Shown: in pieces, positions 1-64,000 of the stretch
How positions within the stretch are numbered: position 1 is the stretch's first letter
How the letters are laid out: the number at the start of each line of letters is the position of its first letter
Source: Hirudinaria manillensis
Lineage: Eukaryota; Annelida; Clitellata; Hirudinida; Hirudinidae
Assembly (NCBI GenBank): GCA_034509925.1
Contig: CM067527.1
Span: forward strand, 376,001-440,000
Length of the DNA stretch: 64,000 nucleotides
Reading direction: 5' to 3'
The notes under the pieces: model-generated
Database searches by the model: none
Seen by the model: only the letters and a program-made list of their open reading frames with translations
What the model was told of the DNA's origin: nothing
Program-made: the position numbers and the translations under genes

Positions 1-2143
1 ACTGTAAAAGATTGATTCGAGGAGCTGAATAAACTCAGATCTCAATATTGCTTTTAAGTTAATTGTTGATTAAACTTATTCATTCTTTTAAAATCAAGAA
101 TACTCAGAAGTCATAAAATTACATGATAGAGATATTTAATAAGTCTGATCAATTCCTTCATAAGCTTTTCTTAAAAAACCTTATATCAATAGCGATGTCA
201 AAGTTATTAAAAAGTGATGTCATTAATTAATTATTGATTGTTATTAGTTTGATCAACAATGTTGGTTCTCCTAACAAGCGTATCACAACAGAGAATAAAA
301 GTCAATGATGTATGACGTGGCAGGCACATCCCTAGCTAAACTATTTAAATGTCTTTCCTGATTTTAACCTCAATTCCCTAGCTTAAGCATATCTCTTCTA
401 AATTTCTCTACCATTGAAATAAATTAAAAGAATTTAGGCAATGTAAAAATAAAGGAATATTTTTCAAGTGGTAATAAAAAACAATTCTTCACGTAGTAGA
501 TATTGTAAAAGTCTTTAATGTTATTAAAAAACGCAGTTAGAAGAGTTGACGAGCGTGAACACGAATAACAGTTTTTTTTATCCGATATTAAAAGTTATTA
601 GCCATCAAAGCTTTGTTTAATGAAGACTAAGATGTGTCGTTTCATCCCTAAGAAATGTTCTTCAAACATTTTCACCTCGGTGTCAAATTCATTTTAGGCA
701 GGATTGATGTTACAAAATCAATAGATGATTGGCATTAGTGCCCAAGGCATGTTAATGTTATTTAACTACTGTTTGCAAACAATTACCATACGAGAACAGC
801 CCGGACCAAGCTGGAGTTTGGTTAGATGTCCAATTATTGCATCACAGAAGCGGGCTTATTAACACACGATTGTCGGCACACTTCCCATAGTGACAAGTAA
901 TGCCTTAATGTCACAGACCCAGTTAAAGAAAAAAATAACCAATTGCAAACAGAACTATATTTTAAAATTTAAATAAGAAATAAAGTGGTCACGTTATTCA
1001 GAGATAATTTTCATTTATTTATTTATTCATTCAGGAATAATCCTGCCATCATGAACGATGCATGTATGGTCAAGGGAGTATCACTCCATTTACGGACGAC
1101 CCCTCTTGCTGATCAGCTATCCATTCATTTGAGACAATGATCATGAAACCACTCTCTAGAACCAATTCCATATGCAAATGTTTTGAGAGGTTATTTCTTA
1201 AGAATTTATTTAAATTATAATACCTCATTAGACAAATAATTTCGTATTTGACGTTTGAAAGTAATTTTTCGTAAATTAACTATGATAATTATTGTTACGC
1301 AATTATCAATATGGTATATGATAACTGTGCAATATTATCGATCAACTGAAAATATGTTACAGCAAATATATAACTTTACTATCAGTTACTTAGGAGGGAT
1401 TGACAGATATCATCTGTCAAGCCGACAACTAAATTCAAGGTCCAAGCAAATTCAACTTTTTGTTTTATATCGGATTGATGGCCATCTTGCTTTAAAGCCT
1501 TGACAAAGTAGCAAAAAATGGAGATAAGCTCAGGCGGACCAGATTAATGCAGAGATCATTCGTGGCTTATCAAAATAGTCTGAAACAAAGCCAGCTTTTT
1601 GAGAACTCAAATATACAATCTGTTTACAAACAGATTTCGTTGTCTCTAGTCAAGAATATTTTATTGCTTGATGTTTTCTGTTGATTCTGTTAATTTTAGA
1701 AGTCAGAAGTTAAAATCAAAAGTTCGAAAAGATGATCTAAAGGATCCGAATTTCCATATTGCCTGGCACTAGATTAAAATATTAGCATGAACGCGTCATG
1801 TTTATCGCAACGGAGGCGACATTCCAAGAGTCTTTCGAGTGTTTTCATGGTGCCCCAGCACTTCTATTTGTGTCAAGTCGACCCAAAAAAGTGTTGCGCA
1901 ATTAATACGCAAACAATCACAGAGTGAATAGGAAGACATCTTGTCCGGACAAATCTACTGCATTTCTACGAAGTCGAAATGAATTCGCGCACGCTTTGGA
2001 ATAACTAATCTGCAAGTGCTACTAGCTTAACCTGCAAAAGTCCCGTACAGGTGTAACTGCTCTGCTCGGCCTGTAGCTCCTGTAGTTAGTTGTCAAAGTA
2101 CGTGGAGTATCCGAAGCTCCGCCCTTCTAGGCTAACCTAAGTT
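1..2143. other. Non-coding left flank
   Basis: AT-rich DNA with no ORF that has coding character: the longest open stretch (about 80 codons near 1255) has no recognisable domain and no splice context. It probably holds distal regulatory sequence of the gene starting at 2262 or the flank of a gene outside the window. A CG-richer patch from about 1780 to 2130 leads into the promoter. Confidence 0.6.
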
Positions 2144-2144
2144 A

Positions 2145-2164
2145 AACCAATGAGCTCATTGGTT
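2145..2164. promoter_or_regulatory. Perfect palindrome with two inverted CCAAT boxes
   Basis: AACCAATGAGCTCATTGGTT reads identically on both strands and contains CCAAT on the top strand and CCAAT on the bottom strand, 6 bases apart. It lies 26 bases upstream of a TATA box and about 100 bases upstream of the start codon at 2262. CCAAT boxes are bound by NF-Y in animals, so a promoter-proximal role is inferred. A GC-box-like CCGCCC lies at about 2119. Confidence 0.6.
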
Positions 2165-2190
2165 CATTAATTGATTGACGCTCGCTATCG

Positions 2191-2198
2191 TATAAAAG
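2191..2198 (+). promoter_or_regulatory. TATA box
   Basis: TATAAAAG lies 71 bases upstream of the ATG at 2262, which places transcription initiation near 2220. It is a textbook match and sits directly downstream of the CCAAT palindrome, so together they form a compact core promoter for the A1CF/RBM47-like gene. Confidence 0.7.
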
Positions 2199-2261
2199 GT
2201 TCGTTGACTTAGATTGAAAGTCGGAATCGGTCGGCGTTAATACAGGTGCATCGCCTTTTAG

Positions 2262-5200
2262 ATGTCATCGGATATACAAGGTGTTTCGGGGGCCGTGAAC
2301 GAGGCCGCTTTGCGGGCCCTCATGGACAAAACTGGCTACCCAATAGAACAAAAGTCCGGCACCGGTCAGAGAATCTACGGCCCTCCGCCGCCGGGCCATC
2401 CGCTAAGAGATGCCGGCCAGCCGGGCCGTGGATGCGAAGTCTTTGTCGGCAAGCTGCCTAGGGACTGCTTCGAGGATGAACTGGTACCGGTCTTGGAGAG
2501 ATGTGGTTCCCTGTACGAGGTCAGGATGATGATGGATTTCACCGGAAGCAACAGGGGCTTCTGCTTTGCCACCTTCGGCGATCCTGAGTGCGCCAGAAGG
2601 GCCACGCGCGAGCTCAACAACTTTGAAATCAGACCCGGCTGTCACATCGGAGTCTGTCTGAGCGTGGACAACTGTCGCCTCTTCTTGGGAGGCATACCTC
2701 GTGACAAGCAGCGTCAGCACATCTTGGAGGCCATCTCGAAGCTCGTCTCCGACGTCAAGGACGTCATAGTCAAGCCGGACCCCAAGGAGAAGCACAAGAA
2801 CAGAGGATTTGCTTTCGTCGAGTTTTATTCCCATCATTCTGCCGCTATGGCCAGGAGAAAGCTGGCAGTCAAGAAGGTGCGCATGTGGGATCAGGAAATT
2901 GCCGTCGACTGGGCCGAACCAGAGCCAGAAATCGATAAGGAGATCATGGACAAGGTAGGACCAATTTAGTTCTGTGTTGACTTTATTTTCTAAGTAACTC
3001 TTTATCAAAATTTATGTAGTAGCACGATTGAGTTTTGATTGAAATTGCCTGGTAGCGTGGTGAGAGACATAGCCAGGGTCTCTTGAAAGCTCACGGGTAA
3101 GTCTCGAAAAAAAAAAGACAGATCAATCGATAGATGTTTACTTTAAGGTGCTAGGATACCTCTATATGCGAAGGCGGCTCTTGGAAGGCATGCAAATGAT
3201 AGGCAAACAAATTCACTGTTGACTTTGTCTCCTACACAGACTCTTGTCGAAGTATTGGTTTCATTGAGACAAGTAGGAATTCGTAGCGAGTCAAAATCAC
3301 ATCATATATACAGACATGTTAATAATAATATTATTATTAACAATGTAAATCTGGCTATTTGCAAACACCTTGGGCAAAGGCGTCACAATATAATCCTAAT
3401 AACGGAATACTTTTAGGAATACTTCTGAACATAAGTAAGCACAACGACGTTTCTAAGTGCAATCTTCTGAGTGCAACACCATCGGTGCATAGTATTTAGT
3501 TATTTACTGTGAATAAATTTTGTATATTCGTAAAAGCACACAAAAAAATATATATATATATATAAGAATAAACGGTCATGTCTCGATTCGTCTCGTAGAG
3601 AGCCGAGCGAGACTGTCACATCGGCCTTTGTACTGCCTTATCATCTCCATCGTCTGCAGAGCTAACGATTTCTGATTATTAAAGTCCGATTTAAATGTCC
3701 CCTGGCATTCTCTAGTCTAAACTTTGGTCCAAAACCGGGGTGGCAGAGGAGCTCTTTATTATTCTCATTGTCCTGGACTGGGCATTGTTTGATGTTGGCT
3801 GGCTTTGATTGTTCGAATTGAAATTCTTTCTAGTGGAATGGATCGGATTGAAAATTTCATTTAGGAGCCCAACTCATAAGCTGCCCGTCTGGAACATGAT
3901 GCAGTCGGTTGCATCACGACGTTTAGTAATTACGATGATTAGTAATTATTCTGCTCAACTCCAAGATTTAACTTTCGTTGCTCAATTTAGCAAATAATCG
4001 TCTTTGTTTGATGAATAACATAATTATAATCGTTACGTAATGTTATTAATAATTAATATAAATCACAACAAAACAATCATCCCGAAATAGGTCAAAGTGC
4101 TCTACTTCTACAACCTCACTCTCAGCACGACAGAGCAAGCCATCGAAAAGCTCTGCGTCGAGCTCTTGGGCAAGAACGGCGTGGTGGAAAGGGTCAGAAA
4201 GTTGAAGGACTTTGCCTTCGTCCACTTCAAAGAGAGGGAGGATGCCCTCAAGATCATGGAGGAGATGGACGGTTAGATTTTAATTAGAACAATTTGCAAG
4301 CAATGAACGAAACAAAACAAAAATGACGTCGATGAACGCATCTATCGACATTGTCCTGTGCTAACTGCTTTTTACTTTGACTGTTTAGGCAAAAATTTTG
4401 ATGGCTCGGCCATAAAAATCACCCTGGCCAAACCAGCAGAAAAGAAACCCCAACTGAAGGCACCTCAGCCAATAGCAGGGCCGGTAATGTGAACTTTTTT
4501 CTTATTGGTTACTTTTAATCTTGCTAGCCCCGAGATTTAAAACAAATAATCGTACCGACTTGCTATCAAAGTTATCAAGATCAGCTATCAAAATTAATGA
4601 TAATTAACTTCTCATTAGAATCGTAAATAGTTTTAATTCTTCATTGAAAGCTTCCATCGGACATTTTGCACAATAGTCGCAGCTACTTCTCTATATATCT
4701 CGCTTTCGTCATCATCATCGTCGTCGTCGTCGTATTCATCATCATGGTATGGCGATTACATACTTGGTGTAACCGTAAGAAGAAAAACATCGGATCGATA
4801 TCACCTACCCTGGTCTGAGTTTTCATAGCCCGGGGTCAAATATGAATTGGGAATCTGTCTAGAAAGTTGCTATGTGTCGTTTCAAATTGTGAATTCGCCC
4901 CTTGCGGCTACTACCGTCTGCTACACCATAATTATAATCATTGCTATCATTCGACTATCGACATCGCTATCAGCATCGTTTCTGCTTTTCGCACATTTTA
5001 TTATAGGCGTGCTTGTGCCGTCCTACCTTGATTGCCACTTGCCAGGTAGTCAAAGGCAGACAGAGTCCTTGAGGAAGAAGGAAACATTCCTGCATACTTG
5101 CTGTGTTTAATTGGGGATGTTTTTGACACATACTGCAGTGTCGTTTTATGGCATTCTTTCGAAAAGTTTCAAATTAGTAATTCCAAACGAGAAGTGTGAG

Positions 5201-8200
5201 ATATGATTAGCCAGAGAGCCATCGTCTCAACGAGAGATCTCCGCGAGTGGACCGGGCTTTGGCTAATTCGAAGCACGATCCGAATTCTAACTTCTTCATT
5301 GTCGTTGAAGTCAATTAAGTCTAAGAGAACATCGGCCTGCTTATCCTATTTGAAATATTACACAGGTTAAATAGGAGAACATTCGAAATAGTTTATGAAT
5401 GCCTGAGTGGCTTTTCACTGAAATTCTCGAAGACGAAAGTAACTCGATTGCTAAGAATAGGCAGTCAGTTAGGCAGGCTGTCTTTGAAATTCCAAAGATG
5501 ACAAATTCTTGAAAAATTACAGTAGCTCATCGTCATCATCGGATCGGTTTTATCCAATCGCACCTTTGACGATTATTGATTAAACGCAGGTCAAACTATT
5601 GCAAACTGTTTCCATCGAACTTCATTTCAATTTATCCATTTCAATATTCAATAATTAGCAACGTCCAATTTGCCTGTCTCTTGCAAGGCTGCCGAGAGAA
5701 CATAATCGTGAAAGTCGCATTAGGCGAGAACATTTCCAGTGCAAAGCGACTGATAGATTTGATTCCAATGGTCGAGGCACTGACTGCCAGTCTCTAAATT
5801 GAATAATTGACAATAATATCGCTCGTAAATCGGAATCCGAGATCATTATCAAGCCCATCGGCCTCGATGTGGTTTTAGGATATGCAAAACATTCCATTCT
5901 ATGTACACCTGTGATTGTACTAATCAGAATCCATTTACTTGCAGTAGGTTTAAGAATGTCAAGAGTCAAGCCGTATGTTTGACCAGAAATTTGAATATTT
6001 TGAATTCAAAATGCAGCTGAGTAAACAGATCGTCTGCCCAAATAGTACGGGCCATTTTCTTTTTTGTTCTTTGGTTCCATCAAAAAAAAAGATTATGAGT
6101 CAACGGATACGCACGGAAGAATAAATTCAATACATTTTCAATATAATGCAGCTGTCAATGCAGCAAAATGCAACTTCTCTTTACAATTACTTTCGCATTC
6201 ATCCCGAAACTGTAGGTCGTATTTACAAAAGCAGTATTCTATTCCTATTTTCAATTGCAAATCAGCAAATCGCAAACTTGGCGATACGATGAAATTCGTC
6301 GAAGCTTTTAAAAAAACAGCGCCAGTCTGCCAAGTTGTTTATTTCAAACGATTTTTTAATTTGTTTTCAAATTATTTATTTTTCTTTTGAGTCAATAAAA
6401 TTTATCTGAATTTAATAAATTAATTTAATGTAGTACAAACGTTTATTGAGATGTGAAATTAATTGAATGGAATGATTTTACAGTTTTATTCTTGAAACAA
6501 ATTCACTTTTAATAATCTATATAATGCTTAATTCATCCATTAATTGATCGTATTTGCGACTTATATTTCAGGGTCTTATCGTTACGCCCAGCGGCGCCAT
6601 TTTACTCCAACAAGGATTGGATGCGGCCACTTTAGCCAAGTAATTATAATCTTCGTCAATGTAAACGATGTGTCACGCCTGAATGGAGATTGAAACTCAA
6701 ACGTCTTTCAACATCGAACTTCTTAATCAATCGATTGATACATCATTAGCGTCGCCTTTTCAGCACCAAAGAAGCCTCGCTCAGAAATCCGCTCGTAATG
6801 GGAGTAAAGGACGGACCGAAGGGCAGAGCTAGGGGAGCTGGTGGGATTGGAAAGGTCTATTCCAGATCATCGTCTCTCAAAAGACCCAGCATGGAAGTAA
6901 GTTTCGAATGCTGCACTGACTTGACTTTTTTAATTTCTTTTTTCTTCTTGATAAGTGCTCAAAGGTACCAGGTATTGGTTGTACATTTTTTTTTTTAAAC
7001 CGGCATGGCATATCAGTTGTCGATTGTTATCCTGTAGGTCACAAGTTCCTGGATTAGACTAGCGTGAGAGTTTAGAATTATTTTCAAAGTTTAATGCCGC
7101 TTTTAAAGTTTAAGGCTTAGGAATAATAAACGAAAGCGTTGGCTTCAGCGAAATCGAAAATACATCGCCGATAGAATGGCTCTGATTCTGACTTTTTTTT
7201 TCATTCCGAATCCTTTTAAATCAATTAATGCTAGTGCAAATTGAAGTCCCGATATAATGAATAAAATTGCTTCTACCTTGAAGGCTGGAGCGATCCAATA
7301 AACATTTTTCATACCTTTGATAATTAGTCAGTCACGAGCATTTCTGATTGGAAGTCGATGATTTATAATCTTCTCTCCATCCGTTTCCTATCGTTTCGAT
7401 CTCATCGAAAAATCTGATTAGAGTTGCAGTGAACGACCACGAGTTGATTTCAATGACAGAAATTGGTTTCTGCTTCGCTCGAGATTTTTTTTGTTGCTCT
7501 AAAATGTACTTATATTATCTCTTAGTGGAGGACCGTTGGAAATTCTGCGTAATTTCTGCGTTTTCCTAGTCAACGATTGAGCCTTTTGTTGCCTAAAAAA
7601 ATGAAGATAAAGAAACTTTGAAGTCTCAAAACTCTATCTTTTTGCTATCCTTTTTCATGTTTTTTTGTTTTTACAACCTTTTTCCAGCAACTGAAGCTAA
7701 CTCCGCTCAACGATTTCGTCGCAACCAATCCCGTACTTTTGAGCACCACTCAAGTCAAGACCGCTGTTCAGGTACGGTGTTTTTAAAAGACATTTCTGAG
7801 TACTGTGTTTGCGCGAAATTGCTTAAGAGATCCTGAGTTCAATTTTTGCCGTGTGCTTTACTAGTGTTAATATATTTTTAGGTTGCTATCGGTTTGTGTT
7901 TTGTTTGTATAATTTTTCGCCTGTACATGTATCTATGTTTAAATTTAGTCGATAGATGTCTATCAAATGATGCTTTTTTTTCAGGCCCTTGAAGAGGCAT
8001 GTCGGGTCCGTGGGCTGGCTTGCCCCCAATACGAAGTCACCACAAACGGAAGCGGCGATGATATCACTTTCTTTTCTAGGGTAGGGCAATGTTTTCAAGT
8101 GATTTAAAAAAAAGATTCCTAAATGATTGAATAATATTTGTAATTATTTTGGAATTCCTCATTAGAAACAGATTAATATTATTATTATTCTCATTGGCTG

Positions 8201-8913
8201 AATATAATTCTTTCCCATTTGACAGGTATTCCTGCATTCTTTAAACCTAGTTTTCACAAACAGTAGAGCCTGCAAATACAAGGAGGAATCATGCGAACAG
8301 GCTGCCTTCTTGGCTTTAAAAATGATAGGTAAGAACAAAATAAAATAAAATAAATGTGAACTGACTTTACCTCTCTGACCAATTAGGTAGTCGTTCCTTA
8401 TTTGATAATCACTTGTCTTATCGCAGCTTGGATATTCTCATATTTAAAAGCTGTAATTGTTTTGTTATTTCAGAAGAAAGAATGCCACTAATGCCAGTCA
8501 TACCTCAATACTGTTCAATATTTCCGGGAAGTAGCCATCCGGCCGGTGCTCCTATGATGCCGATGAATCCCGTCATGATGGAGAGGATACCCCATCACGA
8601 GTATCTAGTTCCAGCCCCTTACATATCTGCCAACGGTTCTCAAATTCTCATGGCACCTCAGGCCCTAATGGTTCGACCCACTGTGGACGGGCAGCTTGAA
8701 ATGCCCCCAAACTTCTACCCAATGGTTCAGAATGGATACATCTTCGGTCAAGTAGACGACAACAACAACCATGCGTTTAGCATCAACCAGACGGCCATGG
8801 TCCCTTTGGTTCAACAGCCTTATAATATCCTACTACCTCTTGCTCCTCCAGTCTCTAACGCCACATTGCAAGGTGGGCATGCTATGGTTGAGTCTATAAT
8901 TTTCTTTCGTTAG
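2262..8913 (+). CDS. RBM47/A1CF: A1CF/RBM46/RBM47-family RNA-binding protein
   Basis: Nine coding exons: 2262-2954, 4091-4271, 4389-4483, 6572-6639, 6764-6896, 7688-7771, 7985-8080, 8226-8328 and 8474-8913. Every junction is GT-AG and the phases agree, giving 630 residues (vertebrate A1CF and RBM47 are about 590). The first exon holds RRM1 (about 57-135, with RNP1 GFCFATF) and RRM2 (about 137-217, RNP1 GFAFVEF, ending in AVDWAEPE, a family hallmark). RRM3 spans 232-305 (VLYFYNLTLST, FAFVHF). Residues about 412-486 form the DND1/A1CF-type double-stranded-RNA-binding domain. The tail is rich in Pro, Met and Asn. Known members are nuclear hnRNP-like proteins; A1CF and RBM47 are APOBEC1 editing cofactors, but the role in this animal is unknown. 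TTTTAG directly precedes the ATG. An alternative final splice at 8873 (CAAG|GTGGGC) to an unseen last exon is possible. Confidence 0.93.
7916..7960 (+). repeat. Dispersed repeat fragment, copy 1
   Basis: Intronic sequence whose first 29 bases (TTCGCCTGTACATGTATCTA and onward) recur at 10703-10731 with one mismatch. Its last 24 bases (GTTTAAATTTAGTCGATAGA and onward) recur at 10088-10111 with one mismatch. The shared halves suggest pieces of one dispersed, probably transposon-derived family. Confidence 0.5.
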
Positions 8914-10087
8914 GTTCATTTCTAGACTGAATTATTCGATTAAATGACGAATGAACTAAATAATAATAAATGTTATTATTATGACTGTAATTGTCAACTG
9001 TAACAACAATAACAATAATAGCACTAGTAAAGGTATTTGCTCGGATTAACGAGCTGTTGATATAAATGAATAAATGAGATTAACATTGAATCGATCTAAA
9101 ATGTTTCAGTGCCTGTAAGCCACAACGCTTGAAAAAAAAGTCTGAAGACCATTTGAACTAGGGCAACCTTCTTCAACTTTTATACATTGTTGCTGTTGTT
9201 GATGTCGTCGTTGTTGTTGTTTTACGTTGAGTAAATGAATCGCATCTCTACCAAGATGGCGGAGGAGTTAGATCTGTGACAAGAGTTCCTATGAGGTGTT
9301 CTGCAGTCCCCCAGCAAGAATTTCACGTAGACCTTCCATCGCACCGGGGTTATTTATTTGTCTCCTAGACATTTTGAACTTATTGGACGTTTTGTAGTGG
9401 TACAATGATGTTGAAATTGTTTATAAGCCTTATTTGTTCATACCTTGATATATCATCGTTGCCTCCTATGCACTCCATAGCGGCACTCAGTTTCACTGTA
9501 TACTTGGTATCAAAGTTTCTCCACCAGTTTCGTTTTTAAAATGGATGCCGGAATGAGAATTTTTTTCTGATAATATACCTTATACTACATCCTCCAGTTT
9601 GCAATTTAACATGGCCATTTTCGTTTTCACGTTTCTATGCCTACAGTTCAAGATGGCGTCCGCGGCGTTTCGTGTTTTTGTACAGAAACGTTTCCGTGTT
9701 CTCATCTAATCGAGTGGATTACGTTTGCCTAGTTTTAATCGTAGAGCAATGTTTTCAATGTATTTTCACAGTGCATCTTGATGGCATTCTGCAGAAGATG
9801 GTTCTAATATGTCTTTCAGGATGGGTAAACGTTTTATCTTCTTGTACGATATCGTCCAGTCGTTGGCGTTGCCTTAGTTGAAATATTTATCTCATACGCA
9901 GAATTTCCACTAGCCAAAACCCTAGCTCATCGAATGTTGCTTTTCTTAACATTATTCGAGAGAGAGAGAGAGTGGTGTGTTTATTTATTTCCGAGCATAT
10001 TTTACACTTACAATATTTGAATACTGCCATTTTGTATGGTCTGGTCTTAAAACTTGTCTCCTACCTCTGATGAAAACGTGAAGCGTT

Positions 10088-10111
10088 GTTTAAATTTAAT
10101 CGATAGATGTC
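10088..10111 (+). repeat. Dispersed repeat fragment, copy 2
   Basis: GTTTAAATTTAATCGATAGA followed by TGTC matches 7937-7960 at 23 of 24 positions. It lies in the gene-free interval; only this half of the element is present. Confidence 0.45.
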
Positions 10112-10702
10112 GGGAACAATTATAATTACGACGCCATAATTTATTAATTACCAAAGAAAAAACATCAACAAAAAGAGACAAGAGCAAAATATTCTACCCA
10201 ACAAAATGGCTATTGAAATCATTTTTCTCAAATCTAGAGTTGAAGGCGTTGGCGAGCCCTTGAATGTGAACTAAAAAGTTTCAAACTTTCCAATTGATGC
10301 TTCTACAGTTTATATCCTGAAATACCCTTAAATAATATAATATAATAATAAATAAGTTTTGAATAAATTTCTGTAAATAATTCTCTACTAAGTACAGCCC
10401 TGATAATGTTCCAGTCAAGTGACATTTCAATAACTCATTCGAGTCTCGTTCGCCCTACTCAAATGTTGCTGATCTTTGGCCTTTCGCCTCGGACGTCTCT
10501 CGTTTCACTGTGTAACTTTAATATCGTCAACCTCCAACAAATGATACATCATTCGATATTTCTGTACGCATTTCAAGCATCAGAATCGTAGGCAACCGCT
10601 AAGAATATAGCTTTTCCAAGGATCTCCTATTACTCCACCTGCCGTCAGAAACCCGCTAACACCTCCCTATCGAGCGCTAGGAAAATAAACCATGTATAAT
10701 TG

Positions 10703-10731
10703 TTCGCCTGTACGTGTATCTATGTTTAAAT
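10703..10731 (+). repeat. Dispersed repeat fragment, copy 3
   Basis: TTCGCCTGTACGTGTATCTA continuing TGTTTAAAT matches 7916-7944 with one mismatch. It contains the left half of the element only. Confidence 0.45.
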
Positions 10732-12244
10732 CTGCTCTTAAAAAATCTAATCTGCTCTATGCTGCTATTAAAAAAAATCATGGCCTGGCTCTTAATCACA
10801 CACTATAAAGCCACGTCGCTCAGATATCCGACACACAACTTTCAATTTGCAACTTTTCCTTGACCCAATCAGTGACCTACATAATTCATAATCCTTAGTC
10901 ATTCTCTCAGCTCAGTCGAATTTACTCCTCAGAGTTTCATAGCATTGCATTCGGTTTCTACAAACAACTTCAAAGCAACAGCTCAAAGTAAAAAAAATTT
11001 TTGTTATAAATACAATCCCGCCCTCGGTTCACGTCATAAACTCTTTTAAAGTACCAGTTTCGCATGCAAACTATATTTATGATTTACATCCGTTACTAAA
11101 TTTAAAAATAAAACAAGCCTTTTTTATTAACTCCTGAAATGAACATGTTCAAAGCAAATTGAATCAACACGGACACACGCACGACGAAGGAGGCATCTAA
11201 TATGGAATAAGATAATCAAAGAAAACAATACCGTACGAATCTGCCAATTTAATAAAGACTATAACAGTAATAATAATAATAAATAATAATAATAATAATA
11301 ATAGTGACAAAGTGTTATCAGTCAACTGGTAAGATGGTAAGCTTGCCAGTAATAGTGATGAAAATACAGGATAATATTAAAAGTTTAAAAACAATTGTCA
11401 ATGACAAATGGAAGGATCATAAAGAAGGTGAAATACACATTGCCATCAAGTTATATGGATGCAGATTATTTACTTTACAAGGCACGAACCAACTCCATGG
11501 CCCAGACTAAGGCAGAAGCTAATTAGAATCATCCAACATGGCTGCTCAATGCAGAGGCATCAAAAAAACTAAAATTAAAAAAAAAAAAAGAGTCACAAAT
11601 ACAAAAATTGTCGAATAATTTCTAGCAAGGAGGTACAAAATAAATGGCCCGATTGGCGAAATATTGCAGATTAACTCGACATTTTTATTTGGATATGCAA
11701 CGTCCCCGAAATGAACTCGAGAATCTAAAACCCAGCAGACGACAAAAAACACGCGCCGGACGGATCTAGAATAAATTAATGCACCATTTGGGACTCAGGA
11801 ATCAAAGTATAAAAAAAAAAAAATTGAAAATTCTAAAAAAATAAGAAAGACAAATAAAAAATACTTTTGAATTACAAAATTTGAACTGAAATTAAATGAA
11901 AATTTAAGACTCGACATTTGAACGGAAAATATGACGACGACATCGATGCCAGTGGATAGGCTCACTTGACGATGGAATCAAACCAAAAGACAAAGAGACG
12001 CATTAAAACCAAGAACAATGATATAAGCAATGTCAAATGTTTACGACTAATGGTAGCTCATAAACTGGCCGATCCGAGTAATTTATGTAGCACACAATCA
12101 CCAAGAAGCCCGTTATCATCACCTCTGCCGTCGATTATCTGTCAAGGTCATTGAGGTTAACCAGTACGGTCCCAACAAAATGTTAGCAGATGCTTTCGTG
12201 TAATCACAGCCACTCTTTCGACTCGAAAGCAGAAGTGCCGATTT

Positions 12245-15200
12245 CTAATCCCAGGTCGTGCACCCCCCTCCGATGGCCTGACCGCTGTTGATGGTCTGTT
12301 CCATGATGCTGTTCTTCCATATGGTAGGAACCTCCTTGAACTCACCTTCCAAGATCAATCTAGAAAAATTTGAATAGCTTTTAAAAATGAAATGTTAAAA
12401 TTATGCTGCCTCACTGCAACAGCAAATAATTCAAATAATACTTTATTATTAGGAATTAGAATTTAATTAAGATTTTTATTACGCAACCTGATATTGGTTC
12501 TCCATGGTTCCCTGCTCAGGTTCTTTTCCCTCGAGTTGTACACGAAGGTCGCCTCGGGTCCGAACATCTCCTGCCCTCCGGATCCGAGTCTGGTATTTAT
12601 CGTTTCCACTCCTGCTACTTTGGCACCTGCGGCAATTAAAGGGATACGTCTCAACTTGTTAACTTGCAATTCTGCATGCATAAAAGCATGTTTAAAGGTC
12701 TTCTTCTAGAATTTTCTAGGATTTCTGTTTTCTGGATTTGATTTTATGAGTAACATTTGATATTAAACCAAAAAAAATGATAAAATTACAGCATGTTTAG
12801 ACAGCGACGATCCAGTAACACGTTTAATTAATTTTCTTCCTAAACTAGGGAGTTGTTTAAATCGGATTTTAATGTAAAATTCCGAGAAGAAAGACGAAAT
12901 CAACCATTTTGAACAAACCAGAAAAGACGATCCAAGAGTTTATCTTATCCTCGAGCTGTCTCAAGTCCTCATAGATGCCATCCGGTGAGACGGACTCCTG
13001 GTCATCGTTCGACGTGCCCATGACCGGCCTCTTGAGGGGACTCGGTGCAAAGAACTTGTAGAAGAATTTCTTTCCCCCGTCCCCGAAGAAATCCGAGCCC
13101 CCCAGGTTGGGGGAGGAGGTCGAGGAGGGCTGGTAGTAGACGATCCTCAGGATCTGGAAGTACTCCGTCTTCTGACCCGAGAGGCTCCCGTAGGCGCTGC
13201 CGTGCTCGCACCTGGCGCACCTGTCCCAGAGTATCATCGACTGAGTGTCCGTGTCTGATGAATATTAATGGATGTTTACATGTAATGAGGGGGTAGATAT
13301 TACTTTAAATTGATGACGATGATAATAATAATGATGATAATTTTAATATATTATTTTAAAGTATTTAAAAAAAAAGAGAAATTCCCCCATGTTGTTTCAG
13401 AACCTTTCTTGATCTTGACGAAGACACTCTGAGCGTTGATGAACTTCAGCCTCGGATTCGTGAACAGGAATCTCGAAGCCTTTCGCCAGAGGTCAGAGTA
13501 GGTCTCGTAGCCCTGACTGTGGGGGGTCCTGTTGTCCTGGGTTGGAATGAAATCTCTGACGGCTGCAACAATCGATGATTGTTTTGTAATTCGTGTCACT
13601 CCATGCAAAGTTTCTTTGCATTATCACAAGCATTTATACTTTTTATTCTAATGCACTCATGTTATATATTATATATCATATTGTATATTCTCATGTATAT
13701 ATATATGAAATATAATGGCTCTGATTAAATAGATTTAATATTTGCTCGAACTAAGTAATTTAATTCAAAACTCAAAAACAGAATATAAAAAAATAATAAT
13801 AATAACATCAATAATACTCAAATGGCACCAACCAATGTCCATATGCTTCATATCGTCAGAACTTTCCTTCTTGTACGTGCAGAGGATCCTGACGAAGGAG
13901 GTGTAGTCACGCGACTTTTCCGGTTGCTCGAACCAAACGCAGGTGTCAGGATCGGAGACGTCGTTCAGGAGATCCAACGTCTCCAGGCGAACTATCTTTC
14001 CTGTCGGAACGAGAGAACGAAACGGAAGGCATTAAACGAGTATTCCTCCAGGCATGGTGGTGTCGATCCAATGAAGATTGGGATTATGAAAATAAATGTG
14101 CTTTTGTTTTATTTTATTAATTTAAACAATAAAATTAATTGTAACAATAATGATGATGATGATGATGATGATGATCAGGTGAAATTTTGAATATCTAATC
14201 GTCAGTCGTCTCCAATAAATGGGGTACCAGTTAAGCAAACATTCTCGACAAAACTCAGCTGCAAAGACTTTTTATGGATTTTTTTTATTATTGAACTGCC
14301 AATTCCCCCAGCTGTCAAAAAGCTGATGTTTACACTGCATAACCATGGCAACTTTTGACATTATTATTGTTATTATTATTTTCATTATTACTGTTGTCAT
14401 CATCATCAATGTCATTACTAATATCATTATTATTGCCATCATCATCATCATCATCGTCATCACCATCATTAGTCTCAATCTTATTACTGATGACCTTACA
14501 ACTGAGATTGTGTTATCTTACAAATAATTCCTGGAAGCATGTTGAAATAAGATATAAAAATTTAACTAATTCAGTGTGTAATGAGGACAGACTGAACAGA
14601 TAACATGCAAAGCACAAAGATAAGGTTGCAAAGCACAGAGTTGAAGCAAGCAGCTGACATTTTACATTTTAATACTGAATTCATAATTGGCAACCCACAC
14701 TGCAGAATAATGCAAAGTATACTTGTATTACAGCAGCCAAACTCAATTAATGATCAATAAACTGCAATCATCATCATCGTCATCACTACCATCACCATCA
14801 TCATTATCATCATCACAACACATTCTGCTACCTGAGAAATTCTTCTTGAAGACATCGGCATTGACCTTATTCAATAGGGACGTGAACAGCGGTTCCGCTT
14901 TCGACTCGAAGGTGTAATTGACGTAGCCAAGCTTGAAGGGCCCCGGGCAGTTGTTTTTGTCGTAGAAGTGCTCATCATATATGAAGTGCCAAACCCTAAT
15001 AATAATAATAATAATAATAATTATTACTCATATTATTATTATAATTATTATTATTATAAATAACAATTATTATAGGTATTATCAAAGATAAATTGACCGT
15101 AAATTAACAGTAAACAATCACCTGAGCCCTCTGACGACTTTGGTCTTCCTGTCCGTAGACATGCTTTTGACCATGACGCCTGCGTCGGTGAAGACGGGTT

Positions 15201-17496
15201 TGTCGACCGAGAACCAAGTCACGGTTTCGCAGGAGAAGATGAGGCACTGAGGGTTGTCTATGGACCACTGGTTGGCTTTTTCCACTAAGGTCCTTTTTGA
15301 GAAAGAGAATTAACATCACGATAAACAGATAAAGGGTTAGGGATTAACTTGTTTATTACTTATTTATTTCTCAATTCATTTCTCAGAAATTAAAATTTCT
15401 CAGGAAATTGAAGCAGTAAAGAAAAAAAATAAGCAATGTACAAATTATCTCTCAAATTACAAAATCCAGATGAAGAGGGTGAAAGACGTTTGGGCAAAGT
15501 GAAAGATGGACAAAGAGAAATAGGAGGATGAAACCAAATGCAGAACTTTGGTTGGAGATGATGATGATTATGATGATGATTTTTGACATAAAAGCAACAA
15601 CTGAAGTATGAATCATCAGAGGCACTGCGCACAATTGCTTCACCAAGAGTGAGATAAGCAGAAGAGACAGAGACAGCTGAGCACACCAAGCCTCTTTTCC
15701 AGATGAGTAAATCAAAATTCTTTGGAAGGAGTTATGACGGTAATAAAATTGTTGCATTGTTCCAAGCATAATTGGTTACTGAATAATTTCCAAATGCAAG
15801 TTGTGCCAATTTTTTTTTTAAATATTCAATAATAAAGTTCATTTCCTGGATCGATTTTCAATTATTTCTAGAAAAAAACATTTATAAATATAAAAAAAAC
15901 ACAAAGAGGAAGCCCACAAGAGAACTATTAAGGTTAAAGGTCACAATACAAGTCTCTGAGTCATTGATAGGTTTCCATCTAACCCTGTATATATATGCAG
16001 CCAGTGCATTGGATAGAAACACATAGGAGGCCAGCATAAATGCCAGCGATTAATGCAAACACTGCTTTCAACTGGAGTGAGGGAAAGTTTGGATGAGAAA
16101 AACAAACATTTAAGCCATTTGACAGCCTGACTCAGAATCCAAAAAAAAAAAACGAGCTAAGCCAAAAATAAATTAGAAAAAATGATGTGTATAGTTGCAA
16201 AATGTAATTAAAACCATGCTACCCAGGGCTAATTCGAGACATCCCCACTAATTGGTGCCAATTGAAAGTATGACTTTGTACGTTAAAAAATATTCCAAGT
16301 AAAACCTATATCCATTTTTTTGTGAAGAGAAAGGAGAATTTTTGTTATTATTTTAAATTTCATAAATTATGAACCCCCTGAACTGTTTATTCTGAAAGAA
16401 ATCCACTCATTGGCAGAGTCATTATTCTTAGAAAGTGATGATGACGATGATTTGAATGAAAAGACCATCAAAGAACACAATGGCAACTCTGCACAACTGG
16501 CCCACTGTTTTATTTAGGCCAGGAAATAACTCCAGATGTGTTGAAAACATCTGATATGATAATATATAATTAAATTAACCATAAAAGTGACTCTCTTATC
16601 TGTCAACTTGGAATAACACTTAAAGTTATCACTCAATTATAAAAAAAAATGCTTGGCCTTAACAAAGTAAAAAAATAAAATAACAACGTCACAATTATTC
16701 ATTAAATTCTACACTGAGGAACTCACGAAAACTTTTCATAGTCATCATCTTTTTTAGACTTTACTTGAGCGGGCATGAAATCCACATGTCTCAGCTTCCA
16801 ATGAGAAGAACTGTTGTTCATGTGATCATCTGTATGAGCTCCATAATGATCATCTGATGGATAGGAGGGACTGCTCACGTGAGGTGAGTGATGGATTGAA
16901 GTGACAGATGGTCCGGGAAAGACTGGCACGCCAAAGAGCTTTTTCTCAAACCCTGTCGAGAGACGATGAGGAAATCTGTTGTTGTTCATGTCTCTCACAT
17001 CAGAAAGTATCAGGAATGTTAGGTTTATTCTTTACAACTGAAAAGTAAAAAACGTGCAAAAAAAACTATTCAAGTAACAAAGTAACAGGCAAAGCTCTGG
17101 CGAAATCTCTCAGATCTGATAAAAAATCCCCAACGCCTAGAGTGTAGGTGCAAAGTTCAACAACTTCGTGCTACTTAAGTAGTTCTATTAACTAGTAAAG
17201 GTAAAATAAGCAGTTTGACGTAGTTCATTTTTCCGAGAATGGCTAGTGCTAAACAAATCAGACTTATAAAAGGACCAACTAGAAAATGCAAATCGACCTT
17301 ACGTATACCAACTTTAAACTGTGATTTCTAGAAGCGTACAAACCTGTTTTCTTTCGGAAGATTCTACGAAGCCTCGCGCGTTAACAAACCACACCATGCA
17401 GACTAAAACCAGCCACAACAGTGCTAACCTTTGCTGCACTCAAAAGTATCACTCTCAAATGCAAATAACAATGAAGTCTGACGACAGCACCTCCAT
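12245..17496 (-). CDS. Secreted protein of unknown family with four diverged copies of one domain
   Basis: Exons in transcript order: 17496-17491 (ATG GAG), 17433-17344, one beginning between 16989 and about 16940 and ending at 16727, 15292-15122, 14995-14832, 14000-13863, 13562-13404, 13254-12919, 12626-12488 and 12359-12245. From 16727 to the stop all phases agree. The first two exons give a strong signal peptide (MEQRLALLWLVLVCMVWF then VNARG), about 520 residues in total. I do not recognise the family. Four segments share a pattern of a beta-strand-like E/Q-T/S-V/L/I core followed by an aromatic strand and an RGLRVWHF-like strand: CETVTW with RGLRVW, LETLDL with FVRILCTY, AQSVFV with FQILRIVYY, and VETINTR with TNIRLILE. 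Cysteines are spread evenly and the protein ends GGGCTTWD. The join of the signal-peptide exon to the next exon is unresolved, because the best acceptors do not match the phase. Confidence 0.72.
15334..15343 (+). repeat. Short TTAGGG-like motif
   Basis: GGGTTAGGGA in an intron of the unknown secreted-protein gene. It is one of several isolated telomere-like motifs in this window (also at 17745, 27623, 27651, 32511 and 60137). Confidence 0.5.
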
Positions 17497-18030
17497 CCAG
17501 TAAGCAAAGAGTCAAGTCAGCGGAAGGCTTTAGTCTCGTAGCGTAGCCATGATTTTAAAATCAATCGATGTTTGGAGTGAATTTTATTTTTTTGTAATAA
17601 TATTTTTTATGCTTTTCACTACCAAAAATCAGATACTTGACCCGATACGACGGGTGAGGTAAGCCTATGTAAATGCGATGGCCCAATTTGCCACTGACAT
17701 CTGGAGTAGGAAAAGAACTCGTCCCAAATATAATTTATCCCATTGGGTTAGGGTTAGGCACCCTGTTGACCACGACTCGTTTCGATGCAATTTGCCACAA
17801 CTTGAGGACCTCATAAAAATCTGAAGACCGAGGGCTTGATCCCGCCACCCCCATCAATCTAATCCAACTTAAGCCAACCACTTTGAGCCAAAAACAAACA
17901 TCCAATGTGAGGTAAAAAAATGTACCCAACAACAACAACACAGTTCCACTATTACTGAGAATTCAATGAAAATAGAAACAAAACAGGTCCTTCAAGATTT
18001 CATAAACTTTTAGATGGTCTACACTTATCA
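17497..18030. other. Interval between unknown secreted-protein gene and RPA2
   Basis: Contains the upstream region of the secreted-protein gene (17497 to about 17735), the SINE-like element, and the 3' flank of RPA2. No coding sequence is seen. Confidence 0.55.
17741..17900 (-). mobile_element. Candidate tRNA-derived SINE (minus strand)
   Basis: Read on the minus strand, the segment begins AGTGGTTGGCTTAAGTTGG, which fits a pol III A box with one extra base. About 30 bases later comes GGGATCAAGCCC, resembling a B box (GGTTCRANNCC) at most positions. A non-tRNA body follows, and the element ends in CCTAACCCTAACCC. Such a head-body-simple-tail order is typical of SINEs. Only one copy is visible here, so family membership is unproven. 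Confidence 0.4.
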
Positions 18031-20342
18031 TCACGCATCTGTTGCCTTAAAGTGACGATCATCGATGGTGGAATAGATGTAACCCTCGTTACTCAGAAAC
18101 TCCACTGCATTCCTGATTCAGACAAAGAAAAGCAATCAACTTTAAGGCCAATTACAGCATGAAATCCACGTTAAACACAAAAATTCACGAACGAGTTTCC
18201 TAACATTTAAACGATTACGAGGATAAAAAAGCAAAAAGTTAATTAAATAAAATACAATTAATTAATTAAATAACATTAAATCAAACAAAGTCTTTTTCAC
18301 ATGCAACTCACTCGATCTCTCTAGGACTCATCATCTCCAACCGAGCTGCAATGATGCTGACGTTGACGCCGTATTCTTCGGCAGAAGACCCGATGACGTT
18401 CAAAACCTGAAGTGATATTTGATGGATTTGAAAAAAAAATCAGAAAATAAGGTTTGGATGAAATTAAGATTGAATAAACAATTCAGTAACTTAAACATCA
18501 AGCACTTGTTAAACAGGTTAGCAACAAGTCATAACACATTCACAGCTCCTATAACTAATTGTACTTCTTCTATAGCTCCGTCGTTCCAACAACATAATGC
18601 GTATCAGCAAGCTATCAAAACATGCGTATTTATGTAAAACAAGTCACTTTGCTCTGTTGTTGGGTCAGGCCTGAATCATCACCCACAAAGAAAGAGCCCT
18701 GAGGGACACTGGACGGCGGGTTGGGTGCTCCCACGTGCCCCGGTTGATTCTAAACATGACAGAGAATAAACATTATTATTATTATTATCATTAATCAACG
18801 AATTTTGATCATCCTTAATAAAGTATTATTCTCTAAAAAGTTTTAAAAATGGCTTTTTAAATTACAGTCACAATTTGCTGATGGCTTCAACTTCTTAGAT
18901 GTGGATATTCAACCATTTCTATTTGTTACTACAATTCACAAGGACTGATTATTTTATATTTTTAATAAACTTATTCTGGTTTGTGATGCATTATTAATAT
19001 TATTATTATTAACTGCAGAATTGCAAGTTGCACTGCCAAGGGATCAAATTCTATTGCTTGGAATACCATCATCATAATCACCATCATCATTGCCTCAAAT
19101 CCATTACCTGTTTAGTCATTAGGAGATGTGCATAGACAACTTCAAGCATGTGAGTAGTGATCTCGTTCATGTCTTGAATCCTCCTTATTTTGAAGGCCGT
19201 GACACTCTTTTTGCCGTTGTAAGCTCTCAAGAGGCCGTTCAGGTAAACGTACACGTTTTCAGGGATGGGAGGAATCTTCTCAGATTCATCTGCGTCGACC
19301 TGGAAAATTACGAGCGATTTCCGTGCAGAAAATTAAAGAATATTTTCATGATGTCAATGATAAATTAAACAAAAGTAAGTTAACATGCCAGGCAGGTACT
19401 GCTACAAATGTCTTTATAAATTTTAAAAACACTTAAAAGTACTTCTGACAGTGTGTACTATGTATAAATGGAACAAATTCTAAATGTTGAACATGCTTTA
19501 ACACCCACAAATAAATTTCTTAGGTCATTAATCTCATTTTCATCGTTGACATTTACAAAAAACAACAAAGTGTGAACCTAAATATGGCATCATTTCTGAC
19601 AGGCATGAAAAACAAAGAACTAACACCACTGTCGATGAAGGTCCTGACGTTCATCACTGGGCCCGTCATGTCATCAATCTCATAAACGTGACTGGTTGGA
19701 GTTGCTTGGGCTGATCTCACAATGCCAACTAAGGAAATCTTTCAACGAAAAATTGACTATTCTTACATTCTATACTCCAGCAGATATAATATTTCTGAAT
19801 TGTTAATAATATAATTGCTATACATGTTAATAATAATTTACTAATGTCAACTCAACAAGGTACTTCTTAGAAATCAATAAATTTCACCCAACCTGATTCA
19901 ATTCAATTCCTCCACAAACATATTTAGCTTCAACTTGCTCAGCTCCCATGAGTTGACCAACAGTACATGGCAAAATATTTGAACTTCTAGGCTTCTGTTC
20001 AAACAATGGTTTCAGTTCATTGCACCACAAATAAATTTATTTGATAAATAGTCTGCTAGCTTACGAAATAAAAGTGGAAATTTTCACATCAACCATTCGT
20101 GCTTCATATAAAAAGTTACGTCACAACAAGCAACATGCTCTCCAAAGATACCAAACCTTTCTCTCGTTAGCAGACCCGCCCTGTTTATTACCCTGAGAAC
20201 CACCAATGTATCCTCCACCGTGATCAAAACCACCTCCATCATAACCTAATAAGTGCAAAAAAAATTAACGCAATCTATTTAAAAAAACTTTCGCCTTTAT
20301 TTAAAAATCGAGCCACAAAAACAAACCTTGGTTGCCCCACAT
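18031..20342 (-). CDS. RPA2: Replication protein A 32-kDa subunit
   Basis: Eight exons: 20342-20327, 20245-20157, 19994-19893, 19738-19625, 19299-19108, 18749-18648, 18406-18312 and 18112-18031. They sum to 264 codons (263 residues; human has 270). RPA2 is the middle subunit of the single-stranded-DNA-binding RPA trimer used in replication, repair and checkpoint signalling. The N-ter is a Gly/Ser/Tyr-rich stretch (MWGNQGYDGGG), the phosphorylated region in other species. The OB fold follows from NILPCTVGQLM through VGIVRSA, YEIDDMTGP and DMNEITTHMLEV. The C-ter is a winged helix ending VEFLSNEGYIYSTIDDRHF. The first coding exon is only 16 bases. It is divergent from the small ORF at 20849, with 506 bases between the starts. 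Confidence 0.97.
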
Positions 20343-20848
20343 TGTCAAAATATTTTGGACTAATAAGCGAAGTACCGAAGCTTTACTCGCGGAGCGGGAA
20401 ACGATCAAAACAAAACATTTCTGAGAATAAAATCTAATGCAATTGTTCTGCTTTTATATTAATATTATGATAATGAAAAATGTAGCAGCTTTAAAACATA
20501 TTTTAAAATATTTGTTATAGAAATATCGTATCTTAGGTAGAACGAAAATTACATATTGCGAATGATAGAAGTTTTGTTTTTATTACTATTATATTTAAAA
20601 AAAAACGAAGGGTCGAGTAAATTTGATACAGTTACGTCATGTATTTTGTATTTACCATCCAAGAAATTCACACCAACAAAGTATCGGATAAAGTTATTAA
20701 CATTCGGAAACAATCCTTAAGGTCTTTTTATTCTGAGCAAATCGTGTCAGCAAATGATCTTCTGGACCAAAGAAACAAAGATTTAGCGCGGATTGAATCT
20801 TGAATTAAATCGTCTACTTATTGCCCAATAAACTCAAGATTTCGGAAA
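20343..20848. promoter_or_regulatory. Divergent intergenic region of RPA2 and the small membrane ORF
   Basis: 506 bases between opposed start codons, AT-rich with no TATA box in a convincing position. It presumably carries the RPA2 promoter and, if the small ORF is real, its promoter as well. Confidence 0.45.
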
Positions 20849-21052
20849 ATGTCCGAGACCACAACCTCCTATACAGATGACAGGCCGCGACATAGGAAAC
20901 CAATTTTGGTCCTCTGCTTTCTGGTTCTGACGGCGCTTTTACTAATCGTCAACCTAGTTTTCATTTCTGATTCAATTTTCTTTTCTGGAAGCAAAACTGG
21001 CTTACATCAAAACAGTTTTAATCGACCGTTTTCGACTCAAAATATGTATTAA
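20849..21052 (+). CDS. Small single-pass membrane protein ORF, unrecognised
   Basis: A complete 67-codon ATG-to-TAA frame. The N-ter is hydrophilic and basic (MSETTTSYTDDRPRHRKP). One clear transmembrane helix follows at about 19-40 (ILVLCFLVLTALLLIVNLVF), then a short Ser/Asn-rich tail. Positive charges before the helix predict a cytoplasmic N-terminus. An AATAAA lies near 21166, about 115 bases after the stop, as expected for a short mRNA. I know no family for it. It could be the first exon of a longer gene or a chance ORF; the helix, the codon use and the polyadenylation signal argue for a real gene. Confidence 0.45.
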   Translation: MSETTTSYTDDRPRHRKPILVLCFLVLTALLLIVNLVFISDSIFFSGSKTGLHQNSFNRPFSTQNMY

Positions 21053-21451
21053 TTCCATCTCTACAGAACGCGATTTGAGCGAACCTATCGAACAGAAAAA
21101 AAAATCTAGACTAAAACTGGTTTTACGCGCGTATCAATTTTTGTGAATGATAATATTTTTATTTGAATAAATGTTTTATAAATAGTTTGTTTTACAATGC
21201 AATGTTAATAAATAAAGCAGACGCCTTACTATTGCACGACACTGGTCTACAAAAAAATATGACATGAATCATTCTAAGAAGGGGAATAAAAGAAGTGTGG
21301 ATTTCAGACTTTGCGTTTTTGTTTATTAAACTTTGAAAAGAAACCAAGAAATAAGAGTATTAACTTAGGATCGACTTCGTGGTGGGGCTTATCTGGCGAG
21401 CGACGCATTATGACGGAATAAGGTGTTTGCCGTTCGAATCAGTGACATAAT

Positions 21452-24400
21452 ATGGAAAAACTCTGCTTTGGGTGGCTGACCAAGTCCCCGCCGGAGCACA
21501 AGACTCAGAGACTTTTCCCAGCCGTAAACATTTATATGAATTATTCAATATAATGTTTTCAATCAATTTGAATTAATCACCCGATGCAATTGGAAATAAA
21601 TAATAGTTTTCTCGATAAACAATATACAGAAATGGAGACGAAGATATTTCGTGCTTTACACTCCACCTGCCTCTACGACATTGCCTGGACGTACCTGCAA
21701 CGCGATTTTAGATTATTATTCCAACGAGAGGATGGTCAGAAAGAGGGGCTCTATTGATCTTGAGAGGTGCCATTCAATCATCACAAACTTCTACTCAACC
21801 TCCCAAAACAAGAACATTTTCATAATGAAGACTGTACACAAGAACCAAGAGAGAGATTATCAGTTGGCCTGTGACACCAAGGAAGAGATGGAAGAATGGG
21901 TCTACAATTTGTGCTATGTTGTTGGCTTAAACAGAACAGGTTAGTTGATCTTAGTCTTGAATGTATCATGAATGTATTGGGAAGAGTCCAAAATACTCTT
22001 TCAGATGGCTAGCTCAATTACATGTATACATGTCTCTTCAATAAAAGTGTTTTCTCACTAAATCCAGATTTTAGGTGCCTAACACCAACCAAAATGTCAC
22101 CAGCCAGCATACCTCCCCAAGTGGAAACAGTTCAAAGACCACTCATTCCTGCTCAAAGCACCCAGCAAAAAAAGAGTGATTATTTTGACCTAAAGGACTG
22201 CGAAGCCGGTCATCATGACAAAAAAGACGCAATTGAGGCAGTGCTCTCATGCATGAAGGACGTAGACAGGATTCAGGTCTATCAGTCTCCGAGTTCTTTG
22301 GAGAGGAGGAAGATCGACAGCGAAGGATCGAGCATCCGTACAGATTCCACTGAATTCCAGTTGCCTGTGAATCCAGAAGACGTTTATAACTTTCCAAGGA
22401 TTCACAGTCGAGTCTCGAGTGATGAGTACAAAATGCCCAAAATCTGGCCAAATTCGAACTGTCGTGACTCCGCCTCTTCGGGATTGGAAGAGGGTTTCGC
22501 GAGAGAAAGTAGGATCTTTGTTTTCGAAATGGCCTCGTTAACTTTGGAATTTTAATTGCATTTGTATTACCTCCTAGGGGTTTTTCCAGATGGCATGACA
22601 AAGCTATTTTTTTGTCATCAATCCTTCTTGAAATTTAGTTTTTAATTTCGTTTAGACTTCAGGTCTCCTTCTTCGTCTTCGACTTCATCGACTGCATTCA
22701 ACAACGACTACGACGTTCCTCCTCCCAAACCTCACGTGACGTCGGCGCACGACTACACCAACACGACCTACGACGGCGCAAAGTCTTTCGTTCAAACGTT
22801 GCCGAACGAGGTTAGTCAGAAACCCTCCCTGTCAAAATCAGACTACGTACTTGGCATTGCATGTTATGGTTCACTGAGTGCAGGATGGGAAAGGGTCCCA
22901 TGATGTTGGCATTATTGAAAGTTATCGAATAATAATTTTTAATTTGTTGACTCTTCCACCGAGCAATTTTCTTTTGCACTCTTTGAGGCAAATAGGTTGC
23001 TTGATTAAATTTTTTTTTGTTTTCCATCAACATTTCTGTCAAAAAAGGTCGATTAACTGAGTGAATAATGGCTCAGTAATGGACATGTTCAAGGATTAGT
23101 TCAAAAGGAAGTCCTTATTACATAAAATTCAGCCCATCTGGTACACAATAGGAATTCGACATTTGAATTTTTCTTCGTGAAAATTCTTTAAATTTTTCCC
23201 AAGCCCACCAAATTCTGTTTCAAAATCTGTGCTGCTCTTTGAAAAATTAAATTAATCGTCTCCATCTCCATCCTGCAATGAATGGACTGTCGTCTGCCTC
23301 GAGACGTGACCTGATCATGTTTAAAAGCTGAGATAAGAAAAGAAACATTGAAAAACTGTATTTATTTTGTGTTCATAAATTTCTCAATTCATCCTCTGAG
23401 TCTGAGTTCGAACAGTCATCGATGGGAAAAACTCGGTGGGGAAACGACAATCAAGCGACCCTCATTATCTGCACGAATAATGGTTGCGACGTCGTGCTTT
23501 TGTCATCAGCATCACCAGGGAATGAGTGATAGTCTTATGAAAGAGTAGGCCAATTATGTCGATGAATGATTGCTAAATAGGAAGATGTTTGGATCATTAC
23601 TAATTTGCAGATGAATATTTTAAGGAATATAGGAACTTTATAATATAGGTACTTTATAATATAGGAACTTTATAATATAGTATATAAATATAGTATATAA
23701 TATAGGTACTTTATAATATAGTATATATATATATAATATAGTATATAAATATAGTATATAATATAAATTTCTTTTTGATCTGTAAAGCTTTATTATCCCT
23801 CAATTTCTCATGCTGTTGACATTGATATTCAAAATATTTCCTGTTTAAACCTAATTATGATGTTAATCCATCGATATACAAACGAAAATAACTTAGCTTA
23901 GATTAGAACCTATTTTTCCTTAAAGAATGTCATCTTGACTTTGTTAATGATTGAATGTCAGAAATTTACTTAGGATAAATCAGTGGAAAAACAATGGCTT
24001 GATAATAATAACATAAACAAATTATAGGCTAATAATAATAATAATAATAGCAACTTTAAAATAATATTTTAACAGGTTCCTTTGCCTCTGAAGGTCAAGA
24101 CCAGCAAGAAATGTAAGAAGGGTGGAGTGATTTATTAGTCTTTGTTTGATCAATAATGTCAATACTAAGGTGATATCATGCATTTGAACATCACACCTAG
24201 TATTAGTTATCAGTACAGCCTAATTGATCACCAATGATTAATGCCAATAATGATCTTTAATTGACATACCTCTGAATATGCAGATGGCGTCTCCCAAAAT
24301 GGCTCTTCATCATCTGCAGATGGTTTTAAAAGGTCAGATTTTTTCTCTGGCAGTCGTAGAATCGGCTCACATCCCATTCGTCTCCTCATTTGCATACGAC

Positions 24401-25297
24401 GGTTATCATGTGGTTGTTGCGAGCAATTAGACCACCTTCGAGTAACATTCGTCACTCGATGAATGACGAGCCTCGATTAATGGCTTTTGAATGAGTAACG
24501 TGGACGGCCATATTGCACGCACGATCGCTTTCTCCGTTCTATTGATACCCTCGATCGATTTGGTCGTCCAGATTCAAGAGCCCGGATTCAGAGGCGAGTT
24601 CGGGCTCCTCCTCTTCCTCCTCCTCCTCTTCCGAAGACGAAGCCGACGGACGTCGTTTCAGGTCTGACGACTCCGACGGAGTGTACAACCTGCCGAGGAG
24701 ACTTTCGGAGTTCGGGAGGGACACGTTGCCCAGTGTTTTTGAGGAGGCAGACCTGGAAAGGAGTGTTGGAAGCAATCAACCTGTTCAGGTGCAGAAGGTT
24801 CAGGTGAGTGAGTGGGTGAGTGGGTGATGAGCAGATGGATGTCCTCAGAAAAGGAATGTTTATTAGGGTCGTTTCACATTTTTATCGTTTTTTTAAAATT
24901 ATTTTATTGTTTTACATTCTTGTAATTGTTTTAACAAACAAGACTTAAAATGCTTTTAAACGTTGCTTTTTATTTTCCTCTGATTCCTCTGAGATGACCT
25001 AACAAATCATGGAAAATATTCCACCTTTCATTTATATTTGAAACAATCGCATCTTCCCCAACTTGCTGCAGCATATGGACTTGTTTTATTTCTATTAATT
25101 TAGGCATCTTGTGAAAAATATATTATTGTCGGTTCCAGTATCTCGATCTGCTGTTTACCAAAGAGTCTTCCGGCACCGACTCCCCGAACTCCAAGCCCGC
25201 CCTGGCGAGCAAAGTGGAATACAGGGAGATCGACTTCGAGAAGACCAGGGCTCTGAACGAGGTCCGCGTGAACAGGGAAAACACCAAGTCGCAGTAG
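21452..25297 (+). CDS. GAB1-like: GAB-family docking adaptor with PH domain
   Basis: Eight exons: 21452-21523, 21630-21939, 22068-22508, 22656-22810, 24076-24112, 24284-24332, 24572-24803 and 25139-25297. They add up to exactly 485 codons (484 residues; vertebrate GABs have 580-720). The PH domain covers residues 1-125 (GWLTKSPPEHK, KWRRRYFVLY, EEMEEWVYNLC), which binds membrane phosphoinositides. The rest is low-complexity with tyrosine motifs: SDYFDL, DEYKMP, VYNFP, YDVPPPKP (CRK/PLC-gamma type), VYNLP, and near the C-ter YLDL and YREIDF, matching the paired SHP2-binding tyrosines of GAB proteins. A Ser run precedes SEDEADG. By family analogy it links receptor tyrosine kinases to SHP2, PI3K and Ras-MAPK. 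The small exon 24284-24332 is needed to keep the frame. Confidence 0.93.
23627..23770. repeat. AT-rich minisatellite
   Basis: Tandem, partly degenerate copies of TATAATATAGGTACTTTATA-like units, with ATATAG spacers, in the long intron of the GAB gene. No function is evident. Confidence 0.7.
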
Positions 25298-26718
25298 TTC
25301 CGACGTTGCCTGACATTCGACGACGGGAAACGAATGCGAGCGTCGCGTGACATTTTAAGCGACCGAAGCCATGGCGTGATTGTTGCCTGAAATTCTTCTG
25401 AGGTATTTGAGTGATGGTATTTGGAAGGACATCTTTTTTTAACAAGTTTCCGACTGACAACCAAGGTTGAGCACTTTTTGGATGGATCATCATCATCATC
25501 TTCTTCTTCTTCATCTTCTTCTTTGTCTTTTTTTTTTGAGGCCTCCATTTGTCATGAGTTGAGACTAGGAGTGTTCTTATAAAGGATATCATGGCATTTT
25601 GTCATCATTGAATCATGACAACAATGTCTTTCGAAGATGGAAATGAATTTTAATTTCATCGACGGAGGCCATTTTGCTGTTAACGAGAATCCATTTGCAT
25701 TGAGACCGCCATGTTAATCTGTAAAGGAGGCTGACCATTGCAGACCATTTGCATTTACTTAATCCAGAGCAGACGCTGCTGCAAGACTTTCGTGAGGATT
25801 TCATACTTTTTTTAACATTACTAAAAATTACGGCCGAGATTCCAGCGACGTTCGGAGCATTCGCTCGTTTGAACTGCCCGTCGAGGTTCAAACTTAGACG
25901 CAGAGTACCTACTTTTGCTTGTTACTAATCACTTCAGTATATTTTGTTTTAATTTGCTAATTATTTTGGAAGATTTTGAATTTATTCTCTATTTTCTGTT
26001 CTTTTTTTTGTGTGTTTCTCGTTCATTTTTACATAACTTCGCTGGTGCTTCTACTTAAAACTTTTATGTTTTAATGATTTTCAGCATCAGAAATGGAGAT
26101 TATGTGCAAACGTGCATTCATGGATGCTTTCTCGCTTTATGTTTTGTTTTTTGGGTCAATTTAATTTGGACATTTTAAGTAGTTTTTAACAATTTAAGGC
26201 ACGTTTTGGTATAATCAAAAACTTTATCAAATATTAATTAATTAATTAATTAGTTTATTAACTCACAGCTGTTGTTGAAATCAATTGCTTTGTTATTTCG
26301 GCTGTCGAAAGTTTCTAACAATCGAGCAAAAGATGTATTGCAACCAGTGCAAAATCAAAATAAATTGATTATATTCATCATTTGTTGTCATGGTTACTGT
26401 TGCAAGTGAAACTCGTGAGGCTGTATGCCACACAAAGATGTTGAATTGCACAATGGAAACTTAATTGCATGCAAATTTAAGTCATTATGATGATAGCAGC
26501 AATGATAAGAACAATAATTACGTAATAATTAATGTTTAATTAATAATAATAATTACGTAATAATGCTATTAGTTTTGGTCACAAAAATTAAAAAAAACTC
26601 AAGACACAGAATGTGAAAGCGAGGCACAATTAAAGTCTACAGAAAGTAACGGCAAGGTAGCAGTTTCGTTTGTATTTTGTAAAGTAGCAGTTTCGTTTGT
26701 ATGTTCTCTCTTTGGAGT
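25298..26718. other. Interval between convergent GAB and TDO genes
   Basis: Holds the 3' UTRs of both genes. An AATAAA for the plus-strand gene lies at 26359-26364. Open frames of up to about 145 codons on the minus strand at 25123-25592 are partly antisense to the last GAB exon and include simple-sequence Asp/Lys runs, so they are not called as genes. Confidence 0.5.
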
Positions 26719-31288
<4,570 letters not shown>

Positions 31289-31307
31289 GCTTGGAAGATG
31301 TTGAGTC

Positions 31308-31738
31308 CTGCGAAATTGTAATAAAAATTCTTCACATCCAAGTAATGAGCGTTAGGATCAAAAGATTGGCGCTCAAGTCTTTAAATACGTTTATAAGCGC
31401 TATTTAAATGTCAACGTTTAAGACCTTGATTGGCAGTAGCCAGGTAACCAGGTCAATAACTTAGGGATATCGTTTTCAAGCAGAATCGCAACCAAAAGGT
31501 CGTCGGCATCATGTTCGTGCGTCTTTCAGGTATTGCGCAAGTGCTTAATTACTTAAACCATTACGTGGATTGTTATCCCTCGCCCTATAATCTAACTAAT
31601 GACTGCAAACAATGCCACGGTTACGCCCGACATTTTGAAAGTTAGGTCGGATATCGGAAGAGAGAAAGATTAGTACCTGGTGACCTTATTACGAGCCCCG
31701 TTGCCCACATCTAACGAACCAAACAAATAAAACTTACC
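31308..31738 (-). other. Predicted intron in the TDO 5' untranslated region
   Basis: A strong donor on the minus strand (CAG|GTAAGT, exon ending at 31738) is followed by an acceptor (TTTCGCAG|GACTC, exon starting at 31307) just upstream of the TDO start codon at 31288. This predicts a non-coding first exon to the right of 31738. Upstream, GCGCACCAACC occurs twice (31803-31813 and 31821-31831), the second copy overlapping an inverted CCAAT (ATTGG on the minus strand), a plausible promoter region. Confidence 0.55.
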
Positions 31739-33653
31739 TGTATTGAAACCAGGTAGCCAGGTAGGCGTCCAAATATGTTGATTAACCCCAGTAGAAACGA
31801 GAGCGCACCAACCTATTGTTGCGCACCAACCAATCTCTAAATCTTGCCAACTCCGGTCTGAGAGGTTTTGTTTTTGTTTGCCATCTGGTGGCAAAGTTCG
31901 ACTGTCGACGACGCATTAGAAGCCGTGAACTTTGACCCTGCGACGACTGCGACTCGGGACGCGAGGGCGGTGAAGGTGGTTGGAGAATGAAAATACTGAA
32001 AACGAAATGAAATATAGGCGGAGATTCTTCATGAGACAGATTCCCCTCCGCTCTTTTCTGTTTCTTTCTTTCATTTGTTGTTGTTGTTCCTCGCTCGAAC
32101 CATCCATTTACTTGCTAAAAATCTTTTGTGCAGGTCATTCATTCACCCATTCACTCGTTCAATCAATCAAGCAATCAATCAATCAATCAATCACTTAAGT
32201 CTGCCATGTCATTCACTCGATGCATCACTCTCTCATTCAATCTTTAACCCATCATTCACCCACTCGATTCATTTTTCATTTTTGATATTCAAATCAAATA
32301 AAAATCAAATTCTTAAATTTTATTTCTAACATTTTCACCATCAATACATTTAATTCCTGTTTTGTTGGAATCATAAATTGGTCCAATATGGTGCATAGAC
32401 ATATGGCGTATTTCTCATAAAAACACACATGTCCTGGCGAGCTCGTTAATCTATCATCGTAATTACCCCCCTCAAATCCAAGGGGTATGGATGAAAGTCT
32501 GGCCGTAAATAGGGTTAGGTTAGGGTTGTATGTATATATATATTAAATTATTAAATTTCCTGTATTCTCTTTTAATGTAATACCTTTTAATAACTTATCG
32601 TATATATTTTTATCCCCTAATATATTTATAACTTAACGGATTGTTTTTGGACTTTGATTCAGTCGAGGTCGACATGGCTCGATTGGTTTACATTTCCCAC
32701 TTAAAACCTTTGGCCTTCGTATTAGACCCATTTAAATGCTTTGACGTCCGTCTAATTAGGATCGCTGGTCTACTTATTCATTCAAGTTATCGAAAACTTA
32801 AACTATTAATAATATATAATTGAATTAATCATGTATAATTGAATTCAAATGGTTTATTTCTTGATTCATCATAAATCCTCAAGAGCCTTTTTAATTTTTT
32901 ATTTTCATTATAACTTTTTTCTCTAATAATCGCTTTAGACTTGGAAATCTAAAACTATAAATGTCTAAATTATGTTTCTTTCTGATTCCATGTAACTTTG
33001 GGATTCCCTGTTCTTAGTGATGGAAACTAACTCAATGTCCAGTTTAGGGCTTAAATAGAAACATTTAGTTCGAAAGGATTGGTTTCGCTATTGATGATTT
33101 TGAAAAGTTGGTTAATAAATGAATTCGATTTAATTAAAATATTTCATTCAATAAAATGTTAAATCTGCGAAAAGCAAACGCGGAAAACTAAAGTCGAGCA
33201 ATAATAAAAAAAAAACGTTCAAAAATAAATTTCTCATCACTACATGTTATAAATAATTTTGAAATATCTGATCAAAACCCTTCACAAAAAATGGATCTCC
33301 GCTAGAATAGGCGACGATTGTTGTTGCTTTTCTCCTCGTTAGAAATCTTAATTTATTAAATTGACAAGGTTATTAATCTCTAATTTTATGTTATAGATTT
33401 GATTTTTAGTTACTTCAGCTTTTTTATGATTGCAATTTTTTAAAGTTAGAGCCGCTTCTTCAGTCTGACAAGTCATCAATTGTGAGGTCAACGCCTGGAT
33501 ATTCTCAGTCTAAATCACTCGCGTTCCTTTTATGGACACCTCATTTAACTTGTCAAAGATGCGATTTTACTTGGATAACAAAGACAAAACTGAATTTTTA
33601 AATAAATAAATAAATGACTCCATCCACTTCTTCATCAACCCTGAAATTTGCAG
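31739..33653. other. Divergent interval of TDO and BCKDHB
   Basis: About 1.9 kb with the likely TDO promoter and 5' exon at its left end (to about 31950) and the BCKDHB upstream region at its right end. It contains a telomere-like AGGGTTAGGTTAGGGTTG at 32511-32528 and short CAAT and CATT runs near 32160-32280. No coding sequence is supported. Confidence 0.5.
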
Positions 33654-35995
33654 ATGACAGCGAAAGCGTTGATGACTCAACTGGTCAAAGCGGCCTCGAG
33701 AGCAAACTGTATGAGGATTACGAATTGCCAGCCCAGATGTTACAGTTCTGGCATTTCCTACGTTCCTGCAAAAGCTCCTGAAATCACAGGTGCCATTACA
33801 GGCTAAATTTTTTGTCAATGGACGTCTAATCTTTTGGTTTTTTTTTGGAAATCTCTGACTGGATATTTAAAAAATAATTATTCATTAAAATTGCATTAAT
33901 TGGTGATTGGCACAGAAACACAATTGTTATTTTTAATGTTAATATTTGACAAAAAAAGAATATGCCTTAATTTCAAAACTTAAGCAAACTTGTCAGAACC
34001 AAAACCCTTTCCAGGTTTAACCAAGAGGATGAATCTCTGCCAAGCTTTGACAAACGCCATGGACATCGCATTGATGGAAGACCCAACCACGAGTCCGTTA
34101 GAAATCAGTCGTTGTGGTGGTGGTGATGATGATGTCGGTTGTCATGGTGACAATGAATTATTAATATAAATAGTTATGAATATTATAATTAAATACTATA
34201 ATTAAATAATTAGTGATGTTTTTACTTTTATGACTTGAACATTTTACAGTATGTTTTTTTTATGTTATCTATTCTTTGTCATTATAATTTATTTTAATAA
34301 TTATTATAATTTTAATAATGAATTGCAACATTTTCCTGAAGTCATCTTTGGAGAAGATGTAGCTTTCGGAGGAGTCTTCAGATGCACAGTTGGCCTCAAG
34401 GATAAATATGGTCGGATGGATATTTCTTAATTTACAGTTTTTCTTTTTAAAAAAATACTCGTGCACTTTCGACACCTTTGGTTCTGCACTAAAGTTTATT
34501 ATTGTGTTATTATTACCGGCTTATATTAAACTCGTATTATATTATATTAAGGTTTATTATTGACAAGCATTTTATCAATGTGCTTCATCTAATCGATGGA
34601 TTGATGAGCCAATAAATGGCCAAAACGTTTCAATCACCCTCTGACCCCCAAGTGACCTTTAAAACAACAATGTCGCAGGATCAGAGAGGGTCTTCAACAC
34701 GCCCCTCTGCGAGCAGGGCATCGCAGGGTTCGGCATCGGGGCGGCCGTGGCAGGGGCTCGTGCCATCGCGGAGATCCAGTTTGCGGATTACATATTTCCG
34801 GCCTTTGACCAGGTGGATTTATAGGGCTGATAAAAAATTATAAAAAAAATACTTGCACATAAACAAATTAATAAGCATTAATGTTAATTTATGTATTATT
34901 ATATTATTTAAGAAATAATAAAATTGATATAGTTTAACTTAAGACAAGAATTCCTTCTAATAACTCCTTCATAACAACAACATCATCAACAACAGTTGGT
35001 GAACGAAGCAGCCAAGTACAGGTACAGATCTGGTGGTTTGTTCAATTGTGGTTCGTTGACCATTCGAACACCTTGTGGGGCGGTCGGTCACGGGGCGATT
35101 TACCACTCGCAGAGTCCAGAGGCATACTTTGCACACACTCCTGGACTTAAGGTTGTTGTTGTTGTTTTATGGGTTGTACTCATACAAGCTCTCATTAACT
35201 TAACACTGTTATCATTGTTGTTGTTGTTGTTTGCTGTCATTATTATGATCTATATCATCATTGTCATCATCAAAGTTTTTTGATTTTCTTTTGTTTCATA
35301 CTTGAAAGAAGTTATTGGTGTAAATATAATATAATATAATAAGAAAATGATAATAAAAAATATATTATAAAGAAGAAACATTAGGAGAGGTTCATTAAGA
35401 TATATGGCAAGGCATGAAAATAACCCTTCTTCTTTCATCACCATCATCATCATCATCACCATCTCGTGCCCCAACCCCAGGTGGTCGTACCGAGAGGCCC
35501 CGTGCAGGCCAAGGGTTTGTTGCTGAGTTGCATCGAAGACGAAGATCCCTGCATATTCTTTGAACCAAAAACTCTTTACAGGTTCCAAAAGATTGAATAC
35601 TGTTTAGTTATAAATATTATTCGTTAATAAATTATGCTAATTGTCTTAATTATCATATTACCATATCAAAACCAGGGAAATACTGCATGAATAATCCACT
35701 CATCAATTTGAACAATGCACTTGCCAACAACAGATCAATGAATTTCATAACATTCATAATTACTGATAGTTATTAAGTGTTATTATCAAATCGATGTTGT
35801 TATTATTATTATTATTGTTATTATTATGTAAATAACATCTTATAAAATCCTAAATAATGCATTCGCAACCAATCAAAAACCTTATAAATTGTTCTTATGA
35901 ATCTCCATCCTTAGGTCTGCCATCGAAGAAGTACCAGAAGCAAAGTACCTTCTGCCGTTGTCTCAGGCAGAAGTTCTCGTTGAAGGTTAATTGGT

Positions 35996-36031
<36 letters not shown>

Positions 36032-36780
36032 TTAGTAATAATAATTACAGTCATCATAATTTCACTCTTTTTTTTCATATTTATCATAATTTATTCACTT
36101 TTTTTTCTTCGAAAGGAAGCGACGTCACCCTGGTCGGTTGGGGGACCCAGGTGCACGTTTTGCACGAGGTCGTCGTCATGGCGAAGGAACAACTCGGAGT
36201 CCTCTGCGAACTCATCGACCTCAGAACCATCCTCCCCTGGGACGTGGAAACCGTCGCTAAGGTAACAGTTGCCACGGTAACTGCTCCCCCAGCTCGAGTG
36301 ATCACACTCCCCCCTCCCCATTGTTGGGGACTCTTAATGAGCTGTTGAGGTGGAAGGGTTGTTGAGATAAAGTTATTTTCTACGATGTTATTGAATTTCT
36401 GTTGTGAGGTTCACTGCGTTATTATAATAATTCGTTCAGATGTAATTATAATATATATAATTATAATATATTTAATTCATCTTTAAATTAAACTGAATTT
36501 AAAACTAACTTTATGTTAACCCCTTTTCAATGCAGCCACAGGTTTAAAATGTTTTTATTTGCTTTTTCCTGGTATTGTTTATTCATTTATTTATTTTTAA
36601 AATTAAGTATTTGAAATAATTAAAAATTTGAATATTCAACAGTCTGTGAGCAAGACAGGCAGGCTGGTTATAGCACATGAAGCTCCCATCACAGGTGGTT
36701 TTGCTGCAGAAATTGCCAGCACCATTCAGGTATTGTTTACATTGCAACTGGTTTGCATTGATTCAAAACATTCACATAAC

Positions 36781-36823
<43 letters not shown>

Positions 36824-36984
36824 GATTATAACTAAAACATCAGGAGGAGTGCTTTCTGAACCTCGAGAGTCCCATAAGGAGGGTGTGTGGCTTCGACACC
36901 CCCTTTCCGCACGTCTTCGAACCTTTTTATATGCCGGACAAGTGGAGATGTTTTGAAGCTGTCAAGAAAGTCACAAACTATTGA
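33654..36984 (+). CDS. BCKDHB: Branched-chain 2-oxoacid dehydrogenase E1 beta subunit
   Basis: Ten exons: 33654-33789, 34015-34092, 34342-34410, 34679-34812, 34996-35151, 35481-35581, 35915-35985, 36116-36261, 36643-36729 and 36844-36984, together 373 codons (372 residues; human 392). With the alpha subunit it forms the thiamine-diphosphate-dependent E1 of the mitochondrial complex that decarboxylates the keto acids of Leu, Ile and Val. The N-ter is a basic mitochondrial targeting peptide ([19 protein letters not shown], cleaved near CYSSG). The family core is continuous: [86 protein letters not shown] and the C-terminal [22 protein letters not shown] sits directly before the ATG. The stop codon lies inside the first unit of a TTGA array. 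Confidence 0.97.
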
Positions 36985-37111
36985 TTGATTGATTGATCAA
37001 TTGATTGATTGATTGATCAATTGATTGATTGATCAATTGATTGATTGATTGATTGATCAATTGATTGATTGATTGATTGATCAATTGATTGATTGATCAA
37101 TTGATTGATTG
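36979..37111. repeat. TTGA array with periodic TTGATCAA palindromes
   Basis: About 30 TTGA units interrupted at intervals of 16 or 20 bases by CAA, which makes six TTGATCAA palindromes. It begins at the BCKDHB stop codon, so it forms the start of that 3' UTR, and lies between convergent BCKDHB and FRA10AC1. Confidence 0.9.
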
Positions 37112-37365
37112 AGAAATCAGAAAATGAATGAAAGCTTTGTTTTTTGTTTAGTTTTGAAATCAATGAGTAAAATTTGTCGAAAGGCAAAAAGATTAAAATA
37201 ATTCAAAGTCACAGAAGTCTTGAAAATCCCTCGTTAGTGTCGTAAAATGTTCTTTATTAACAAAGACCAAATTAAAAATATAATTTTTATTGTTAAAAAC
37301 AAATTATTCTTCAAAACACCTTTCAAATGGACATCAAACAAAAGAGAATAAACAAACGACTGAAT

Positions 37366-38889
37366 TCACAGGAACATGTCTTCGAAGTACTCGTCAAACT
37401 CCTCCTCCCTAATGAATATTCAAACGAGTTATTAATAAATTAATTTAATTTATGCATTAATTAAGATACGACTTGGTATCGTCATCATAATCATCATCAA
37501 TTAGAAAGATTAAATTAAGTCCTTACTTTGATTTCTCAACTTCAATGACCCTTTCCTTCGACCAGATGTTGTTGTTGTCTTTTGTCGTCTGCTTCTTGTC
37601 CTGCTCTTTGTTGTCGTTGTGTTGTTGTGCCTTGTCGGTTTCCTCGTCTGCTTTCATTCTCTTGCATTCCTCGTCTGGCGTCTGCTCCGCCTTCCTCTTC
37701 TTTGAAGGTTTTGTCACTTCCTTCCTCCTGGTGAAATTTCGATCAGCATATTAGTAAAATTACTAACGACATTTAAATCATTTAAAACAAAATCATTTTT
37801 TTTAAATATTAATTAATTGATTAATTAAATCAATTGAAACTCACTTGTGATGATAGTTGAGCTTGTAGGAGCAGTCTGAGCAGAGTCCTGAAACGATCGA
37901 TTGAAATGGTGAGATGTTTTGTGGTTGAAAAGTTGATTGATGACCACATTGATGATTAAAGCAGGCAAGATATGGCAAAAAATTGGTCAGACCAAGACGT
38001 GATTGTTGCGATTAGTATTAATAAGTTAATTAATATTAATAGGTATTAGTATTAATAAGCTAATTAATATTGATAGCAGTTACGTTAATGATATGTTAAT
38101 GATATGCTAATGACTACCACTACCATGGTGGCAGCAGCTACTCACTCAGCTTAACGAGGGCATTCTTCTTCTCCCCATCCTCGAGGTAACCAAAGTTCAC
38201 CTCCCAACTCTTCAACAGCTCCTTCTCTTCGCAATGTTTCTCACCACAGATGAACTGACCTAGAAAAACAAAATAATTCTGGGTCACAATCGAGGGCACT
38301 TACAATCGTTTGTGGCACTTGCAAAATGTAAACTCAGCAAAACGTGATATTACGCAATCATAATAATTATGAATTGTTCTGACCTTTGCCCTTGATGACC
38401 TCTTTCTCAATTCTCCAGCGAAGGGCAATCTAAAGACGTAAATAAAGAAAAATGTCACCTTTTAAGGCTTCCAAAATTTAATTAAAAATTTCAGGTGTAG
38501 TTAATTAAACTTATTAATATTCATTAATAATAATTATTATTAATTAATTAAACTTATTATTATTAATAATTAATTATTAGTATTAATATTACAGCTTATT
38601 AGTCAAATTATTCTGTGTTCAATTTACCTTATTCTTCTTGTATAGTGACAGATCAGCTATGCAGTACTCTTTGAAAAGTTTGTCATAATATTTCTTGGCC
38701 ACTCTCTTTTCCCTGATAATAAAATTATAATATAATACAATATAAAAGTCATAATTATGATAAAAATAAAATGGTATTTTTGCCTCCAGATTACAACACG
38801 AGCTACAACACTTGTTAATGCCATATTTTTAGTGATGACTTGATGCATTTGATACAATTGTTGGTTAAAACTATAGTAATTATTACAGC

Positions 38890-38947
<58 letters not shown>

Positions 38948-40276
38948 TCAATCTCTTCAAACCATGTGTCCGTCTCCTCTCCATCTTCCCACAGGAACCT
39001 GTGATTCTCCCTGAGTACGTCCAAATCCGACTTGTCTTTGGACGCGTCCCTTTTGAAGTCTTCCATGCTACCTCCGTAGAAGCGGATGTAGTTGTTGACC
39101 ATGATCTTGTGCCTCGAGTACTTAACGAATAATAGTCGGTTAAGTGATAGTATTATTAAAATAATAATAATAATAACAATAAATGTTAATGTATCCATTG
39201 CGGGTATATCATAAATATCATTGCTAAAAACGTTATTATCGTCATTGTTATTATTAATATGATTATCAACTCATTTGTGATTTATAAAAGACTGGCTTAA
39301 TATTAAACACAATAGTAACTTACAGCATCAAGTGATATGAAGTGGTATCTCTCCTTTTTAAATTCCTCTCTGATGAAATGAATGTTCACGATTAATTTAG
39401 GTTTGTTAACAAATATTTGTAATAAATAATTGTTTGATATAATAATAATAATAATAATAATAATAGTAATAATAAATATAAAACAAAACAGATTTTATGA
39501 ATTAAGTTTTAGTAACAGCCTCATTAGAGATTGGATTATGCCATTAATAATTAATTATAACATTAATACTGGGAAATGCATTAAGTACCTCGAATACTCA
39601 TCGGACATTAGGCTCTTGCTTGGGAGCTTCGTCCTTTCTCTCACCTTGACCCCTAATAATTCTTGTCTTTGTCGTCTGCAAACGAAAGTAATCATCAAAG
39701 TTAAAATCATAATGTTAACAACAATTACGTATAATATTATAGTTGGTTATAATCATATAAACTATTCATGATTAAATGTTTAAAAAATAAAACAATTCAA
39801 TTGCCTTTTCTCTCTTGATTCCAATCTGGCTGATCCACTTTCTGAGCTGATGTCGTCTGCTGCACCATACTGATGATGAAACAATTGTTGTGTTATTTGA
39901 ATTTTGTTTGTTAACTGATAATTTGCCCTCTTGCATAAACATTTTGTAAGAGCAGTAATATAATGTGTATAAATATAATTATTTGTATGATATCTGAAAT
40001 TCACTTTGTGAACTGATAGTATTAAAATATTAAACTTATGTCAATCCATAAAATCTACTCACATCCAATGATTCAGATGAAGTTTCAACATCATGTTCGT
40101 CTGTATCAACAGAATCTTGGAAATCTGAATAAAAATTGAAAACTTAATTAAGAAAATTGTTTAAGCTATGGCCGTGATCTTAAGTGATATGCAGATTTTT
40201 AAATAAATCTTTGATGTCAAGCTAATAAACACAAGTGAGTTCCAAAATAATAATTATGTTTCATTATACCTTTCAT
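37366..40276 (-). CDS. FRA10AC1: FRA10AC1 homologue, nuclear splicing-associated protein
   Basis: Exons: 40276-40270, 40124-40063, 39869-39805, 39675-39589, 39369-39324, 39120-38963, 38712-38628, 38429-38384, 38259-38146, 37887-37845, 37727-37527 and 37408-37366, giving 318 residues (human 315). Matching blocks are YSRHKIMVNNYI, SDLDVLRENHRFLW, AKKYYDKLFKEYCIADLS, WRIEKEVIKGKGQFICG, SWEVNFGYLEDGEKKNALVKL, a CxxC pair set (CGEKHC with CSDC) that probably binds zinc, a Lys-rich nuclear stretch and the terminal EEEFDEYFEDMFL. The human protein is found with spliceosomal C complexes and its gene is named after a fragile site. The third intron is uncertain: a GC donor at 39804 joined to 39675 fits the length, while a GT donor at 39793 joined to 39652 also keeps the frame (314 residues). 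The first coding exon is 7 bases. Confidence 0.94.
38891..38948. repeat. ATT trinucleotide array
   Basis: About 19 perfect TTA units in a FRA10AC1 intron, only 13 bases past the donor site at 38962. It is the longest of many ATT/AAT runs in the window (others at 36001-36030, 36784-36822 and 39441-39466). Confidence 0.9.
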
Positions 40277-40730
40277 CTTTATTCGTAGATTATAGAAAAT
40301 CCCGATGACAGTCTATTATATTACAAACCAAATTTTATAGTCCGTTCGTAGCGATATACGAGTAATAACAAAGATTTTAAATAATAAAAGAATGTTTATC
40401 GATACAATAGATAAATTTGTAAAAGACAACTAAAATAAAAAAAATCTACAAATTCGCTAGATAAAAAAAATGCAATCAATTAGCAACATGATCTACATTT
40501 TTCGTCTCCCGCTAATATTTTAACAGTTGGTGTCTCGAAAATCTCATGAAGTTGCTTAGCACCGTCGTCAGCTATCAAAACAAATTTGTAGTGTAAGCAT
40601 TACATAAAGTTATTTATATTTAATTAACTGATTTAAATTTAAAGATTACAAATAAAAAATATAAATCTGCTTTGAGATTATATTAGCTCACGATTAGAAC
40701 CCCCTTTTTAATTTGTATGATGTATCCCTA
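40277..40730. promoter_or_regulatory. Divergent region of FRA10AC1 and the ZPBP-like gene
   Basis: 454 AT-rich bases between opposed start codons. No TATA box stands out. It is expected to hold both promoters. Confidence 0.4.
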
Positions 40731-42918
40731 ATGCTTTCGATTACATCGGCTCTAGTCTTATTAATAATAGTACCAACCCTTTGCGAAACGAATCCAGATG
40801 AAACGGAGTTACTTGATGCCGAGATCAAAGAAAAAGTTACTAAAGACACGAATCTTCTAGACAAGGATATTGAGAATTCACTGGCAAAGTTCAATTTTAC
40901 TGTTCTCGAAGCGAAAAGGTCCGTCTGCGCTAGATTCGGCGAAACAATTTACGTCCATTGCTTCCCTGAAACATTAGATTCAAGTCAGAGATCCGATCTG
41001 GTGGCCATAATATCGCAGGGATTCTGGAAAACTGAATTTGGAGGAACCATTCCCGAGGGAGCGGTCGAACCTCGTAGGTACGCCATAGACGACCAATTGG
41101 TTCTCCAGGTTAGATTTGGCTTCGTGAACTCTCGCGTTGATAATTATATTTGGACTCTAAAGCCAAATAAAATAACATTTACACTCTCCCTAATCTCTTT
41201 AAAGATTAAAAACTCGAAGGCAGAAGATGCTGGTCTTCTGACTTGCACCATGATCTTGAGAAAGTCCAACGCTTGGAAGACCAGTTCAGTCCTGGTTTCG
41301 ATCTACGACGTTCCGAGACTCGGCCTCGAGTTTCCATTCGTCATCGGGGTTAAAGAGAGCTGCTCCGGCTCGGCCAAGACTGTGGTGGAAGGAAGTCTGA
41401 ACGTCTTCCAGGAAATGTTCTGTGGAAATCGAGTTGATGGAAAGCCTATGCCAGGTTGAGGATAACTTTGTTGTGGTGGGGAGATCGGAGAGCCCAGGAA
41501 AAGAAAATAGAGTAACAGAGGGAACTTTTGATTTATTAATTGGGTGCTTCTTAAATTCAAGAGGGAATTTTGATGAAGAGCGATTGAAAGGTTGAAAGAA
41601 ACAAAATGAAATTAGATTGATTTTCATTAACAAATATAAAAAATTGTAACATATGTATAGTCTTGAACGATGAAACCTAATAATTGACAAAATGGCCAAT
41701 TTCAAATTCATGACCCACATCCTCACCAGCTTGTCAATATCAAGTACGAGAAGTCGTCTGCCATCGGGCAACTTCCGCCAAAGTTGGCGGGAACATCAGT
41801 TCCTACTTGGAAGTCAGGGTGAGGAAAACTCCCCACTCAAAATTCAAGTCACCCCCCTGTTCTGACGACTGCACGAGGGGCTACTATGTGATGCACATCA
41901 ACTCCAATCTGGAGCAAATCATCAGGTCATTGAATAATCAATAGAATAATTAATTTGAATATTAATTTCTCAACACTAGTATTAGGACAGGGATGTAAAC
42001 TAAAGGGTGATGTGTCTTAAACTCTATTAATGTATATAATTACTGTTAGTAATACTTCTTCAATCTTCGTCATGAAGTTCCTATTACATATATATATATG
42101 ATGTATGTAGTATATTTACTAAAATATTATTTATTTCATAATATTTGTATTAATATTATTATTATATTTAATACCAGCATATCCAGATCATTCTACCAGA
42201 GCCTGCCACATGTTGATTCCATAACCTCATTCCTGCCCACGAAACTGCTCACCATGAGGAGCTACTTTCACATTTGTCCTGCTGGTTTTGGGCCCAAGTC
42301 GACGTGCAACGATGGCACAATCCTCTGCCTGCCCTGTGATCCGGGTTCCTACGCCAAACCCACGACTGGCAAATGCGAGAAATGTCCTGTTGACACGTAT
42401 CAGGATCATCGGGGAAGCGATGTTAATAGACTTATTAATTAATAGAAATTAATAATTGTCTTGAATTGAGTTAACTTATTAATAATAAAAATCAATTAAG
42501 AGCTGCTTCTCAAAAATTTAAATTTTAAAATGCCACTTTTAATAAATTCCCTTATAGCAATTAAATTCCTTTACGGATAGCAGTCACCAATCGCTCATCC
42601 ATCTGCTAATCTTTCCAGTCCTGCCTTCCATGTCCTCCAGGCAAGGTTACCGGCACAAATATCGGAACCACTCAATCCTCATTTTGTTATGAAGAAATCA
42701 AAGACCCATCGAGCGCAAAGCTTCTAGTTTTCGGCGCCATCCTCTGGTGCATCGTGGCGCTACTCCTGTGCTTCAGCGGGGTCAAGATCTTGCTTGACGG
42801 ATGCTGTCCTACTGGAGCATCGAGAAGGCTAATCAATGAAATAGAAGAGGACATGGACGAAGAGCATCCTGAGGAAACGACGAGCAGCCCGTTAGCCAGG
42901 ACTAGGGGCACGGTTTAA
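40731..42918 (+). CDS. ZPBP-like Ig-domain protein with cysteine-rich region and transmembrane anchor
   Basis: Exons 40731-41108, 41205-41454, 41730-41925, 42178-42421 and 42619-42918 give 455 residues. The ATG at 40731 starts a clear signal peptide (MLSITSALVLLIIVPTLCE). An Ig-like domain follows, with cysteines in YVHCFPE and DAGLLTC, then a conserved-looking block (IYDVPRLGLEF, CSGSAKTVVEGSL, FCG, VVCHR). Next is a GCC2/GCC3-type cysteine-rich segment (CPAGFGPKSTC, CLPCDPGSY, CEKCPVDTY, CLPCPPGK), a transmembrane helix (LLVFGAILWCIVALLLCF) and an acidic cytoplasmic tail of about 50 residues. The order Ig, bridging cysteine block and CPxGxG...CxPCxPGS resembles zona-pellucida-binding protein (ZPBP/Sp38), an acrosomal sperm protein. 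ZPBP lacks the second cysteine module and the membrane anchor. The 96-base intron 41109-41204 is in frame and open, so retention would insert 32 residues between Ig strands. Confidence 0.62.
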
Positions 42919-43335
42919 AAATAAGTAAATAAATAAATTAATTAGTTAATAAAATACCGACGAACGTGAAACGATAGTCACCCGCGTAAATGTTTTTTAA
43001 CGCTATAATAAAAAACAAAATTTTTTTGGCACGTAGCCATCTGCAGTAGCAGCAACATTTGTTTTGGAACCAGTGGTTACCAGTTATTATTACTTTGATT
43101 TACAATTTTACTGCTGCAACAACAACAAAGTCTACCCCAGACATCTCAGCAGTCCTAGGTATTCAGAATATTCAGAATATAATCACCCAACAAAAACATA
43201 TTCCAAACTTTCACCCTCCAAAAAAATTTCATTTATAAAACAAAAACCAAATAAAACATTATATAAATACAGCCCAGAATAAAACAAGGATCATCATCAT
43301 TGTTGTTATCATCAATGCCATCATCATCATCATCA
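42919..43335. other. 3' flank between convergent genes
   Basis: 417 bases holding the 3' UTRs of the ZPBP-like gene (AATAAA-type signals near 43000-43010) and THUMPD2. CAT repeats appear at 43291-43337. Confidence 0.5.
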
Positions 43336-46300
43336 TCACTTCATCTTCCTGAATACACAGACAAACGAGTCCGTTTCACCAAGTTTCAGATAGTGGATCA
43401 ATTCCTTCCTCCATTTTGAACACACTTCACCTTTCCCAAAAACCCCTTTCCCACCTGCAGTGCGATCACTTCCGTCTTCTGATTTACCGATTGGATTAAC
43501 TCCAGACTCAAAACATCTGTCCAACATAACCTCACCATCATTGTTATCATCATCATTATCACCGGCAGCAGTAGTATCATCTTCATCATCATCATCATCA
43601 TCATCATCAGCAATCCCCAAGAGCCTTCTGGTGTGATAAGAGACATCAATTGAAGAATCGATCAAATCAACAACTTCCTCGAGTTCCCCGAGTCTGTTAC
43701 TGCTTCTGAGAATCCTTCGCATCAACTTCGACAGGTTCTCCCTTTCACCTGTACTCCTCCTCCTCGTCGTCGTCATCACTGACGCACCTGAAGACGAGGC
43801 CTCGTCACAGGTGAACGACTTCTTGACGAGCTCGAGCAACTGCTTCGTTGTCTGCAGACCACCCAGTAGAACGCACCTGCCCCCTGGCACGAGTAATCTG
43901 GAATGTCAGCACCAATGCCATTATTATTGATTGTATTATTAATATTATTATCACATGAATAAATTAATACAATAAAATAATATAAATTAATAATTTAATA
44001 ATAAAAATAATATCAATTAATATTAATAATTAAAAAGAACAAATAACTAACACTAAGCCAAACCAATGCCATGACCAGTACACAAAACAAATCATAAAAC
44101 AAAACTGCACGTCAAATCATAAAACACGTCACTGCCAACCTGTCGACGGACGTCAAAAACGACTTCATGTCGTCGACGAGCGAGTGTTTGATGCCGAAGG
44201 GAATGTCGCACACGACCGCATCGACGCACGATGACTCGAAAGGTACGGCTGCATGAGTAATGAGGTCGATAAATTATGTTAATTATTTCCATAAATGTTC
44301 ATTTGCATTTCGTCGTTCATTGTTTCATCACCTTTGGCATTGCAATGAATCAACTGAATGAAACCAGGTTTCGTGGAAAGGAAGCGAGACACGTTGTCGT
44401 CTGCTTTTTCGAGAGACGATCTGTCGATGTCGCATCCGACGACGACGACGTCCTGAGACGAATTGGAATGTTTTCATTTTTAAACGTTTTAAAATTTATT
44501 TCTAAAAGTGACGTGAAATACATTTAAAGGGTCTACTTGTAAAAACAGACTTAACTTTTAGAATCATGGTCATCGCCATGTTAATTAATTGTTTTTCCGA
44601 AGAATTCGATCAATTAATTTTATTAGTTAAGTAATTACTGGTTACCTCGTGCATGGAAGCAGCCTCAAGAAGCAAAATGCCGTGTCCACACATGGGGTCA
44701 AGCAAGGTCATTCCTGCCTGTTTTAGGTGCAAAAAGATAATAAATTTGCAAATCAATTAGTGAAACAGAACCGACTTAAAGGAAGATTTTCAGAATTAAT
44801 AACAAGACAAAATGCTTAAATAATAAAATTCTAGCAATAATAATAATAATAACATTAATAATTATTATTATTATTAAATTCACGATTCAGAAGATCTCCT
44901 TGCTGGGCACTGCCCACATTCTTCGAAAAGTTCTTGGGTGAATTGCTGAGAGCACTGGTAGTGCTCAGCATTCATTCATCACCGGCTGTGAGACCGAGAA
45001 GAAGCAGGAAAAATGTGTATAATAATAACAATTAATATAATGAGAACTACGATCACAAATTCAATGAAAACAAACCTTTGCACCACTGAGGGAGACCAGA
45101 ATCGAAGCCACGGTACTTCTGAGTCCGTTGTGCTTGAGGAAGGAACGCTCAGAAAGTGGACGACTGGATGGAAGAGGTGGGATTTGAATGTTAAACATTA
45201 CAACGATAAAAAAGAAATCATTTGAGGATGTTTGGCAGTTCTTTGAATAAATGGAAGACTTCACCTGCTGCATGGGATTCCAATCACGAGTCCGTCGTTG
45301 TTGAGATGGAAGAATACCTTCAACGTGCGATTCATATTACTAATTCATAATTAATAATATTATTATTATTATTATTATTAAATTCACGATATAGTAATTT
45401 ATAATATACACATTTAAAAAAATAAATTATTATAAATTAATTAATTAATTAAATAATGATTATACTAGTAATAATAATAGTCATCATCATCAACAACAAC
45501 AAATCATCATCGTCATCATCATCATCACACCTCCATGTCAGGATGCCTGAGGTCAACGGTCAAAGAGGATTTTGATGTCAACTGTTGGCCCACTGTGCAC
45601 GAAACTGTCTGTGTTTTGATCATTTGTTAAGTTTAATTTCTTTTTAATGACATCATTTTATGATAATAATAACTATTATTAATATTAATATTATTATTTT
45701 ATGACTCTTTTCGTGGTTTTAGGCTGTTAATATCTAGATTTAATCACAATAACTTCTAATATAATCAGTTTGATTAACACACCTAATGAATTGTTCCATT
45801 ATATAATTTCTTTTAGAATATTTCATAAATTAAAATCAAATTCTGTCATTAACAACCTTTTGATCCATAAACTTTGCCAGTCTTCCTGAACATTTGGCAG
45901 AAACTCTGAATGTTGTTATCCTGTTACATGCCTTCTTTCTTTTTGGCTCGTCATTATCATCATCAGCATCATCATCCTCCTTGCTCTTGTCATCTGAAAT
46001 TGAATGCTCTATGGTACTAGCATCACCATTTAATTACTTGTAATTACTCATCATAGATTTTATTTAATTAATATAAACAATTGGTTTTTAATGTAGTTAC
46101 ACAACTGATGCTAATTCTTGTCATACAATGATTTTGCAAACAAACTTTGTCTCAGGTTCTCTAACATTTTAATGCTTTCTGTCCAGTCATCACTAGATAT
46201 TCCATTTAGAAGAGACCTGATGGTACTGATACCTAACAGGAAAATATGGAATAAGGGATTTAAATTGACCTGGCACGTGTAAAACGAGCTCTGGTAACTC

Positions 46301-46689
46301 TCAATCAGTTAATTAATAATTAACTGCTTACCCTGCTTATTATTGAAAATCCTCAAATCTACCGAGCGTACAACTGCTATGAAGATTCTCTCACAAAACT
46401 TCAAGCTGAGAATATCCCTCAATCTCTGTCGGTCTGTGATCTCAAAGAAGACTTTACCATCAGTTACGTTTATCTAAAGCGAAAACAGTTGTTTGTAATA
46501 ATCTCCACTTAGCATTTATAATTCTTCTCTTATGCTACGCTAAGCTGCCTTTATAACGGTTGCTCAAGCTTCTGGGAAACTACTAGAAATGGATTTCGGA
46601 ACCTTAGACACGCAAGATTTGAAAATACTGCATATTTCCAATGCGACGAATACTTCTGTCCCTCTGCCGCAGGTACAAAAAAACTTCAT
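43336..46689 (-). CDS. THUMPD2: THUMP-domain RNA guanine N2-methyltransferase
   Basis: Eleven exons: 46689-46603, 46473-46332, 46232-46146, 45993-45857, 45608-45531, 45317-45265, 45163-45076, 44717-44646, 44452-44332, 44248-44140 and 43897-43336, exactly 512 codons (511 residues; human THUMPD2 503). The N-ter has the family start MKFFCTCGRGTEVF. A THUMP region follows (TTFRVSAKCSGRLAKF), then a Rossmann methyltransferase with SFLKHNGLRSTVAS, the SAM-binding DPMCGHG and the catalytic DIPFG. Human THUMPD2 makes m2G72 in U6 snRNA with TRMT112. THUMPD3 (tRNA m2G) is the alternative, but the spacing and VDLRHPD-type block suit THUMPD2 better. A CAT microsatellite encodes an eight-Asp run and further Asp-rich sequence near residue 415. 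It lies 236 bases downstream of TERF2IP on the same strand. Confidence 0.88.
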
Positions 46690-46925
46690 GTTATTAATCC
46701 CTTTACAACTGACAACCTTGTTGACAAACAACTCCGCTAAAAGTAAACCTAACAACTTCAATTTCTTCGACAATTTCAAAAAACTTAAATGCTCCAAACG
46801 ATTTAAAAGAAATTAAAAAGGAGTTCACAAAAAAAAAAGAAAACATAACCAAAACGGAACAAAAAAATTATTCCCATTTATTAAATAAATACTTCAGAAA
46901 AAAAAGTAATAAATATGCGATCCAA
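46690..46925 (-). other. Short spacer between TERF2IP and THUMPD2
   Basis: 236 bases between the TERF2IP stop and the THUMPD2 start, both on the minus strand. A polyadenylation signal for TERF2IP (AATAAA on the minus strand) lies at 46882-46877, leaving only about 165 bases for a THUMPD2 promoter. Confidence 0.6.
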
Positions 46926-49465
46926 TCAACGCCCCTGCTCCCTCAGGTATCGAAGAAAGCTAATCCTCCTCTCCAAAGTATCTTTGCCAAATTTCGACTC
47001 AAGTTCATTAAGGTCGTCTGGAGAGCCGTGCAATATCAGATCGTCGTCTTTGTGATTATAAGATGGCCTGCCTGATAAACAAGCAATTTAAGCATTAAAT
47101 ATGCATTTAATATGCTACAATAAGCATTTAACTTAACAATTCCAATTGGTGGAGAACAATAAGCTATCATAATAATACTTTTATAAACATAAATTCAAAG
47201 TCCAGAATTGCAAAATGAACAAATCTTTTCTTTCAATACCTGATTTTGTAGATTTATCATTCAAGAGCCAATAGACAGCATCCTCAAGGTTACAATTATT
47301 GAAAAACAAGGCGCTGTCAAGAACCCAACCCGGTATGTTGAGCCTTTTTCGTACGAGCTGGAAACAAGAATTACTTCACTAATTAATTAACTTAATTAAC
47401 GAGGTCAATAGTAGACTTTAGGCTGGGATTGACATATCACAAATTTACAAATGTTTGCAAAAACTCTCCACTGAATTATTTCCAATACCCAACCTCAGCT
47501 TTTTCCTTGTCGACTACAAAGTCTTTAGTTGTAAAACGTTGTTGTTCTGTTTCTGACAAGATATAATGTTAAAGTTGCTTGAGCAAAGAATTGAATTTTT
47601 TCTTTTACTTTTTAAATATAACGAACGCAACAATTTCAAAAACAATTGCTTCAAAAAAAATGCTATGAAATTATCATTTCAAAACCTTCCAACCTGAGCT
47701 TGGCTCTCTCAGAGTGCAAAGAACTGGCCCAGCCTTTATGGTTTTCATGGTTTCTCTGGTTGGATGGCACTTGCAAGACTCATACTTAGGCCGGACCTCG
47801 ATGCATTTCGAGAAGTCGGGATTCTTCCCGTCGTACTTCGAAGCATCGTGTCCCCGGAGTAACTCGTTCTGATTTTTGCTTTTGGTTCTGAGATCCAACA
47901 GGATGGAATCGATGGACTCATTCGAATCCTGGCTCCGGTTCGACCGCTCGAAGTCCGCCGTTTCTGGAACGACTTCGGGGTACGAGATGGTTTCCGAGGA
48001 TGACCCCGAAGATTTTTCAATGTTCGATCGTAAATTCTCGGCAGCCGTTCCGCCCTCCTCCGTTTCCATGTCCGAGGGCAATTCCTCTTGCGAGCAATCC
48101 GAGGTGCCTCGACCCGACTCTCTGGCAGATTTTGAATTCCCGTCCGGATTCGGGAAAGCCAGTTTTTCCTCATCCGAACTCAGGCTGCTTTCCGTGACCG
48201 AGTCTGGGAGCTTGGAGACCTTATCACGATCGTTGCTTGGACAAGATTCCAAGACCTTTTCCTTGCTCTTCAGCTTCAGGAAATCCATCAGGTTCTTAAT
48301 TGCAGGGTCCAAGTGGAGGAACTGATCCAGTTTGTAGGAAATGTAGTTCCTGAATCTGGTCTGCATGGACTGCCAGCTGCGAGTCATCAGCTAAAAATTT
48401 AAAGAAAGAAAAAGGTATATGCAAATCAATTTTTAGAGAAAAAATCGTTTTGTTTAGTCTATTGGAAATATATTGTAGCATCTCCTGAATAAGCTTTGAA
48501 AGGAATGAAATTCTTTTACATCAATATATTTATATTAATAATAACATTATGAACTGATCAAAATAGATCCCTGTCAACATTATGAAGTGACACATATGAT
48601 ATCCATCCAAGTATCCGAAGTGACTCACTTCGTCTTTCTCCGCATCCACCCAGATCTTCCTGCCGCAACAACCCAGATACCTCTGATCCTGCATGAGATA
48701 TTTCAAAATCTTTTCATCTTCTTCTTTTGTGAATGGAATCCTCCTGTTTTGAAGATAAATATTATAAAGACCTCACTAATGAAACAAAATGCATCTAAAT
48801 TTGTTAATACCCATTTTGAATTATAAAAGTTTAATTATTCAGAAAAATTTAAGACCCATTACAAAGAGACCATAACAAAATCAAAACTTACCCTTTATTT
48901 AATTTAGCCCTCTGTCCGATCAGAGGTACCTTCCACTCGGTGTTTTTCTGATAACTTGATCCTTTAGGGACTCTGACAGAAAACACAAGAAAGTAAAAAT
49001 TCATACTGAAAAACAACTTTTATAAAATTCAAACATGTAATTCTCTTTGTTTTGTAGGCCCTTATTACGAATGGAATCAAGAACAAAGTCACTGGCAACC
49101 ATCTCTCCATTTTTGCATTCTGTTCCTGGCATCAGAAGTCTATGCAAAATGAGTTTTGGGTTTGGTTAATTCTATTTGTATAAATATTGTAATTCAACTT
49201 TAAATGTAACTCAACCTTAAACAGTCTGGATTTTCTTTATTGCTTACTTTACCTCCGCCTTTCTATCAAACATACTATTGTTTATTTACTTGCCATAAAT
49301 GGAAATTATTAGTAAATCTGCCATGAATCATTAATTGCAAACCTCGATTAAGGTTTTAAATTTAGATTTTAATCTATGCGGCGGAATGTAGAAATTCAGA
49401 GGAGATCCATCTGGACAAAACAGAAATGAGCTATAATCAAATCCAATGTCCTCCAAGTGTTCCAT
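46926..49465 (-). CDS. TERF2IP: Telomeric repeat-binding factor 2-interacting protein (RAP1)
   Basis: Exons: 49465-49343, 49262-49216, 49139 to about 49015-49069, 48972-48892, 48743-48629, 48390-47694, 47552-47494, 47357-47240 and 47071-46926, roughly 480-500 residues (human 399). All three RAP1 modules are present in order. The first is a BRCT domain (FLFCPDGSPLNFYIPP, GGGKVSNKENPDCLRLLMPG, ASDFVLDSI). The second is a Myb domain (GRIPFTKEEDEKILKYLM, RSWQSMQTRF). The third is the C-terminal RCT domain (FNNCNLEDAVYWLLND, DDLILHGS, FGKDTLERRISFLRYL). RAP1 joins shelterin through TRF2 and restrains telomere recombination; it also acts in NF-kB signalling in mammals. The central exon encodes a long acidic Ser-rich linker. 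The donor of the third exon is unresolved (49069 or 49015-49018) because the downstream acceptor offers AG and AGAG. Confidence 0.92.
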
Positions 49466-49790
49466 TATACAACGCGTTTAATTCAGCTGAAAATTAATTG
49501 TGACTCGGTAGAATTTTCGTGCAAAAAATAGTTTCCTTTGTTTCGCCTATAAAAGCATAGAAAATTTCAGTCTCACAATCGTTTTCAAATCCAAAGATAA
49601 AAAATATTATTGCCACAAGTTGCAAAATCGCAAAAGTAAAAATTGTTTGACGATTATTTTTAATAAGACATTTATTAAATGCGCACATTCAGGACGTTTG
49701 ACGCAAAAATGTTTCCATTACAATTTAACAGTAATGTTTAGGAAGTTATTCCATTGGTTTTGGTTTGATGCTGTTTATGTAAGTGATAGA
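49466..49790. promoter_or_regulatory. Divergent promoter region of TERF2IP and FNTA
   Basis: 325 bases between opposed start codons. Open frames in it on the plus strand extend FNTA upstream but contain no family sequence. It probably serves both genes. Confidence 0.5.
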
Positions 49791-51368
49791 ATGGCGGACC
49801 CGGGCGTGCTGTCTTCTTCGCCGTCATCCGATGTTTCCGAGCCGAAGCAAAAACTTTATAGAGACAAGGAGGAATGGAAGGACGTAGTTCCTGTTCCACA
49901 AGATGACGGTCCATTCGAAGTTGTCCAAATAGCCTATTCGGACGAGTTCAGAGATGTTTTTGATTACTTCAGGGCCATTCTTAAGTCAAAGGAGGTTTCT
50001 GAACGCGCTTTCCAGCTGACGACCGATGCTGCTGCCCTTAACCCTGCCAACTACACTGTCTGGTCATACAGGCGAATGCTTCTCAAGAACCTTGACAAGG
50101 ATTTGAGAGAGGAGTTAAATTACATCACTAAAGTCATAGAGGAACATCCTAAGAATTACCAGGTGGATTTTAATGCCGAATTTCGTGATTGCCATGAAAT
50201 CTTTCTGTGATGGAAATTATTTGGTTCAATTTTGAGGAATTAGAACTTATATTTATGGTAATTACATCACATTCATTGAGATACAAAAAACTCATGCCAT
50301 CGATTCTCAATAATCTTAATCTTTTTTATCGTCAACAATATACCCCAGAAATGTATTTTCAAAAATAGTTTTATTATAAAAAAAACCACCTTCAAGGTCT
50401 GGTATCACAGAGTGATGGTCATAACGTGGCTAGCGGACGCCTCCGAAGAGCTCCAATTCACTGCGTCGATTCTCAAAATGGATGCAAAAAACTACCATGC
50501 CTGGCAGCACAGACAGTGGGTACTCAAGAACTTTGAAATCTGGGACTCCGAACTCTCCTACTTGGACATGCTCCTGGCAGAAGACGTCAGGAACAATTCT
50601 GCCTGGAACCATCGTTACTTTGTCATCAGCAACACCACTGGTTTCACAGATGAAGTATTGGATAGGTGAGGCATTCCATAGAATTGGATCTTGTTGGTTT
50701 TCAAAAGGGATTGTAGTTTGTCACCTCAAATTATATAAACCTGGGTTTAATGGCCCCTTTGCATGTGACATATTTTGGAAGCATACAAGAAGCCCTTACA
50801 TTGGCCAAACATTGGATCCCTGTGGTATTAGTATTTGTTACTTATGCATGGTATTACAATATACTTGTTTCTAATACTTTTAACTCAAAATTCAGGTGTT
50901 CCCTGAACAAGTAAAAATATGATTTCTATTATATTTGATTTACTTGACACCTTAAAGCCCTTTTTGTCCACTTTTAAAACCCATAAACAAATCTCCAGGG
51001 AGTTCGAGTACACGCAGAGGCAGATCAAGAAGGTGCCGCACAACGAGAGCGCCTGGAACTATCTGAGGGGCATCCTGTCGGACAAGAACAAGTACGCCTA
51101 TCCGGAACTCATGCCTTTCTGCGAGGGCCTGTACATGAGCAACGTTCGCTCCTTCTACCTCATGGGTTTCATGATAGAATGCTGGCAGGATGGCCTCGAA
51201 AATGCCAAGAACGATTCGGAGAAGGCCGAACTGCTCCAGAAGGCCGTGGGCTTCTGCGAGAGCCTCGCGGAAGAGTTCGACACGATCAGGGTGGAGTATT
51301 GGAAATACGTGTCGAGGTCGCTGTCTTTCCAGCATTCCAACGTCACCGTCGTCGAAGTGGACTCTTGA
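49791..51368 (+). CDS. FNTA: Protein farnesyl/geranylgeranyltransferase type I alpha subunit
   Basis: Three exons, 49791-50162, 50397-50665 and 50999-51368, total 337 codons (336 residues; human 379). The protein is the shared alpha subunit that pairs with FNTB or PGGT1B to attach prenyl groups to CaaX cysteines, for example of Ras and Rho proteins. Five prenyltransferase-alpha repeats are visible through their Trp-x-x-Arg type cores: [47 protein letters not shown] and [12 protein letters not shown]. The start at 49791 ([11 protein letters not shown]) fits the short unstructured N-ter. In-frame sequence upstream is open but unlike the family. AATAAA lies at 51496-51501. It is convergent with GEMIN8, whose stop is 163 bases away. 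Confidence 0.96.
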
Positions 51369-51531
51369 AAGCCATCCGAGTTGGAACAGTGGATTTGTTT
51401 GTCCCCTTGCCGAAGCAAGTCATTAAAGTATCAAAAACGGAGTCCATTTTCAAGGGGGGGGGGGTCATTAATAATTAACAGGCATTTGGTGCATCAATAA
51501 ATGTTTAAAAAGTGTGATTTAAAACAATAAG

Positions 51532-52537
51532 TCAGTCAAATTTAATATTGAGAGGTAAAGTGGGCCAGAGCCTCGGTGCCTTTTGGTCGTAGCATTTCTG
51601 AAATGACAATTGCATGGCCGTCTCCATTGCAAAGATCCTGGTGGCTCCCTCTCCGTAGAGTTCCTGCATCTCTTGCAGTCTCTTCTCCCCGGGCTTCTCC
51701 ACGTTGGAAAACGAAGGTTCGGCAGCTGCCATGGAATCTGTCGGAGAAGAAAAATGAGGTTTAGTGCCAGTCGGAGTTTGTCCGTTCTCGTGATTTCAAG
51801 GAAGAGGTTTGCGATAGGATGAAATTATCATTTACCTTCTTCTGCACTTTCCAATTCCATGAGCATAAGCTTTCTCTCTTCTGGAAGGAATCATTGTTTT
51901 AGAATGGTTTTAACTATTTCTTAAATAATCCATGATATGATGGAGGACTTTTATTTTATGAGCTTTAATGATATCTATGGCAATTGTAATTCCAGTAAAA
52001 ATGTAATCACAACGAGGTTTTGAGAAAGGCTTGCTATTGCCTTCAAGCAGCTGAGTTGCAGTTTGCAAACCTTAGCGTCATTGTTAGATAGTGTCAGTGT
52101 TTTTTTAACTTTGTCTCTTAACTGGCATTTATTGGTTAGACTTCAAGATGCACTGCTATAAAATTGCATAATGTATGAAATCACAGGAATTGCTAACCTC
52201 TTTCTTTCTTATGCTCAGCTGAAATTCTGAAAAACTCGGCCATGTCCTCTGTAACTACCATTTCAAAGCTTTCGTTGTTGTGGTCTTTGTCTGATGAACA
52301 ATCTTTTTCATAGTAACTGCTGTCACTGACTTTGGACTTTTTTGTTCTGCCACGGTTCTTACGTTTTCCAGTCCCACTTTTATGTACGCTGCCATTTTTG
52401 AGTCCCTGATGATTATCTCTAAATTTGTAAGAATGTAGTGGACGGTCATTGCTACCCACTAGGATTTGGTGTTGCTTGAACCACGTAAGAACTCTTGCAT
52501 ACTGCTCGCAGTAGCCACGAAAAATGTCGTTTGACAT
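51532..52537 (-). CDS. GEMIN8: Gem-associated protein 8
   Basis: Three exons, 52537-52198, 51880-51836 and 51737-51532, give 196 residues (human 242). GEMIN8 is a structural component of the SMN complex, linking Gemin6/7 to SMN during Sm-ring assembly on snRNAs. The conserved blocks are the N-terminal aromatic segment (MSNDIFRGYCEQYARVLTWF), MVVTEDMAEFFRISAEHKKER with its helical continuation, and the C-ter PGEKRLQEMQELYGEGATRI, AMETAMQLSF and LWPTLPLNIKF. The middle is a basic and Ser-rich linker that is probably disordered. The matches at both ends leave little doubt. It is on the same strand as the FIP1-like gene, 415 bases downstream of it. Confidence 0.9.
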
Positions 52538-52952
52538 TAAAAAGATTAGGAGTTTGTAATAGTTCCGAGATTAATTTGCGATGTTGTATAAGCTTGAGGT
52601 TAATATTCAAAACAGGCAGAATAACAAAAACATTGAAGCCGTAACAAGTCAAAACATAAAAGAAATTGCATATGCACAAATTAAAGTTTAAAAAACATGT
52701 TTAGTGTAATATATGTCTTGTTATTTATGAGTCGTAATAAATAAATTTAAATTAGAAATGACTCAAGAAATTTATGAAATAAAATTAGTCCTCGTTTAAT
52801 AACGATGATTATAATTACAACATTAATTTCTTGACAAAAAAAATTATATATAATTAATAAATTTATTTGGAATGTTCTGCTTCAACAATCTTGTACTTTT
52901 GAACTTAGTTATTAAAAAGTGAAAGTAGATAGTCTTAAAGTAGTAATATCGA
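52538..52952. other. Spacer between the FIP1-like gene and GEMIN8
   Basis: 415 AT-rich bases downstream of the FIP1-like stop and upstream of the GEMIN8 start. No coding sequence is supported. An AATAAA on the minus strand (TTTATT on the plus strand) lies near 52862. Confidence 0.4.
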
Positions 52953-54500
52953 TTACCATCTTCTTTCATTGTGTCCTCTGCGGTTTTCTTCATATCTATT
53001 CCTATTAAGATATCTGTCGTCTGTCTGGTAGTCACCGTCAATCATATTGTAAATCCGATTTTCGGTTCTTAAATCTCGAGGAAAGTGATTTGATCTGCTA
53101 TCAAAATCATCATGATGTTCGGGATATCTGCCACGTCTGTCATGATTTCTTTCCCTCCTGTCGAAACAATCTCTGCGGTCCATCCCATGGAATTCCCGGT
53201 ATTGATGATCAATAGTTTGTCTCCTGTCGTCTCGATTCTTACAATCCTCAAGGAATGATCTTTCCAGAGTTGCTATGGCTTCTTCAGGTGTTCTGAAAGA
53301 GTTGTTTATCTTCCTTCTTTTCTGTTCCTTCCTTTCCTGAGAGTGGTCTCTCTCCTTCGGTCTTTTGTTAGACTTTTGCATTACAATTTTTCTAGTCTCG
53401 TGTTCTTCCTTGTTTCGTGTCGCTTCCTTTTTGTTTGCGAAGTGGCTTTTTGGTTTATTCGTGTCTCTAGATTTTAAATTTGCCTCTATGACGGGCGATT
53501 TACTTTTTTTGTTAGATTCTTCGATGCTAATCTGTGAAGTTTGTGCATTTTCTTCAATTAATGGCGTGTTCTCGCTGAGCATTGGCTCATCCGGCATAGG
53601 ATCACATGATTGAGGAACACTTTCTGGCTCCATCGTTTGCTTTGCATTGTTCACGTCAGCAGAATCAACTATTTTTTGGAGGAAAGACTGTTCGTTCTCC
53701 TTTCTCTTCTTACAATGGAGAAGCCAACTTTGTTCCGTAAAGGAATAGTTGAAAAACTTTGACGGGTCAACTCCTGGCTTCGTCCAGGGTTTGTCCTCAT
53801 CGGCGACTGTGCTGAGGTCGACGCTGTAGACATCAATTATTCCTGGATTGCCCTTATTTCCCGGGTCAACCAAATGTAAAATTTTCTGCCATGCGCTTGT
53901 GAAATGAATGGACAGATCAGCGGAACTTTCCTCGGTCGAGTTTACATCCGCAGATGCTTCGATCTTTCCGACTGTGATGTCTATGCCATCTTCGTCGTCT
54001 ACGTTGTTTTTAATCATTTCTCCGTTATTCGTTTCTGATGCCATTTCAATGACTGGAACCTCAGATTCAACTATGGCCGCCAGGCCGCAACATTCATCAT
54101 TTGTGTTTACGATGTTCTTGAGTGCCTCTTCTTCGTCATTGGCATCAACATCCGGGAAAGGCTGCTCGGCCGAGGAAAGTAGATCAGATCCGGATTTTTC
54201 CACTGAGAGTTCATCTTGTCCGTCGTCTTCTTCTTCCGCGGCGTCTTGAAGAGACTTCTCAGGCAAAATAGGACTTGCATATTTCACATCTTGGTCAGAT
54301 TCTCTCGTCGGTGCTATGCCACAGCTCTCATCATTCGAGTTTAGAAGAGCTTCTTCTTCTTGTTCTTCATTTATTCTACTTTGAACAGAATCTCCTTCCG
54401 AATTTTCAGAAAGGCAACACTCATCAATGCCCTCAACATTCTTTGGTTTGTCTTCAGGGGCAGTCACTGTTTGATCCTGAATTTCTGATTCCGAGCTCAT
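52953..54500 (-). CDS. FIP1L1-like: FIP1-like pre-mRNA 3'-end processing factor, intronless
   Basis: One uninterrupted 515-codon frame from ATG at 54500 to TAA at 52953. The signature is the Fip1 motif at residues about 222-265 (VYSVDLS, DKPWTKPGVDPSKFFNYSF, then SWLLHCKKRKENEQ), which in other species contacts poly(A) polymerase and CPSF30/WDR33 within the cleavage and polyadenylation complex. The N-terminal 200 residues are acidic and include a repeated segment (48-68 and 123-146: EEEAL, NDE(S/C)CG, ES). The C-ter from about 390 is rich in Arg, Asp, Glu and His, as in FIP1L1. Human FIP1L1 (594 residues) has many introns, whereas this copy has none although almost all neighbours do. A retroposed origin or complete intron loss is inferred. 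Whether another FIP1 gene exists in the genome is unknown. Confidence 0.85.
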   Translation of the reverse strand: MSSESEIQDQTVTAPEDKPKNVEGIDECCLSENSEGDSVQSRINEEQEEEALLNSNDESCGIAPTRESDQDVKYASPILPEKSLQDAAEEEDDGQDELSVEKSGSDLLSSAEQPFPDVDANDEEEALKNIVNTNDECCGLAAIVESEVPVIEMASETNNGEMIKNNVDDEDGIDITVGKIEASADVNSTEESSADLSIHFTSAWQKILHLVDPGNKGNPGIIDVYSVDLSTVADEDKPWTKPGVDPSKFFNYSFTEQSWLLHCKKRKENEQSFLQKIVDSADVNNAKQTMEPESVPQSCDPMPDEPMLSENTPLIEENAQTSQISIEESNKKSKSPVIEANLKSRDTNKPKSHFANKKEATRNKEEHETRKIVMQKSNKRPKERDHSQERKEQKRRKINNSFRTPEEAIATLERSFLEDCKNRDDRRQTIDHQYREFHGMDRRDCFDRRERNHDRRGRYPEHHDDFDSRSNHFPRDLRTENRIYNMIDGDYQTDDRYLNRNRYEENRRGHNERRW

Positions 54501-55100
54501 TTTAATATTTAAAAGTTAATGAATTTCAAATAATTTGGTCAGGTGATTTTTAAAGGATTGAGCTTTTGTTAACTGTACATACTTCAGAAACTTTTTGGCA
54601 GTCGCCGTTCAGATGCGAAATGAAAAAAGATCTTAAATATTAACTGATTACTTTAATTAATATATTACGATTTAATTAAAATAATATTTTTATTAATTAG
54701 TTTTTAATATGGATTTTTACAAGACAAAATTTGATTAAATATTAAACATTTACATTAATTAAATAAAAAAAAAATTTAACGTCATATACAAAAATGTTTT
54801 GGCTATTTTTGATCTCGATGTTTTCAATTTCCGTAATTACACTGCTATTTTGATGAATGAAAATGGGTAATGAATGGTGAAGAATACAAATTTCATTTTT
54901 GGCAATAGCCTCTCATTGAAAAAAAAAACAAAATAAAAAACTTGCTAACTTTAAATCAAAAATAAATATATTATAAAATATTTTTAGAATTTAAAAATGT
55001 ATATATTTTAATACATCTTTTAAATTGTGAAGTCAATCATAACACAACCTATTATCGCTGCGGGTTCAAATTTCTAGAACATTGGCTAGCTGGTCCGAAA
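54501..55100. promoter_or_regulatory. Divergent region of the FIP1-like gene and FAM32A
   Basis: 600 bases between opposed start codons, very AT-rich between 54640 and 55020. It is presumed to carry both promoters; no specific site is compelling. Confidence 0.4.
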
Positions 55101-56019
55101 ATGTCTGACTACGATTTAGTCTGTAAAGGCAAATTGAAAGTCAAGAGCTCATCCGTTGAAAAAAAGTATGACGTCATGATTTTATCGCGGAAACATCTAA
55201 ATATGTATTACCTGACAATACTGCCTTATGGGCTCAAATAATGTTCTTAAACCACTCATATAATATCTGTATAACCTTTATTTATTAGCTTTTAGTTTTT
55301 AATTCTTCGTAAGTTTGAATAAAAAACTGAAATACAAGCCAAATGTTGCACAAATATTTCGAAGGAAAAAGAAATCTTCTAAAGAAAAGAAAAAGTTGAA
55401 GGAAGCCGTCGAAGAATTTGAGAAGTCCACTGAGTCCACTGGGTCCACTGGAACAGTGACAAGACAAAAGACGGCTGCCGAAATCGCATTTGAAAAAGCA
55501 AAAGAAAAAAGGGTTAGTTTGTTTTTCTCAGCTTTTAGACTCAACTTAAGCTACCACTTAAGCTTGTTTAAAATCTCATGCACTAAATAGTAAATATTAT
55601 TGATAGTAATTGTAACAGTAAATATTATTAATGTTAATTAAGTTGTTATTAATCATTGACTAATTATTAGGCTCACATAATTTTTCTGTTGTTTTTCATG
55701 CAACAGGATTTTGATGAAATCATGAAGAAGGCCTCAAAAACACACAAGGAGAGAATTCTGGTGATTAACACGATTTGTTTGTATGAATTAGTATGCCACC
55801 AATACATCTAGAAGTGGTGGAATATTATAAAATTAGTTGGAACATGCTAATCACATTTAAGTTGATATAAATTTCTCTAAATTCTCAAATTGTATCCTTT
55901 TTTTGTTGTGCAAACTGTCAGTCATTACTTAAATTATTTTTAAATTTCAGGAGTTCAACAATCGCCTGGACAGCCTCACAGAACATTTTGACATCCCTAA
56001 AGTCTCTTGGACCAAATAA
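55101..56019 (+). CDS. FAM32A: FAM32A spliceosome-associated protein
   Basis: Four exons, 55101-55165, 55314-55512, 55707-55760 and 55951-56019, total 129 codons (128 residues; human 112). The N-ter YDLVCKGKLKVK matches the family start. A Lys-rich basic helix follows (RRKKKSSKEKKKLKE), then TAAEIAFEKAKEKR, KKASKTHKERI and the nearly invariant C-ter LDSLTEHFDIPKVSWTK. In human splicing complexes FAM32A inserts its C-terminus into the catalytic centre and stabilises the 3' splice site at the exon-ligation step; the invariance of this tail here agrees. The second-exon acceptor (CGTAAG at 55308-55313) is weak but fixes the frame. Polyadenylation signals lie at 56098-56120. It is convergent with DIPK2. 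Confidence 0.95.
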
Positions 56020-56380
56020 GCAGACCAAGCCACACGCCAATGTACATAACATTACGATAGACTTTGAGAAGCTTTTTTTTGAATGATATGTTTTTGAAAA
56101 TAAATAAATTGCCAATAAAACTAAGATCGTTGGACAATTTTTTTTGGACTGATGATGCTATGGATCAATTTTCATCCAAACTCCTACAAGAATATTATCT
56201 AGAGGGCACTTTCCAAAACCTTTTTTTTAAACAATAAATTGCATTGAAAACTTTGAAATTGATTATGAACATATATACATTAAACCTCCAATGCATTGCA
56301 GTTAGGAGCAACGTGAAAGTATTTGACTGTAATTTGAGGAGACCTTGTTAAAAGGGATCCAATCAGGGCCTCCAACTGAC
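56020..56380. other. 3' flank between convergent FAM32A and DIPK2
   Basis: 361 bases with the FAM32A 3' UTR and polyadenylation signals and the DIPK2 3' UTR on the other strand. No other feature is seen. Confidence 0.5.
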
Positions 56381-58140
56381 TCAAACCTCCTCAGTTTTTC
56401 CCAGAATTACTTCCAAACTTTTGAATAGTTGGTTGAAAATCTCCTCCCTGTCCTTTCCTCGAGGAGCGTTCGCGCATTCCGAGACGAGACTTCCGATGCC
56501 GTAAAGACCTTCGACGTCTTCCGGGACGTCCCTGAGTAGTCCCACGTTTTCCGGGCGCTTCCCGGCCGTCGCGGGCGAAAAGATGTTCCGACAGACGGCG
56601 TACAGGTTGTGGTCGGAGTAGTGTCTCGAGCAGAACCGGTCCGAGTCGCTGCTCCACGCTTCATCGCTCTTGCACGTCAAGTCCGAACGACTCGCGACTT
56701 CGCACGTCGTGAAGTTCCTGACCAGCGGAACGTTCCAGCCGTCTTTTTGGTCCTGCTCCAACTGCCACCTGTCGACGACGAGAAGGTCTTTGGGACTCGT
56801 GTACAGGACGTTCTTCGTGTCTCTGTCGACGTGGAATGCGTCAAAGTCCACTCTGAGCATGTAAATGCCGTACAGGAGCTTGTTGTGGGTCAGCTTGCTT
56901 GCGATCGTCATCACGGACAGTGCCAGTCTGGCAGATAAAAATGCGATTATTAAATACTTCTGCAATAGTTTAACCAGATTTATCAACTTAAAATGATATG
57001 ATTTAGAATAATTTATGAGATATTTAGCTTATATTTAGATTGAACCATGTGGCACTCTTCACCAAGCCTTAAACTTACCAATGGTTCAAAATATAACATA
57101 ATAATAAAACCGATTAATTATGTGGATACTTCATATCATTAAACAAATCTCTAATGGCATCCTGCATTTAAACATTGAAAACAAAATCTTCAAACAACTA
57201 ACTCCGCCCTGACCAGCCACGGCTCGTCCAGGAAATCTCCGAGCGGGTCTCCCGGATTCTCGTAGACCACGACTCTGCCGCATGACCCGAGATATTCTGG
57301 AAAAGGCCAGCCTTCCTGCTTCGGAAAGGTTTGGTAAACTATAGGCTCCTGACTATTCCAGAGTGTCAAAACCATTTGGATCCTTTCACGTGCGGACATG
57401 TCGATGGCGTCCAATGTTTCCGTGTATCGAAACTGCATGCTGTTGACGAGTCTTTCCGACGGACACGTGGTCATCGGGGACTTGCCCTGGACTGAGTTTT
57501 GAATCCACTTCGAGCCCGACAGAGGGAAGATCGACTGGGCGGCTTTAGCGACGTCACATTCCTGGGGCATTTTTGCCTGAATAAAATGAAATGGTTTAGT
57601 AAAGAATGGGGTAGTAATTTAACTGTCAAACCAATAAAAGAACAATTTTAATGAATCATCATTCACTCATTAATCAGACATCAGTCAATTAGAAATTACT
57701 TTTAAGCAAATCAGTTTTTCCCACTGTTTGATGTGACGTGGGTGTCCCAATTTAGTCAGCACAACATCCTTTCCATCTGATGACTTGCCGTAGTACTTGA
57801 TTATAGCGCTGTCGAAGATGCGTACGAGATTAGAGGCACTCGTCAGCGCAATCTCGCCGTTTTGCAACTTATCGCAAGCTTTAAATCCGTAACAAGCCGG
57901 GCATTTGTGGCTCTCCAAGAAAGACGAGCTTCTACCAGCGATGAAGACCGAGTTCAGTAACAAAATAAGCAGACCAAAACTGCCAAGAACAAGCAAAGCA
58001 AATGCGATTATTTGATCGAAGAGCGGTAGGCGAAAGAAGCGTCGTAAAGACAATTTCAGAGCAACCAATATCCTGCTCTTCATAGTTCTTATTAACCGCC
58101 CGCAATCAAATCTATATTTATTTCTATGGTAATCATGCAT
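56381..58140 (-). CDS. DIPK2: Divergent protein kinase domain 2 family protein
   Basis: Three exons, 58140-57700, 57576-57203 and 56927-56381, give 453 residues (human DIPK2A/C3orf58 430, DIPK2B 433). The start MHDYHRNKYRF precedes a second Met (MKSR at 58083) and a hydrophobic anchor (FALLVLGSFGLLILLL), so it is a type II Golgi/ER or secreted protein like its relatives. The lumenal part has CPACYGFKAC, WPFPEYLGSCGRVVV, LLVVDRWQLEQDQ, CSRHYSDHNLYAVCRNIFS and a final VSECANAP, all family landmarks rich in conserved cysteines. DIPK2A is reported as a secreted survival factor and Golgi protein and is associated with autism in human; kinase activity is doubtful. TTTGTAG directly precedes the first ATG. 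Confidence 0.93.
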
Positions 58141-58831
58141 CTACAAACTATGGTAAATGGATTTTATTTGTTTATCCGATAGTGGTTGATCAAAAACACA
58201 TAATTGTTTTGATTTATGAAAACATTCAAATCCCAGGTAAGATACGAAAAGAGATGGCAGCTCTATTAAAAAATACAAGAACAGATAATATCAAGCAACC
58301 TCGTTTAAAGTTATTTTTCAGGATAATATAAATATATTTTAAGCTCTGTTTGGGCAATTCTTCGTTATTTCCACGTTCTAACGATTAAAACTATGAAAAT
58401 AATTCAGTAGCCATAATCTATCATTTTATAAAAAAAAAGTTTAAGTGCCACCACAATCTTGAGAAATTTGCCTTAACCGACCGATTTTGAGCGTGAAAAT
58501 GAAAGGTCAGCGCTTACCATAAAAGGTTTTGTCTGATTCCAAAGGTTCTAACTCAAAAAACTAGAATGGATGCCATAAATCGGCATCAACCCAACACTTT
58601 CCTAAATTGAAACTCAGAGATGAATTACAAGGCTTGCCAATCCAAATTTTATAGCAAAATAAAAGGGATATTGAACAACAATAATATCAAGAAGAACCAA
58701 GTAATGATACATAAGTATGTATAATCTAAGCAGTCAATAACAACAAGATGTGGACATTAAAATAATTAGATCCATCATTACAGAAACAAATTAAACTGTC
58801 CTATTCACTATTTCTCGATTTTTTTAAAAAT
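58141..58831. other. Spacer between RBM42 and DIPK2
   Basis: 691 bases holding the RBM42 3' UTR and DIPK2 upstream sequence, both on the minus strand. No ORF or repeat of note. Confidence 0.45.
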
Positions 58832-61148
58832 TCATCTAAATCCCAGCTTCTTCTTTTCCTTTTCCTTCCTCTTAACATTTTCCACCTGCCTGTCCTGCCA
58901 GCAACTCTTCCTCAACTTGATTGGCCTGTTGCCAACATATTTTCCTGGAAAAGAATGTTAAATTTTCTGAATTAAACTAGAATGACAAATCCTATCCTAG
59001 GAAGGTTTTTGAAATAAAAAACTACAGGCTAACAAAGTCAATGACAAGTCAAAAGTATTTGTCCTTATGACTTGAATGTCTAAGACATCCTAATGTGGAT
59101 GTCAACAGCAGAACTTCTTGCATTGCAAACCCAAGACTAAAACCTGGTGAGAAAAACTCTCAATATTTGGACAAAACAAACATAGTCCAAAACATAATAC
59201 AGCAACATAATCTTATCCAAAGAGAACAAGTCAAATATTCTAACAAGAGAGAATCTTCTGAAGGAACGAACAAAAAATCATTCTTTGGGCTTAGAACCAA
59301 CCGTTCAATTCTCTCATGGCCTTCATGAAATCTCCTGGGTCCTTGAAACTGGCAAAGCCGTAGCCCTTGGTCTTGTTGGTCCGTTTGTCCCTGATGACCC
59401 TGGCCTTCTGAAAGGAGGGGTACTTGGCAAAGACCCGGTTCAGGACGTCGTCCGTCACCTCATTTCCCAGATCTCCGCAGAAAAGCCTAAAGTCGTCTGC
59501 ATCGTCGTCGTTGTTTGATTTGTATTTTTTATTGAATTGTTAATTAAATTCAAAATCTTAATCTGTCAAAGTTTGGGTACCATTTTAAGTCCAAAGTCTG
59601 TTGTAGCAAGTATAGTGTTTTGGAAACAATAACATATTTCTGAACACATTAACACAACAACAAGGGAGAATGGCAACAAACATCACTAGCAAGCTACCAC
59701 AACAACAACAACAACATTATCAACCTGGATCCCACTCAGTCAGTGACTGGTCCTCCCATATAGTTCCAGCAGCCATCCTCATGTACTTCCTTTTCCTGTC
59801 CTTCTTGTCTTTCTTTCCCTCGGATGTCGAAGGCATAGAAGAATTTTTGTTCGACTCCTTGGGCTTCGACGGCTGAGACTTTGTGACCTTCTTTTCTGGT
59901 TCTTTTGGGGGCTGAAATTTCAGCAGAAAAAGTGGCAAAAACAAAAAAGTACTTTTGGAAAATGTGGTCGATGGAAAAAGAAATCACAGATAGTTAAACA
60001 AAATGGCAGAAATTAAATTGCTTTTTGTTTAAAAAAAAACAAACAAATCAAATAAACAAATATTTTACCTTCAAGACTCAATTTCTAAAATGATTTGTTC
60101 TAAAAATTAAATGTAGAATCACCTCCCTCTGATATCGGGGTTAGGGTTAGGGAACAACAAGTTCAACAAAAGCATACAAAATATAAAATAATAAAATAAA
60201 AGTCCGTACTACTCACAGGTGAGGCAACGGTGATGATCGCAGGTGGCGGCGCAGGTTTTTCTTCCTGCTTCGTCAAGACCCCCTCGGGCTGGTTCTTGAC
60301 GGGCGGCGCGGAGTACACGACCTTGGGGGCAGAAATCACGACCGTCGCCGACGACGACAAAGACGACTGAGTCTTCTGGCCGGACGCGACCTCGCCCTGC
60401 TTCGAAGGAATCTGAGGGGGCTGCGGTCCGAACATGGGCAGGTGGTGCGGCCTTGGAGGAAAAGGCGTCTGACCGAAAGGCCTGACGTTCACCGAGAAGT
60501 TGCCCGGCATGGGCACCAGCGGGTGCATGGGCCGCGGAGGGGGTGGCATCGGTCGATTCTTCAGTTGGGGGGGAATGAACATGGGAGGAGGGTGAAATCC
60601 CACAGGAGGATGAGACGGTTGTATGCTCGTAGAGTCTGAAATGGTAGCAGATTCTTAATCGTTAAACACTTCGGTCTCACTTATTATTTTGGAGTGATTT
60701 TCAGAGGCATAGTTTGAATTTTTTTTTTCAATTCAATACTTTTGATGGATTTTACTATGAAAGACAATAAATGCAGTTAACCAGCTAACATCTCATGGAT
60801 GATCCACCATGACTGTTGGTTTGCAAAGGTGCTGCTGGAGGTATCTTCACCTCTGATCCAGTGCTTAGAATCTCCTCTTCAAATCTAGCAACAAATAAGT
60901 GAAAGCATGAGATGAATTCCACATTTTTTAAGCGAAAATGTATGAATTTTAAATTTTGTGCCCTACTAATTGTGTTAAATGATTGTTAATGTTAAATAAA
61001 CATTATTTTGAATAATTCATTTCTACCTTTCTATAGCTGATCAAAGCGATGACCAAATAAGGTTTCTAATTTTAACGATCGGAGGTGATATTAACCTATT
61101 CATTTCTTCTTCCATCTCTTTTAACCTGGTATCCGTTATGTCGGCCAT
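58832..61148 (-). CDS. RBM42: RNA-binding protein 42
   Basis: Six exons, 61148-61096, 60884-60790, 60635-60217, 59911-59725, 59496-59302 and 58944-58832, give 354 codons (353 residues; human 480). Human RBM42 is an hnRNP-K-interacting protein and a tri-snRNP component. The N-ter MADITDTRLKEMEEEMNRFE is a short helix as in the family. The middle is Pro/Met-rich (PPPMFIPPQLKNRPMPPPPR). Near the C-ter, WDPDDFRLFCGDLGNEV opens the single RRM, which has RVIRDKRTNKTKGYGFASF as RNP1 region and ends KYVGNRPIKLRKS. The Lys-rich tail closes the protein. The 194-codon middle and RRM exons match human residue for residue in long stretches. A telomere-like GGGGTTAGGGTTAGGG lies in the third intron at 60137-60152. 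Confidence 0.95.
60137..60152 (+). repeat. Telomere-like TTAGGG motif
   Basis: GGGGTTAGGGTTAGGG, two and a half perfect TTAGGG units, in an RBM42 intron. Similar short arrays are at 17745-17758, 27623-27635, 27651-27667 and 32511-32528. Confidence 0.7.
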
Positions 61149-62247
61149 TTTAAAAGTAAATTCAAGTAAATTTTTCCAGCGATATTCGGGCAACACAATG
61201 TTTTGCCGATCGAATAATAAAATGGCCTCGTCAACATGATAAAAAAACTTTTTTTCTAACTGGCAAAATGCAGATTGTAACTAATTGTAACAGACAATAC
61301 AGATTAAATTTACGATTTATGATTTTCAATTAATATGCATTTAATTATGAAGGAAATTCAGTCGTCTGCAAGGGTCGTCTGCGATTGTATTCTGAGATTT
61401 AATATTCACGTTTTAATTATTTAAGAGTTTAAATTGATGGAACTAGTTGACATTTCCATCGTTTCAAACCTTTCGCCCCAAATTGTTTTCAAATGTTTGT
61501 AATCAAAGCATAGGCTAATTCCATCATTTACAACTGAGTGATGACCTTTATCCAAATATAACTCCATTAAAATCCTTACATTAACATACATGCTGACCTT
61601 AACAATCATTATTAATTGGCACAACATGTTTGCTTTTCATTCAAGTACAAATTAAATTAACCTATAGAATGAATGCTGTAGTAGCTCATCATTAATGAGT
61701 GATTACTGGAAATGTTTACCCATTTTACCCATTTTTACCCAAAACAATAGTTATCATTCGGAAACCGCGCTACATAAACACGGCACTTTATTGACACAGG
61801 GACTCGGTTCTTTGTCTCAAGGGTACCTCCCTTGCACCCGGAATAGCTAATTGGACAGAGAGACTTCTGTTTGCGAACATGTGTCGAATTCTCGGGAGCG
61901 GAATTATTCTCACCAAGAGGACTTTTTAAAATTGTTTGTTCATCGTTAATCCATTGTTATTATAACTATTTGATGCTTAATATATCATTGGTTGGATTTT
62001 AGGTTGAAAGGCTTTGAGGAGTTGGTGACGATGGTGAAGACGAAGAAAACGACGATAAATTTCTTTCACGGTAATTTATTATTCATTATCAAAAACATGT
62101 CTATTAAAAAGATAAAATTCCCCAAAAAAAAACATATAGAAAAGACCCTGTTTAAGCAGTGATAACGATAAGAAAATATTGCACAAAATATTCGTAATTC
62201 AACAAATAAATAAATAAATTAGAACCGACACTCCGAAACCACACGAA
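61149..62247. other. Interval between Hox1 and RBM42
   Basis: 1.1 kb containing the Hox1 3' UTR (right part) and the RBM42 promoter (left part), both genes on the minus strand. A small plus-strand frame near 62003-62160 beginning after TTTTAG is Lys/Thr-rich without recognisable domain and is not called. Confidence 0.45.
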
Positions 62248-64000
62248 TCACGAGAAGAAGCAATCGACCCGCGAACCATCACTCATCAAGTGGCGTCCGC
62301 CATTGCAAATCCTGGCGCTCTTGTTATCGTCAGCGCCGCCATCAACGGACCGGAAGTTGATAATCACGTGATCGCACGATGACGTCATCGTGTCACAATG
62401 GAGGGAGCTCTCTGCGAGTATGGAATTCTCGCTTCCCGGACTCGACGAAAGATTGGAACCACTACCGCTGCTGCTGATGATGCCGGGCTGATGCTGGCAT
62501 GCCGGCGATTGGCCGTCCGACTGACGATTGGTCTGGACACTTGGTTCTCCTCCGTCAGCGACGTCACTGGAAAGGGGCAATCCAGAGACTGTCTTCACTC
62601 CGGTTTCCTTGAGTCGCTTCTTTTGCTTCATCCGTCGATTCTGGAACCAAATCTTGACCTGAGTCTCGTTGAGGCCCAAGACCGAGGCAATCTCGATCCG
62701 ACGAGCCCGGGTCAAGTACTTGTTGAAGTGGAACTCCTTTTCCAGCTCCGTGAGTTGCTTGTTGGTGAAGTTGGTCCTGCCGAGATTGATGCAGTTATTC
62801 GCGTTGCTGACTGCCACCATGTTGCCGTGTTGTTGATGTTGCTGATGCTGTTGGTGTTGTTGGTGATGTTGTTGATGGTGATGGTGGTGGGAAGATTTTG
62901 GATTCAAATCCAGAGGCGAGTCGAAGCTGTTGACGTATTTCCCGTGTTGTTGCTGTTGTTGAAGGACTTGAGAGTCCAAACCGTTGCCGTAGTGCTGGAA
63001 GGAATAATGCTGACCTCTCTGGTAGATGTTGTTGCCGTTGTTGTAGAATTGACTGGAAGTGGCGGCAAAGTTCTGGGCAAACGCTGGAACGGACGGCATG
63101 GGTTGATGATCGAAATAGCCAGGAGAGTTGGAAAGCTTTTGACGTAGTGTCTGATCTGCAAGAATCATTTATGCATGGTTTTGATAATGATTACCACATT
63201 AAGCGTAAATAATTTCCGGTTTTACAAATTTTACAAAAAAATCGTGTCGAATCTAAATCTTCAATTAACTCACTACATTTTGGATTGTTCCTCTTTACCG
63301 TCAGCCATTTATAGGTGGTCATCTGATGCTTGAGAATCTCTGGAAGACTGCTGCTCCTGGGACTTGACAGGACAACCTGATTACCCTGGTCCACAGTACC
63401 ACCCTGACTCTGCTGGTTCAAAGGGGTTTGCTGAACCTTTTGTCGGTTGTACTCATTGAACTCGTTGTAGCCTTCGTAAAAAGGTTCACACTCCGGTTGG
63501 TACCACTCTCCACCTGTTCCGGAGTCGACGGAGAAACACTGAGACACGTAATCTACGCAACCTTCCAAGTTTTCCAAGTCCTGATAGTTTTGGAAAAGTT
63601 CAGGCGTCGGATGAGTATACAAGGACGTCTGGTGACCGAGCGCGTCCACACAGGAGCCCGGTTGACCGAGAGACTGAGGCGAGAGGGTACCGAAATTGGC
63701 CGGATTGGGATACTCGTAGGATGGATTCATTCCAGCCATTTCTGCGCTTTGGAAGCTGTAACTCGACTCGGTGTTGCTCGGCTTTGGAGAGACGAATTCG
63801 CAAGACGACGGCAACAAATTTCCGGCGACTTTCGCGTAAAATGAGTCTCCGCTCGACTCGCAATTGTCCCCGATCTTCGAGTGGAAACACGACTCTCGAT
63901 ATTCCTGGCTCGTCGACGGACGATTATGATTTAGACCGTGGTCGACTGGGCCGCAGTTATGACGGGCCGCTCCATCCGGGCCGCGGGGCCTATCGTAGAC
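62248..64000 (-). CDS. Hox1: Hox1 (labial-class) homeodomain protein, 5' end outside the window
   Basis: Exon 1 is open from the window edge at 64000 to 63274 and exon 2 runs from 63155 to 62248. The junction (TGT A|AT CAG) keeps the frame. The transcription factor patterns the anterior trunk or hindbrain-equivalent region. The hexapeptide region [10 protein letters not shown], just before the splice, is the labial-type PBX/Exd contact, with Leu replacing the usual Met. The homeodomain (about 62790-62605) reads [20 protein letters not shown], then [20 protein letters not shown] and [15 protein letters not shown], diagnostic of paralog group 1. Between them lies a His/Gln-rich run (62825-62895). 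The C-ter is Ser-rich. The start codon lies beyond 64000. Exon 1 has a Tyr/Asn/Pro-rich activation-type composition. Confidence 0.97.

Follow-up and report, generated by a model that had tools for sequence, protein, structure and literature searches.

Within the window, the 64,000-nt stretch of Hirudinaria manillensis contig CM067527.1 that was analysed here (forward-strand positions 376,001 to 440,000), a spliced gene on the minus strand runs from 16989 to 12245 and comprises eight coding exons for a protein of 504 aa (Table 1). This model, like those of the paralogs described below, was built with our own aligner from DNA alone, and across all eight of its exons it yields a single open frame of 504 codons. 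An in-frame TAA lies upstream of ATG 16989 in exon 1, and the paralogs carry a similar WKLxxxDFxP segment with an identical phase-2 border. The donor scores of the accepted exons range from -2.0 to 2.7, and at the exon 6/7 junction a different join was picked by the aligner in one final alignment round. An earlier note on this DNA had recognised a spliced gene on the minus strand, which holds, but its spans 15292-14832, 13562-12919 and 12626-12245 are each a fusion of two exons of our model, and its exon 14000-13863 should end at 13833.

Table 1. Features of the gene and its four domain copies, in window coordinates; the genomic ends of the copies were derived by hand from the exon table.
Feature	Position (strand)	Residues	Content
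Hydrophobic open stretch	17344..17439 (-)		core not preceded by a start codon; probably non-coding or an untranslated 5' exon
Coding exon 1	16727..16989 (-)		ATG 16989, hydrophilic N-terminus, then first strand of copy 1
Coding exon 2	15122..15292 (-)		copy 1 helix, ETV strand, bulk of last strand
Coding exon 3	14832..14995 (-)		copy 1 end; copy 2 from its first strand through its helix
Coding exon 4	13833..14000 (-)		copy 2 from its second strand through its last; exon end is the U2/U3 border
Coding exon 5	13404..13562 (-)		copy 3 from its first strand, via the helix, through its second strand; donor score -2.0
Coding exon 6	12919..13254 (-)		remainder of copy 3, then a linker; copy 4 from its first strand through its helix
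Coding exon 7	12488..12626 (-)		copy 4 from ETI strand to middle of last strand; donor score -1.8
Coding exon 8	12245..12359 (-)		end of copy 4, C-terminus, stop; no membrane segment
Copy 1 (U1)	14974..16812 (-)	60-152	three exons
Copy 2 (U2)	13864..14943 (-)	163-245	two exons
Copy 3 (U3)	13127..13836 (-)	255-351	three exons
Copy 4 (U4)	12338..13072 (-)	370-474	three exons

Judged from its sequence, the protein is composed of four diverged copies of one domain, each 83-105 residues long, as the earlier note had proposed. When the copies of the window protein were aligned locally on their own, two of the six pairs stood above shuffled sequences, namely U1-U3 (z 7.5, reached by none of 2000 shuffles) and, weakly, U1-U4 (z 3.1, reached by 18 of 2000), with the remaining four pairs at chance (z -1.5 to 0.7). 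Profiles of nine rows per copy, built with the paralogs, placed all six pairs above both kinds of control: no real profile score was reached by any of the 60 column shuffles run for each pair, and both reversed controls scored lower in every case. The corresponding probabilities are 98.2 for U1-U3, 94.3 for U2-U3, 91.2 for U1-U4 and 82.4 for U1-U2, and two pairs are weak, staying below 50 (U3-U4, 45.1; U2-U4, 38.1). With the window row removed, the profile scores (23.8-69.9) were still above the control scores, these having been computed with that row included. Among the U4 rows of this test, those of C9, C10 and C13 consist of the first half only, the C8 row is truncated, and the divergent and partial member C4b was left out of the unit profiles.

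By eye, the alignments designated A3 and A7 give the element order strand-helix-strand-strand-strand, and the domain is probably of the alpha+beta type. A3 leaves out U1 of C4a and C13, four of the nine U2 rows, U3 of C13 and six of the nine U4 rows, and A7 includes no U4 rows. AlphaFold models of two single-exon fragments were both judged unusable: that of U1 (57 aa; pLDDT 41.9, pTM 0.24) contains one helix and two short strands, and that of U3 (52 aa; pLDDT 72.2, pTM 0.32), of low trust, has two helices and no strand, being helical where we read a strand, so that the strand reading gains no support from it.

The intron positions tell against the proposal that exon borders follow the repeats and that the domain was amplified by exon duplication. 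Relative to the copies as we cut them, six of the seven introns run through copies and just one, at U2/U3, falls on a copy border, and amplification of a single exon therefore does not fit; nor does the gene show the pattern of exon-shuffled domain proteins, in which introns lie at domain borders. The introns in the last strand of U1 and U4 share both position and phase, and those between the helix and the second strand of U2 and U4 have the same phase and lie within one residue of each other. Such agreement would suit an ancient duplication of a multi-exon unit.

The domain is common to at least 14 dispersed genes of the H. manillensis genome (23 contigs, 148.43 Mb searched), with introns mostly shared among them. 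The same genome gave 98 antistasin-type matches, in keeping with a leech, and a tunicate source was rejected, there being no match to a Ciona spliced leader or to cellulose synthase. All 10 of 10 models have a phase-2 intron within the last U1 strand, and the five introns of the U1-U3 region occupy matching places with matching phases in 8 to 10 of the 10, the window's model included. We read the family as an old one, dispersed in the leech. Two places were dropped as family loci, C5:108k (no score over 60) and C1:1.12M (E 8.36), and C1:11.01M was left unread. Some paralog models have gaps or weak points: that of C1 is without the U2 helix and that of C4a without the first exon, the stretch from U2 to U3 is uncertain in C13, and the modelled first exons of C13 and C4b are of low complexity and doubtful. 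A tree of nine members, leaving out C4b, splits with support 100/98 into the window gene with C8 and C10 on one side and C1, C4a, C5, C9, C12 and C13 on the other; alignment A2 is likewise without C4b, and C13 is cut to U1-U2 in it. The open frames of C8 and C10, the two nearest paralogs of the window protein, contain a PPPY motif that the modelled window protein does not have.

What characterises the sister clade is a hydrophobic segment encoded downstream of the repeats. A search of the 148-Mb genome (E up to 10) matched this tail segment only six times, and every match lies shortly downstream of a different sister-clade gene and on the strand of that gene. Judging by this position, the tail is presumably spliced to U4 of the same protein, the C13 tail lying beyond the region read. 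The hydrophobicity of the two tails scanned reaches 2.78 and 3.04, as opposed to a maximum 19-residue Kyte-Doolittle mean of 0.94 in the window protein, and in the C1 member the hydrophobic run stops four residues before the stop codon. Tails are 54-88% identical, whereas the identity of these members' repeat exons to C1 was 32-55%, a difference that points to strong constraint on membrane placement. One branch of the family seems to be anchored in membranes. No tail segment was found for the window gene within the window, its protein has no C-terminal hydrophobic segment, and the gene belongs to the tail-less clade.

These observations bear on the cellular location, for which the earlier note had envisaged a secreted, extracellular protein with a signal peptide. 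The frame from the start proposed for that peptide, ATG 17496, runs for 13 codons before it reaches a stop, with two further stops behind it. A signal peptide could instead be supplied by an upstream exon: the hydrophobic stretch listed in Table 1 resembles a signal core, and N-glycosylation sequons occur at six positions of the protein. The best-scoring join of this stretch to exon 1 (donor 17344, acceptor 17037) puts a stop in frame, as an untranslated exon would, yet several lower-scoring joins keep the frame open, the best of them linking donor 17340 (score 0.2) with acceptor 16952 (score 3.7), and a weak donor by itself excludes nothing, given the range spanned by the accepted exons. Against secretion stand, besides the closed start, four paralogs (C1, C8, C9 and C12) whose N-terminal frame is delimited by a stop and in which no hydrophobic run follows the first M, as read by eye, together with the probable C-terminal membrane tails of the sister clade. 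Because the start is closed, a strongly hydrophobic segment is absent from the window protein and the sister clade probably carries its membrane segment at the C-terminus, we regard a secreted four-domain protein as unlikely, and the window protein is probably intracellular. That the window gene is a decaying copy or pseudogene is more doubtful still: it has the longest end branch of the nine members (1.8) and two weak donors, at exons 5 and 7, but its eight exons maintain one open frame, and its five U1-U3 introns recur across the family.

Two further alternatives concern the identity of the domain rather than the state of the gene. Searches of Pfam, NCBIfam, PHROGs, PDB, phages, plasmids, viral contigs and prokaryotes gave no credible relative, animal proteins in general being outside their scope, and the earlier note's statement that the protein matches no described family stands, since the Pfam, NCBIfam, PHROGs and PDB searches produced only weak or chance matches. 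The best E-values, all for weak matches of single members, were 0.0086 in Pfam, 0.092 in NCBIfam and 0.026 in PHROGs. The Pfam match, to DUF6678 (PF20383), involves only copy 1 of the window protein, one of 23 units, at 16.6 bits for a cut-off of 24.5. A PDB sequence search with the single protein came back empty, and PDB profile matches (Cry5B, MJ223, MotS, myosin VI and others) were judged to be chance, with a best E of 0.0039 over 46 columns and others of 0.4 and 0.17. In the delta-endotoxin Cry5B, those 46 columns correspond to one copy only, with E 0.0039 and 0.0076 for the whole-protein profile and E 2.3-8.3 for pooled unit profiles. Queried with the C5 paralog, phages gave no match and plasmids one weak place (E 0.3), and viral contigs gave no match to part of this paralog or to the tail alignment. 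A 57-residue exon 2 query against prokaryote genomes hit one place in Spirosoma, opposite a 275-aa ORF and with mainly the peptide VDKPVFTD in common, and was rejected. No published account of such a family was found in the open-licence PMC literature. Since a shared fold is not excluded by the lack of a sequence match, the domain has about an even chance of being a strongly diverged member of a known strand-helix-strand-strand-strand fold, such as the cystatin-like or Cse60/DUF4177-like folds, which we take it to resemble. Small folds of this order are common, the order is the one that we read by eye, and such an origin would be compatible with the explanation preferred below. We give hardly any credence to the idea that the family represents, in leeches, a gene already known to be restricted to spiralians, for example trochin with its ciliary-band expression. 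Trochin is described as spiralian-restricted and without similarity to known domains (PMC7441323), but, compared by description only, the word 'repeat' does not occur in the main text of that paper, and its relevant passages mention no large family.

Our preferred explanation, put forward tentatively, is that the protein of the window gene is soluble and most likely resides in the cytosol, its four tandem undescribed domains serving as a binding scaffold, and that the sister clade is tail-anchored. The four domains, arranged behind a hydrophilic N-terminal tail, would provide a multi-site scaffold to which a protein or ligand binds. Sister-clade proteins may have this array held at the cytosolic face of a membrane via the C-terminal tail anchor, and the window protein, like its nearest paralogs C8 and C10, has no tail and would act as the free form. 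The PPPY motif of these two paralogs could recruit a WW-domain ubiquitin ligase.

For the family as a whole, we consider it possible, if somewhat less than probable, that the undescribed domain defines an old annelid, perhaps more widely spiralian, four-domain family, one clade of which acquired or retained a strongly conserved C-terminal membrane tail while the other remained soluble; such a family would amount to a scaffold system in the cytosol, tethered to membranes, for which the families searched offer no counterpart. Unnamed families are common in invertebrate genomes; nevertheless, a domain that a single animal genome carries in at least 14 genes, with probably four copies per gene, and that is unmatched in Pfam represents a clear gap in the domain catalogues, and the constraint on the tail makes the location and partners of these proteins directly testable.

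Among known systems, the nearest by description are spiralian. Lophotrochin, with its DUF4476 motif (pfam14771), is likewise a spiralian protein with an unnamed lineage-restricted motif as presented in PMC7441323, but DUF4476 is absent among the Pfam matches of the window family up to E 10; trochin shares with the family, again by description, its restriction to spiralians and the absence of a known domain, the main text of the same paper mentioning no repeats. DUF6678 is alike in its weak match to copy 1 (E 0.0086) and unlike in that the score falls under the curated cut-off. Spore_Cse60 (PF10957) resembles the window domain in small size and in what we take to be its element order, and differs in profile, with no match in the genome and none in the Pfam scans. 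Unlike the window protein, which has no such segment, the six sister-clade paralogs would resemble the class of tail-anchored membrane proteins in their putative C-terminal hydrophobic segment, preceded by basic residues and followed by only a few more.

The predicted product of the window gene (window protein, 504 aa) is shown by family profiles to have a repeat architecture of four diverged copies (U1-U4) of one undescribed domain. The earlier note had proposed this four-fold repeat from the window protein, which alone does not sustain the claim, because local alignment lifts just two of its six copy pairs above chance level, U1-U3 with strong support (z 7.5) and U1-U4 with weak support (z 3.1). 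With nine family rows per copy, however, the real profile score of all six pairs was unmatched by 60 column shuffles, and the pairs scored 25.3 to 74.2 against 7.7 to 14.4 for reversed controls; in HH-suite probability, U2-U4 (38.1) and U3-U4 (45.1) remain weak. Once the window row was removed, scores for the six pairs ranged from 23.8 to 69.9, the controls being those run with that row. Two unit alignments (A3, 23 units; A7, 29 units, without U4) share four segments, of which the first ends in DFxP, the second contains LVxxANxWL, the third carries ETV or QSV, and the last reads R-L/I/V-R-L/V/I-W/Y/F. By eye, these correspond to strand, helix, strand and strand, a reading that the AlphaFold models do not settle either way: the U1 exon fragment was predicted as one helix and two short strands (pLDDT 41.9), and the U3 exon fragment as two helices (pLDDT 72.2, pTM 0.32).

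Copies in the window protein, Pfam matches in neighbouring genes (window positions) and family places outside the window (contig positions)
Feature	Position	Strand	Remark
U1	residues 60-152		cut by hand
U2	residues 163-245		cut by hand
U3	residues 255-351		cut by hand
U4	residues 370-474		cut by hand
RRM match	2262-2966	+	ordinary animal gene
PH match	21600-21941	+	ordinary animal gene
Prenyltransferase alpha match	50280-50666	+	ordinary animal gene
Fip1 match	52956-54515	-	ordinary animal gene
FAM69-type kinase match	56384-57028	-	ordinary animal gene
RRM match	59294-59539	-	ordinary animal gene
Family, C1	57-62k, 10.86M, 11.01M, 13.75M		
Family, C4 and C5	C4:1.19M, C4:12.19M, C5:5.46M		
Family, C7 to C9	C7:0.25M, C7:3.52M, C8:17-19k, C9:9.36M		
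Family, C10 to C16	C10:7.15M, C12:8.76M, C13:0.45M, C16:0.11M		

On the minus strand, the window gene comprises eight predicted coding exons with GT-AG at every border and 504 uninterrupted codons from the ATG at 16989 to the stop at 12245. The acceptors used score 1.6 to 3.8 and the donors -2.0 to 2.7, two donors being weak. Our own spliced aligner, given the window protein, reproduces these borders, a result that validates just the aligner; when it was run with the family profile and a tail that was noisy, its last round picked an alternative exon 6/7 join. Cysteines are few and scattered in the protein (eight in all), and N-glycosylation sequons occur at six positions.

Secretion, which the earlier note had proposed together with a signal peptide for a reading from 17496, appears unlikely from the reading frames, since that frame closes after 13 codons (two further stops follow), the best join of a nearby hydrophobic stretch is closed, and only lower-scoring joins are open. 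This stretch (17439-17344) has no start codon ahead of its core and would be untranslated with its top-scoring join to exon 1 (donor 17344, 1.5; acceptor 17037, 3.6), which puts a stop in frame; the best of the open in-frame joins, all with lower sums, pairs donor 17340 (0.2) with acceptor 16952 (3.7).

As for the origin of the repeat, the proposals that exon borders follow the copies and that the domain may have been amplified by exon duplication fit poorly with the introns: in the window gene, a copy border coincides with an intron at residue 256 only (U2/U3). Across ten gene models, a phase-2 intron precedes the U1 helix in nine (the tenth, C4a, is without a first exon, and the one modelled for C13 and for C4b is doubtful) and another lies within the last strand of U1 in all ten; phase-1 introns separate the helix of U2 from the second strand of that copy (9/10), mark the U2/U3 border (8/10) and follow the second strand of U3 (9/10). 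Within the window gene, U1 and U4 have their last-strand introns at the same position and in the same phase, and the introns that part helix from strand in U2 and in U4 share their phase, lying six and seven residues ahead of the core E. We therefore take the four copies to derive from ancient duplication of a multi-exon unit rather than single-exon shuffling, the intron coincidence being supportive, not decisive.

Searching the assembly with the whole window protein recovered its own gene and one paralog, and further members came from searches with pieces of the window protein and of paralogs, giving 16 known places, window gene included. Members L063 (C16:114704-114895) and L064 (C1:10863217-10863408) are nearly identical in sequence, and C16 is probably a duplicate small scaffold carrying the same gene; counting these two as one and leaving C1:11.01M aside, the family has at least 14 distinct genes. 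Spliced profile alignment gave 116-209 for C7:3.52M, C16, C1:10.86M, C7:0.25M, C1:13.75M and C4:12.19M, whereas controls scored 38-66 (13 stretches of the window) and 45-56 (five shuffled loci). Single-exon searches were poor for C7:0.25M (E 0.14 and 0.088) and C4:12.19M (0.7 and 2.9), and gave E 1.65 for C1:13.75M at the place read and 0.028 at a place 7 kb off; the spliced score and visible motif conservation argue for the membership of these three.

In a maximum-likelihood tree calculated from nine members, without C4b and with the window protein and C13 as long rows, one split (support 100/98) separates the window protein, C8 and C10 from C1, C4a, C5, C9, C12 and C13. A hydrophobic segment, PLFLRNVVGRQFKYRWLVLAISAFTCMAIIVVVSVVYSN, occurs at six genome places at E up to 10, each downstream of one of the latter group's six genes and on its strand, a position suggesting that the repeats are spliced to this tail. 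Among five aligned tails, four share 55-88% identity with that of C1, and the C13 tail is 54% identical to the query; the two tails scanned have hydrophobicities of 2.78 and 3.04, and in C1 the hydrophobic run is followed by four residues and a stop. Membrane segments keep basic residues on their cytosolic side, and the pattern is that of a predicted tail anchor at the C-terminus that leaves the repeats on the cytosolic face. No such segment is present in the window protein, nor was PPPY found in it as modelled; its two nearest paralogs, C8 and C10, carry this motif in their open frames, within a hydrophilic N-terminal region. Family members may be multi-domain cytosolic binding scaffolds, in one soluble and one membrane-tethered branch; tail splicing, cytosolic location, binding and a link to ubiquitin ligases are what we infer.

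Elsewhere in the window, about 45 kb from the window gene, lies a Hox gene (62251-63168, minus strand; Pfam Homeodomain, E 2.1e-23), which we take to be labial/Hox1-like. Open frames at 40698-42915 (plus strand) start with a hydrophobic run, continue into a cysteine-rich stretch and later include another hydrophobic segment; they perhaps form one unnamed membrane protein, and Pfam gave no match for the first piece of 253 aa. Genome-wide, at least 98 antistasin-type matches occur at E up to 0.01, with dense clusters at C2:1.72-1.78M and 3.29-3.65M, in keeping with a leech genome.

Consistent with the earlier note, which could place the protein in no known family, searches of curated families and solved structures returned no credible relative, nor did those of prokaryote sequences or, with a paralog as query, of phage, plasmid and viral sequences. 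Other annelids or molluscs probably have homologs too. Lophotrochin is described as carrying DUF4476 (PMC7441323); this domain was not found in the leech family. Lophotrochin and trochin, from a screen reported to have yielded 37 spiralian-restricted unnamed genes, provide a precedent for spiralian-restricted unnamed proteins (PMC7441323).
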